DNA of 36,010 bases, taken from positions 1 through 36,010 of the IMG/VR virus record IMGVR_UViG_3300046028_002832. One strand, given 5' to 3'. Numbering within the stretch: the stretch's first letter is position 1; each line of letters begins with the position of its first letter. Below the pieces are notes generated by a model. That model did not search any database. It was given only the letters and a program-made list of their open reading frames with translations, and was not told where the DNA came from. The position numbers and the translations under genes are program-made. Origin of the DNA: a virus. Positions 1-36,010 of this stretch are shown piece by piece.

Positions 1-131
1 AGATTGTGGCTTGCAAAGATTGCAACTCAGCAAAGTCCGACCAAGAGGATTGGTCTCCTAATAGCGGAGAACAAAAAGAGAAAAACACATGGGCATGGGA
101 AGATGGAAAATTTCGCAAGAGAAACTGGTAA
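1..131 (+). CDS. HNH endonuclease, C-terminal end (continues from 35524-36010 across the circular junction)
   Basis: This is the 3' part of the HNH gene that begins at 35524. In the frame whose codons start at position 3 it reads IVACKDCNSAKSDQ and stops with TAA at 129-131. From base 4 on it is identical to the window's end, so it is the same gene cut by linearisation. It carries the second CxxC pair (CKDC) of the HNH zinc knuckle and a basic, tryptophan-rich tail ending RKRNW. The stop overlaps the next start as TAATG. The first three bases (AGA) differ from the other copy (GCG), which changes one valine codon to isoleucine. This may be an assembly edge or a real variant. Confidence 0.75.
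   Translation, partial: IVACKDCNSAKSDQEDWSPNSGEQKEKNTWAWEDGKFRKRNW
4..129 (+). repeat. Left copy of 126-bp direct terminal repeat
   Basis: Bases 4-129 are identical to 35885-36010. The repeat lies wholly inside the HNH coding sequence, and the reading frame is continuous across the joined ends. This is what a circular or circularly permuted phage genome gives when linearised by an assembler. The length, near a typical assembler k-mer, also suggests an assembly overlap rather than a biological terminal repeat. Confidence 0.85.
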
Positions 132-310
132 TGAAAAAACAAAGCGGCGGAAAACGGATTGGTTCTGGAAGGAAAAAAGGCTCCGGAAAAGGAAGGCAAA
201 AGATCAGCAAATCAATTTCAGCATCGGAATCATTCTGGCAAAAGATTGATCTTGTAAGAGGTGAAAAATCACGCAGCAAATATATCGTTGATGAATTGAA
301 CAAGAGCTAA
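131..310 (+). CDS. Small ribbon-helix-helix-like DNA-binding protein
   Basis: A 59-residue, very basic protein. The N-terminus has the GGKRIGSGRKKGSGK pattern seen in many small phage DNA-binding proteins. The rest, SISASESFWQKIDLVRGEKS followed by RSKYIVDEL, resembles the strand-helix-helix of CopG/Arc-type RHH proteins: alternating Ser/Ile strand, helix, GxxSRSKYI turn, helix. I chose the ATG at 131 because it forms a TAATG overlap with the HNH stop; an upstream in-frame ATG at 89 would lie inside the HNH gene. A role as a small repressor or a partner of the HNH nuclease is inference. The only other thing the N-terminal pattern suggests is a small terminase subunit, but a better TerS lies at 29184. 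Confidence 0.6.
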   Translation: MKKQSGGKRIGSGRKKGSGKGRQKISKSISASESFWQKIDLVRGEKSRSKYIVDELNKS

Positions 311-312
311 AA

Positions 313-396
313 ATGCTTGACGCACTAAATGCTGTTTGCGATTATTGGACGGAAGACTGCTTGTTATCGAGGCAATGCAGGGACGCAATAAATTGA
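313..396 (+). CDS. Possible 27-residue ORF between RHH protein and gpW-like gene
   Basis: ATG at 313 opens a 27-codon frame (starting MLDALNAVCDYW, rich in Cys and acidic residues) that ends with TGA at 394-396. It fills most of the 102-nt gap between the RHH-like gene and the gpW-like gene. I recognise no family and see no clear ribosome binding site. It could be non-coding leader for the head operon. Confidence 0.25.
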   Translation: MLDALNAVCDYWTEDCLLSRQCRDAIN

Positions 397-412
397 CATA
401 ACACACCAACAA

Positions 413-661
413 ATGGGATTACAGAAATCATTCTTCGGATTGCCTCTTGCGACCCTGCAAGAATTGCAAACGGACTTTATCGCTTGCCTAAAAGCAATCG
501 CAGTTGCGGGAGCATCTTACAGCATAGCGGGGCGCAGCTTCACGAGGGCAAATCTTGCCGAAGTTTCGCAAACCATCAAAGAACTTCAGGCCGCGATTGA
601 TGCGGTATCAGGCAATCGTGTAAAAAGATTCGTTTCAACATTCCCCACCCAACGACCATAA
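413..661 (+). CDS. gpW-like head-tail joining protein
   Basis: An 82-residue protein resembling lambda gpW, which binds beneath the portal and finishes the head so that a tail can attach. The supporting stretch is a helix (TLQELQTDFIACLKAIAVAG), a short hairpin (YSIAGRSFTRANL) and a second helix (AEVSQTIKELQAAIDAVSG). That helix-hairpin-helix layout with the S..GRSFTR hairpin is typical of the family. It sits directly before a lambda-type portal, as expected, and its stop overlaps the portal start (TAATG at 659-663). The leader is A-rich (CAACAAATGGG) with no Shine-Dalgarno sequence. Confidence 0.75.
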   Translation: MGLQKSFFGLPLATLQELQTDFIACLKAIAVAGASYSIAGRSFTRANLAEVSQTIKELQAAIDAVSGNRVKRFVSTFPTQRP

Positions 662-2646
662 TGGAAAAAGATTTTATCACAAAAGCGATCTCGTTTATTT
701 CGCCAAAACTGGCACTCAACAGAATGGTCGAGCAGTCAAGACTGCGAAACTTCGGAAGATTTGATTCTGCGTTGATAAGTGACAAGCGGGGGATTCCAAG
801 GAACATATCAGGGGCAGAAGACACATCGGGAACAAGGGAAAGGTATTCTCTCATTCGCGCAGCAAGAGACCTCGCGGACAACTTTTCACCAGTTAAATCA
901 ATCCTGCTAAAATTCTCGACCTATGTTGCTGGTCGGATTGGCTATCAGGCACGAACAGGCGACAAGGTTATTGATTCGCAGATCGAAGCATATTGGGAAA
1001 AGTGGTGCAAAGAATGTGATTTCTTGAGGCGGCATGACTTCACGGCATTGCTTCAACTCGCTACAATCGCAACGCTCCGAGACGGAGACTGCGGATTTAT
1101 CATTGTTCGTGATGGGGAAAATTTAAGACTTCAATCGGTTGAGGCTGATCGCATCGGATCACCTTATGACAGGACTGACACGGATAAATACATTGGTGGA
1201 ATCAATGTTGATGAGTATGGCAGACCATTTTCTTACACGATTTTCCAGAGGACGATTAACAATCAATTCGTTTCACCAACAGACATTGCGGCAGAGGAAT
1301 TTATTCACATTTTTGATGCTACGCGACTTGATGAATATCGCGGCAGATCAGCATTCGCCGCAGCATTGAACGCAACGAGAGACTTGCAAGAGGCAATCAA
1401 AGCCGAAGTGATGGCAATCAAATACGCTTCATACCAGAGCGGCATTATCACGACAGAATTAGGTTCCGCTGATCCATCTGATTACTTTTCCCGTTCTGCT
1501 CCAAACGATCAGGGGCAAACAACCAGATTGCAAAGCCTCGACCCTGCGACCGTCAATTATCTTTCAGCGGGAGAGAAAATGGAAATGTTCAAGTCGGATC
1601 GTCCGACAGGCGCATTCGGGGAGTTCATAAAGCTGATCCAAGCTCATATTTGCATGGCGGTTGGCCTTCCCTATGGATTCGCCTATGACGCTGATAAAAG
1701 CGGCCCAATGGCTCGCATGGACGCAGCAATGGCCGAGCGAACTTTTCTCCGTTGGAGGGGTTTGTTGGAAAGCCAATTTCTGAACAAGATAAAAAATATT
1801 ATCTTGCTGGATGCGGTGTCCCGAGGATTGCTTCCAGACTCCGAATATATTCTTGATGGAAGATGGTGTTGGCCAGCAAAGGTGAGCATTGATTACGGGC
1901 GTGAGGCAAGCGCAGATATTGCACTTTGGAAGGCTGGGCTAAAAACAGCATCGCAGATTTATGCCGACTCAGGCGAAGATTACGAAGAGGCATTACGGGC
2001 AAGAGCAAAAGAGGCTTCAATAATAAAAGATTTGGGACAAGAATTTGGATTACAGCCAATTAGAATTTCTGATTCAGTTCCCGAGACGGTTATTGATTCG
2101 TTGGATACCGATGGTGCCGCACCATTGATTGAGACGATCGGCATTGGTGGCACTCAATCCCTGATGTTACTTATTTCGGCAATGGCTGGCGGTCAATTAA
2201 CATCTGCTCAAGCTGCGGTTCTGATGAAATCGGTGTTCGGATTGGATGATGTCGCTATCGATGCCTTCATAAAAACGGCACCGCAAAGCGCAACGCCACA
2301 ACCGCAAATTCCAACAGGATTTGCCGATGAAAACAAACCGACCGCAGGAATGATTTCTGAAGCAAAGAAGGGGCTTGAATGGCGTAGAAAATTTGGAAGG
2401 GGCGGGACGCTTGTTGGCGTGGCCAGAGCGAGAGATATTTCAAATGGTAAAGACCTTTCCGACGATACGGTGAAAAGAATGCACTCTTTTTTTTCACGCC
2501 ATGAGGTAGATAAAAAAGGGAAAGGATTCACGCCGAACGAAGACGGATTCCCATCAAATGGCCGAATTGCTTGGGCGTTGTGGGGGGGGGATGCTGGGCA
2601 AACTTGGGCAAGAGGGAGAGCTGAAAAAATGCGCGAAGAAAAGTAA
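661..2646 (+). CDS. Lambda-type portal protein with extra C-terminal domain
   Basis: The 661-residue dodecameric portal forms the DNA entry channel at one head vertex and docks the terminase. The core (about residues 1-480) matches the lambda gpB family: N-terminal RDLADNFSPVKSILLKFSTY, a central IATLRDGDCGFIIV strand set, then LRLQSVEADRIG and the FIHIFDATRLDEYRGRSAF segment. After a Pro/Gln linker, residues about 564-661 form a separate, strongly patterned domain (GLEWRRKFGRGGT, VARARDISNG, FFSRHEVDKKGKGF, GRIAWALWGGD). I know this domain from the ends of other phage portal and protease proteins, without a firm function. A run of nine G at 2582-2590 codes Gly-Gly and is a sequencing-risk site. 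Confidence 0.92.
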   Translation: MEKDFITKAISFISPKLALNRMVEQSRLRNFGRFDSALISDKRGIPRNISGAEDTSGTRERYSLIRAARDLADNFSPVKSILLKFSTYVAGRIGYQARTGDKVIDSQIEAYWEKWCKECDFLRRHDFTALLQLATIATLRDGDCGFIIVRDGENLRLQSVEADRIGSPYDRTDTDKYIGGINVDEYGRPFSYTIFQRTINNQFVSPTDIAAEEFIHIFDATRLDEYRGRSAFAAALNATRDLQEAIKAEVMAIKYASYQSGIITTELGSADPSDYFSRSAPNDQGQTTRLQSLDPATVNYLSAGEKMEMFKSDRPTGAFGEFIKLIQAHICMAVGLPYGFAYDADKSGPMARMDAAMAERTFLRWRGLLESQFLNKIKNIILLDAVSRGLLPDSEYILDGRWCWPAKVSIDYGREASADIALWKAGLKTASQIYADSGEDYEEALRARAKEASIIKDLGQEFGLQPIRISDSVPETVIDSLDTDGAAPLIETIGIGGTQSLMLLISAMAGGQLTSAQAAVLMKSVFGLDDVAIDAFIKTAPQSATPQPQIPTGFADENKPTAGMISEAKKGLEWRRKFGRGGTLVGVARARDISNGKDLSDDTVKRMHSFFSRHEVDKKGKGFTPNEDGFPSNGRIAWALWGGDAGQTWARGRAEKMREEK

Positions 2647-2651
2647 TTTTG

Positions 2652-2675
2652 ACATTCATGCCGTAGCATGAATGT
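2652..2675 (+). promoter_or_regulatory. Perfect 10-bp hairpin enclosing the protease start codon
   Basis: ACATTCATGC (2652-2661), loop CGTA (2662-2665) and GCATGAATGT (2666-2675) form a perfect inverted repeat. The ATG of the prohead protease (2668-2670) lies inside the 3' arm. In mRNA the start codon would be base-paired, so ribosomes finishing the portal gene only 21 nt upstream would have to melt it. There is no Shine-Dalgarno sequence beside it. A coupling or dosage-control role is inferred. Confidence 0.6.
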
Positions 2676-3519
2676 AATTGAAGGCGTATCTGTAATTTCA
2701 ATCGGTGAGGCAAAGGGACATGGGATTTATGTCGATAGTCAAACTTTGCTTGAGGTAAAGGGCTGCGCTGAATCTTATAGGGGCGGGGTTAAAGTGAATC
2801 TCGATCACGGGGCAGGGATCAGAGACATCGTTGGATATTGCACCAACTTCCGCATTGAAAACGACAAGTTGGTTGCCGATCTAAACCTTTTGGAGTCTTC
2901 TCCGATGAAGGAATATGTCTTGGAAATCTCCACAAAACTTCCAGATACATTCGGAATCTCAATTTCATTTAGCGGACCAACACGCGAATCAAATGGAATG
3001 TTTTTTGCAAGCTGCGAAGAGCTTTATTCCGCTGATTTAGTTCAAACGCCAGCGGCAAACGCGACAGGGCTTTTCAGCTTTACGGCAAAGCCAGTTGACA
3101 ATTCTCACATGGAAATGGCTGAAACAACCGAAACACCAGATATGCCCGATTCCGAAGAGGGAGTAACAATTGTTGAACTCGCAAAGCGTATGGACGCCTT
3201 GGAAGAGACGATGCTCACCTACAAGACTCAAATGGAAGCAATGATGCCAGCCGCTCCGATGAAAGATGAAGTCATCGAGGTAATGGGAGTTGCTGAAAAG
3301 CTTGAAGCAAAACTCGACCGCATCATTTCCAACTTTGGCGCAATGCCAGTTAAGGCATCGGTTGCCGTTGAGGATAAGAAAGCTGATTTTTCTCTCAAGG
3401 GTTTGATCGTTGAGAAAACCAAGGAACTCGGCAGTCGCACAGCCGCAATCAAGTTTGCCATGGCAAACCACCCAACCGAATACATCGCAGCACGCGATAA
3501 TAACGAACTCAATTTCTAA
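2668..3519 (+). CDS. Prohead protease fused to scaffold-like coiled-coil region
   Basis: A 283-residue protein. Residues 1-145 look like a HK97-type prohead serine protease. A probable catalytic His lies in VNLDHGAGIRDIVGY, a Ser in DTFGISISFSG, and the domain closes with LVQTPAANATGLF, a variant of the usual D..DSPAANPTGLF end. After an acidic linker (about 150-165) comes a coiled coil (ELAKRMDALEETMLTYKTQM), then a helical C-terminus ending NNELNF. Such tails act as scaffold for head assembly and are cut away on maturation. The order portal-protease-decoration-capsid is canonical. The ATG at 2668 is the only good start before the conserved VSVISIGEAKGHG strand, and it lies in a hairpin. Confidence 0.82.
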   Translation: MNVIEGVSVISIGEAKGHGIYVDSQTLLEVKGCAESYRGGVKVNLDHGAGIRDIVGYCTNFRIENDKLVADLNLLESSPMKEYVLEISTKLPDTFGISISFSGPTRESNGMFFASCEELYSADLVQTPAANATGLFSFTAKPVDNSHMEMAETTETPDMPDSEEGVTIVELAKRMDALEETMLTYKTQMEAMMPAAPMKDEVIEVMGVAEKLEAKLDRIISNFGAMPVKASVAVEDKKADFSLKGLIVEKTKELGSRTAAIKFAMANHPTEYIAARDNNELNF

Positions 3520-3528
3520 TTTTAATTT

Positions 3529-3894
3529 ATGGCAACACAAAATGACAATGGCTTCCGGAGTTTTAACTTCGCCGCAGCCGTAACAGCAAACAGCCTCGTT
3601 GCAATCAGCGGGGATAACGCCGCTCAAATTGCGGCAACAGGTGCTTCCGCAATTGGAGTGCTTCAAGATGACGTTGCCGCAAACGATCAAGGCAGCGTGA
3701 AATTGTTCTTCGCCTCGCAATTCGGAATTGTGACCTCTGGCGTTAGCGTTACCGCTGGGAATACCGTTTACGCTATCACAGGCGGCGGCATCCTTGGTGT
3801 TTACGCAAATGCAAGCACCGTAACTTTGGGCGTTGCTATCAACAGCGGAGTCGCTGGTGATGTTGTCGAATACGTCCCTAAATTCAATCAGTAA
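3529..3894 (+). CDS. Capsid decoration (cement) protein, DUF2190-like
   Basis: A 121-residue beta-rich protein with repeated Gly/Ala/Val turns (VTANSLVAISGDNAAQIAAT, SAIGVLQDDVAANDQGSVKL, GVSVTAGNTVYAITGGGILG). This is the pattern of the phage capsid cement family DUF2190, whose trimers stabilise the expanded head. Its place between protease and major capsid protein supports the call. The leader after the protease stop is TTTTAATTT directly before ATG, with no Shine-Dalgarno sequence, and is shared almost exactly with the capsid gene. Confidence 0.82.
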   Translation: MATQNDNGFRSFNFAAAVTANSLVAISGDNAAQIAATGASAIGVLQDDVAANDQGSVKLFFASQFGIVTSGVSVTAGNTVYAITGGGILGVYANASTVTLGVAINSGVAGDVVEYVPKFNQ

Positions 3895-3906
3895 CCTTTT
3901 AATTTT

Positions 3907-4860
3907 ATGGCACTATCATACACAACCATTCGCGCTGACATTGCTCAAGCGGTCTTTGAGGGACTCAGCAACAATAACAATCTTTTCATTGGCACGGAAG
4001 TGATGCCAATTTATAGCGCAGATGTTCGCTCTGGCGCATATCTGAAACTGAACCTTGGCGATGCTGAACTGCTCAACGATGACGCATTGAAGGTTGCCGC
4101 TGGTTCTGGCTACGCTCGCACAAGTCGCCGTTTCGCAAGCGATACATACGATGCGATTGAATACGGTCTTGAAGAGGTTCTTCCAGACTCCAATCGCCGC
4201 GACCTCGACAGATTCTTCGATACTGAAGTGAATATCGCCGCGATGCTCCTGCGCCAAATCCAAATCAGCCATGAGGCTCGCGTTGCTACAGCAACCTTCG
4301 CCGCTAATGGTTTGACTGCGATCTCCGCAACAGCCGCCTACACAGAAGCGAACATCACCAGTTTCAATGTCCCTGGAGATGTTGCAGCAGCAAAGCTGGA
4401 ACTCGCCAAGTATGGTGTGCTTCCGAACACATTGGTTATGTCACAACCTGTTTTTGAGCGCATTCGCCGCTCGACATTTGTGCAAAACCAATTCTTCGGT
4501 GTTGTTGCCACAAATCAAAGCCGCTTGCTGAATGAGGCAGAACTCGCTGCGGCAGTTGGAGTGGATCGCGTTCTTGTTGGTCGCGGTGCAAAGAATCAAG
4601 CCAAAAAAGGACAACCTTATTCTGGCGGATTCCTCTGGTCGAACACCTACCTTGCGCTTTGTAACACCGTTGGCGGTGACTTTGCTGGTGGCGGATTCGG
4701 TCGCACAATCATCTGGGCGCAGGATTCTCCTGTTCCATTTGTTTCCGAGACCTACCGCGATGAGGCACGCCGCGCAGATGTTCTTCGCGTTCGTCAGAAC
4801 TCCGCTGAGAAAGTTATCGACGGATCGAGCATCATTCGCATCACCACAGGATTTGCCTGA
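3907..4860 (+). CDS. Major capsid protein
   Basis: A 317-residue protein, presumably with the HK97 fold, that forms the icosahedral head. Features typical of phage coat proteins are an N-terminal arm (LSYTTIRADIAQAVFEGLSN), the segment YDAIEYGLEEVLPDSNRRDL, a long spine helix (FFDTEVNIAAMLLRQIQISH) and a P-domain-like stretch with PNTLVMSQPVFERIRRS. The C-terminus (RVRQNSAEKVIDGSSIIRIT) is a standard closing beta strand. No N-terminal delta domain is present, which fits a separate protease/scaffold gene upstream. A strong terminator follows 36 nt after the stop, as expected for the most highly expressed gene. Capsid identity rests mainly on position and overall pattern. Confidence 0.88.
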   Translation: MALSYTTIRADIAQAVFEGLSNNNNLFIGTEVMPIYSADVRSGAYLKLNLGDAELLNDDALKVAAGSGYARTSRRFASDTYDAIEYGLEEVLPDSNRRDLDRFFDTEVNIAAMLLRQIQISHEARVATATFAANGLTAISATAAYTEANITSFNVPGDVAAAKLELAKYGVLPNTLVMSQPVFERIRRSTFVQNQFFGVVATNQSRLLNEAELAAAVGVDRVLVGRGAKNQAKKGQPYSGGFLWSNTYLALCNTVGGDFAGGGFGRTIIWAQDSPVPFVSETYRDEARRADVLRVRQNSAEKVIDGSSIIRITTGFA

Positions 4861-4895
4861 TATGTAGGTTTAGTGTGTTATGTTTGGGTTCATAT

Positions 4896-4926
4896 ACCCC
4901 GCTCCATACGGAGCGGGGTTTTGCTT
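4896..4926 (+). terminator. Rho-independent terminator after the capsid gene
   Basis: CCCCGCTCC (4897-4905) and GGAGCGGGG (4910-4918) pair perfectly around the loop ATAC, with a further A-T pair outside. A T-rich tail, TTTTGCTTTT, follows at 4917-4926. It separates the head operon from the glycosyltransferase cassette. Confidence 0.88.
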
Positions 4927-4940
4927 TTGACATAAAACCC

Positions 4941-4949
4941 GAAATAGAT
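4941..4949 (+). promoter_or_regulatory. GAAATAGAT leader directly before the GT2 start
   Basis: GAAATAGAT abuts ATGAAC at 4950. The same core, GAAATAGAAAA(T/A), abuts the starts at 20309, 31630 and 31976, and ACAT lies 11 nt upstream here (4930). It decides the start of the glycosyltransferase. Its role as a non-Shine-Dalgarno initiation signal is inferred. Confidence 0.55.
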
Positions 4950-6626
4950 ATGAACCGAAAAAATAAGTTGGTAGCTGGGCTGATTTGCGGCAATGAAGAG
5001 CCAAGGATCGAGCGATGCGTAAAGTCACTTCAACAAATTTGCGATGAAATTGTAATCATCCGAGCGATTGGTTCACTTGAGCCAGACAAGACGTTAAGCA
5101 TTGCAAAAAAGCTTGGGTGTTATGTGGGGGAATATTTTAACTCTCCACTTGTTGCCGAGTGGGCTCACTTGGATGATTTTGGAGCGGCAAGGAATCAAGC
5201 GTTCGCACAAGCCTACGAGCTTGCAGGAGTCGATGGGTGGTCAATGTGGGCGGACTGCGACGATGTTCTCATGCCGGAGATGGCAGAACCTCACCTAAAA
5301 GCGTTGCAAGATTGCCCGTCAGACTTCCAATGGATTCTTACAGACTATGTAATTGCAGAGCAAAACAAGCGCGCTCCGAGGGAGAGGTTCTTCCGTTACA
5401 AAACGGGATGGTGGCATCGCCCGATTCACGAAAATGTCCAACCTACAAATGACGTGAAGCTATACATGAGGCGCGACCTTGAGATTGTTCATCAACCTCC
5501 AATCGGCGTTCGGCCAAGCAACGAAAGGAACAAGCGGATTTTGATGCACAACGACAAAATGTCATCGCATTACAAATTTTACCTTCATTACGAAAACTTC
5601 ATCACCGGAAACCATGCCGAGTCTGCAAAGTATGGTTCTGAGGCATTAGCGATGATCGACCTTGATGGCGTTCATAAATACGAGACGCTTATGAATTGCT
5701 CGATGCTGACAACAGAGGAAACGGCATTGCGCCTTGTAAAACAGGCGAGAGCATTAGAACCAAACAGGCGCGAGGCATACGGATTGGAAGCTTCAACTTT
5801 GCTTGATAACAAAAAGCCAGAAGAGGCGTTGTTACTTGTTGAGGAAATGCTGAAGATTCCTGTTCCAAGCTTTAAGCAGTGGACGCACAGAGAAGAGTGG
5901 TATACGTGGAAGGCTCAACACCTAAAAGCGTGGTGCTTACGAGAATTGGGACGAGGCGATGAAGCGAAGGGATTTGAAATGTCGGTTCTGAATTCTTCCG
6001 CACTTCCCAAAATATCCTTGATTCATGCCACAAGGGGCAGACCGTTAGTCGCAACTCAGGCAATGGCAATGTGGTTTGCAAGGGCAAAACATCCAGAAAG
6101 GATCGAGCATATCTTTGTTTTTGATGAGGACGATGAAAAATCAAAAACTCTTCAAAGATTTAGGCACATAATTCAGAAGGATAACGGATATTCAGTCGGT
6201 GCGTGGAATTTAGGTGCGAAAGAATGTATCGGGGACATAATTATTCAGTTGTCGGATGATTGGGAATGCCCTCCCGCATGGGATGAAATGATTGAAGCGA
6301 GGCTTGATATTACAAAGGAACAAGTTCTTCGCATTTCTGATGGATACAGAAAAGACGAATTGTTGTGCATGGCGATCCTGACAAAACCATATTTTGAAAA
6401 GCATGGGCTTTTTAACCCTGCCTTCAAAAATGTTTACTCAGACACGGACTTTACATTTAGGGCAGCAAAAAATAATGCGATTGTTGAGGCAAAGGACATC
6501 GCAATAATTCATCATCATCCGTTTTGGGAGAATAGGCCGCTTGACGCGACTTATGAGCGAGGGAATGATGTTGAGGAATACAACAGAGCAAAGAAGATAT
6601 TTGAAGGAATCCACGGCAATGCTTGA
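4950..6626 (+). CDS. Two-domain GT2 glycosyltransferase with TPR-like middle
   Basis: A 558-residue protein with two putative sugar-transfer domains. The N-terminal GT-A domain (about 1-240) begins KLVAGLICGNEEPRIERCVK, then has CDEIVIIRAIG and the metal-binding acidic motif WADCDDV (residues 100-106), as in LPS-type GT2 enzymes that use nucleotide sugars. Residues about 240-345 resemble TPR helices (ALEPNRREAYGLEA, PEEALLLVEEML). A second GT-A-like domain starts near 354 (KISLIHATRGRPLVATQAM), with FVFDEDDE, QLSDDWE (433-439) and SDTDF. The ATG at 4950 is chosen because the GAAATAGAT leader abuts it; an in-frame upstream start would read through the terminator. Likely targets are virion glycans, the host surface or DNA; sequence alone does not decide. 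Confidence 0.82.
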   Translation: MNRKNKLVAGLICGNEEPRIERCVKSLQQICDEIVIIRAIGSLEPDKTLSIAKKLGCYVGEYFNSPLVAEWAHLDDFGAARNQAFAQAYELAGVDGWSMWADCDDVLMPEMAEPHLKALQDCPSDFQWILTDYVIAEQNKRAPRERFFRYKTGWWHRPIHENVQPTNDVKLYMRRDLEIVHQPPIGVRPSNERNKRILMHNDKMSSHYKFYLHYENFITGNHAESAKYGSEALAMIDLDGVHKYETLMNCSMLTTEETALRLVKQARALEPNRREAYGLEASTLLDNKKPEEALLLVEEMLKIPVPSFKQWTHREEWYTWKAQHLKAWCLRELGRGDEAKGFEMSVLNSSALPKISLIHATRGRPLVATQAMAMWFARAKHPERIEHIFVFDEDDEKSKTLQRFRHIIQKDNGYSVGAWNLGAKECIGDIIIQLSDDWECPPAWDEMIEARLDITKEQVLRISDGYRKDELLCMAILTKPYFEKHGLFNPAFKNVYSDTDFTFRAAKNNAIVEAKDIAIIHHHPFWENRPLDATYERGNDVEEYNRAKKIFEGIHGNA

Positions 6627-7242
6627 GAATTACAGAAAAGACGAATTCGGTGTGATTTCTCAGATTGAAATTGCAGAGAAAACGAACTACGACAAAAAAT
6701 ACATTGCCGACAGATACAAAAAATATCCTGAGAAATGCCAGCAAATGGCGCACTTGCGTTTGGGCTTCATCGTTGGGGCGATCGGCCATGTTCCAAGTTC
6801 AATTTTGGATGTTGGCTATGGAAGCGGAGAGTTTTTAGACGCTGCAAAGAACATCATCCCGCATTGCTTCGGAAACGACATCACAGGAATAATGCCGCCA
6901 ACTGGGGTTAAATTTGTTGAAGATATTTTTAGCATCGGCGTGGAAGTTGTAACATTTTTTGACGTGTTAGAGCATTTCGAGAATCCAGCACCAACAATTG
7001 AAAATTTGAATTGCCGATATGTTGTCATTTCTGTTCCACATTGCCATTACCCATCGGACGATTGGTTCAAATCTTGGAAGCACAGGCGAGAAGACGAACA
7101 CCTGCACCACTTCAAGACAGATTCTCTGATAGCAATTATGCGCTCTTGCAATTTCTTGCCAATCATCGACTCGGATATTGAGGATACAATACGAAAAGAC
7201 GGCAACAAGAACATCCTTTCAATGGTGTTTGAGAGAATATGA
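6619..7242 (+). CDS. Class I SAM-dependent methyltransferase
   Basis: A 207-residue enzyme predicted to move a methyl group from S-adenosylmethionine. Motif I is SILDVGYGSGEFLDAA. Motif IV-like FFDVLEHFENP and the later DEHLHHFKTDSLIAIMRSCN fit the Methyltransf_23/UbiE-like superfamily, often found in glycan clusters. It lacks the (D/N)PP(Y/F) motif of DNA amino-methyltransferases, so DNA is a less likely substrate. The ATG at 6619 overlaps the preceding stop by 8 nt, and the gene ends in an ATGA overlap with the GT9-like gene. The three genes form one translationally coupled cassette, and a sugar O-methylation role is inferred from that. Confidence 0.82.
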   Translation: MLENYRKDEFGVISQIEIAEKTNYDKKYIADRYKKYPEKCQQMAHLRLGFIVGAIGHVPSSILDVGYGSGEFLDAAKNIIPHCFGNDITGIMPPTGVKFVEDIFSIGVEVVTFFDVLEHFENPAPTIENLNCRYVVISVPHCHYPSDDWFKSWKHRREDEHLHHFKTDSLIAIMRSCNFLPIIDSDIEDTIRKDGNKNILSMVFERI

Positions 7243-7898
7243 GAATTTTAATAATTTATCACTTGCGACTTGGCGACATTTTGCGATGCCTTCCAATCGC
7301 TGAATACTTTCACAAATTAGGAAACGAGGTTGTATTTGAATGCAACGAGGAATATCACAACCTTTTTGAGACGGTTGATTATTGTGCGCCTTGCCGTCCA
7401 GATTCTGACAGGAATTACTTCGACAGGGTGATTGATCTTCAGATTTGGCCGAATAGGTATAATAATTTCAGAACGAGCGGGAAAAAATGGGCTGATTACA
7501 TTTGGGATTTGATTGAAGAAGGAGAGGAAATACCAAGGGAAATACATTTAAACGCTCCTGCAATTTGCGTTCCTCCAATAATACAGGACTCGGTTCTATG
7601 CTTCCCGCTTGGATACTCGCAAAACATCAGATACGACACATCCAAAATCATTCAACTTGCCCATATAATTGCGAATGGGAATCCTGTGATTTGCGTTGGA
7701 AAGAAAGACCTCGGAATGCGTGAGTTTGATTCAATCGAGACGCTTTGCGCATACATAGCAAAGGCAAGGCAGGTCGTTACCATCAACTCGGCACCAACGG
7801 TCATTTGCTCTGCTCTCCGTTCTTCTTGGTTTCACATTCCAGATTCTGAACAAGATGATTTTTCCCATGCAAATCAAAAGAGACTCGCAGCGATTTGA
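7239..7898 (+). CDS. GT9 (heptosyltransferase)-like glycosyltransferase
   Basis: A 219-residue protein with the start of GT9 enzymes, RILIIYHLRLGDILRCLPIA, where the (R/K)LGD turn binds near the acceptor. It continues with a Rossmann strand (NEVVFECNEEYHNLF). The C-terminal part has DSIETLCAYIAKARQVVTIN and SAPTVICSAL, which align in style with the GT9 motif where a donor-binding GPxHLA loop is usual. Here that loop is SAPTVI, so the canonical GPxH is missing. Usual GT9 proteins are about 320-350 residues, so this is a short form. It overlaps the methyltransferase by ATGA and probably works with it on one glycan. Confidence 0.68.
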   Translation: MRILIIYHLRLGDILRCLPIAEYFHKLGNEVVFECNEEYHNLFETVDYCAPCRPDSDRNYFDRVIDLQIWPNRYNNFRTSGKKWADYIWDLIEEGEEIPREIHLNAPAICVPPIIQDSVLCFPLGYSQNIRYDTSKIIQLAHIIANGNPVICVGKKDLGMREFDSIETLCAYIAKARQVVTINSAPTVICSALRSSWFHIPDSEQDDFSHANQKRLAAI

Positions 7899-7912
7899 CT
7901 TAACAACCAATT

Positions 7913-8221
7913 GTGGGGCTACTTGATATTTTAACAAATGACCTGTATGCGGTGATGAACGAATTGCCAGTAGGCGTTTCCTTCAACGGCAATGTTTTTA
8001 CCGCAAACAGAACGGCATATAGGCGCGACAATTCTCTCAGCGAAGGGGGATTTATGAACGATGTGAATATGTCAATCATTGCCGCATACGATGCGATAAC
8101 CCAATCGATTTCTTTAGGCGACACGCTGGTTATTGGCGGCAGGAAATTCCGAGTAACCTCCGCCGAATTGGCGCAGGATGCCGTAAGCGTGAACTTTACT
8201 TTGGAGGATATAAATAAATGA
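7913..8221 (+). CDS. Putative head-tail joining protein (lambda gpFII-like)
   Basis: A 102-residue protein starting at GTG 7913, just after the sugar cassette. It has an N-terminal helix (GLLDILTNDLYAVMNELP) and then mostly beta structure with ISLGDTLVIGGRKFRVTSAE. This recalls the RRGDTLTI..E.F.V segment of lambda gpFII and similar stopper proteins. FII-type proteins (about 100-120 residues) close the head and bind the tail. Position after the capsid genes, once the cassette is set aside, supports this. The stop overlaps the tail-fibre start (ATGA at 8218-8221). Moderate confidence; a small minor tail protein is the alternative. Confidence 0.5.
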   Translation: MGLLDILTNDLYAVMNELPVGVSFNGNVFTANRTAYRRDNSLSEGGFMNDVNMSIIAAYDAITQSISLGDTLVIGGRKFRVTSAELAQDAVSVNFTLEDINK

Positions 8222-9684
8222 GCGACAACAATCTTTTTTTCAATTCTGAGGAAATACGCGATCTCCCATTACGGACTGAATTTGTCACTGGTCCGGCTGG
8301 ACCGACAGGAAACCAAGGGGCAGCGGGAGTAGGCGTTACGATTGGCGGGATAACAGGGCAAGTTTTAGCCAAAAAATCAAACGCCAACTATGATACAGAA
8401 TGGATCAATTCGGTTAGCGTTGTAAGCTGGGGAACAATTACAGGCACGCTTTCAAATCAAACCGATTTGCAGGATGTTCTAAATGCGAAGGCACCATCAA
8501 CGGGGATTTCACCATCGGCAATATCAGGCACGGCAGTAATTACTACCGACCCGAGGCTATCAGATTCACGCTCTCCGAACGGATCAGCAACGGGTGATTT
8601 AGGCGGCACATATCCCGCTCCAAGCGTTGCAAAACTCCAAGGGTATTCTGTATCCGCAACGAGTCCATCAATCGGCCAGATTTTGCAATGGGGCGGATCG
8701 TCATGGTTGCCAGCGGCTATCCCGCAGGGAGGTTCTGGTGGCGGTGGGGTAAACTACTTTTTCAACTTTAACGAGGCGGCAGTTGCTCCCATCACGGGAT
8801 TGCCGACAAGTCCGCAATCGGCTGCAAGGCTCTCAAGGTTTGCAACAATAACGCAGTCGGCTATCACATCGGCGCACTTGTCGAAAGTTGCGTATGATTT
8901 AGTCGCTGGATTTGTAAGCGATCCTGCCGATCCAAATGTGACCCAAATTCCTGCTGGATTATGGGACTTCAATATTTGGGCAGACTCAAATGCGAATAGC
9001 TCAGACGAGTGTATCCTTAGATTGTTTGTCTACAAATACAACGGGACAACGACAACTTTATTATCGGAGTCGGATGACATTTATGTTTATGATCCCACGG
9101 TCATAAACCAATACTCAGCATCGGTTGTTTTCCCGTTTACAACAATCCTTGCGACCGACCGGATATACATTGAGCTTAGAGGCAAAGCCACGCAGAATAA
9201 CATTCACATTTCACTTCACTTCGGGAATGTTACGCCATCCCACGCGCACACGACATTTTCATCTGTAGCTGGAACGGGCGTTGTCAAAGTTGTAAATGGT
9301 GTTTTCCAAACACCAGCAAACTTGATTTTTGACGCTGATGTTGACGCAGCGGCAGCGATTGCACAAAGCAAAATTGCAAGCCTTACAAGTGACTTGGCAG
9401 GGAAAGCACCATCGACAGGGATTTCTCCGAGTGCCATTTCTGGAACAGCAGTAATTACTACAGACGCGAGGTTAAGCGATGCCAGATCGCCAACCTCTCA
9501 CGCCTCTTCTCATGCCGTTGGCGGGTCTGATCCCTTAACGCCTTTGGCAATCGCTGCAGTAGGTAGCAACCCAACTGGAATCACAGGAGCAGAAGCAGTA
9601 ACAAATATGGTATCTCTTACACAGACGGAATATAACAATATTCCAACGCCTGATACGAAAACTCTTTACATTATTACAGACTAA
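8218..9684 (+). CDS. Collagen-like tail fibre protein with internal duplication
   Basis: A 488-residue fibrous protein. Near the N-terminus lies a short collagen-like Gly-X-Y run (GPAGPTGNQGAAG), which would trimerise. A 29-residue block, APSTGISPSAISGTAVITTD plus (P/A)RLSD(S/A)RSP, occurs at residues 92-120 and again at 397-425. A Gly-rich hinge (GGSGGGG, about 175) precedes a central domain of about 200 residues that looks like a jelly-roll. DADVDAAAAIAQSKIASLTS and HASSHAVGGSDPLTP are typical of trimeric phage fibres; the HxxxH-GGSDP loop may bind metal. It probably helps bind the host. Neighbouring 9684 likely works with it. Placement before the tail tube genes is unusual. Confidence 0.78.
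   Translation: MSDNNLFFNSEEIRDLPLRTEFVTGPAGPTGNQGAAGVGVTIGGITGQVLAKKSNANYDTEWINSVSVVSWGTITGTLSNQTDLQDVLNAKAPSTGISPSAISGTAVITTDPRLSDSRSPNGSATGDLGGTYPAPSVAKLQGYSVSATSPSIGQILQWGGSSWLPAAIPQGGSGGGGVNYFFNFNEAAVAPITGLPTSPQSAARLSRFATITQSAITSAHLSKVAYDLVAGFVSDPADPNVTQIPAGLWDFNIWADSNANSSDECILRLFVYKYNGTTTTLLSESDDIYVYDPTVINQYSASVVFPFTTILATDRIYIELRGKATQNNIHISLHFGNVTPSHAHTTFSSVAGTGVVKVVNGVFQTPANLIFDADVDAAAAIAQSKIASLTSDLAGKAPSTGISPSAISGTAVITTDARLSDARSPTSHASSHAVGGSDPLTPLAIAAVGSNPTGITGAEAVTNMVSLTQTEYNNIPTPDTKTLYIITD
8491..8577 (+). repeat. Copy 1 of 87-bp coding repeat in the tail fibre
   Basis: It encodes 29 residues beginning APSTGISPSAISGTAVITTD. The second copy, at 9406-9492, differs at two amino acids and at scattered silent sites, so the duplication is old or under protein-level selection. 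Confidence 0.85.
9406..9492 (+). repeat. Copy 2 of 87-bp coding repeat in the tail fibre
   Basis: Matches 8491-8577 at the protein level except Pro to Ala and Ser to Ala, with many synonymous base changes. Both copies follow a similar helix-like lead-in (DLQDVLNAK and LTSDLAGK). Confidence 0.85.
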
Positions 9685-11030
9685 TGCCTACAACTACTGG
9701 GAAAATCTATCTTGGCACTACTCTTGTATCTGGCGTGACACCCGATTCTGGTTGGGTTCGACCAAGCGATTGGATTGCTATGCCAATAATTACTTCTTCA
9801 GAACAGAAAGCTGCCGCGCTTGTTCTTGTTGGAGACAATAACAGCAATTTTTTTGCTTTTCGTTGTTCCAAAGAATATACCGTTGATTGGGGTGACGGTA
9901 TCATTGAAAATATTGCAACTGGAGTTACAGCGCAGCATAATTATGTTTATAGCAGTCTCTCCGCATCAACAGAAATTGGGCCGATTGGTTCTAAAATGCG
10001 ACAGGCAATGATTGTCATAACCCCGCAAGCAGGAGTAGACCTTACATCTATCTCGTTTAATTTTAAGCACTCAGCACTTGGGATCACGTCATATACTACT
10101 CCAATTCTTGAAATTACCTTATCCGCTCCAAATTGCACAACATTGGCAATCGGTGGGACAATAGCAGGAACAAGATTGCTTCAACAATGCACTATTCTTT
10201 CGCATAATGCGACAAATTTAGAAAATTTATTTAATGTTTGCTCTTCGCTTCAAAGTGTTCCGTTATTTAATACCTCTGCGGTAACAAGTATAAATGGTAT
10301 GTTTAGTGGGTGTTCCTCACTTCAAAATGTTCCGTTGCTTAATACTTCGGCTGTAACAAACATGAATTTTATGTTCAATTTTTGCCCCTCACTTCAAAAC
10401 ATTCCGTTGTTTAATACTTCTGCTGTAACAAACATGATTAGCATGTTTACTGGGTGTTCCTCGCTTCAGGGCATTCCTTTATTAAATACTTCGGCGGTAA
10501 CAAACATGACCAGTATGTTTACTGGATGCACATCACTTCAGGGCATTCCATTATTAAATACTTCGGCGGTAACAAACATGTCCAGCATGTTTTCCAATTG
10601 CACATCACTTCAAAGTATGCCTTTATTAAATACTTCGGCGGTAACAAACATGACCAGTATATTTTCTGGATGCACATCACTTCAGAGCATTTCTTTATTT
10701 AATACTTCTTTAGCACAATCAATGGCCGTTATGTTTAACAATTGTAGATCGCTTCAGAGCATTCCAGCACTTGATTGCTCAAGCGCAACAAACATGAGTC
10801 TTTTTGTTTCAAGTGGCAGCTCACTTAAACGGGTTTTAGCAACAGGTATAAAGAGCAGTGTTTCATTTTCAAGTTCCACGCTTGGCGCAACCGAACTAAA
10901 CGAAATTTACACTAACCTTGCCGATTTAACTGCGCTACCAACACAAACCATAACCGTATCAAACAACTACGGAACAGCAACGGACAACCGCGCAATCGCA
11001 ACAGCAAAAAATTGGACCGTTGCAGGATAA
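9684..11030 (+). CDS. BspA-type leucine-rich-repeat protein, probable receptor-binding tail protein
   Basis: A 448-residue protein. The N-terminal half (1-170) includes a PKD-like strand, YTVDWGDGIIENIATG. Residues 188-379 are eight 24-residue units with consensus SLQ.(I/V)PL.NTSAVTNM.SMF..C, the signature of BspA/DUF285 surface LRR proteins that bind host or matrix molecules. The last two units are degenerate, and a capping region follows (LGATELNEIYTNLADLTAL). The start overlaps the fibre stop (TAATG). No signal peptide is seen, which fits a virion protein rather than a secreted one. A role as adhesin or receptor-binding subunit is inferred from LRR chemistry and from adjacency to the fibre. 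Confidence 0.8.
   Translation: MPTTTGKIYLGTTLVSGVTPDSGWVRPSDWIAMPIITSSEQKAAALVLVGDNNSNFFAFRCSKEYTVDWGDGIIENIATGVTAQHNYVYSSLSASTEIGPIGSKMRQAMIVITPQAGVDLTSISFNFKHSALGITSYTTPILEITLSAPNCTTLAIGGTIAGTRLLQQCTILSHNATNLENLFNVCSSLQSVPLFNTSAVTSINGMFSGCSSLQNVPLLNTSAVTNMNFMFNFCPSLQNIPLFNTSAVTNMISMFTGCSSLQGIPLLNTSAVTNMTSMFTGCTSLQGIPLLNTSAVTNMSSMFSNCTSLQSMPLLNTSAVTNMTSIFSGCTSLQSISLFNTSLAQSMAVMFNNCRSLQSIPALDCSSATNMSLFVSSGSSLKRVLATGIKSSVSFSSSTLGATELNEIYTNLADLTALPTQTITVSNNYGTATDNRAIATAKNWTVAG
10245..10820 (+). repeat. Eight tandem 72-bp units encoding BspA-type LRRs
   Basis: Units begin at each TC(G/A)CTTCA codon set. Central units are near-identical in DNA (for example AATACTTCGGCGGTAACAAA recurs), while the first and last have drifted. 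High DNA identity makes copy-number change by slippage or recombination likely, and makes short-read collapse possible. Confidence 0.88.
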
Positions 11031-11036
11031 TTTTAT

Positions 11037-11219
11037 ATGGAAAACACATCTGGATTTTACAAGGAGGAAAGCGGAGAGTTGATTTATGGGCCAAATTTTG
11101 TGCTCAATAAAAACTACGAACTCCGCAAGGAAACGCACGAACAGCATACATATCCCGTCGATGGGTGGTATTGGTTCGATTCCCAAGCTGAAGCAAAATT
11201 ATTTTTAATTAAAGCCTGA
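11037..11219 (+). CDS. Small conserved tail-region protein of unknown function
   Basis: A 60-residue protein with ELIYGPNFVLNKNYELRKET and YPVDGWYWFDSQAEAKLF. The aromatic YPVDGWYWFDS pattern recurs in small proteins next to phage fibre genes as I remember them, but no function is established. It may be a fibre chaperone or a tail accessory protein. The leader is TTTTAT before ATG, six nt after the LRR gene's stop. Confidence 0.6.
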   Translation: MENTSGFYKEESGELIYGPNFVLNKNYELRKETHEQHTYPVDGWYWFDSQAEAKLFLIKA

Positions 11220-11228
11220 TTGGACGCC

Positions 11229-11477
11229 ATGAAAATTGAGGATATAAACAGGGGGATTGATATTATCGCAAAGCTTGCCGCCCCAATCGGAGTAATAATA
11301 ATGATCTGGTTGCAATCTCAATTTGTAACACGGGTTGAGTTTCAAAAAATTGACGATAGGATTTCCAAGATCGAGCAGGTTTTGATTCGGATGGAAGCGA
11401 ATGCTGAGGTGGACAAGAGGCATGACATAATTTTAGCAGATCACGAACTAAGGATTCGAGGAGTAGAAAAAAGATGA
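11229..11477 (+). CDS. Single-span membrane protein with coiled coil
   Basis: An 82-residue protein. One hydrophobic segment lies at about residues 12-29 (IAKLAAPIGVIIMIWLQS), followed by a charged coiled coil (VEFQKIDDRISKIEQVLIRM) and a basic C-terminus. This layout resembles small XhlA-like or spanin-like lysis proteins and some phage membrane accessory proteins. It lies far from the lysis cassette at 19278, so lysis is uncertain. I chose ATG 11229 over an upstream TTG at 11220. The stop overlaps the next ATG (ATGA at 11474). Confidence 0.6.
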   Translation: MKIEDINRGIDIIAKLAAPIGVIIMIWLQSQFVTRVEFQKIDDRISKIEQVLIRMEANAEVDKRHDIILADHELRIRGVEKR

Positions 11478-11929
11478 TTATTCAACAGGCAGCAACCTAT
11501 ACGCTCACGCTTGAAAAGGCGTTGACGGACGCTTTTATTTTGGCACTACAACAAGAGATGCGCGGGGCATTAGTTGTTACGGCATCGGAAAACTTCAATC
11601 AAATTTCCTTACCCGCTTGCTTCGTTAAATGCACTCGCAACCAAGAATCGATTGTAAACTCTGCGATCTTTCAATTCTCTGTGGATGTTATCCTACTGGC
11701 ACAGGCTGATGATACGGACGCTCAAGCAGTTGAAAACCTATGGTCAAATATCCTGTGTATTTCGCACGATGTTTTCGGGTTAAAGGACAAGCTGAACGCA
11801 ATACGACCGCAGTTTGCATACGTGTATGGAATCTTGAGAGATGGTCCGGTTTCATTTGCAACGAACGAGCGGCATTTTGAAAGAAGCGTAAGGATTACTT
11901 GCCACGCTTCTCTGATCGCCAATCCTTAG
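11474..11929 (+). CDS. Putative tail terminator / tail completion protein
   Basis: A 151-residue alpha/beta protein. It starts with a long helix (EKALTDAFILALQQEM), then beta strands (IFQFSVDVILLAQADDTD), another helix (AQAVENLWSNILCIS) and closing strands with RSVRITCHASLI. That order, and its place just before the tail tube gene, match gpU/HK97 gp10-type tail terminators, which cap the tail and bind the connector. No motif is diagnostic, so the call rests on size, fold pattern and order. Confidence 0.55.
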   Translation: MIIQQAATYTLTLEKALTDAFILALQQEMRGALVVTASENFNQISLPACFVKCTRNQESIVNSAIFQFSVDVILLAQADDTDAQAVENLWSNILCISHDVFGLKDKLNAIRPQFAYVYGILRDGPVSFATNERHFERSVRITCHASLIANP

Positions 11930-11948
11930 TTGACAATTTTTACGAAGT

Positions 11949-12320
11949 ATGGCCGCTACCGTCATCACTTCCACATCCGCAGCAAACGTCTCATTCGGTG
12001 CGACTGCCGAAACTGGCATCATCCTTTCTAAATTCACTCGCACAATTCAATCGCAGAAGGCTGAAGTGTCGAACGAGGTTGGCGATATTGTCGCTCTTTC
12101 CTTTTATGGGGCTAACGCCTCCATTTCGATCTCCGGTGTGCTTAACGGGGCATCTGGCGTTGCCACAGCTGGCGTGGGAGGACTTATTACGCTTGCTAAC
12201 TCGACAACTTCTGGCGGTGTAACGGGCGGCAAGATCGTGGTGGATTCCGTTTCGTTTGAAACTGGCGGCGATACCTTCAGAATGATCAATATTGACGCTA
12301 CGCAGTATCCTTCGATGTAA
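11949..12320 (+). CDS. Major tail tube protein (probable)
   Basis: A 123-residue, nearly all-beta protein rich in Ser, Thr, Gly and Ala, with FTRTIQSQKAEVSNEVGDIV and the strand pairs VALSFYGANASISISGVLNG and GGKIVVDSVSFETGGDTFRM. Small beta-sandwich proteins of this size before the chaperone genes usually form the stacked hexamer rings of the siphovirus tail tube. The central SISG...G turn is typical of tube subunits. A compact hairpin follows at 12336-12357. It could instead be a second capsid-surface protein, but the context of chaperone and tape measure downstream favours the tube. Confidence 0.7.
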   Translation: MAATVITSTSAANVSFGATAETGIILSKFTRTIQSQKAEVSNEVGDIVALSFYGANASISISGVLNGASGVATAGVGGLITLANSTTSGGVTGGKIVVDSVSFETGGDTFRMINIDATQYPSM

Positions 12321-12335
12321 TTCAAAAAAAGCCGA

Positions 12336-12357
12336 TGCGCTCCGGTTAAAGAGCGCA
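12336..12357 (+). promoter_or_regulatory. Hairpin before the 12365 gene
   Basis: TGCGCTC (12336-12342) and GAGCGCA (12351-12357) pair around an 8-nt loop (CGGTTAAA), ending 7 nt before ATGAAC at 12365. There is no T-tract, so a mRNA-stability or initiation role fits better than termination. Confidence 0.5.
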
Positions 12358-12364
12358 AATAAAA

Positions 12365-12778
12365 ATGAACATTGAGACAATAAATATACAAGAAGAATAC
12401 TTTTACACGGCCAATTTGAAGGCCGCGACAGCTTTAGCCACGCTCGGTTTCAAGCTGAAAAATCCCAATCCAATAACCAGAACGGTTCGTAATGACGGGA
12501 AAGAATCAACCGTATTTTGGTTTGATTCCTTGAATCACTTAGGAGAAAAGGCAGAGGACGTTTATTCGGGTATGACGAAGGGTGGAGAGGCACTTGATAA
12601 AGCCGACCCCGAGAACATCATAAATTATTTGAGGGCGTATGCTTCAAATCGGGATGTTTTTGTCGATCTGATTCGGAACACTCCGCGAATGCTTGAGGTG
12701 ATTACAAATGGAAAGCATATTCTCATTCGTGAAGACGCAACGGACGAAGACAAAAGAAATATTGCTAAAATGATATGA
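12365..12778 (+). CDS. Unknown protein in tail assembly region
   Basis: A 137-residue acidic protein. The N-terminus (IQEEYFYTANLKAATALATL) is helical. A middle strand set includes STVFWFDSL, and the C-terminus is charged and helical (REDATDEDKRNIAKMI). I do not recognise the family. Position between tube and frameshifted chaperone suggests tail assembly. The leader AAATAAAA before ATGAAC follows a hairpin, like other unit starts here. The stop overlaps the next gene (ATGA at 12775-12778). Confidence 0.65.
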   Translation: MNIETINIQEEYFYTANLKAATALATLGFKLKNPNPITRTVRNDGKESTVFWFDSLNHLGEKAEDVYSGMTKGGEALDKADPENIINYLRAYASNRDVFVDLIRNTPRMLEVITNGKHILIREDATDEDKRNIAKMI

Positions 12779-13176
12779 ACGACGAAATGAAAAAAGATGA
12801 TGAGATTCTGAGAGAATGCGGACTCTTGGAGCGTGAACGGAAAATTGACGACATGATTGTTCGGCCAATCACAGGCGCATCATTCATGTGGATTCTGAAC
12901 GAGGAAATTTTCTCTTCAGAAAACAATAAGGTTGAACAAATTGCGCAATTCTTATTTTTGCATTGCGCTTCAATCGATCAGATTCTGGATGTTGTTTACG
13001 GGACTTCAAACTTCAAAAAGGAAGTTATCAAATGGATTTCACAAACAAGCCTAAACGAACATCATTCGCGTATTCTCGCCTTTGAACCGATTGTAGATGA
13101 GGCTTGGGCTAAATACTCCGCAGCTAAAACGATTGCAAAATTTAGCCGCCAAGAAGAACTGAGCGAAAAAAAATAG
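12775..13176 (+). CDS. Tail assembly chaperone, short form (gpG analogue)
   Basis: A 133-residue, mostly helical protein (EQIAQFLFLHCASIDQILDV, EVIKWISQTSLNEHHSRILA). It ends in a Lys-rich tail at a run of eight A followed by TAG. In siphoviruses, gpG-type proteins coat the tape measure before tube assembly, and a fraction is extended by -1 frameshifting into gpGT. The slippery A AAA AAA at 13167-13173 and a compatible -1 frame directly after it strongly support this role. The protein itself shows no other diagnostic motif. Confidence 0.75.
   Translation: MNDEMKKDDEILRECGLLERERKIDDMIVRPITGASFMWILNEEIFSSENNKVEQIAQFLFLHCASIDQILDVVYGTSNFKKEVIKWISQTSLNEHHSRILAFEPIVDEAWAKYSAAKTIAKFSRQEELSEKK
13167..13173 (+). 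promoter_or_regulatory. Programmed -1 ribosomal frameshift site
   Basis: A AAA AAA in the chaperone frame, followed directly by the zero-frame stop TAG (13174-13176). Slipping back one base continues ATA GCA TCC into an open frame to 13433. The heptamer fits X XXY YYZ. GCATCCCCAAG (13176-13186) and CTTGGGGAG (13201-13209) share a pairable CCCCAAG/CTTGGGG stem (13180-13186 with 13201-13207), a candidate stimulatory structure. Confidence 0.8.
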
Positions 13177-13433
13177 CATCCCCAAGTTGGTTATGTGCCT
13201 ACTTGGGGAGAATCGCTGTAATGACGGGATGGTCGCGCAACTACATTCTACACGAACTTCCATTGTATGCGGGGCTTCAGTTGATGGATTTCGATAATTG
13301 GTCAAACAATATTCCTCGCATTCATATAAACGATCAGGAGCAAGGTTCTATTGACAATTTGTCCATTATTGAAGGGGCATTTAGCACATTCAATTCAAAT
13401 GGCAAAATTCAAATTCCAAGACCTAAGATTTGA
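13173..13433 (+). CDS. -1 frame extension of the tail chaperone (gpT analogue)
   Basis: Read as the fusion 12775-13173 then 13173-13433, the product is about 219 residues. The extension, starting IASPSWLCAYLGRIAVMTGW and then SRNYILHELPLYAGLQLMDF, has the GWS..YIL.ELPL..ALQL pattern common to the downstream part of siphovirus tail chaperones. Those fusions recruit tube subunits to the tape measure. There is no good independent start (only TTG 13203), which supports production by frameshift. Its end overlaps the start of the next gene (13399). Confidence 0.75.
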   Translation: MASPSWLCAYLGRIAVMTGWSRNYILHELPLYAGLQLMDFDNWSNNIPRIHINDQEQGSIDNLSIIEGAFSTFNSNGKIQIPRPKI

Positions 13434-14232
13434 GCAAATCATGAAAAGGTATGCTGACGCTAAAAATGTCTCCATTCCTGATGCCGTTATGCTGAATGCT
13501 CGCTTGTTATGCGTGGAGCTTGCGCGCAGGACGCAACCATTCGGCATGAGCGATAGCTCAAAGAAAGCAGGGGAGAAGGCAATCACAAGGGATTTGTTGG
13601 GGAAAAGCGGCGGAAGTAAAGCAAGAGCAGGATTATTTTCTCCAATCTCAGCCGTAATGGACGATGCCGTTTTCTACAAAAAAACAACCAATGTAAGGTT
13701 GTTTGTTTCTAAAGACGGCACGGTTTACGGAACGGACCGTAGTCATTTCTTGCCAGACGCAACGGAAAGCACTCTGCGAGCATTCCACAAAAAGAATTTT
13801 GTAAATGGTAGGATGTCATCTGCTGGTGGAAGAACTAAAGACATCGGGCGATGGAAGTTTGTTGATCGGTTATTTGTAGATGCTGCAACCTTGGACAATT
13901 ATCTGGAAGCAACGCTTAAAAAAGTTGGTATTGCCAAGTCCGGTTGGGCGAGTTGCGCCTCGCAACTTAAAAAGATTAACAAAGGAAAACTCACGGCAAG
14001 CATTCCAAAATGGGTTCTTCGGCATTTAGAGGACTTCAGAAGCGGAGAAGTTAGAGACAATACCGCAAATAAAAACAATCCCACGGTCTTGCTTACGAAC
14101 AAAGTTCCGTGGGCATCGGATGTAATTGATGTTATGGAGCAAGGCAAAGCGCAATCTATTGTTGCTCAAAAAATGAAAAAGCAACTCAGCAAAATCTTAA
14201 AAGGCGATCAATCAAAATTAGTTGAGGCATAA
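13399..14232 (+). CDS. Putative minor tail protein of unknown function
   Basis: A 277-residue basic protein. The N-terminus is helical (MAKFKFQDLRFEQIMKRYAD, ...NARLLCVELARRTQPFGMS). The middle has KTTNVRLFVSKDGTVYGTD. The C-terminal half includes KVGIAKSGWASCASQLKKI, IPKWVLRHL and NPTVLLTNKVPWASDVIDVM, a pattern I associate with conserved phage tail-completion-type proteins located near the tape measure. I chose ATG 13399 over 13351 to limit overlap with the chaperone extension. Function is unassigned; completion, connector or tail-associated roles all fit. Confidence 0.6.
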   Translation: MAKFKFQDLRFEQIMKRYADAKNVSIPDAVMLNARLLCVELARRTQPFGMSDSSKKAGEKAITRDLLGKSGGSKARAGLFSPISAVMDDAVFYKKTTNVRLFVSKDGTVYGTDRSHFLPDATESTLRAFHKKNFVNGRMSSAGGRTKDIGRWKFVDRLFVDAATLDNYLEATLKKVGIAKSGWASCASQLKKINKGKLTASIPKWVLRHLEDFRSGEVRDNTANKNNPTVLLTNKVPWASDVIDVMEQGKAQSIVAQKMKKQLSKILKGDQSKLVEA

Positions 14233-14235
14233 ATT

Positions 14236-16167
14236 ATGGCAGATGTAACCGTAGAATTTGGCGCGAAGGACGTGGGGTTTGAAAAGGTTCTCACGCAGAT
14301 CCGCGAAGAGACTGAAAGACTAAAGAACAGCCTCAAGGGAACTGAGCTTGGGATGGAGGACATTGAAGTCATCATGCGGAAGATCGGTAAAAACGATGCA
14401 ATGGAAAGGCGCATTCGTTCTCTTGGCGGGGCGATGGATGAAACGAAGGCAAAGACCGAAAAGTTTGCTGGCGCGGGAAACCTTGTGCGTGACTTCGCAA
14501 CCGGATTTGCTTTTACAGAGATCATTTCTGGCACAAAGCAACTGATGGATGAGTTTGATCGAATCGGTGACTTGGCGGTTAGGTTTAATACATCCGCTGA
14601 AACGATTCAGAAGGTTGGCGTAGCTGCTAAAATGTCAGGAACGGATATTGAAGCGGTCGCAGGAGCAATGACCAAGGCCGGAATCGCTGCCACAAATGCC
14701 GCTGATAATGGCGGTGAAATGGCCGAGAAGTTTGCGAAGGCAGGAATCGATGCGCGAGAGTTTGCTAATGCTGATCTTGATAAAAAACTACTGATGATTT
14801 CAGCAGCGTATCAAGCAGCAGCAGGAGACGCTTCAAAACTCAACGCAATCATTTCAATAATGGGATCAAAAGGAGGGGCAAACCTTATTCCATTGATTTC
14901 AAACCTTGAGGATTTGCAAACAACAATGTCGGGCGCATCTATTGCGTCAAACGAATCTGTCGCTTCGATTCAAAAAGCTAACGATGCGATTGATGAAATG
15001 ACTCAGACCCTCAAATCATGGGGCGCAGAGGTTATTGGTTTTTTAGTTGATGGAGTTCAAGGTGCAGGGGAAAGGGTTGGCAACATCCTTGCTGGCGGAG
15101 TCGGCAAAACAATAGCAGAACTTGATGCGGACATTGAAGAAATGAATGCAAAGGCACGACTCGCTAACAAGGGAGTAGTTGAGCCAAAAACTGAAGGCGT
15201 TGTTATTCCAGCTTTTGGTTCTGGGGCTGTCATGGGAGGAATGGGGATGGGAATGGGTTCGCCTGTAAATCCACAAAAATCGCAAGAAACCTTAGACTAT
15301 GAAAAGCAAGTTGCCGATGAGATAGCGACGATGAAAGAAGAGGCGGCAGCAAAAGAAAAGGCATCAGCAGAAAAGGCCGCGAATGATAAAATCGCCGCGA
15401 TTGAAGCGGTGAAGACGGCAGAACTTAACGCATTTAACGATCAGGTTGCTAATACGACAAGCTTGATGACAATGACAAGCGAATATAATGCGAATCTTGA
15501 AGGGATTTCTGCTACGGCAGGAGAAACCAATTCATTCCTGCAAGAGCAATCTGAAATTTTGGAGTCCAACGTAAACCTCACGGACGCTTTATCAACCTCG
15601 ACAGAAGATCAGAACGAATATCTTGGTGACCAAGCAAAGCAACTTGAGATTGTTAAGGGGCTTTACGAGGACATTAACACAGAAGAGAACGAGGCGCAAA
15701 AGAAGTATCGAGAGAAAGCGGAAGAGAAGGCTAAGGGCGATCAGGAAAAGGCACAGCAGAAAGCCGAAAAGGAAAGTGAAGATGCCGCGCAGAAAGCGCA
15801 GCAGGAATATGATTCCAGTTTAACAGGGCAAGCATTCAACCGAATCGACCAAGCAAAAAAAGAGTTTAAGGTAACATCAGGGGGGCGCCTTTCGGAAAAC
15901 ATGAACAAGGCTCTCTCAGAAGGGCGATTTGGAGCCGCAGAAACTTACGCAAATCAAATTGCCAGAAAAGAGGCAGCTTATGAAAAAAGACAAGTCTCAA
16001 CAATGGTGAAGGACAAGGGGATGACGCAATCTGAGGCTGAGGATTCTGTGCGTTCTAAGAAGGATCAAAACGATCCGATGGGAACACTTGTAAAATACAC
16101 AGAAGAAATAAAAAATTCCGTTAGCAACATTGAGGACGCATTACCGCAAAAAGCATTAATCGCATAA
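14236..16167 (+). CDS. Tail tape-measure protein
   Basis: A 643-residue, mostly helical, Ala-rich protein that sets tail length and is expelled at infection. It begins with a coiled coil (FEKVLTQIREETERLKNSLK). The region EFDRIGDLAVRFNTSAETIQ followed by KVGVAAKMSGTDIEAVAGAM is the conserved tape-measure segment. A Gly/Met-rich hydrophobic patch (VMGGMGMGMGSP, about 330-345) and long charged coiled coils (about 360-540, EKAQQKAEKESEDAAQKAQQ) follow. At roughly 0.15 nm per residue the tail would be near 95 nm. It follows the chaperone, as expected. The leader is TAA-ATT-ATG with no Shine-Dalgarno sequence. Confidence 0.85.
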   Translation: MADVTVEFGAKDVGFEKVLTQIREETERLKNSLKGTELGMEDIEVIMRKIGKNDAMERRIRSLGGAMDETKAKTEKFAGAGNLVRDFATGFAFTEIISGTKQLMDEFDRIGDLAVRFNTSAETIQKVGVAAKMSGTDIEAVAGAMTKAGIAATNAADNGGEMAEKFAKAGIDAREFANADLDKKLLMISAAYQAAAGDASKLNAIISIMGSKGGANLIPLISNLEDLQTTMSGASIASNESVASIQKANDAIDEMTQTLKSWGAEVIGFLVDGVQGAGERVGNILAGGVGKTIAELDADIEEMNAKARLANKGVVEPKTEGVVIPAFGSGAVMGGMGMGMGSPVNPQKSQETLDYEKQVADEIATMKEEAAAKEKASAEKAANDKIAAIEAVKTAELNAFNDQVANTTSLMTMTSEYNANLEGISATAGETNSFLQEQSEILESNVNLTDALSTSTEDQNEYLGDQAKQLEIVKGLYEDINTEENEAQKKYREKAEEKAKGDQEKAQQKAEKESEDAAQKAQQEYDSSLTGQAFNRIDQAKKEFKVTSGGRLSENMNKALSEGRFGAAETYANQIARKEAAYEKRQVSTMVKDKGMTQSEAEDSVRSKKDQNDPMGTLVKYTEEIKNSVSNIEDALPQKALIA

Positions 16168-16171
16168 AATT

Positions 16172-16831
16172 ATGCCAGTAACATACCACGGAGCAACAAC
16201 ACTAATCGTAACGGGATCTTCTTTTACAGAATACCCATCTGGACTTATGAGGGCGGACGTTAGTTATGTTTGCAGAACAACGCAAGCGTCATCACTTTTA
16301 TCACAATTAAACGCAAAAACTGCTTTACCCAGCTTCTCAACTTATACTTCGCAATTCGCAGCAACACGCGAGGATCGGAGCGATGGGTTTACATATTTTT
16401 CTGCGATCGGATACAAGGGGAACGCAGCGGCTTCAAGGATTACACTTGGCGCAGTAATTAGCAATTTTACGGTTCCTGTAAAATTTATTCAAGCAACCAC
16501 GGGAACATCCCCGAGAGTATACCAGACGGATGCAGGATTACCCGCATCTGTTATCAGCGACACGATAACAAAAATTTACACAATCGCAACGAGTGCTTCA
16601 AATGCTGCGATTGGTGCTATCCCACCATCGACATTAACATTGAGGATTATCAAGCAGCCTACAATTCCTGCGGGATGGACTCTGCCAATTTCATTCTCGA
16701 CTTATTTGCAAAGCACCAAAGATATTATCACTCTTGAGAGGCAAAATTATGGAACGATTGATGAAATTACGGTGACGTGGGGATTTGTTTTTAATTTTGC
16801 GAATCCATTTACGGCCACAAAAACCACATAA
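16172..16831 (+). CDS. Putative minor tail protein (beta-rich)
   Basis: A 219-residue beta-rich protein, rich in Thr and Ser, with TTLIVTGSSFTEYPSGLMRA, RITLGAVISNFTVPVKFIQA and ITVTWGFVFNFANPF. No family recognised. Position just after the tape measure suggests a distal tail or tail-tip component. The leader is TAA-AATT-ATG, like its neighbours. Confidence 0.6.
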   Translation: MPVTYHGATTLIVTGSSFTEYPSGLMRADVSYVCRTTQASSLLSQLNAKTALPSFSTYTSQFAATREDRSDGFTYFSAIGYKGNAAASRITLGAVISNFTVPVKFIQATTGTSPRVYQTDAGLPASVISDTITKIYTIATSASNAAIGAIPPSTLTLRIIKQPTIPAGWTLPISFSTYLQSTKDIITLERQNYGTIDEITVTWGFVFNFANPFTATKTT

Positions 16832-16834
16832 ATT

Positions 16835-17161
16835 ATGATCACAAAATTTCCTGTAGATTTCAGATCGAGAATCCAAGACGGAAGCGACACTTCAATTAGC
16901 GCGAACGATTTGATGCTTAACTTCTCGGCGGCATTTATTGAAATTGATTCGTCGCTCGTTACCGACTCCCCATCACCAACCGGACATACGCAAAGGCGAT
17001 TGCTAATTCCTGGAGTTCCACTTAGCGGGAATCTTGTATTAAGCGCGACAGACGGAGGGTTAAGTTGGGCGGAAGGGATTCCTACTCCGCCAACTACGGG
17101 AACTTATGTTCTCGGAGTCATAGACGGCACGATACAATGGATCGCCACGGAGGAGTGCTGA
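16835..17161 (+). CDS. Small structural-type protein, unknown
   Basis: A 108-residue protein. FPVDFRSRIQDGSDTSISAN is followed by repeated G-(I/V)-P and Thr-rich strands (PGVPLSGNLVLSATDGGLSW, PTTGTYVLGVIDGTIQWI) that look like short fibre or tail-tip adaptor repeats. It sits between minor tail genes and uses the TAA-ATT-ATG leader. No function assigned. Confidence 0.6.
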   Translation: MITKFPVDFRSRIQDGSDTSISANDLMLNFSAAFIEIDSSLVTDSPSPTGHTQRRLLIPGVPLSGNLVLSATDGGLSWAEGIPTPPTTGTYVLGVIDGTIQWIATEEC

Positions 17162-17162
17162 C

Positions 17163-17738
17163 ATGGCAACGATCAAGCTACAGCCGAGCGGCGCGGTGGT
17201 GCTAAAGGACGGCAAGGTGAGTTGCACGTGTTGTGATACGGAGTGCTGTCTGTATCCGGCGTCACAACTTGGGGTCGGGTATGTTGCGGAGGATTTGCCT
17301 AACGGGGTCACACTCAACTTCGACGGCAATCTGTTTCCCGTAGTCAGAAGCGGATCCATCTATTTTGATATTGAGGGATATTCCACTTACATTTTAGACC
17401 GAGACGGCTCAACGTGGAGGGTCACAGTTACCACAATAATCCCTAACGAACCCCCCGACGTCGTAACGCTGCACTCGGTAGGACAGTGCCTAATCGGAAA
17501 TTACTCGTATGATATCATGCCCGAGTTTCTGATTTCGGTGTTATCCCAATACGCGCAATTTTATACGGTGAGCGGACCGATAAGCGGTATCGTTGAACGA
17601 GAGAGCGATTGTGTGTGGCGCGGCGCAGGACTTACGCTCACAAATTTTAGTTATCAGTGGAAGGTCAACGGAAAAAATAAGTTAGGCTTCCAAAATACTC
17701 CGGTTGGGTCATACGAGGGAGGTTACTCCGTCTCATGA
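17163..17738 (+). CDS. Cysteine-cluster structural-region protein
   Basis: A 191-residue protein. The N-terminus, ATIKLQPSGAVVLKDGKVSC, leads into a dense cysteine cluster (CTCCDTECC, about residues 21-29) and then a beta-rich body (GVTLNFDGNLFPVV, WRVTVTTIIPNE). The cluster could bind metal or form disulfides in the virion. Unlike most genes here it has a Shine-Dalgarno-like GGAGG (17151-17155) before its ATG, and its base composition looks more GC-rich. It overlaps the next gene by 4 nt. Role unknown. Confidence 0.65.
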   Translation: MATIKLQPSGAVVLKDGKVSCTCCDTECCLYPASQLGVGYVAEDLPNGVTLNFDGNLFPVVRSGSIYFDIEGYSTYILDRDGSTWRVTVTTIIPNEPPDVVTLHSVGQCLIGNYSYDIMPEFLISVLSQYAQFYTVSGPISGIVERESDCVWRGAGLTLTNFSYQWKVNGKNKLGFQNTPVGSYEGGYSVS

Positions 17739-17971
17739 CCTGCCCCCACATCACCACCAGCACAAAAGAATACAATGCTTGCGGCCTTGGAATGTATGGC
17801 GGCAAGCCCAGCCACGGCACATGCGCTAAATGTATCGAGAGCGGCGAGAACACGCCTGAGTATGCCGCCGAACTGGCAGCACGCTCCGAACGGTCTCACC
17901 CTTCGACGGCAAAGCCTATAAGCGGATGTTGTGATTCAGCAAATAACTATTTGACAACTCCACCCAAGTAA
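17735..17971 (+). CDS. Small Cys/His-rich protein, possible metal binder
   Basis: A 78-residue protein with CPH, CGLGMYGGKPSHGTCAKC and a later GCC. The cysteines and histidines are spaced as a possible zinc site (residues 3, 5, 16, 27, 30, 33). The C-terminal SERSHPSTAKPISGCC is also polar. It is coupled to the preceding Cys-rich gene by ATGA overlap, and the pair may act together. The next gene begins directly after its stop. No family recognised. Confidence 0.6.
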   Translation: MTCPHITTSTKEYNACGLGMYGGKPSHGTCAKCIESGENTPEYAAELAARSERSHPSTAKPISGCCDSANNYLTTPPK

Positions 17972-19258
17972 ATGGCACGCGATCTTTTCATCGATTTAAC
18001 AAACCTGAGACTTGCGGCGAATGTTGCAAGTTTGGCACCGTCTGGCTCCCCGAACTTCACACGTGGCGACATCACGGCATTCAACCTGTATTTCTTGGAA
18101 GCAACTGGGGATATTGCCGTTCCGTTTGAAATTACAGATCAAGCAGCGTCTTCTGTGAATTTTGCTATTGGCGATCTTGCCGCACTTCCAACAAACGGAA
18201 CCTTCACACTATCGTTTGCGGCTGAGACAAGCGGAGCGTTGAGCTATTCAGCTACCGCAGGGGCAATTTCATCCGCCCTAAATGCGCTTACAACAATCTC
18301 GGCAGCAGGAGGTGTTTCTGTCTCTGGTGATGCCGTTGGCCATGCCACTATTCAATTCAATTCAAATGGTCTTAGAACGGCAATCACAGCAAACACCGCA
18401 TTACTACTGCCAGACACAACGGCAAGCATCACGATACGGAGAACGGGAAGCGCAACGCAGCCTGAGATTCAAGACCTCGATCTGTTTGTCAATCCTTACG
18501 TCTTGCAACCAACTTGGACGGACTCAGGCACGGCATTAACCGCAACGATTGCGACCACGATTACCGGAACGTCATCCATAAACAACACGCAAGCCATATC
18601 GTTGTCACGTCCTGCCGTTGCTGGCGCATTTACGCTTACGATGCCGACAACCTTCAATTCAGTAACCAGCGTTGTTACGGACGGGCTTTTCATTACGGCC
18701 AACAATCACGGACTTGCCACAAGCCAACAGGTGACGCTGACCGGATTCTCCGCGATGACTGGGTTTCTCCAAGACGGCACGCCATACTTTGTAAATTCGC
18801 TTCCCTCTCGTCAACAATTCACGCTTGCGGTAACCGCTGGCGGAACTACTTTGACAGGCAGCGGGACAACTGGCGTATCGTGCGGAGCGACCACGGTAAT
18901 TCAATCCACAGATCCTCTAAGCTACACGACAACCTCGGCAGAACTGCAAACGGCATTACAATTACTCGGTTCTATCGGCACAAATAACGTTGCGGTGATT
19001 GGAGATAATACAAGCGGATACGGAATTACATTCGTAAATGAAAAAGGATTTACCAGCTTCCCGACGATGGGATTTGTAAGCACCCTTTCAGCTGCACCAA
19101 TCAAATCAGCATCGGTTGATTTTACGGGTTTGAATTTGAGGGATGCGATGACGGCATCAAGTGTGCCATTCACCCTATCGATTCAACTTAATGCCGTTAG
19201 CCAAACGACGACCGTTGTCCAACAGGATTGTTTTGTTGTGGAGAAATTACAACGATAG
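17972..19258 (+). CDS. Large beta-rich minor tail protein
   Basis: A 428-residue protein, very rich in Thr, Ser, Ala and Gly, with many beta strands. It contains ALPTNGTFTLSFAAETSGAL, the Ig/adhesin-like GLFITANNHGLATSQQVTLT and YTTTSAELQTALQLLGSIG. The NNHGLATSQQVTL...TPYFVNSL stretch resembles short beta repeats found in virion and adhesin proteins. TFTL followed by TTTSAELQTAL occurs twice in loose form, hinting at an internal duplication. It is the last gene before the lysis cassette, a usual place for tail-tip or host-contact proteins. No enzyme motif seen. Confidence 0.65.
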   Translation: MARDLFIDLTNLRLAANVASLAPSGSPNFTRGDITAFNLYFLEATGDIAVPFEITDQAASSVNFAIGDLAALPTNGTFTLSFAAETSGALSYSATAGAISSALNALTTISAAGGVSVSGDAVGHATIQFNSNGLRTAITANTALLLPDTTASITIRRTGSATQPEIQDLDLFVNPYVLQPTWTDSGTALTATIATTITGTSSINNTQAISLSRPAVAGAFTLTMPTTFNSVTSVVTDGLFITANNHGLATSQQVTLTGFSAMTGFLQDGTPYFVNSLPSRQQFTLAVTAGGTTLTGSGTTGVSCGATTVIQSTDPLSYTTTSAELQTALQLLGSIGTNNVAVIGDNTSGYGITFVNEKGFTSFPTMGFVSTLSAAPIKSASVDFTGLNLRDAMTASSVPFTLSIQLNAVSQTTTVVQQDCFVVEKLQR

Positions 19259-19277
19259 CGCATCTGAAAATAAAAAA

Positions 19278-19442
19278 ATGAATACTCTGTTTCAAAAACT
19301 AAAAGAACCGTCCACCTATCGCGGCGTTGCAATCATTGCTGGCGTTGCTGGTATTAGTTTGGATCCGTCAGCTTGGCAAACCATCGGAACTTTGATCGCT
19401 TCCATTGTGGGGCTGATTGAAATATTTCGCAAAGAAAAATGA
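19278..19442 (+). CDS. Holin-like small membrane protein
   Basis: A 54-residue protein with two hydrophobic stretches, VAIIAGVAGIS (about 17-27) and IGTLIASIVGLIEIF (about 36-50), and a charged C-terminus (RKEK). EPSTYRGVAIIAG...W..IG is a frequent pattern in small phage holin-type proteins that perforate the inner membrane to release endolysin. Its place as first gene of a three-gene block ending in a peptidoglycan peptidase supports this. The ATG at 19278 follows an A-rich leader; the longer frame upstream is a shadow of the tail gene. The stop overlaps the next ATG. Confidence 0.72.
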   Translation: MNTLFQKLKEPSTYRGVAIIAGVAGISLDPSAWQTIGTLIASIVGLIEIFRKEK

Positions 19443-19612
19443 ACCGAGCAAAAGACATTGCTTTTGGCATGGTGGTTATTGCCTTTTTTGTAATCCTCAT
19501 TTCATTCATCACGGGGTGTTCATCATTTGGGACACCGGAATTTTGCGTCAAGACTGATTACGGTTCCTTCTGCTATACGCTGCCAGAAATTCCGGTATTA
19601 AAGGATAAATGA
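19439..19612 (+). CDS. Small lipoprotein in the lysis cassette (possible spanin-like)
   Basis: A 57-residue protein. A hydrophobic signal segment (residues 8-26, ending FVILISFIT) leads to a lipobox-like ITGCSS with the lipidated Cys at 27. The remainder is short (about 30 residues) with two more cysteines and PEIPVLKDK. It is nested between holin and endolysin by 4-nt overlaps on both sides (ATGA at 19439 and at 19609). Size and lipobox suit a Rz1-like outer spanin, but no inner-membrane partner is seen unless it is the protein at 11229. Lysis role inferred. Confidence 0.65.
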   Translation: MNRAKDIAFGMVVIAFFVILISFITGCSSFGTPEFCVKTDYGSFCYTLPEIPVLKDK

Positions 19613-20085
19613 TTCTCGATGACAGATCAGAGCGCAATCTTGCAACTCTGCATCCGGATTTGCAACAGAGGGCAGCGTCTTTTATAGGTGCCGCGAAAAT
19701 GATGGCGCAGTCGCGCAACCTGGATGTTCGCATTATCAGCGGGACTCGTTCCTATTCTGAGCAAGATGCGATATACGCTAAAGGCAGGACAACTGCCGGG
19801 CGCATCGTTACCAATGCGAGGGCTGGATTTTCAAACCACAACTTCGGGATTGCTTTTGATATTGGGGTTTTCCAAGGCAAGGCATATTTAGGCGAGCACG
19901 CATTATACGACGAGCTTGGTCCGCTCGGAGAAAGCTTGGGACTTGAGTGGGGCGGACGCTGGAAGAAGATTGTTGATAAGCCTCACTACCAATTCCGGCC
20001 TAAGTGGGCGGCCAATATGAACCAGTCTCAAATGCTTGCTGGATTGCGTCGAAGAGCGGCGGGAAATCTCGACATTCTTTCCTAA
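19609..20085 (+). CDS. Endolysin, M15-family peptidase (L-alanyl-D-glutamate type)
   Basis: A 158-residue zinc peptidase that cuts peptide bonds in peptidoglycan to lyse the host. The VanY/M15 metal motif is complete: SNHNFGIAFDIG gives His77 and Asp84, and KPHYQF gives His126. SGTRSYSEQDAIYAKGRT is the conserved substrate-loop region before it, as in T5-type L-alanyl-D-glutamate peptidases. It lacks a signal peptide and so needs the holin. The short C-terminal tail (about 135-158, basic) may bind the wall. It overlaps the lipoprotein stop by 4 nt. This closes the late operon. Confidence 0.9.
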   Translation: MILDDRSERNLATLHPDLQQRAASFIGAAKMMAQSRNLDVRIISGTRSYSEQDAIYAKGRTTAGRIVTNARAGFSNHNFGIAFDIGVFQGKAYLGEHALYDELGPLGESLGLEWGGRWKKIVDKPHYQFRPKWAANMNQSQMLAGLRRRAAGNLDILS

Positions 20086-20228
20086 TTTTGCAGTCGCAAA
20101 AGCGTCCAAGGAAAAAATATTTCCGATTCGAAAATAAATCCCTCTGCGCTCAGACGCCCTATTTATGAGGGTTCAAGGGGTGTAAAGCTTTTTTTGATGG
20201 GGGGTCTCAAAAAAAAATAAAAAAAAGA
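20086..20228 (+). other. Non-coding gap after the lysis cassette
   Basis: No convincing gene. TTTTGC (20086-20091) and GCAAAA (20096-20101) form a small inverted repeat around AGTC, followed by very A-rich sequence (20205-20228). There is no clean stem with T-tract, although CCCTATTTATGAGGG (20158-20172) could pair weakly. Late-operon termination probably happens here. The next block's leader begins at about 20229. Confidence 0.4.
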
Positions 20229-20308
20229 TTTACACTTAAAAAAAATAGAGAAGAATGAATCACATCAAAGGCGCAACGCCGATGAAAGAAAAAAAAGAAA
20301 TAGAAAAT
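20229..20308 (+). promoter_or_regulatory. Structured leader, copy A, heading the replication block
   Basis: The layout is TTTACA (20229-20234), 27 nt, ACATCAAA (20262-20269), hairpin GGCG-CAA-CGCC (20270-20280), A-rich spacer, GAAATAGAAAAT (20297-20308), then ATGAA. A second copy at 31545-31629 keeps the same order and identical 27-nt spacing but has a different hairpin sequence that still pairs. TTTACA could be a -35-like element; I see no clear -10 box. Confidence 0.6.
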
Positions 20309-20572
20309 ATGAAAACTATCCTACCGACCGTTCACATGAATGGGACAAGCCATGATGACCTGTGGCAAGGCTATGCAGCGGCCTATGAGGCAGTTCAAGC
20401 AGCACAGAACGAGATTGGGAAAATTGAGTTCAATGCTCGAGACTACTATGTGCAATCCGATGATGCGTTCCCAAAAGCAAGGGATCAACGCCAAGAAATG
20501 TGGGAAGCACTCAAGCAAGTTGAAGCGTATTTATTCTCGCACCTAATTTCCCTGCAAGAACAGAAAAGATAA
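20309..20572 (+). CDS. Conserved phage protein of unknown function (early block)
   Basis: An 87-residue protein. KTILPTVHMNGTSHDDLWQG, then AYEAVQAAQNEI and NARDYYVQSDDAF, is a pattern I have seen in many phage early proteins, always without assigned function. I chose the ATG at 20309 because the GAAATAGAAAAT leader abuts it and the remembered family begins MKTILPTVH; in-frame ATGs at 20255 and 20282 lie inside the structured leader. It is first in the replication block. Confidence 0.75.
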   Translation: MKTILPTVHMNGTSHDDLWQGYAAAYEAVQAAQNEIGKIEFNARDYYVQSDDAFPKARDQRQEMWEALKQVEAYLFSHLISLQEQKR

Positions 20573-20573
20573 T

Positions 20574-20681
20574 ATGAATCCAACCGACTGCCAAATGATC
20601 TGTTGGTTCTTCGAGGGGATTGCCAAAATCGGAATCCCCTTGTTCCTAACAATCGCAGCATTCCAAATTTACAAAAAATGA
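20574..20681 (+). CDS. 35-residue single-span membrane peptide
   Basis: MNPTDCQMICWFFEGIAKIG is followed by IPLFLTIAAFQIYKK. About residues 9-32 are hydrophobic and would span the membrane, and a basic KK end follows. It begins two nt after the preceding stop, and its own stop overlaps the next ATG (ATGA at 20678). No family recognised; small membrane peptides of this kind occur in early phage operons. Confidence 0.5.
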   Translation: MNPTDCQMICWFFEGIAKIGIPLFLTIAAFQIYKK

Positions 20682-20821
20682 GTTCCATCGAAAGAACATC
20701 ATCGACTTGTCTGCCGCCAGAGGCGTATATTCACCTATGGAAAAAGTGCGAGAAATCAGAGCCGCCTAAATTCAAATCAACTTGCATACCCAAAAAATAT
20801 GAACTCAAAAACGGAAAGTGA
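20678..20821 (+). CDS. Small basic Cys-containing protein, unknown
   Basis: A 47-residue protein (STCLPPEAYIHLWKKCEKSE, then KSTCIPKKYELKNGK) with three cysteines and many lysines. The ATG at 20678 overlaps the preceding stop. Its 3' end overlaps the next gene by 23 nt in another frame. Function unknown. Confidence 0.45.
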   Translation: MSSIERTSSTCLPPEAYIHLWKKCEKSEPPKFKSTCIPKKYELKNGK

Positions 20822-21038
20822 ACTTCTCTTTACACGGGAGGTTCTCTGCGCGATGATTCACAGGGCGGTTTTGGATGCTCAACTGACGCCCGATAAATAT
20901 ATGCGGCAACATACGAAAAATATGAATGAGAAGTTCCAACAGGATGCTCTTCATTTCATCCGAAGCGAAGGGTTCAAGGATATTTGTAATGCTCTTAGTT
21001 TGCCTTCTGAGAAGTTGAAAAGGGTCGCATTTGTATGA
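20799..21038 (+). CDS. Small helical protein upstream of the RuvC-like gene
   Basis: A 79-residue helical protein (REVLCAMIHRAVLDAQLTPD, EKFQQDALHFIRSEGFKDIC). The DALHFIRSEGF pattern recalls short phage DNA-metabolism accessory proteins that carry a late-nucleotide-binding-like helix, but I cannot name a family. It overlaps the RuvC-like gene by 4 nt, which suggests coupled expression. Confidence 0.55.
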   Translation: MNSKTESELLFTREVLCAMIHRAVLDAQLTPDKYMRQHTKNMNEKFQQDALHFIRSEGFKDICNALSLPSEKLKRVAFV

Positions 21039-21478
21039 TTCTGGCAATTGATTCTGGAACAACGCAATCAGCCTTCGTCCAATACGATGAATGCAAAAGT
21101 CTAATTGTCGATCACGGAATCTTGCCAAATCCAGAGATGAGGCAAATCCTGATCGGCAGGGAATATGATTTGGTTGCGCTCGAAATGATCGCTTCGTATG
21201 GTATGCCAGTTGGAGCAAGCACATTTGAAACGTGCCTCTGGATTGGACGGTTTATCGAGGTTGCCAGAACAGAGACAAGGTTAGTTTACCGCAAAGAGAT
21301 AAAAATGTATCTGTGCGGGTCAATGCGAGCAAAAGATGGAAACGTCAGGCAAGCATTGATTGACAGGCTGGGGGCGCAAGGAACAAAAAAGGACAAGGGT
21401 CCGACCTATGGAATTTCCTCACATTCGTGGGCGGCACTTGCAGTCGCCGTATATGCTGCAAACAACAATAGAAAATAA
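21035..21478 (+). CDS. RuvC-like Holliday junction resolvase
   Basis: A 147-residue RNase H-fold nuclease, likely resolving branched DNA before packaging. The first catalytic Asp is Asp6 in ILAIDSGTTQSAF, and the second acidic residue is Glu50 in DLVALEMIASYG. The family segment AKDGNVRQALIDRLG and the C-terminal THYGISSH-like helix (PTYGISSHSWAALAVAVYA, His130) follow. In bacterial RuvC the last helix carries an Asp three residues after the His; here it is Ala133. As I recall, SHAWSALAVA-type ends are common in this phage branch, so this is probably not inactivation. Confidence 0.82.
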   Translation: MILAIDSGTTQSAFVQYDECKSLIVDHGILPNPEMRQILIGREYDLVALEMIASYGMPVGASTFETCLWIGRFIEVARTETRLVYRKEIKMYLCGSMRAKDGNVRQALIDRLGAQGTKKDKGPTYGISSHSWAALAVAVYAANNNRK

Positions 21479-21480
21479 AA

Positions 21481-22398
21481 ATGAAAATAGTAAAAGGAAA
21501 ACAGAAACGAGCGCAAAGAGTTGTGCTTTATGGCGTGGAGAGCGTAGGCAAATCCACATTCGCGGCAAACTTCCCGAAACCTTTGTTTCTGGACGTGGAA
21601 GGCGGAACGGCGCATCTTAATGTTGATCGTGTGGAAATCAACTCAGCGGATGCGCTGACTTCGGCATTGGCTGAAGCCAAGAAGCTGAACTATGAAACGA
21701 TCGTAATTGATTCGATCGATTGGACGGAACGTCTCATTGTCGAGGGATTGCTTGCCCAGCATAAAAAAACGTCCATTGAGGATTGGGGGTATGGAAAGGG
21801 CTGGGTTATGGTCGCGGAGAAGACAGCGAGGCTTCTCACGTCACTGGATGCCCTGATTGAAGCAAACATCAATGTTGTCTTGATCGCTCATAGCAAAGTT
21901 CAGCGAGTTGAGCCGCCAGACCTAATGACCGCATACGACAGATACGAGCTCAAACTATCAAAGCAATCGTCGCCACTCGTTAAGGAATGGGCGGATGAAC
22001 TTTGGTTCCTCAAGTTCAAAACGAAGGTTATGCAGTCCGAGGGCGGCAAAAGCAAAGGCATGGGAGGCAAGGAGCGAATCATGCTTACGACTCATTCCGC
22101 AGCCTACGATGCAAAGACGCGAAGTGGTCTGGCTGAAGAGTTGCCGCTTACTTGGGATAGCGTGGCGCACCTGTTCGCAGTTGAGAAGAAGGTTGCCATT
22201 GTCGAGGCGGCGGAGACTTCCGGAGATTGGGAGCAGAAGGTGACTGCAAACGAGGAATTGATTAACAGGTTTCTTGTTGCCAGAAGCGTAATTATCGAAG
22301 GCTTAACTTGGCGCGATTGCTCGCCGGATTACCTCAAGCGAATCTCTGGTAATGTTGATAAATTCATCGCCACCGCTCAAGAATGGGGGAACAACTAA
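21481..22398 (+). CDS. Sak4-like RecA-fold ATPase (single-strand annealing/recombination)
   Basis: A 305-residue ATPase. The Walker A motif is GVESVGKST (18-26), Walker B is TIVIDSIDW (Asp77), and a sensor strand VVLIAHSKVQRVEPPD follows. This matches the phage Sak4/AAA_24 group of RecA-like recombinases that work with an SSB-type protein, and one lies at 23504. The C-terminal third (about 240-305) is helical and less conserved. It directly precedes a Cas4-like nuclease, so nuclease and recombinase would form an exonuclease-annealase type pair. The start is 3 nt after the RuvC stop. A DnaB-type helicase loader is a less likely alternative. Confidence 0.82.
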   Translation: MKIVKGKQKRAQRVVLYGVESVGKSTFAANFPKPLFLDVEGGTAHLNVDRVEINSADALTSALAEAKKLNYETIVIDSIDWTERLIVEGLLAQHKKTSIEDWGYGKGWVMVAEKTARLLTSLDALIEANINVVLIAHSKVQRVEPPDLMTAYDRYELKLSKQSSPLVKEWADELWFLKFKTKVMQSEGGKSKGMGGKERIMLTTHSAAYDAKTRSGLAEELPLTWDSVAHLFAVEKKVAIVEAAETSGDWEQKVTANEELINRFLVARSVIIEGLTWRDCSPDYLKRISGNVDKFIATAQEWGNN

Positions 22399-23402
22399 TG
22401 AAAGAGATTAGTCCATCAGTAACACCAAAACTGGCATCCTGCCCCTTATTTGAAGGGGCGGGAGGATCAAGCGCAGCCGCTGAAAGAGGAACAAACATAG
22501 ATATTGTCATCCGCGAGTTAGTTGCTGGCATTGAGCCTTCGATAAAACTTGAGAGCGAAGATATTTATGTCGCCACTTGGGGAGAAACCAAACTTAAGGA
22601 ACTTGCGAAAGGAGAATATATTGAGACACGCGAAGAATACCTTGGCATGGCAGTCCCGCATCTTGGCAAGATGGGAACAGCCGATGGAAGATGTAAGTCT
22701 CTCAGCTGGGTATCCGACATCAAAACAGGACAAGTGCGAAATTACCGCGAGCAATTGGCGTGCTATTGTTTAGCCTGTATGAACGATGAGTTCAAAACAT
22801 CCTATACAGCGCACGTCATTTACGTGGATCAGGAGTGCGTGAGATCGTATGACTTCACCTATGACGAAGCCGAGAGGATTGTTCTGAATGTCTTGGAAAA
22901 GGCGACCAGTAAATACGCAGAGCCAACACCGTGTGAGTATTGTTCTTGGTGTAAGCATTATACGACTTGCAACAAGATCGTTACGCAAGCGGAGTCTGCT
23001 ATTGCTTTGATTCCAGCGGAAGAGGGTCGATCCCTAACCCAAATTAAGGATTTGATCCTATCAAGCAATGAGTCAATGGGCGACTTTGTGCGCAACTGGA
23101 AGCTTGCAGAAAAGGAAATCGCTGAACCTGTCATTGATGAAATAAAAGCACGCCTCAAGTCAGGCGCGGAAATCACAGGATGGAAACTGACAACCGGAAG
23201 CGGTAGGAAGTTCGTTGAGACGCCAGCAATTGCGGACGCTTCAAGAAATGTGTCCATTGAAACGATCATTCTTGCATTGGGCGGGAAGATGAGCGATAAG
23301 AAATACTTTGAACTCTGCGCGAAAAACGGTGTCGAGCCGGATTTTGAAGCAATCAAATCAGGTTCAGAAATTGAAACCTTACGCCAAGTCAAAAGTAAAT
23401 AA
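22398..23402 (+). CDS. Cas4/AddB-like PD-(D/E)XK exonuclease (DUF2800-like)
   Basis: A 334-residue nuclease likely making single-stranded DNA for recombination. Core motifs are TADGR (Asp96), WVSDIKTGQ (Asp107, Lys109) and the YREQLACYC helix. One cysteine near the start (Cys15) plus C-terminal CEYCSWCKHYTTC (Cys179, 182, 185, 191) fits the 4Fe-4S pattern of AddB/Cas4 nucleases. ERGT near residue 30 is the usual helix motif. I prefer ATG 22398, which gives a TAATG overlap, over the in-frame ATG 22383. The C-terminal 100 residues resemble the DUF2800 phage family tail. Confidence 0.8.
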   Translation: MKEISPSVTPKLASCPLFEGAGGSSAAAERGTNIDIVIRELVAGIEPSIKLESEDIYVATWGETKLKELAKGEYIETREEYLGMAVPHLGKMGTADGRCKSLSWVSDIKTGQVRNYREQLACYCLACMNDEFKTSYTAHVIYVDQECVRSYDFTYDEAERIVLNVLEKATSKYAEPTPCEYCSWCKHYTTCNKIVTQAESAIALIPAEEGRSLTQIKDLILSSNESMGDFVRNWKLAEKEIAEPVIDEIKARLKSGAEITGWKLTTGSGRKFVETPAIADASRNVSIETIILALGGKMSDKKYFELCAKNGVEPDFEAIKSGSEIETLRQVKSK

Positions 23403-23409
23403 TTTCCTC

Positions 23410-23429
23410 GCGTAGCTCAATTGCTACGC
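23410..23429 (+). promoter_or_regulatory. Hairpin after the nuclease gene
   Basis: GCGTAGC (23410-23416) and GCTACGC (23423-23429) pair perfectly around TCAATT, 8 nt after the nuclease stop. No T-tract follows. A second pairing, CTGCG with CGCAG, spans 23445-23466. The gap 23403-23503 likely carries a processing or partial termination signal plus an A-rich leader for the SSB-like gene. Confidence 0.45.
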
Positions 23430-23503
23430 AGGGGCAAAGGGGGGCTGCGCATCCCAAAAAACGCAGACCAAACAAAACAGAAACTAAAATAGAAAAAAAT
23501 AAA

Positions 23504-24019
23504 ATGCCTACATACAAAGCAAGCGAACCCAAAAAAGCAGAAATCTACTTCGTCAAACCAGACGTTTACGAGGTTGAAATCAGGAAAGCTATTGAGAAGG
23601 TTTCAGTGCGCAGCGGAAACACGATGATCAAACTCACGTGCACCATCATAATGCCTGACGGTGGGGACGGCCCCGAGGTTTGGGAACACCTGACGTTCAC
23701 GGAAAAGGCCGCATGGAAGATCGATCAGGTTCTAACAGCGGTTGAAATAGCGGTTACTGCTGGGGAGGACATTGATGTTCAACCAGAACATTTGATCGGT
23801 AAAAAAGGCATTTGCCTTATTGGAGAAGAAGCAGGATCAGAAAATCCAGACCATCGGTTTAACAAAATCGAGCGTTGGTTTTTCGGGGACGAAAAGAAGG
23901 CGTGGCTATCTGGGAGTAAAAGCAATCCTACGGTTGCAGCATCCAAATCAATCCCAAGCAAACCAATAAAAAGCGTCCCTATTCAGACGGATGTGGAAGG
24001 TGACGAGATTCCATTCTAA
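23504..24019 (+). CDS. SSB-like ssDNA-binding protein (DUF669-type)
   Basis: A 171-residue protein. It has beta strands consistent with an OB-like core (VYEVEIRKAIEKVSVRSGNT, MIKLTCTIIMPDGGDGPEVW) and the helix AAWKIDQVLTAVEIAV. After a Ser/Lys/Pro-rich flexible linker (about 145-163) it ends DVEGDEIPF, closely like the acidic ...DDDIPF tip of bacterial SSB that docks partner proteins. The Sak4-like ATPase, nuclease and DnaB nearby are natural partners. Such DUF669-type proteins stand in for SSB in phages. The leader AAAATAGAAAAAAATAAA directly before ATG is a looser version of the GAAATAGAAAA signal. Confidence 0.75.
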   Translation: MPTYKASEPKKAEIYFVKPDVYEVEIRKAIEKVSVRSGNTMIKLTCTIIMPDGGDGPEVWEHLTFTEKAAWKIDQVLTAVEIAVTAGEDIDVQPEHLIGKKGICLIGEEAGSENPDHRFNKIERWFFGDEKKAWLSGSKSNPTVAASKSIPSKPIKSVPIQTDVEGDEIPF

Positions 24020-24058
24020 GTGATAACTAACGTCCTCTCAATCCGACTTGTGATCTGC

Positions 24059-24226
24059 ATGAATGAATGCCCAATTGGTTTGCGACTGCAAAAGGAAGAG
24101 CCGCTACCAGTTTACCAGCATACTTACGATGACAGCGAGGATGGGAGGGCGTTAGCCTTACACCACCTTGAGAAAATAAGAAGCTATGTCGAAAGAAACA
24201 AAGAGGTAGGAAATAAAAAGAAATGA
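24059..24226 (+). CDS. Small protein of unknown function
   Basis: A 55-residue protein, MNECPIGLRLQKEEPLPVYQ, then DSEDGRALALHHLEKIRSYV and a Lys-rich end. No family recognised. I chose ATG 24059; an in-frame GTG start at 24020 lies directly after the SSB-like stop and is possible. The end overlaps the next ATG by 4 nt. Confidence 0.5.
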   Translation: MNECPIGLRLQKEEPLPVYQHTYDDSEDGRALALHHLEKIRSYVERNKEVGNKKK

Positions 24227-24417
24227 AAGATCCGAAATGGAAGTGGAAGGGATATGTCATGCGTTCGTGGCCGAGTCCCGATGATGAGATTCCGAGGTTT
24301 GATTATGAGGCATTGATTGATGATCAATGGGTGGAGGTGTTGAGTGGGGCATTTGATTTTGATCCCGTTCAAGCGCAAATCGCGTTAGATGCATATCTGC
24401 TGAAAACAAAAAAATGA
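24223..24417 (+). CDS. Small acidic protein of unknown function
   Basis: A 64-residue protein with five tryptophans (PKWKWKGYVMRSWPSPDDEI, QWVEV). The leader GAAATAAAAAGAA before ATGAAA resembles the A-rich initiation pattern. It overlaps the next gene by 4 nt, so it belongs to the initiator transcript. No family recognised. Confidence 0.5.
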   Translation: MKDPKWKWKGYVMRSWPSPDDEIPRFDYEALIDDQWVEVLSGAFDFDPVQAQIALDAYLLKTKK

Positions 24418-24776
24418 TCCTCTCACCAGACTTCTGCGATCATTACAAGACTAAAATCTTGATCAGGCTCGCTGGTCACTCCGGAGTTTTTAGCCTTCTC
24501 AAGCTGTGGGGGCAATGTCAGTTTCGACGCTCTGAGCGTCTTGAGAAGCCTCCGGAAATAATAGCGGCCATAGCTGACTGGAATGGCGATCCAAAGGAGT
24601 TTGAGAAGGCACTAATCGAAAGCGGGTATGCGAGGCGTGACGGGAAGACGCTGATCATGCACGATTGGGAGAGCCAGAACAAGAAAATCATCAGTAATTA
24701 CTCAAACGGGCAGAAGGGCGGCAGACCAAAAGCCAATGAAAAAGAAGGCAAAAAACCTTTCAATTTCAAGCTGTGA
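24414..24776 (+). CDS. Replisome-organizer-like DNA-binding protein (possible initiator)
   Basis: A 120-residue protein. YKTKILIRLAGHSGVFSLLK, then LWGQCQFRRSE, PPEIIAAIADWNGDPKEFEK and ALIESGYARRDGKTLIMHDW resemble the winged-helix N-terminal domain of phage replisome organizers that bind origin repeats and help load DnaB. The usual partner domain after the linker (SNGQKGGRPKANEKEGKK) is missing: it stops after FNFKL, just before the 11-bp repeat array. After the stop, the same frame still reads a PKRNPTVTQTKPIHNPQVTH-like stretch, so a C-terminal tail may have been lost. It directly precedes the repeats, and the phage DnaB gene follows. Confidence 0.65.
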   Translation: MILSPDFCDHYKTKILIRLAGHSGVFSLLKLWGQCQFRRSERLEKPPEIIAAIADWNGDPKEFEKALIESGYARRDGKTLIMHDWESQNKKIISNYSNGQKGGRPKANEKEGKKPFNFKL

Positions 24777-24780
24777 AAAT

Positions 24781-24857
24781 AACCCAAACGAAACCCAACG
24801 GTAACCCAAACGAAACCCATCCATAACCCACAGGTAACCCACAGCGAACCACACGGG
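24781..24857 (+). repeat. Array of seven 11-bp iterons (AACCCAnnnnn)
   Basis: The units begin at 24781, 24792, 24803, 24814, 24825, 24836 and 24847. Six start AACCCA and the last starts AACCAC. Spacing is exactly 11 bp, about one helical turn, so all cores face the same side of the DNA. Because 11 is not a multiple of 3, coding pressure does not explain the periodicity. Phased iterons beside an initiator-like gene are typical of replication origins. Confidence 0.82.
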
Positions 24858-24956
24858 GATGAGATAGATAGATAGACTATCTATCTTCTATCGAAGATAG
24901 ATTAGCTTCGCTCTCCCGCTTGAGGCGGGAGCGAAGCAAACCAGAGAGAGAAAACA
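24858..24956 (+). other. Hairpin-rich probable origin segment between initiator-like gene and DnaB
   Basis: Three inverted repeats crowd this gap. AGATAGATAG/CTATCTATCT (24866-24886) has a single-base centre. ATCTATCTTC/GAAGATAGAT (24879-24902) is perfect with loop TATC; it shares bases with the first, so only one can form at a time. A GC-rich stem GCTTCGCT..CCCGC/GCGGGAGCGAAGC (24905-24937, 2-nt bulge) follows. Together with the iterons this is the best candidate replication origin. The last stem might also act as a terminator or attenuator before DnaB, though no T-tract follows. Confidence 0.6.
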
Positions 24957-26222
24957 ATGGCAAAACTAAGGAGAGAAAATAAACCAGAAAATAGACCAAG
25001 GAATATGTCGAGCGTTCCAATGAACGCATCGGCAGAAAAGGCGGCGATTTCAATTATCCTCCAGAACCACGCCGCACTCGACTTGGCAAAATGGGATGCG
25101 GACTTGTTCTTCGATCCAACGAACAAGGAATTGTTGTCGATCGCAAAGGAGAACCATCATCTGGGCAATGCTGCCGATCCGTTCAAGCTGCAATCCCTAC
25201 TTGAGGAAAAGGGAACCTTTGAAGCCGTGGGGGGGGCGTATGGGTTCACGGAAATCTTCACGGCATACCCAGCACCGGATGCGGTGATGGCGTTGGAGTT
25301 CCGAAAAGACTTGATGCGAGCGAGAAAATACAGAAAGGCATTGGCAAAGCTTTCCGAGAGCAATCAGGACATTCGGGAGATGCGAGCTGACTTGGTGGGG
25401 ATTGGTCAAAGTTTGTCTTCCGAGGATGAAGAGTCAGAACCCAAGACATCGCTTGCGCAGCAATGCTTGGCGTTAGTGACAGAATTGGAGCGAGAGACGC
25501 CACCAGAGCGATTGAGGACAGGGATTGATGGGTTGGATGATTTGCTTAACGGGGGATTTGAGCGTGGGACGGTCGCTGTATTCGCTTCTGAGACTTCGGG
25601 GGGTAAATCCATTGCTTTGCTGCAAACTGCGCTCTGCGGGGCTTGTGACGCCAAGAAAGGGGTCATCTTTAGCCTGGAGATGAGTGCAACGCAGGTTCTG
25701 GCGCGGATGGTTGGAAACATATCAGGAGTTAAGTGTGTTTCAGCGTTTGAAAATCCGAACAAAGCACAGATGGCCGGAATTAGCGCGGGAATTACCAAGC
25801 TTTCCAAACTGCCAATCATCATCGAGGACAAAATCAGCAGCATCGATGAGATAGAGGCATTTTGCAGGAGGGAGGCAAAAAACGGACTCGATTGGGTCGT
25901 TGTCGATTACATTCAACTTTGCTCGGCATCAGCGGAGAGCCAATCAGAAACCAGAGAGCAACAGGTGAGCGAAGTCGTGAGGAAGCTGAAGCTTCTGGCG
26001 TTGAGATACAATCTTTGGATTCTTACAGCCTCACAGGTAAACGACAAGGGAGAACTGCGAGAAAGTAGGGCGATCGGCCACCATCCAGATTACGTCCTTG
26101 TCATCGACCATTCAGATCATCCAGACTCGTTAATTCGGATCGTGAAGAATCGGAATGGTGTGCGATACGTAAATGCCGATGTTCAAATGCAGGGCGAAAT
26201 CTCTAAATTCATTGACCGATGA
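24957..26222 (+). CDS. dnaB: DnaB-like replicative helicase
   Basis: A 421-residue hexameric 5'-3' helicase that unwinds the phage fork. The N-terminal primase-interaction domain (about 23-120: SAEKAAISIILQN, FFDPTNKEL) is followed by a linker and the RecA-like motor. It has Walker A ASETSGGKS (210-218), FSLEMSATQVLARM, Walker B VVVDYIQL (313-320), the TASQVN sensor and the late GELRESRAIGHHPDYVLVI and KNRNGVRY motifs. Usual DnaB is about 450-470 residues, so it is slightly short. GAGAGAGAAAACA precedes the ATG at 24957; ATG 25005 is an alternative. It lies right after the origin-like region. No primase gene is seen, so a host primase is likely used. Confidence 0.9.
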   Translation: MAKLRRENKPENRPRNMSSVPMNASAEKAAISIILQNHAALDLAKWDADLFFDPTNKELLSIAKENHHLGNAADPFKLQSLLEEKGTFEAVGGAYGFTEIFTAYPAPDAVMALEFRKDLMRARKYRKALAKLSESNQDIREMRADLVGIGQSLSSEDEESEPKTSLAQQCLALVTELERETPPERLRTGIDGLDDLLNGGFERGTVAVFASETSGGKSIALLQTALCGACDAKKGVIFSLEMSATQVLARMVGNISGVKCVSAFENPNKAQMAGISAGITKLSKLPIIIEDKISSIDEIEAFCRREAKNGLDWVVVDYIQLCSASAESQSETREQQVSEVVRKLKLLALRYNLWILTASQVNDKGELRESRAIGHHPDYVLVIDHSDHPDSLIRIVKNRNGVRYVNADVQMQGEISKFIDR

Positions 26223-26476
26223 AGTGCGTTCTTTGCAACAAGGCGACAAGCGTAATAGACACACGCAACAAGCTGCAAGAGACGATGAGGCGCAGGGAGT
26301 GCGTATCGTGCAATGTTAGGTTCAACACGATAGAAAAAGTATTCGGAAAAGTTTCGAGCGACCGGACAAAAAAGGTTGTGATGAAGGATGCGTTCATCCG
26401 CTCTGAAGATGATTGGATCGAGCGAGTTCCAAGATCAGATTATGCTGATCGAATTTTCGGCAAAATTGGGCGTTGA
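26219..26476 (+). CDS. NrdR-like zinc-ribbon protein without ATP-cone
   Basis: An 85-residue protein. Cys3/Cys6 and Cys28/Cys31 form a zinc ribbon (CVLC...CVSC), and MRRRECVSCNVRFNTIEKV is close to the RRREC..C..RFTTYE signature of the ribonucleotide-reductase repressor NrdR. Full NrdR is about 150 residues with an ATP-cone; here only the ribbon and a charged tail (FIRSEDDWIERVPRSDYADR) remain. No ribonucleotide-reductase gene is in the window. It may bind NrdR boxes in the host or serve as a general DNA-binding module. It overlaps DnaB by 4 nt. Confidence 0.7.
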   Translation: MKCVLCNKATSVIDTRNKLQETMRRRECVSCNVRFNTIEKVFGKVSSDRTKKVVMKDAFIRSEDDWIERVPRSDYADRIFGKIGR

Positions 26477-26508
26477 CAACCAAGAATATTTCGATACGAT
26501 CAAAACAG

Positions 26509-26925
26509 ATGAACGACTTCCGCGATCCATCCGAATACGATGAAGCAAGTTATACGCAGGACTTTTACTTTGACGAGGAAAGGGAAGGGTCAGGAAAAAC
26601 AAGTTATCGGGAAGCGTCAGAGAAACTTATTGCGGTTCTCAACAAAAGCCTTACATTCCTCTCAGACCATGGCTACTCACGAAGCAAAACGTTGTGGGGA
26701 GTGGCATTTGCTCTCGGGCATCCGCTCACGGCTGGGATGTCAATGCTGGAAGCTGGGCGAACACTTGGATGCACAAAACAGGCGATCAGCAAGATCGCAA
26801 TGGATTTCTTACAGGAAACAGGATTGCCGCCATCAGCGGCACTAAAGTCAGAACAGGCGAAAACCACATACAAAATAACCAATGGAAACAGAAAACAAAA
26901 TACAGACAATAACACTTGTAGTTGA
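26509..26925 (+). CDS. Helix-turn-helix DNA-binding protein
   Basis: A 138-residue protein. The N-terminus is acidic (DPSEYDEASYTQDFYFDEER). Residues about 88-112, MSMLEAGRTLGCTKQAISKI, form a sigma region 4/HTH-type helix-turn-helix (AGRTLGCTKQAISK). The C-terminus is polar and Asn/Lys-rich. It may regulate phage transcription or a later switch. I prefer ATG 26509; a TTG at 26473 that overlaps the preceding stop is possible. The end overlaps the following gene by 44 nt in another frame, unusually long for this genome. Confidence 0.6.
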   Translation: MNDFRDPSEYDEASYTQDFYFDEEREGSGKTSYREASEKLIAVLNKSLTFLSDHGYSRSKTLWGVAFALGHPLTAGMSMLEAGRTLGCTKQAISKIAMDFLQETGLPPSAALKSEQAKTTYKITNGNRKQNTDNNTCS

Positions 26926-27439
26926 TGAGACTACAAAGATTAACCGCATTGAGCAAAGCATCCAAGAGGCATACAACGAGGCAGTCGTGCTATCGCTTGA
27001 GGCAAAGAACAACGCTCGCGCAGCGGTCATGCGGATGGCAGATTGCGGCGACCTGATCCTAATCGGTAGGGAACAGGTCCGAGCTAACAAGCGGGAGTGG
27101 ATAGCGAACATCGGAATCCCGATTGATAAAATTGAAAAGCTGATTGCCCTCTCACGCAATAGGGATCAGTTGGAGTTGGAATTGTGGCCGCCGGATGTTG
27201 CGAAGCTTGGCGCACAGGCCATCGGAATCCTTCCGCAATACTCTTTGGCTAACAAGCAAGAGGGAGACTCAGAACGCTCCACGATCCCGTCAAACAACTG
27301 GCTCACCCTGACGGGCAAACTGAACACTTCACTTGCAGGGCTGTTCGTCGCAAAACCATTGAGCGATTGGCGCGACGATGAAAAGCAAAATCTGAAGGTT
27401 GCGCTGAAAGCAATCGTTGACATTTACGAAAACCTTTGA
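26882..27439 (+). CDS. Helical phage protein of unknown function
   Basis: A 185-residue protein. Helices NRIEQSIQEAYNEAVVLSLE and AKNNARAAVMRMADCGDLIL are followed by EQVRANKREWIANIGIPIDK, then a polar C-terminus with NWLTLTGKLNTSLAGLF and a final helix. The mid-section (GDLILIGREQVR..K..W....) loosely recalls DUF3102-type phage proteins that precede ParB or helicase genes, but I cannot assign function. It overlaps the HTH gene by 44 nt, so the true start may lie later. Confidence 0.55.
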   Translation: METENKIQTITLVVDETTKINRIEQSIQEAYNEAVVLSLEAKNNARAAVMRMADCGDLILIGREQVRANKREWIANIGIPIDKIEKLIALSRNRDQLELELWPPDVAKLGAQAIGILPQYSLANKQEGDSERSTIPSNNWLTLTGKLNTSLAGLFVAKPLSDWRDDEKQNLKVALKAIVDIYENL

Positions 27440-27468
27440 TTTTAAGGGGTCAATGTCTGACACGCTTG

Positions 27469-27521
27469 CGCTGGGGGAGGGGCAAAAATTTAAGAAAACT
27501 CTTAAATTTGCCCCTACAGCG
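27469..27521 (+). terminator. Extended hairpin between replication and ParB/terminase blocks
   Basis: GGGGCAAA..TTTAAG (27479-27494, two bulged A) pairs with CTTAAATTTGCCCC (27501-27514) around AAAACT. Outer CGCTG (27469-27473) matches CAGCG (27517-27521). No T-tract follows directly. It probably ends or processes the replication transcript before the ParB gene. It is the largest stem in the window. Confidence 0.55.
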
Positions 27522-27543
27522 GGGGTAAGCAGACTCTCTTAAA

Positions 27544-27591
27544 ATGGGTATGAACAATGTCAAAATTCTCAGTTATACAAAAAACGCATGA
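27544..27591 (+). CDS. Possible 15-residue leader peptide before ParB
   Basis: ATG at 27544 opens MGMNNVKILSYTKNA and ends with TGA at 27589-27591, overlapping the ParB ATG at 27588 as ATGA. Its only support is this overlap, the same coupling used throughout the genome, and the A-rich leader before it. It may couple translation to ParB or be chance. Confidence 0.3.
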   Translation: MGMNNVKILSYTKNA

Positions 27592-28343
27592 AAATCGAGA
27601 AAATCCTTACTGAAAAGCTGATTCCTTACGCACGGAACGCAAAAAAGCACGACGAGATTCAAATTTCAAAAATTGCTGGATCGATTAGAGAATTTGGTTT
27701 TAACAATCCAGTTTTGATCGACTGCGACAACGGGATCATTGCTGGGCATGGTAGGGTGATGGCCGCGCAGAAGCTTGAACTTGCCGAGGTTCCTTGCATC
27801 AGGCTCGATCACTTAACCGACGTTCAGAGGAAAGCCTACATTCTCGCCGACAACAGACTGGCGGAGATCGGTGGCGGATGGGATGAAGAGATTCTTAGAA
27901 ATGAGTTGAAAGGATTGCTGGGGGAAGGAATCGACATTTCGGGCTTGGGGTGGGATGATGGATGGGAGGATGATTTAGAGTCGAAGGGGGATGCGTATAC
28001 GAGGAAAGTTGAGTCGCCAAAATATGAACCGAAGGGAACTAAACCATCGATCCCTGAATTGTTTGATGATTCAAAAACAAAAAAGATAATTGAAAGCATA
28101 AATCTTTCAAAGCTTTCAAAGGATGAGAAGGATTTTTTGATTACGGCTGCGCAAAGGCATACGGTTTTCAACTTTGAAAACATTGCGGAGTATTACGCAC
28201 ATTCCTCGAAGGAGGTTCAAGAATTGATGGAGGAATCTGTTTTGGTAATTATCGACTTCAAGAAGGCGATCGAGCTTGGGTTTGTTTCTTTGACTGAAAA
28301 AATAAATGAGATGTATAACATAGATAATCCAGATGAAGAATAA
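27588..28343 (+). CDS. ParB/Srx-fold protein with TAGT-associated C-terminal domain
   Basis: A 251-residue protein. Residues 1-105 are a ParB N-terminal domain: LIPYARNAKKHDEIQISKIA, FGFNNPVLIDCDNGIIAGHG then R (GHGR at 53-56) and YILADNRLAEIGGGWD. This module binds nucleotides or DNA and in ParB acts as a CTPase. Residues about 140-251 form a second domain (AAQRHTVFNFENIAEYYAHS, ELMEESVLVIIDFKKAIELG), which I know mostly next to TAGT-type glycosyltransferase genes such as the one following here. ParB proper has an HTH DNA-binding domain, which is missing. It probably serves DNA modification or packaging rather than segregation. The stop overlaps the glycosyltransferase start by 11 nt. Confidence 0.8.
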   Translation: MKIEKILTEKLIPYARNAKKHDEIQISKIAGSIREFGFNNPVLIDCDNGIIAGHGRVMAAQKLELAEVPCIRLDHLTDVQRKAYILADNRLAEIGGGWDEEILRNELKGLLGEGIDISGLGWDDGWEDDLESKGDAYTRKVESPKYEPKGTKPSIPELFDDSKTKKIIESINLSKLSKDEKDFLITAAQRHTVFNFENIAEYYAHSSKEVQELMEESVLVIIDFKKAIELGFVSLTEKINEMYNIDNPDEE

Positions 28344-29187
28344 AGACTTTGTTGCTTTCATTTTAACCCACGGGAGAGCGAGCAAAGTTTATACTTTCAA
28401 TTCGTTAAAGAAGCACGGATATACTGGAAAGGTTATTATTTTAGTTGATAACGAAGACAAAACATTGGAGGAATACAATAAGAAATTTAAGGGCATCGTT
28501 AATGTTTTCAACAAGAAGAAAATATCTGATACATTTGACGAGGGCGATAATTTTGGGGATAGGCGATCAATCGTTTATGCAAGGAATGCTTGTTTTGATG
28601 TAGCAAAAAAACTTGGGATCAAATACTTTATTGAATTGGATGATGATTATACGGATTTTATGTATAAGTTTGACTCTAAAAATAATTATTCTGAAAAGAC
28701 AAACCTTTCAAACCTTGATTCTGTTTTTGATTCGATGATTGATTTTCTTGAAGCTTCCCAAGCATTGTCGGTTGCGATGGCACAAAATGGAGATTTCATA
28801 GGTGGAAAGAATGGAAGCAAAGCGCAAAAGGTTAAACCTTGGCGCAAAGCGATGAACACCTTTGTTTGTTCTACTGAAAGGCCGTTTAAATTCTTTGGCA
28901 GGATCAACGAGGACGTTAATTTATATACGTGCGGAGGAAGAAGGGGCGATTTGTTCCTGACGATCCCAAATGTGGCAATCAGGCAAAAGCAGACGCAAAG
29001 CAACTCAGGAGGGATGACGGAGTTATACATGGAATCAGGAACATACGTAAAGTCGATGTATTCTGTAATGTATTCTCCGTCATGCGTTAAGGTGATGGAT
29101 ATGGGTCCGGTATTCCGGAGGATGCACCATCGGGTTTCTTGGAAGAATGCAGTTCCGTGTATCTTGGATGAATCATTTAAGAAATGA
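28333..29187 (+). CDS. TET-associated-type glycosyltransferase (TAGT family, GREB1-like)
   Basis: A 284-residue GT-A-type protein. DFVAFILTHGRASKVYTFNS, YTGKVIILVDNEDKTLEEY and YFIELDDDYTDFMYKFD match the TAGT family, described by comparative genomics as possible glycosyltransferases for modified bases in phages. The LDDDY acidic motif (102-106) would bind metal and nucleotide sugar. The NEDVNLYTCGGRRGDLFLTI and NSGGMTELYMESGTYVKSMY stretches are further family signatures. No TET/JBP dioxygenase or base hydroxylase is seen, so its acceptor is unknown. It overlaps ParB by 11 nt and TerS by 4 nt, forming a ParB-TAGT-TerS-TerL operon. The coding sequence looks AT-rich. Confidence 0.75.
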   Translation: MKNKDFVAFILTHGRASKVYTFNSLKKHGYTGKVIILVDNEDKTLEEYNKKFKGIVNVFNKKKISDTFDEGDNFGDRRSIVYARNACFDVAKKLGIKYFIELDDDYTDFMYKFDSKNNYSEKTNLSNLDSVFDSMIDFLEASQALSVAMAQNGDFIGGKNGSKAQKVKPWRKAMNTFVCSTERPFKFFGRINEDVNLYTCGGRRGDLFLTIPNVAIRQKQTQSNSGGMTELYMESGTYVKSMYSVMYSPSCVKVMDMGPVFRRMHHRVSWKNAVPCILDESFKK

Positions 29188-29768
29188 AAAAGGAAAGCGA
29201 GAAACCAGTTGATTTAGAGCAGAAGATAAAAGAGGCCGAGTTTAAGAATATCCTGCAAAAATTAAAGAGCGGGAAAACTCTAACCGCCAGAGAGTCGAAG
29301 ATCGCTTCAGAATTTGCATCGGAAAAAAAGACAGGGAAACTTACTCAACAGAAAATCGCAAAGGCATGGGGGATGACGCAACCCAACGTCCACAAGATGG
29401 TCAAGGCAGGAATGCCGATGACTTCGATGGCCGAGGCTGAAGCGTGGCGCAAGAAATTCCTTGAAACCAATGGGAGGGGAAAGGATGCGCCGAAAGGACT
29501 GAACGAGGCGAGGCTACGCAAAACATTGTTGGAATGCGAACGGATTGAATATGCGCTTGCAGTTGATCGGGGTGAATACGTGAAGAACCTGGAGGTGAGA
29601 GAAGCAGGGATTAGATTTGGGGCAATCCTATCGGCAAAGCTTTCCGCGCTTGTAAACGATGCCAGCGGAGCTTTAGCAGGATTGGGGGAAGTGGAATTGA
29701 GGAAGAAGTTGAATGATCGAGTGCAGGGCATTTTGGGAGAAATGCAGGGGGAACTTTTGAAAATATGA
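29184..29768 (+). CDS. Terminase small subunit (Nu1-like)
   Basis: A 194-residue protein that would recognise the packaging site on phage DNA. After a charged N-terminal helix it has a helix-turn-helix (LTQQKIAKAWGMTQPNVHKM), as in lambda gpNu1-type small terminases. It then has a coiled-coil region (NEARLRKTLLECERIEYALA) and a C-terminal helix (ELRKKLNDRVQGILGEMQGE). It directly precedes the large subunit with a 4-nt overlap, the classic arrangement. With a GpA-type large subunit, cos packaging is likely, but I could not identify a cos site. Confidence 0.85.
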   Translation: MKKESEKPVDLEQKIKEAEFKNILQKLKSGKTLTARESKIASEFASEKKTGKLTQQKIAKAWGMTQPNVHKMVKAGMPMTSMAEAEAWRKKFLETNGRGKDAPKGLNEARLRKTLLECERIEYALAVDRGEYVKNLEVREAGIRFGAILSAKLSALVNDASGALAGLGEVELRKKLNDRVQGILGEMQGELLKI

Positions 29769-31498
29769 TCAATCCGTTATTGGAAGGCATAGCGGCCGGC
29801 ATCAAACTGGCGTATTCTGGGACGATTCTTGATTGGGCAAGTGAGAATGTGAATTTTCCTAATTCTGATCGTGCGAGCAGATTTGATCCAAGCGTTGCGC
29901 CTTGGCTGAACGATCCCTTGCTTGCGGCAAGTGATGACGAGACAACGCAAATCTTTCTTCGCGCCCCTACTGGTGGAGGAAAGACGACAATGATGGAAAC
30001 GATTGCGTGTTTTATTGTCGCTCAGAAGTCTGGACCGACATTGTTTGTGGGTCAAACTGACGATATGGTGAAAGATTGGACTGAAAGCCGATTGATTCCT
30101 ATTTTCAACGAGTGCCAGCCTGTCAGGGAACTATTCCCTCAAGACAGGCACGCAATGCGCAAAACTACGATCCTGTTCCCGCACATGGTTCTTTTCGCAG
30201 GAGGGGCGAACATGACAAACCTTCAAGAGAAGTCCATGCGTTACTGCATTGGGGACGAGGTTTGGCGGTGGAAGGGAGGAATGATCAAGGAACTCAAGGC
30301 ACGGCATCACGACAGATGGAATCGGAAGACAATTCTTGTCTCGCAGGGATGGGATGCAGGGCATGAAGCAGACGTCGAATGGGAGAGTGGGACAAGGGAA
30401 GCTTGGGGATGGGAATGTTCCCAATGTGGGAACTGGCAGAGATACTTATTTGAGGCTATAAAATACGTTGCTGACAGGGATGAAAGGAACAATGTTCTAT
30501 GGGACAACGTGCAAGACTCTGTGCGGATGGTTTGCGAGCATTGCAAGCACGAATATCAGGACACGGCAGCAGTCCGTAGGGATTTATCAACGAGATCCAG
30601 CTATCGATCATTAAACCCGCATCCGATTCGTGGTCATAAATCTTACGAGTATCCGGCTTATGCCGTCTGGTGGATTCCTTGGTTTACCATCGTTAAGGAA
30701 TGGATTGAGGCGAACGAGGCAAAGAACAGCGGGAACATTGAACCGCTAAAACAATTCGTGCAGAAACGGAAGGCGCAAACTTGGCAGAATGAAATCACGA
30801 GCGACTTGCCAGAAATATCGGTGGGCGACTTTTCCAAAACAGAATTTTTGGAAGGGCAGAAAATAGATGGGGAGCATCGGAGGTTTCTGTGCGTGGATAA
30901 ACAGCGGGATCACTTTTGGGCAATCGTCCGGGCGTTTAGGGTTGACGGGTCTTCGATGCTTCTGCACGAATCGCGTCCTTTGACTTGGGAAACCATCGAT
31001 GCAATCCAATCGCAGTTCGAAATCCAACCGAGGTGCGTGGTTATTGATGCTGGGTATGATACGCCGCTGGTTTACGAACAATGCGCACGAAGAAATTGGA
31101 CCGCCTCCCACGGATCAGGGCAAGATGGATTTTATCACATGGAGGGGAGCAGAAGGACGCGTCGATTTGTTTCTAAAATTGAAGGGGCGCAAGCCGGATC
31201 GGACGGGCTAAAATGCGCATATTTTTTCTACAGCAACGAAAAGGTGAAGGACAAGTTGGCATCGCTTCGACAGCCTGATGCAACATTGAAATGGGAAGTC
31301 CCGAGGGATGTTTCCGACAATTACCGCAAGCAAATGTTGAGCGAGATGAAAAAGGATATTGTGAACGCAAAGACGAAACAGGTTGAGCAAAGATGGGTGC
31401 GCATTGGTGGAAGGCCAAACCATCTTTGGGACTGCGAATGTATCGCAATCGCATCGGCAATGTTGGCAGGAGTTTTGCCGATAGGCGCGGAGGCGTAG
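29765..31498 (+). CDS. Terminase large subunit (lambda GpA-type)
   Basis: A 577-residue packaging motor and nuclease. Walker A is APTGGGKT (67-74) and the Walker B-like IGDEVWRW has the acidic pair at 164-165. A zinc ribbon (Cys218/221 and Cys257/260, CSQC..CEHC) lies between the ATPase and nuclease domains, as in GpA. The RNase H-like nuclease has Asp378 in LCVDKQRDHFW, Asp428 in CVVIDAGYDT and Asp556 in NHLWDCECIAIA. Length is a little below lambda gpA (641). It overlaps TerS by 4 nt and is followed by an AT-rich accessory block rather than by the head genes, so packaging and head operons are separated by about 5 kb. Confidence 0.92.
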   Translation: MINPLLEGIAAGIKLAYSGTILDWASENVNFPNSDRASRFDPSVAPWLNDPLLAASDDETTQIFLRAPTGGGKTTMMETIACFIVAQKSGPTLFVGQTDDMVKDWTESRLIPIFNECQPVRELFPQDRHAMRKTTILFPHMVLFAGGANMTNLQEKSMRYCIGDEVWRWKGGMIKELKARHHDRWNRKTILVSQGWDAGHEADVEWESGTREAWGWECSQCGNWQRYLFEAIKYVADRDERNNVLWDNVQDSVRMVCEHCKHEYQDTAAVRRDLSTRSSYRSLNPHPIRGHKSYEYPAYAVWWIPWFTIVKEWIEANEAKNSGNIEPLKQFVQKRKAQTWQNEITSDLPEISVGDFSKTEFLEGQKIDGEHRRFLCVDKQRDHFWAIVRAFRVDGSSMLLHESRPLTWETIDAIQSQFEIQPRCVVIDAGYDTPLVYEQCARRNWTASHGSGQDGFYHMEGSRRTRRFVSKIEGAQAGSDGLKCAYFFYSNEKVKDKLASLRQPDATLKWEVPRDVSDNYRKQMLSEMKKDIVNAKTKQVEQRWVRIGGRPNHLWDCECIAIASAMLAGVLPIGAEA

Positions 31499-31544
31499 TG
31501 TTTATCAGGGTTTGCGGGTGGGTAAAAATAAATGAAAAAAACTA

Positions 31545-31629
31545 TTTACAGAAATCAAATTCTGTGAGAGATTAGAAACATCAAAGGGAACGAATCCCAA
31601 TGATAGAAACAAAAATAGAAATAGAAAAA
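31545..31629 (+). promoter_or_regulatory. Structured leader, copy B, heading the accessory block
   Basis: TTTACA (31545-31550), 27 nt, ACATCAAA (31578-31585), hairpin GGGA-ACGAA-TCCC (31586-31598), A-rich spacer and GAAATAGAAAAA (31618-31629), then ATGAA. It repeats copy A (20229-20308) in order and spacing. The hairpin stem bases differ between the copies at paired positions yet still pair, which argues for a conserved RNA structure. It probably drives or tunes the accessory genes. Confidence 0.6.
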
Positions 31630-31920
31630 ATGAACATCACAAAAGCAACCTTCAAAAGCTTCATCAAAAAAAATAAGAACAACCTGCAAGTTTGGGTTAA
31701 ATCTTCATTCGATGGAATGACAGATTGTGTTCAATCAATTGGTGGTTCTTTCAAGCCAGTTGAAGAGTCTGAAAAATGGGTCGAGCATAGCTTGGGAATC
31801 AAGGGAGTTTGGCTCGTTAATGGTGGAGGCGATTACTTCACCAAGTTTGAAGAAAACGGAATGGTTGGAATCGAGTATTACAATTGTTGCGGTCAGGGGA
31901 TTCTTGCAATCCCTGCATGA
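31630..31920 (+). CDS. Conserved phage protein of unknown function
   Basis: A 96-residue protein beginning MNITKATFKSFIKKNKNNLQ, then SFDGMTDCVQSIGG. The TKATFKSFIKKN..NL pattern is, as I recall, frequent in small phage and plasmid proteins near polyvalent or ParB-type genes, but no function is known. It has four cysteines, including NCCG. I chose ATG 31630 because the GAAATAGAAAAA leader abuts it; an in-frame ATG at 31600 lies inside the structured leader. It is first in the AT-rich block. Confidence 0.7.
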   Translation: MNITKATFKSFIKKNKNNLQVWVKSSFDGMTDCVQSIGGSFKPVEESEKWVEHSLGIKGVWLVNGGGDYFTKFEENGMVGIEYYNCCGQGILAIPA

Positions 31921-31925
31921 TTTTT

Positions 31926-31975
31926 GTTCTCCCCAGAACATCAACAAAAAATAAACCTAAACAGAAATAGAAAAT
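31926..31975 (+). promoter_or_regulatory. Hairpin plus GAAATAGAAAAT leader before the second ParB gene
   Basis: GTTCT (31926-31930) and AGAAC (31935-31939) pair around CCCC. ACATCAA follows at 31938-31944 and GAAATAGAAAAT (31964-31975) abuts ATGAAC. The order resembles copies A and B without the TTTACA element. The hairpin lies only 6 nt after the previous stop, so it may also tidy the upstream transcript. Confidence 0.5.
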
Positions 31976-33118
31976 ATGAACGACGAAAAACAAATGGAAT
32001 TATTCGGCAAATCAGAAAATACAATTGATAATTTAATCAATTCAATTTCCGCCCTTCAATTAGCTGAAAAAGTTGATGCGTTGAATCAGATAAGATTTAA
32101 GCTGCATCAAATTTCCCCATTCAAAAATGAACCTGTTGATTTTGTACGATGGGTAAAAAATGACTTGGTTCATTCAAATGACTACAACCCGAATAGCGTT
32201 GCCCCTCCAGAAATGGAATTACTTCGTTTATCAATAGACTCTGATGGCTATACTCAACCAATTGTTTCAATGTCTGATCCTGATGGTAGCTTTGAGGTTA
32301 TTGATGGGTTTCATCGACATCGAGTAGGGAAAGAATGTGAAAGCATACAATCACGAATTTGCGGATACTTGCCACTCGTTCAAATAAGAGAAACGCAAAT
32401 CGATAAGACGAACCGTATGGCATCAACAATCCGTCATAACAGGGCAAGGGGTAAGCACGCTGTAAATGCGATGTCTGATATTGTCATCGAATTGAAAAAA
32501 AGGAATTGGAATGATGAGCGAATCGCAAAAGAACTTGGAATGGATAGCGATGAGGTTTTAAGGCTTTGTCAAATTTCTGGATTACAAGATGTTTTTTCAG
32601 ATCAAAAATTTAGTCAAGCATGGGATTCTGCAATTGTTGATGAAGAGAAATTTAATTTGTTAGATGAATCAGACATTTCAGAAAGTGAGCAAGACAATGA
32701 AAGAATATTCCACGAATGGGAAGATTGGGAATGCTTCCCATCTGGATTCTATTCAGACAAGCCACCGAAGAGTATGACTGCCGAAGAATGTGAGATTTTG
32801 TATAAAGATTTTTTATCTGACATTCCAAGATTTGAATCAGCATTAAAAAAAGTGATTGAGCAATGGAAGAACTCTTGTGAGCATTATTTAACAAATTCAA
32901 AAATGAATCGCATCGCTTGGCTTGGACAAGCTTCGCTTTGCATTGATTCTGGAATACCCTCACGTTTTTGCGGTGGGTATAACCTGCTTTCAAGTGAACA
33001 ACAAAAGGATGCAGATTTAAAGGCATTAGAGTATTTAAATATCTGGCTTTTAAAAAATAATAGAACTCAGCTTAAATGGGAAGAGGCTCAATCAAAAACG
33101 AAAGCAGACATTTATTAA
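31976..33118 (+). CDS. IbrB-like ParB-domain protein with C-terminal extension
   Basis: A 380-residue protein. Residues about 60-200 form a ParB-like domain: a variant entry (YNPNSVAPPEMELLRLSIDS), then GYTQPIVSMSDPDGSFEVID and GFHRHRVG (111-118) where ParB has GxxR, and RHNRARGKH. A short HTH-like stretch, DERIAKELGMDSDEVLRLCQ, follows. Residues about 240-380 carry a domain I associate with the IbrB partner of DUF3440 proteins (EWEDWECFPSGFY, KSMTAEECEILYKDFLSD, NRIAWLGQASLCIDSGIPSR). The following gene, 1 nt away, is exactly that DUF3440 partner. IbrA/IbrB were described in E. coli as regulators; a nucleotide or DNA modification role is inferred. Confidence 0.8.
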   Translation: MNDEKQMELFGKSENTIDNLINSISALQLAEKVDALNQIRFKLHQISPFKNEPVDFVRWVKNDLVHSNDYNPNSVAPPEMELLRLSIDSDGYTQPIVSMSDPDGSFEVIDGFHRHRVGKECESIQSRICGYLPLVQIRETQIDKTNRMASTIRHNRARGKHAVNAMSDIVIELKKRNWNDERIAKELGMDSDEVLRLCQISGLQDVFSDQKFSQAWDSAIVDEEKFNLLDESDISESEQDNERIFHEWEDWECFPSGFYSDKPPKSMTAEECEILYKDFLSDIPRFESALKKVIEQWKNSCEHYLTNSKMNRIAWLGQASLCIDSGIPSRFCGGYNLLSSEQQKDADLKALEYLNIWLLKNNRTQLKWEEAQSKTKADIY

Positions 33119-33119
33119 T

Positions 33120-34334
33120 ATGCAACTTAAAAGACCGATCTCAAAAAACGTATTGACTGCTGCAAAGGAAAGAATTGCATATACATTTGATAATTTTGAA
33201 AAAATACTTCTTTCATTTTCTGGAGGGAAGGATTCTTCTGTAATGTTTCATTTAGTAATGGATGAAGCAATTCAAAGGAACCGGAAAATTGGGATAATGC
33301 TAATTGATTTTGAAGCTCAATATATTGCTACATCAAATCATGCCCGTGAAATGTTTGAATTATACAAAGATCACATTGAATTACATTGGATATGTCTTCC
33401 AATGAAACTAAGAAATGCTGTATCGAATTATCAACCTTCATGGACTTGCTGGGATGATGATCATAAAAATGATTGGGTGAGGCAAATCCCTAAATTTGAT
33501 GGAGTAGTAAGTGATCAAAATTATTATCCATTTTTTGTAAAAAACTTAGAATTTGAAGAATTTATAATTATGTTTGCTGAATGGTATTCCAATGGGAATC
33601 CATTAGCTGTTTTTGTTGGAATACGCGCAGACGAAAGTTTGAACAGATTTAGAACAATTGCTGTTTCCGATAAAGAAACATATAATAATAAAAGATGGAC
33701 TACAAAAATAACAGGGGGTATATATAACGTATATCCAATATATGATTGGAAAACGAAAGATATTTGGATTTATAATAAAAAAGCTGATAAATGTCATAAT
33801 CACATTTATGATTTAATGCATCAAGCTGGAGTTCCTTTATCACAACAAAGGTTGTGTCAACCCTATGGGGATGATCAAAAAAAAGGACTATGGTTATACC
33901 ATATACTTGAACCACAAAGTTGGTTTAAGGTTGTAGCTCGCGTTAATGGGGCAAATAGTGGTTCGTTATATATTAATGAAATTGGTAATATAAATGGAAT
34001 CAATAAAATAACATTGCCTCCCAATCATACATATAAAAGTTTTTGCAATTTGCTATTATCAACATTGCCTGAAATCAGCAAAGATCACTTTATTGAAAGG
34101 TTTAAGGATCATATTAAGGGATGGAGGAAAAGAGGATATAATGGTGAAATACCAGATTACGCACCAAAAGAATTAGAAAACAAGCATTGGGTTCCATCTT
34201 GGAGAAGGCTTTGCAAAGTTCTTTTAAGAAATGATTGGTGGTGCAAAGGACTTGGCATGACTCAACCGAAGTCTGATGCGTATGCAAAATATCTTGAAAT
34301 CAAGAAGAACAAAAATAAATTAACTAAAAAATAA
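33120..34334 (+). CDS. DUF3440 PP-loop (PAPS reductase-like) ATPase, IbrA-like
   Basis: A 404-residue protein of the phosphoadenosine-phosphosulfate-reductase-like superfamily. The PP-loop LSFSGGKDSS (SGGKDS at 34-39) would activate substrates by adenylation. IGIMLIDFEAQYIATSNHAR, HWICLPMKLRNAVSNYQPSW, GIRADESLNRF and KTKDIWIYN are IbrA/DUF3440 features. Related PP-loop enzymes (DndC, TtcA, TilS) modify DNA or tRNA, but DUF3440's own reaction is unknown. Codon and base use is visibly AT-richer than in the head genes, suggesting recent acquisition together with the ParB-type gene just upstream. A strong hairpin (34340-34361) follows. Confidence 0.85.
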   Translation: MQLKRPISKNVLTAAKERIAYTFDNFEKILLSFSGGKDSSVMFHLVMDEAIQRNRKIGIMLIDFEAQYIATSNHAREMFELYKDHIELHWICLPMKLRNAVSNYQPSWTCWDDDHKNDWVRQIPKFDGVVSDQNYYPFFVKNLEFEEFIIMFAEWYSNGNPLAVFVGIRADESLNRFRTIAVSDKETYNNKRWTTKITGGIYNVYPIYDWKTKDIWIYNKKADKCHNHIYDLMHQAGVPLSQQRLCQPYGDDQKKGLWLYHILEPQSWFKVVARVNGANSGSLYINEIGNINGINKITLPPNHTYKSFCNLLLSTLPEISKDHFIERFKDHIKGWRKRGYNGEIPDYAPKELENKHWVPSWRRLCKVLLRNDWWCKGLGMTQPKSDAYAKYLEIKKNKNKLTKK

Positions 34335-34339
34335 TTATT

Positions 34340-34361
34340 GCGGGAGGGTAAACCCTCCCGC
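34340..34361 (+). terminator. Strong 9-bp GC hairpin after the DUF3440 gene
   Basis: GCGGGAGGG (34340-34348) and CCCTCCCGC (34353-34361) pair perfectly around TAAA, 6 nt after the DUF3440 stop. Only ACTCTAAAT follows, so it lacks a T-tract and termination may be partial. The next ATG (34371) is just 10 nt on. Confidence 0.6.
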
Positions 34362-34370
34362 ACTCTAAAT

Positions 34371-34547
34371 ATGAAAAACTATCCTCAATGGTCTTGTTGG
34401 GAATGCGGCATCAAGCACGGCACAAAAAAAGAACGGATCTCAACATGGCACTTCGGCAAGTGCGATGTTTGCAACCAGAACAAAAGCGTAACAGAACCCC
34501 GCGACTTCGGGCACTTCCAAAAGTGGTTCGACAAAAAAACAAAATGA
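34371..34547 (+). CDS. Small zinc-ribbon protein, conserved in phages
   Basis: A 58-residue protein. CWEC and CDVC (about residues 9-12 and 31-34) make a zinc ribbon, followed by VTEPRDFGHFQKWF. The W.C..CG.KHG...CDVC....VTEPRDFG pattern is, as I recall, widespread in small phage proteins of unknown function. I chose ATG 34371, as the upstream part of the frame lies in the hairpin. It overlaps the next gene by 4 nt. Confidence 0.7.
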   Translation: MKNYPQWSCWECGIKHGTKKERISTWHFGKCDVCNQNKSVTEPRDFGHFQKWFDKKTK

Positions 34548-34867
34548 GCGACCAATGCGAATTTGAGTTTCACGAAAAAAGGAAACTGGCAATCAAGTTT
34601 GAACTCTTTCACGCTTCCAATCCTCATGTTTACGCCTCGCTTGTTGCTTTAGCACGGCGATTTAGAGCAAAGAACAGGAGCGCGCAAACGGGAATTAAAA
34701 TGCTGTATGAAGTTTTGCGATGGGAGTATTTCTTGGCGACAGATAGTCAAGACGAATACAAGTTGAGTAATTCCTACACGGCATTTTACGCTCGTTTGAT
34801 AATGCAGAACGAGCCAGACTTGGAAGGGATTTTTAACCTTAAACAATCAGTTGCAGACCATGAATGA
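34544..34867 (+). CDS. Conserved phage/MGE protein of unknown function
   Basis: A 107-residue protein. IKFELFHASNPHVYASLVAL, GIKMLYEVLRWEYFLATDSQ and YKLSNSYTAFYARLIMQNEP match a well-spread family of phage proteins (FH..NPHVY ... RW...D.YK..N.Y...YARL.M...P) whose role is unknown to me. I chose the ATG at 34544, which overlaps the zinc-ribbon stop by 4 nt. The longer reading frame upstream is a shadow. Its own stop overlaps the next ATG region by 8 nt. Confidence 0.7.
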   Translation: MSDQCEFEFHEKRKLAIKFELFHASNPHVYASLVALARRFRAKNRSAQTGIKMLYEVLRWEYFLATDSQDEYKLSNSYTAFYARLIMQNEPDLEGIFNLKQSVADHE

Positions 34868-35123
34868 TTCAAAAAAATTCAGCATCCTTTCCGATCTGGA
34901 TGCTTGTCCACTCCACCGAAAATCACCATTCGGAATAACAAATGTTACGCAAACCCAATTTTCCATTGCGCGGTATTATGGCGGAATCAATTTCAATGGC
35001 AGTATGTATATTTACTATCCCGACACAGATGAATTGATTCGTGAAGATGTTATGAAATGGAAAGCGAAACAATTAAAGGCGAAGAATAAAAAAAATGAAA
35101 ATCTACAGCAAGAATTGATATGA
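34860..35123 (+). CDS. Small protein of unknown function
   Basis: An 87-residue protein. KKFSILSDLDACPLHRKSPF is followed by TQTQFSIARYYGGINFNGSM and the tyrosine-rich IYYPDTDELIRED, then a Lys-rich helical tail (KWKAKQLKAKNKKNENLQQE). The FSIARYYGG..FNG..Y.Y.P..DEL stretch resembles a small phage family without function. The ATG at 34860 overlaps the previous gene by 8 nt, and the end overlaps the next ATG by 4 nt. Confidence 0.65.
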   Translation: MNDSKKFSILSDLDACPLHRKSPFGITNVTQTQFSIARYYGGINFNGSMYIYYPDTDELIREDVMKWKAKQLKAKNKKNENLQQELI

Positions 35124-35527
35124 ACGGCACACCAGAAACAAGCAACGAAAGAACCTTGAAGTTAGCTTTGGAAGTATTTACTGAATTGGCAAAGACTCTC
35201 AAGCAAGAGCGCGACGAGGCGAGGGAGGCGTTATCGGATTGGGAGAATGCGGCACTTCATGTTGAGGCAGACCATCCAGATGAGAAGCATTGCGGATGCG
35301 TCCCTGTGTTGCGGAAGCTGTTGACTGATGCGCGGGAGGCGTTTGTTATTGCAACAGATCAAATGGTTATTGCTCAAGGAAAGTTACGCGAAGCAAATAA
35401 AGAGCGCGACGAGGCGCGGGAGGCATTGATGAAAATCGAGGATTTATTTATTGATGGCACAGACATTTACGCGGACAGAGAAAATATGGGAATTATTGCC
35501 AGAAACGCATTGGAGGGCGCGAAATGA
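35120..35527 (+). CDS. Coiled-coil protein with ERDEAREAL repeats
   Basis: A 135-residue acidic protein, largely coiled coil. ERDEAREAL occurs twice (about residues 30-38 and 94-102), each time flanking a cysteine-bearing or hydrophobic stretch. HADHPDEKHCGC-like HVEADHPDEKHCGC (residues 47-60) has His and Cys and could bind metal. N-terminus GTPETSNERT resembles the SDTPETDAAE start of the following HNH protein, so the two share a module. Function unknown. It overlaps the HNH gene by 4 nt. Confidence 0.65.
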   Translation: MNGTPETSNERTLKLALEVFTELAKTLKQERDEAREALSDWENAALHVEADHPDEKHCGCVPVLRKLLTDAREAFVIATDQMVIAQGKLREANKERDEAREALMKIEDLFIDGTDIYADRENMGIIARNALEGAK

Positions 35528-36010
35528 GTGACACACCAGAAACAGATGCGGCTGAATACTTAATTTCAATTGGCAGAAAAAACGATGAGTGGCTTGTCCA
35601 GTCAGAATTTGCTCGCAAACTGGAGCGCGAGCGCGACGAGGCGCGGAGCGAACTTGTTAAGGTTGAAAATGAACGAGATCATTGGAAAAAAATTGCATCG
35701 GCTTTTGAAGTTTTAATGCCTCCGGTTGGCGGAAAACGCATTCTGAAAATCATTGAACGAGACGGATGGAAATGCGCTTATTGTGGAGTTGAGACTTGTT
35801 TCAATGGCTGGGATGGCCCGATGCCTACGGTCGATCATATCACGCCAAAGGCCAAAGGCGGATTAGATCACATCGCAAATTGCGTTGTGGCTTGCAAAGA
35901 TTGCAACTCAGCAAAGTCCGACCAAGAGGATTGGTCTCCTAATAGCGGAGAACAAAAAGAGAAAAACACATGGGCATGGGAAGATGGAAAATTTCGCAAG
36001 AGAAACTGGT
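35524..36010 (+). CDS. HNH endonuclease with coiled-coil N-terminus (continues at 1-131)
   Basis: Joined across the ends the product is about 162 residues. N-terminal residues 1-60 share SDTPETDAAE and ERDEARSEL with the preceding gene and form a coiled coil. The HNH domain follows: Cys84/Cys87 (CAYC), the catalytic VDHITPKAKGG (Asp104-His105), Asn119 (DHIANCVVACKDCNSAKSD) and Cys124/Cys127. HNH nucleases beside terminase and head genes often assist packaging-site cleavage, but this one lies 4 kb from the large terminase, so packaging, homing or defence roles remain open. In this window the gene has no stop; it ends at 129-131 of the start. Confidence 0.88.
   Translation, partial: MSDTPETDAAEYLISIGRKNDEWLVQSEFARKLERERDEARSELVKVENERDHWKKIASAFEVLMPPVGGKRILKIIERDGWKCAYCGVETCFNGWDGPMPTVDHITPKAKGGLDHIANCVVACKDCNSAKSDQEDWSPNSGEQKEKNTWAWEDGKFRKRNW
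35885..36010 (+). repeat. Right copy of 126-bp direct terminal repeat
   Basis: Identical to 4-129 and inside the HNH coding sequence. The three bases just before it (GCG) differ from the window's first three (AGA). It implies a closed unit of about 35,881 bp. Confidence 0.85.

Follow-up and report, generated by a model that had tools for sequence, protein, structure and literature searches.

An 11-bp phased AACCCA array between a truncated phage initiator gene and dnaB as the probable initiator-binding part of a replication origin

A helically phased array of seven AACC units, lying between a short initiator gene and a replicative helicase gene, is very probably the initiator-binding part of a phage replication origin. 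The array was found in a 36,010-bp stretch of viral DNA (the window) that encodes a lambda-type portal and a GpA-type terminase. A first-pass annotation, made from the letters alone, had proposed it as the initiator-binding site and origin; that is the best-supported reading, in which binding by the initiator and origin activity are the parts that we infer. The same annotation placed the array after an initiator-like gene and before DnaB, an arrangement borne out by the profile matches of the two genes.

Six exact iterons, each consisting of AACCCA and 5 further bp, occupy 24781..24846 on the plus strand, with AACCCA starting at 24781, 24792, 24803, 24814, 24825 and 24836, so that all steps are exactly 11 bp. 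A seventh, degenerate iteron (AACCACACGGG, 24847..24857, plus strand) reads AACCAC. The earlier count of seven AACCCA iterons is thus right for the seven AACC units and their exact phase, but only six of the cores are AACCCA. A pattern of three phased units is confined to this one site of the 36-kb sequence and arose in 0 of 100 dinucleotide shuffles, confirming that the array of seven AACC units is real, with none expected by chance. Gaps of 4 bp and 99 bp separate it from the TGA of the initiator ORF upstream and from the DnaB ATG (24957) downstream, and in the window it is non-coding and untranslated; with the initiator frame continued past two stop codons, it would read PKRNPTVTQTKPIHNPQVTHSEPHGD / NPTVTQTKPIHNPQVTH. 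To say that codons cannot account for an 11-bp spacing was nonetheless wrong in general, because three 11-bp units make 33 bp, or 11 codons, and the period can therefore be carried inside a gene; most phages do carry the array in a coding frame. GC skew is positive on both sides of the array, with no turn there, so the skew check proposed in the first-pass annotation gives no signal. A separate tandem repeat (72/144 bp) lies at 10239-10797 within the ORF at 9684-11030 and would encode repeats of about 24 residues, which we take to resemble BspA/DUF285 surface repeats.

The initiator gene (24414..24776, plus strand) encodes only 120 aa. Its product (the 24414 protein) matches PHROG 9474, 'replication initiation protein', with an E-value of 9.1e-9, a partial match that covers residues 47-102 and profile positions 55-111 of 288. 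The AlphaFold2 model (mean pLDDT 85.5) has helices at residues 11-20, 22-38, 47-53, 60-70 and 90-100 and wing strands at 73-76/79-82, and the protein is accordingly predicted to carry a winged-helix DNA-binding domain. Helix 90-100 ends by running into the linker motif NGQKGGRPK (24705..24731, plus strand), and the basic tail beyond it is disordered in the model. Searching with this model, Foldseek returned winged-helix matches that include the MCM8 WH domain (64 columns, 2.1 Å) and members of the MarR, IclR and CRP families, none with a significant E-value; a sequence profile search of the PDB returned artificial alphaRep proteins alone. Unlike other initiators of its kind, the 24414 protein lacks a C-terminal half with a helicase-contact domain, and it gave no match to PF07120 (DUF1376) at E 0.1 or 0.01. 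Among annotated phages, there was no megablast match for positions 14000-36010 of the window and no tblastn match for the initiator.

The DNA between the array and dnaB holds two further elements. An AT-rich tract with GATA inverted repeats (24858..24904) is a candidate unwinding element: AT content is 69% over 48 bp (24858-24905) versus 55% genome-wide, and the repeat arms fall within 24862-24886 and 24879-24902. It is followed by a GC-rich hairpin, GCTTCGCTCTCCCGCTTGAGGCGGGAGCGAAGC (24905..24937), for which a terminator scan was negative. Both stems are present in most relatives, as judged from single-sequence folds compared by eye. The inner pairs of the GATA hairpin change in a compensating manner (AT/AT, CT/AG, AC/GT, TC/GA and GC/GC), and the GC hairpin takes several quite different stem sequences, all of them paired. 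In the whole post-stop alignment the two hairpins are shifted, and RNAalifold accordingly recovered little (11 pairs, -3.5 kcal/mol), so that the evidence for the stems rests on the individual folds. A sub-threshold Rfam match to gyrA RNA (RF01740; 24873-24953, 27.2 bits, gathering 45) spans the two hairpins before dnaB; with its score below gathering, we rejected this identity and read the match as chance arising from two stems. The helicase gene itself (24957..26222, plus strand, 421 aa) is assigned to the DnaB family by Pfam (DnaB_C, E 4.7e-33; DnaB N-terminal domain, E 1.3e-7) and by PHROG 19 (E 6e-56). Promoter-like matches in 24000-26500 were not above shuffled expectation. Directly after dnaB, an 85-aa ORF (26219-26476) has an NrdR-type zinc ribbon (PF22811, E 3.6e-10), the other NrdR parts being absent.

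Several lines of evidence tie the array to initiators. First, it is a constant feature of the window's own clade. Loss of the array from close relatives with the same genes, an outcome that the first-pass annotation had set as counting against its reading, was looked for among 37 relatives of the 24414 protein that were found by protein and not by array. All 35 that were readable, the window included, keep phased AACC units after the initiator stop (4-8 units, spacing always 11 bp), with an onset 1-9 bp past the stop and at 2 bp in 27 of them. Wherever the next gene could be read, in 25 cases, the ORF directly downstream has an N-terminal sequence of the DnaB type, and the order of elements in the clade is initiator, array, AT-rich inverted repeat, GC hairpin and dnaB. 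Over 181 units of distinct arrays, in DNA that is non-coding, information reaches about 2 bits at each position of A-A-C-C and is little at positions 8-10. Two arrays have drifted cores with the phase intact (AACCAA and AACCTA in L126 and L156), and the arrays of relatives likewise close with AACCA(T/A), as the window's does with its degenerate last iteron.

Second, similar arrays recur in phage initiator genes well beyond this clade. At least 120 stretches in IMG/VR have four AACCCA cores spaced by 11 bp. Among the 120 matches listed, 83 arrays lie inside an ORF and 31 directly after one, mostly 100-125 codons from the ORF start, and for 108 the gene that contains or immediately precedes the array is a phage initiator, with the array near codon 105-125, a count that is descriptive because the initiator link is a match to a profile of N-terminal domains built from the same set of arrays. 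PHROGs names for the array-bearing ORFs include primosomal, O-like and replication initiation proteins and DnaD-like loaders, and 34 of the 78 that were scanned match PF07120 (DUF1376). Several types of sequence follow C-terminal to the array, which therefore seems to be placed at a domain joint. In 17 of 18 phage contigs with pattern matches there is one array per contig. The window shares the features of this class, having at least four cores at exactly 11 bp, one array in the genome and an initiator with the matching linker. A scan of genome contigs was dominated by unrelated repeats, with 13 of 122 arrays linked to initiators. It also brought up intergenic 11-bp arrays of TTTTAGGATAACCCATAGATAACCCAAGGATAACCCA, mostly on Bacteroidales/Bacteroidota contigs (L305, L326, L328, L335, L369, L379, L391 and L404), which are not near initiators and can occupy several contigs within one genome, and dispersed CAAACCCAATTCAAACCCAATACAAACCC repeats at 11 bp in Phycisphaerae/Planctomycetota genomes (L303, L313, L321, L346, L355, L356, L366 and L371). 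A literature search, which reached few subscription papers, found no published description of 11-bp phased initiator arrays.

These distributions bear on four other explanations. The array could act as an operator instead of, or besides, an origin; in the stronger form of this idea, the initiator represses its own operon or dnaB through the repeats and the origin lies elsewhere. Phased repeats between two early genes would suit cooperative repression, but the middle of an ORF, where the 83 listed arrays sit, nearly always in an initiator gene, is an odd place for an operator and the usual one for lambda-type origins (PMC7466680). With only one array per contig, and with an AT-rich repeat and a hairpin following it, we consider repression in place of origin function unlikely; the promoter-like matches weigh neither for it nor against it. 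Plasmid R1 parC is likewise built of helically phased 11-bp direct repeats, so the array might instead be a partition centromere bound by an adaptor protein, and a protein encoded at 27588-28343 of the window does match ParB_N weakly, below cut-off (E 1.8e-4). However, parC works with ParR and ParM, neither of which is seen adjoining the array; the array is flanked here by genes for an initiator and for DnaB, the fold predicted for the 24414 protein is a winged helix and not a ribbon-helix-helix, and the association with initiators crosses families, making a centromere very unlikely.

The two remaining explanations carry still less weight. The DNA repeat could be a mere by-product of an 11-residue protein repeat, NPxxTQxKPxx, serving as a peptide linker, since relatives in which the array is coding usually translate it as such a peptide. 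For the window this is refuted by the non-coding position, the array lying past the stop codon there and in its relatives. Elsewhere, in a coding AACCCA example (L450), four phased copies appeared in 0 of 2000 synonymous shuffles, and arrays with other cores, which encode different peptides, have a period of 11 too; we therefore regard the by-product account as extremely improbable. A packaging site (pac or cos) has in its favour a phage genome with a terminase large subunit gene at 29765-31498, but that gene is about 5 kb away and the array tracks initiator genes in unrelated phages, leaving this explanation with virtually no credence. The initiator-binding part of an origin is the reading that we follow below.

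Third, the 11-bp period was recovered in an array-unbiased set of 55 non-redundant initiator genes, collected through homology of their proteins in annotated phages, viral contigs and genomes. Past the DNA-binding domain, autocorrelation is highest at lag 11 (0.339, versus 0.289 at lag 10 and 0.314 at lag 12), and lag 11 in the first 80 codons of the same initiators gives 0.277. At least three phased 6-mers were found at period 11 in 24 genes, at 10 in 1, at 12 in 7 and at 13 in 0; the other periods held few or no genes for the most part, except for 7 bp (28 genes) and 14 bp (22 genes). The 7-bp repeats resemble AACCAAT/AACCATT and lie just downstream of the 11-bp repeats (L429, L432, L433, L440 and L444; phages including BA3 and Mcat30), where they are likely candidates for an unwinding region. 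AACCCA arrays at 12 bp were found in 104 IMG/VR stretches, with 28 of 109 arrays held by initiators, and those at 10 bp in 34 stretches, with 20 of 39 held by initiators. Because arrays of 10 and 12 bp also occur in initiators, 11 bp is the main period and not the sole one; initiator genes with another AACCCA period include L266, L267 and L269 (10 bp) and L162 and L168 (12 bp).

Fourth, the linker that follows the DNA-binding domain predicts the core of the repeat. G99, G102 and P105 are the only columns that come close to invariance, and in 92 of 110 array-bearing ORFs GGR[PKR] precedes the array at a distance of 35 aa or less. The GGRPK linker precedes AACCCA also in N-domains that have no BLAST match to one another, the window's type included. 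Cores differ among phages, for example AACCCA in phage zth2-2, AATGCG in Acinetobacter phage phiAC-1 and TTCAAC in Bordetella phage IFTN2. Within the 55-gene set, part of which had been seen when the linker motifs were chosen, GGRP linkers go with AACC[CG] in 12 of 18 genes and with TTCAAC in none, and AGKAS linkers with TTCAAC in 12 of 19 and with AACC in one. Two new scans, for 11-bp arrays of GTTCAAC and AATGC, then put the rule to use as a prediction. Among the matches listed, the arrays linked to initiators divide as follows: AACCCA has 93 GGRP linkers (NGxKGGRPK) and 0 AGKAS; GTTCAAC has 58 AGKAS (AGKASAxxR) and 0 GGRP; and AATGC has 28 RW (SAxxRW) and 0 of either GGRP or AGKAS. With near-copies removed, the leading-linker counts among these matches are 44, 38 and 19, respectively. 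Fisher probabilities for the association are 3e-43, and 3e-24 without near-copies, both of which overstate the evidence because the sequences are related. Every array in this set but one is on the gene strand.

The tree of the DUF1376 domain, computed with the linker left out, bears on how linker and core came to match. The three linker classes are interleaved, with 19 changes on the best tree; support is low at many forks, and the well-supported branches force 4-6 changes per class. Contrasts on those branches, few in number, comprise 9 that are concordant (4, 3 and 2 per class), 0 discordant and 1 uninformative. The only AACCCA entry in the tree with an RW linker (L032) carries the AATGC pattern too. 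Linker and array adjoin in the DNA and so could travel together by recombination, and the link may partly reflect the exchange of a short cassette. Its strictness across widely diverged domains, in the sequences compared, argues for joint selection of linker and core.

Origin function might proceed as follows. Several winged-helix copies of the 24414 protein would line up along the same side of the double helix, each taking one 11-bp turn, with the basic NGxKGGRPK tail past the last helix helping to read the AACCCA core. Crowding of protein would strain the adjacent AT-rich GATA repeat until it opens, and DnaB from the neighbouring gene would be loaded there; the GC hairpin may exert its effect either on single-stranded DNA or on the transcript of dnaB. 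Multimer formation, melting and helicase loading at the array are steps that we infer. A wider scheme, which we believe and doubt in equal measure, combines a fixed geometry of one winged-helix subunit per 11-bp turn with a tail beyond the last helix that sets specificity and can be exchanged, such that NGxKGGRPK would read AACCCA, AGKASAxxR would read GTTCAAC and SAxxRW would read AATGC. Tail and repeat would be swapped jointly, which would create origins of new specificity and bring in new helicase partners at the C terminus. In the window's lineage the array would have moved out of the gene, so that the initiator would be reduced to a minimal DNA-binding protein working with DnaB directly.

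To our knowledge, only a minority of environmental phages have a known origin. With a phased 11-bp array and a core predicted by the linker, one could annotate origins directly in the sequences of DUF1376/YdaU-type and PHROG 9474 phages, and the linker-core rule would ease tests of how initiators recognise an origin. The phased-array reading would also explain the odd 11-residue repeat in these initiators. An array outside the gene is free of coding constraint and thus shows directly which bases matter.

Finally, the element can be set beside known systems. Many DUF1376 (PF07120)/YdaU-type initiators have an AACCCA array after an NGxKGGRPK linker, whereas the window protein, which belongs under PHROG 9474, has neither a PF07120 match nor a C-terminal half. 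The iterons of lambda, at about 18-20 bp, exceed those of the window in length, and lambda has the separate loader P in place of DnaB. In P22, the initiator gene 18 directly precedes the DnaB gene 12, with the annotated origin in the corresponding position, near codon 117 of gene 18, and an AT-rich stretch and a C5/G5 palindrome at its downstream end, and the C-terminal sequence of gp18 resembles, by eye, several array-bearing initiators. The P22 repeats, however, are not 11-bp AACCCA, their self-match being best near 24 bp, and the P22 origin lies within the gene, whereas the window's array follows a truncated one. Lambdoid origins, comprising iterons and an AT-rich tract, sit in the middle of gene O, and the length of the O protein in lambda and Stx phages changes with iteron number (PMC7466680). 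Features of the lambda/P22 type that are present in the window are repeats adjoining the gene of a DNA-binding initiator, an AT-rich tract and a DnaB gene directly downstream; those that are absent are the placement of the repeats inside the initiator gene between two domains and the C-terminal loader/helicase-contact domain. The window element is therefore best read, from its sequence, as a lambda/P22-like iteron origin in an unusual form, set apart as a variant because its array lies outside the gene and its initiator is without the C-terminal domain.

Follow-up and report, generated by a model that had tools for sequence, protein, structure and literature searches.

What does a PP-loop enzyme with a DUF3440 domain do for a phage when its gene lies directly behind that of a ParB-like protein? 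The question is raised by the virus record IMGVR_UViG_3300046028_002832, whose 36,010 nucleotides we refer to throughout as the window. The two genes belong to the IbrA-IbrB family, which is already known as a common but unexplained pair. The features of the locus are as follows.

31600..31920, plus strand: 106-aa ORF upstream of IbrB, membership in the system not shown
31976..33118, plus strand: IbrB-like protein with fused C module, 380 aa (ORF list; phrog_2159)
32138..32605, plus strand: IbrB residues 55-210, ParB/sulfiredoxin-like domain and HTH, with motifs DGFHR and TIRHNRARG (KorB fold match)
32699..33118, plus strand: C module, IbrB residues 242-380 (a separate gene of ~140 aa in other phages)
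33120..34334, plus strand: IbrA-like PP-loop protein with DUF3440, 404 aa (ORF list; Pfam; AlphaFold2)
33219..33236, plus strand: PP-loop SGGKDS, IbrA residues 34-39 (alignments)
33828..34181, plus strand: DUF3440 Pfam match, IbrA residues 237-354 (E=7.5e-32)
34339..34362, no strand assigned: 10-bp hairpin after IbrA (folding z -5.93 versus shuffles)

An acquired cassette behind the terminase gene

The IbrB-like and IbrA-like ORFs lie on the same strand with a gap of 1 nt, and the first-pass annotation, which had recognized this pairing, its IbrA/IbrB-like identity and the SGGKDS loop, is borne out by profile searches. IbrA carries PAPS_reduct (PF01507, E=2e-14, 54.4 bits) followed by DUF3440 (PF11922, 111 bits), both above their curated cut-offs, an arrangement that places it in the IbrA-IbrB (COG3969/COG1475) pair, while IbrB residues 24-241 match PHROG 2159, 'ParB-like partition protein' (E=4e-65). 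The AT-rich, acquired character ascribed to the cassette also holds, with a GC content of 0.318 for IbrA (GC3 of 0.225) and 0.363 for IbrB; TerL has 0.494 and the window as a whole 0.449. Its placement between terminase and head genes is right on one side only: the cassette follows the terminase large subunit (29765-31498), but more small genes lie beyond it and the portal gene (661-2646) stands at the opposite end of the record. The structured leaders attributed to the two genes were not recovered, as folding does not rise above shuffles at 31499-31599 (z -1.23) or 31915-31990 (z -0.68), promoter-like sites are fewer than in shuffles (8 observed, mean 11.0), and no family reached the gathering score in an Rfam scan. 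The original start at 31545 also takes in the 106-aa ORF, which has no family match in profile searches and, in a set of 61 sequences, no match beyond the window, the window's own copy (L001) and a duplicate record (L002).

The sole strongly folded element among those tested is the hairpin at 34339-34362, whose T-rich tail would suit a minus-strand terminator. Because homology to cassette-free relatives restarts at 34340 (L229) and 34369 (L228), this hairpin may be part of the phage backbone.

The cassette is a moron. It is present in none of the 79 terminase relatives listed, within the stretch compared (the window's duplicate set aside), and IbrA-IbrB pairs occur at varied phage sites. A terminase lies within a few genes of the pair in the window, in L004 and L005, and in Phlyer, LiSara, PJN03 and FCV-1. 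A general terminase link was considered and dropped: GpA terminase domains were found in two of 148 flanking proteins (25 of the 67 families shown), and elsewhere the pair has recombination or replication genes as neighbours.

IbrA and IbrB are obligate partners

Co-occurrence of the ParB-like and DUF3440 proteins, which had been put forward as a check, was found in phages, plasmids and bacteria. Among the relatives listed, 225 of 226 loci have IbrB on the strand of IbrA and no more than 2.5 kb from it, the only exception (L039) being one in which IbrA is cut by the locus end. Since two IbrA surveys overlap on some contigs, we also used a set made nonredundant at 90% IbrA identity, in which IbrB is present in 177 of 177 loci. 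The locus surveys comprised the best 80 of 229, 415, 599, 516 and 181 confirmed relatives; for two of them (the best 80 of 599 and of 516), 66 and 74 newly fetched loci were tested, many contigs having already been sampled. In the reverse direction, all 66 newly fetched IbrB-anchored loci (from the best 80 of 599 relatives) encode IbrA. Distances within the two families are correlated (r=0.763 over 175 loci; the maximum of 500 permutations was 0.123), and the phage records holding IbrA (216, E 1e-5) and the ParB part (221, E 1e-3) give near-identical organism tallies. The pairing of IbrA with IbrB is obligate.

The pair is also widespread. IbrA-like genes occur in 216 of 50,697 phage and 601 of 72,556 plasmid records, and DNA resembling E. 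coli phage IbrAB in 1,913 of 5,426 complete E. coli genomes, about a third. M. smegmatis phage Phlyer and B. subtilis phage 031MP003 are among the carriers. The same two families, a DUF3440 PP-loop protein and a ParB protein, are encoded by adjacent genes in E. coli IbrA-IbrB and K-12 YbdN-YbdM. The IbrA of phage PhiR5_2 is 42.2% identical to that of the window, but there IbrA comes first and no C module is present, whereas in the window a B-C fusion precedes A. In Listeria, IbrB, IbrA and an SNF2-family protein carry the consecutive locus numbers lmo1309, lmo1310 and lmo1311; a table in PMC7020466 places lmo1309-1310 among the core genes, and one in PMC5736727 has lmo1311, 'SNF2 family', following them. 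As far as these tables go, the Listeria locus has a helicase, whereas the window pair has a C module and no adjoining helicase.

An intact ATP loop and no invariant cysteine in IbrA

The AlphaFold2 model of IbrA (mean pLDDT 90.2, pTM 0.87) resembles FAD synthase, APS/PAPS reductases and CysD with fold Z scores of 14-16, a similarity that spans only residues ~6-264 and barely covers the DUF3440 part. Its best profile matches are CysD (1zun, 4e-7), CysH (6vpu, 6.1e-7) and FAD synthase (8rom, 1.3e-6). Residues S34, G36, K37, D38 and S39 are invariant in 28 and in 83 aligned sequences, as are further motif residues among the 83. The ATP loop is degenerate (SSSFGIQAAV) in the CysH sequences aligned and reads GKDS or GKDC in IbrA, CysD and FAD synthase. 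No cysteine is invariant in the 83 aligned IbrA proteins, and none reaches 98% in 175 IbrA sequences (C246 92%, C375 86%). IbrA is probably an enzyme that uses ATP, and its usual name of sulfate reductase is wrong.

CysD and the FMN adenylyltransferase domain of FAD synthase share with IbrA both the PP-loop fold (Z 15.2 and 15.9) and an intact ATP loop, and neither enzyme is known to require a catalytic cysteine; IbrA differs in adding DUF3440 and an obligate ParB partner. Because its score against the CysD equivalog TIGR02039 is 24 bits (cut-off 396.6) and its recurrent partner is ParB rather than CysN, IbrA is better said to work like CysD than to be CysD.

A role in sulfur metabolism or modification, as a PAPS reductase or by DndC-like phosphorothioation, is what the database names imply (phrog_2302, 'phosphoadenosine phosphosulfate reductase', 8.6e-84), and PADLOC matches to DndC (5.6e-7) and BrxP (1.4e-6) point the same way, but this explanation is close to refuted and we consider it very improbable. 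CysH bears its catalytic cysteine in a C-terminal ECGxH motif. The window IbrA has no ECG, and the family, with its intact loop and no invariant cysteine, departs from PAPS reductases; scores against the equivalogs of PAPS reductase (TIGR02057, 33.7 bits, cut-off 254.2) and DndC (TIGR03183, 20.9 bits, cut-off 290.4) fall far short, leaving IbrA outside both. Cysteine desulfurase, DndD, DndE and Tgt homologues had no match among the window proteins scanned (10 by Pfam, 30 by PHROGs). According to a passage of PMC11662687, DndC requires the cluster cysteine C280. In the parts of PMC10853773 and PMC12839542 that describe Dnd (DndB-DndC) and Dpd (DpdA-DpdB), a ParB-superfamily protein accompanies a DNA-modifying enzyme much as IbrB accompanies IbrA, but IbrA has no invariant cysteines that could serve a cluster or relay.

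The analogy to DndC, on which the first-pass annotation had drawn, is therefore weakened by the lack of an invariant cysteine and by the low equivalog score. The DNA or nucleotide function it proposed remains plausible by another route, through the KorB-like fold model of IbrB and the SNF2-like neighbours at a minority of loci. Its statement that DUF3440 has no established reaction agrees with the passages of papers that name the domain, in which none is given. The literature searched yielded neither a biochemical study of DUF3440, which subscription or preprint work may contain, nor a reaction for the IbrA-IbrB pair.

A predicted KorB-like fold in IbrB and a separable C module

IbrB is modelled as a KorB-like ParB N-domain joined to an HTH, and is predicted to bind DNA. 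Its ParB_N match (E=0.00099) scores 19.5 bits, short of the curated 26.3. The AlphaFold2 model (mean pLDDT 81.4, pTM 0.45) aligns with KorB (8qa9_B) over 144 residues (Z 13.5, rmsd 2.1), and the HTH part with 1r71_B (Z 10.6). The N-domain and HTH fold is shared with KorB of RK2, ParB and Noc. IbrB is unlike ParB, however, in its partnership with a PP-loop enzyme, in the lack of a ParA match among the window proteins scanned (10 by Pfam, 30 by PHROGs) and in its nucleotide motif. The nucleotide box of ParB is GERRxRA; this box of ParB CTPases is absent from IbrB, which has DGFHR at the aligned GERR position. DGFHR and TIRHNRARG are each conserved at 90% or more across the 177 nonredundant loci.

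Among the relatives listed, 80 of 226 loci have the C module fused to IbrB (49 proteins entered the fused IbrB-C alignment), and in many relatives it is its own gene. Searched alone, it matched no Pfam family above cut-off (Intimin_C came closest, E 0.04), nor any PHROG at E 0.01 or any PDB sequence; its structure was modelled only within full IbrB. No description of the fused IbrB-C variant or of the set of partners was found in the parts of the literature searched.

Lineage-specific partners

The system is modular, and by lineage the pair is joined by the C module, an SNF2-like helicase, a GNAT protein, a cupin or an uncharacterized 130-aa protein. An SNF2-like helicase adjoins the pair in 15 of 177 loci, 12 of these being genome loci; three such neighbours were scanned and match Pfam SNF2 at 1.1e-16, 4.1e-9 and 3.5e-16. 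GNAT partners likewise come mainly from genome loci (17 of 19). Both kinds are missing from the window and from most of the 177 loci, an observation that weighs against the DNA-bound enzyme favoured below. Of 19 GNAT neighbours, none has the R/Q-x-x-G-x-G/A loop in strict form and 3 have it when the pattern is relaxed; these proteins appear mostly degenerate, and since the acetyl-CoA loop is missing in most of them an active acetyltransferase is doubtful, so that acetyl-CoA chemistry was set aside. Mycobacteriophage Nebkiss has the ectoine-synthase-like cupin fused to its IbrB (E 3.1e-38), and the nearest viral fold match of IbrB, 'L-ectoine synthase' of Gaia, is a fusion of the same type.

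Two enterobacterial regions place the pair near TonB-receptor genes or near fimbrial and EAL genes, and a LysR-type cluster lies beside it in 7 genome loci, directly upstream in 6 (LysR domains occur in 6 of 148 flanking proteins). Such enterobacterial copies, near LysR or surface-protein genes, fit regulation better. A second ParB was seen near the pair in all 5 isolates read and a methyltransferase in 2 of the 5, surroundings suggestive of DNA modification; this link was rejected, as only 3 of the 107 loci from viruses or phages have a second ParB compared with 19 of 79 IbrA-free terminase relatives, locus lengths differing between the two sets.

Proposed adenylyl transfer on DNA and its alternatives

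We tentatively favour, at somewhat less than an even chance, the reading that the fused-variant IbrA-IbrB moron encodes an adenylyl-transfer enzyme that is bound to DNA and alters either the DNA or a target attached to it. IbrB would be a KorB-like DNA-binding protein (ParB/Srx fold and HTH), probably nucleotide-dependent, that puts IbrA onto DNA, and the C module an extra subunit, probably one that holds IbrA or the target. As an ATP-pyrophosphatase from the group of CysD, FAD synthase and PAPS reductase, IbrA would transfer or activate with AMP and be neither a reductase nor a cysteine-based sulfurtransferase. We infer that it may adenylylate an acceptor, most likely a DNA group or a DNA-bound protein; modified DNA could then be read or cut differently, to the benefit of the carrier element. 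A bolder form seems unlikely: that the pair is a new type of DNA-modification system whose cysteine-free PP-loop enzyme, put onto DNA by a KorB-like clamp and in some lineages powered by SNF2, adenylates the DNA backbone or a base for a non-sulfur attachment, with the C module, cupin, GNAT-like and 130-aa proteins as lineage-specific tailoring or docking subunits, the whole spreading as morons among phages, plasmids and roughly a third of complete E. coli genomes.

A close rival, which we rate a real but lesser prospect, is that the pair is a transcription co-activator, in which KorB-like IbrB binds promoters and IbrA makes or senses an adenylylated ligand as a switch that turns on phage or host genes. 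The only recorded family phenotype that we met is of this kind: IbrA-IbrB reportedly activates prophage eib genes in E. coli ECOR-9, going by the title of a 2002 paper by Sandt. KorB, the best fold match of IbrB, is a transcriptional repressor, and the cupin-ParB fusion counts in the same direction, as cupin-HTH fusions are also typical of regulators. The LysR-type cluster, the surface-protein and EAL surroundings and the repression of ybdNM by CitR stated in a passage of PMC9068703 all suit this explanation. Yet the pair is present in FCL-2, described in a passage of PMC4541368 as a phage without a clear integrase or repressor, and sits as a moron in varied places, which makes it unlikely that its target is one fixed promoter of the phage; the invariance of the PP-loop and other motif residues also counts against co-activation, and the SNF2-like partners are left unaccounted for. 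It is improbable, in our judgement, that the pair is a conflict module for toxin-antitoxin function, abortive infection or inter-phage exclusion, with IbrA as effector and IbrB as regulator. Its carriage by phages, plasmids and chromosomes and SNF2 and GNAT partners reminiscent of defence loci would fit, as would a table in PMC7020466 that pairs lmo1310 (DUF3440, a toxin by guilt-by-association) with lmo1309 (ParB, antitoxin). However, no nuclease or classical toxin was seen to hold a fixed place beside the pair among clusters of at least 4 loci, the position of a NinG-like cluster varies over its 12 loci, and PADLOC-DB returns weak PP-loop matches only.

Adenylyl transfer on DNA, if correct, bears on a pair that is very common in phage, plasmid and E. 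coli records and yet is misleadingly named PAPS reductase. It would offer a testable replacement for that name, cysteine-free adenylyl transfer beside a DNA-bound ParB, and once the system is recognized as modular, and not just two genes on their own, an annotation that has long been open can be put straight to the test in laboratory strains.

IbrA and IbrB in the window

The window, which is the entire virus record of 36,010 bases, encodes a ParB-like protein and a PP-loop/DUF3440 protein, corresponding to IbrB and IbrA:

31976–33118, + strand: IbrB ORF, 380 aa, complete
33120–34334, + strand: IbrA ORF, 404 aa, complete

The two ORFs are real and lie on the same strand; as the first-pass annotation described, they are 1 nt apart and form an AT-rich cassette. 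GC contents are 0.318 for IbrA and 0.363 for IbrB (GC3 0.225 and 0.294), compared with 0.494 in TerL and 0.449 across the window. The structured leaders it assigned to them were not borne out by folding (z −1.23 and −0.68); the sole outlier among the three stretches folded is a hairpin 3′ of IbrA (34339–34362, z −5.93).

IbrA matches PAPS_reduct (E=2e-14) and DUF3440 (E=7.5e-32). Across 83 aligned proteins 36 positions are invariant, including the ATP-loop residues S34, G36, K37, D38 and S39 together with D63, E65, R169, E172, S173, R176, P206, Y208, D209 and W210. The best solved relatives in profile searches are CysD (4e-7), CysH (6.1e-7) and FAD synthase (1.3e-6). The label 'PAPS reductase' is nevertheless wrong, because the ATP loop is intact: IbrA, like CysD and FAD synthase, carries GKDS or GKDC where two CysH sequences have SSSFGIQAAV. 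The AlphaFold2 model (pLDDT 90.2) is about as close to FAD synthase as to APS/PAPS reductases and CysD (Z 14–16) over residues ~6–264, barely covering DUF3440. No cysteine is invariant among the 83 proteins, the best kept over 175 sequences being C246 (92%) and C375 (86%), and IbrA scores far under the cut-off of each curated model for PAPS reductase, CysD and DndC. Since DndC depends on its cluster cysteine (PMC11662687), the sulfur analogy drawn earlier is the weakest reading of IbrA.

IbrB is assigned to PHROG 2159, ParB-like partition protein (E=4e-65, residues 24–241), and scores under the curated cut-off of Pfam ParB_N. In its predicted model (pLDDT 81.4, pTM 0.45, with a poor linker near residues 206–236), residues 55–210 resemble KorB (Z 13.5, rmsd 2.1, 144 residues), followed by ParB and Noc (~10–11), sulfiredoxin 6ky4 (10.2) and the serine kinases SerK and SbnI (~9); the nearest viral fold match is the Gaia 'L-ectoine synthase', a cupin-ParB protein. 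The motifs YNPN, DGFHR and TIRHNRARG are kept in at least 90% over 177 loci. Because DGFHR stands at the position of the ParB GERR box (profile E 0.0013), identity as a canonical ParB CTPase is unsupported; that IbrB might bind a nucleotide is our guess from the model.

An obligate pair with additional parts

Searches with IbrA yielded 226 loci, comprising the window, 135 viral, 10 annotated phage and 80 genome loci, with the fetched copy of the window left out. In 225 of them IbrB sits on the same strand no more than 2.5 kb from IbrA; the lone exception (L039) has its IbrA cut by the locus end. IbrB is also present in all 177 loci of the set made nonredundant at 90%. Conversely, IbrB-anchored searches found IbrA in 66/66 newly fetched loci (of 80 returned, the best 80 of 599). 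Among 50,697 phage records, 216 match IbrA (E limit 1e-5) and 221 the ParB part (E limit 1e-3), with near-identical tallies for Flavobacterium (90/90), Mycobacterium (55/55) and Streptococcus (21/21), these being tallies compared rather than record lists intersected. IbrA and IbrB distances correlate over 175 loci (r=0.763; highest of 500 permutations, 0.123). IbrA and IbrB are thus an obligate pair.

The system exceeds a bare pair. IbrB residues 242–380 in the window constitute a C module that is a separate gene of ~140 aa in many relatives (fused in 80 of the 226 loci, separate in 54, not found in 92), and it occurs in 126/135 viral, 4/10 annotated phage and 3/80 genome loci. Module-anchored searches recovered IbrA in 74/74 newly fetched loci and IbrB in 71/74 (of 80 returned, the best 80 of 516); in the other three the module sits at the locus edge. 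The module seems clade-restricted, as tblastn with the window's copy reaches 3 of the 50,697 phage records. In one locus (L058:10939–11208), downstream of a split third module, a separate 89-aa ORF resembles by eye the IbrA C-terminal tail, suggesting that the tail, too, can move as a unit of its own.

Further partners recur among the 177 nonredundant loci: a GNAT-like protein always directly adjoining IbrA (19 loci; 27 at any position in profile searches), an SNF2-like helicase mostly one or two genes upstream (15), a 130-aa protein of PHROG 26647, of unknown function, always directly upstream (7; 10 at any position), and an ectoine-synthase-like cupin always directly downstream (4; 5 at any position), which in mycobacteriophage Nebkiss is fused to IbrB (E 3.1e-38, residues 1–130). 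With B-C denoting separate genes and BC a fusion, typical orders are BC-A (53 loci), A-B (40), B-C-A (22), A-GNAT-B (12), C-A-B (10), 130-aa protein-A-B (7), helicase-A-B (6) and helicase-GNAT-A-B (3). Other flanking genes are mixed, LysR (6), NinG (4), DUF6291 (4) and PDDEXK_1 (4) being the commonest among the families listed for 148 of 152 flanking proteins scanned. Chromosomal pairs in enterobacteria (for example L110) lie near genes resembling those for methionine salvage, perhaps through mere synteny. A table of PMC5736727 gives Listeria lmo1309 as IbrB, lmo1310 as IbrA and lmo1311 as a member of the SNF2 family, which documents the helicase link independently.

Acquisition of the cassette

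The cassette is a moron, acquired without a single fixed site, as three observations indicate. Among the best 80 of 181 TerL relatives (83–100% identical), one duplicates the window over 27536 to 36010, with the pair after TerL; IbrA is absent from the other 79 (up to 7 kb per side, less at contig ends), in many of which a single small gene separates TerL from portal. The closest two (TerL 97% and 93%) match the window on both sides of the pair, over short stretches at 31923–31967 and 31920–31976 and again from 34369 and 34340, with other small genes in between. Two more distant loci, L004 and L005 (TerL 74%), carry a close cassette before TerL (IbrA 85% and 84%).

Elsewhere in the window, a TET-associated glycosyltransferase (PF20691, 6.3e-36) adjoins a ParB of PHROG 620 (28333–29187 and 27588–28343) just ahead of the terminase genes; scans of window proteins (10 against Pfam, 30 against PHROGs) gave no match to a TET/JBP dioxygenase. 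Positions 4875–7898, after the major head protein gene, encode a two-domain glycosyltransferase, a methyltransferase and a 219-aa protein that matches no PHROG, a 448-aa protein with 'LFNTSAVTSMxxMFxGCSSLQ'-type repeats adjoins a tail-protein match (9684–11030), and an HNH endonuclease ORF (35524–36009; phrog_16726, 9.7e-16) runs off the record end.

Possible function of the system

The IbrA–IbrB family is already known, annotated and common: DNA similar to a coliphage pair occurs in 1,913 of 5,426 complete E. coli genomes, and an IbrA-like gene in 601 of 72,556 plasmids. In the literature excerpts searched, DUF3440 is assigned no reaction, and neither the C module, which is nameless and so not searchable by name, nor a system made up of these partners is described; we therefore regard the cassette as a variant of this known family.

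The closest rival to the function we propose is a transcription co-activator, which we consider only somewhat less likely. In its favour, activation of eib genes is the only family phenotype recorded in the literature excerpts searched, and enterobacterial copies occur in regulator-like contexts. Phage FCL-2 speaks against a purely prophage role, as it carries the pair, is described without a clear integrase or repressor and shares two upstream ORFs with a host genome (PMC4541368). A link to modification islands was also considered: a second ParB lies near the pair in 5/5 isolates examined singly and a methyltransferase in 2/5, but across the survey a second ParB occurs in only 3/107 viral or phage loci versus 19/79 TerL relatives without IbrA. 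The link was rejected, which counts against the function we propose.

Beyond the demonstrated pairing, parts, motifs and fold models, we tentatively infer a reaction and a benefit, namely those of a DNA-bound adenylyl-transfer machine, a reading that we favour and hold to be quite possible though short of probable. Also against it, the GNAT neighbour mostly lacks an acetyl-CoA loop (0/19 by a strict pattern, 3/19 by a relaxed one), and the helicase is absent from the window and most loci, 12 of its 15 loci being genome loci. In such a machine, DNA would be bound by IbrB, probably together with a nucleotide, and the C module would assist in holding either IbrA or the target. Using ATP, IbrA would then adenylylate an acceptor located on the DNA or on a protein bound to it.
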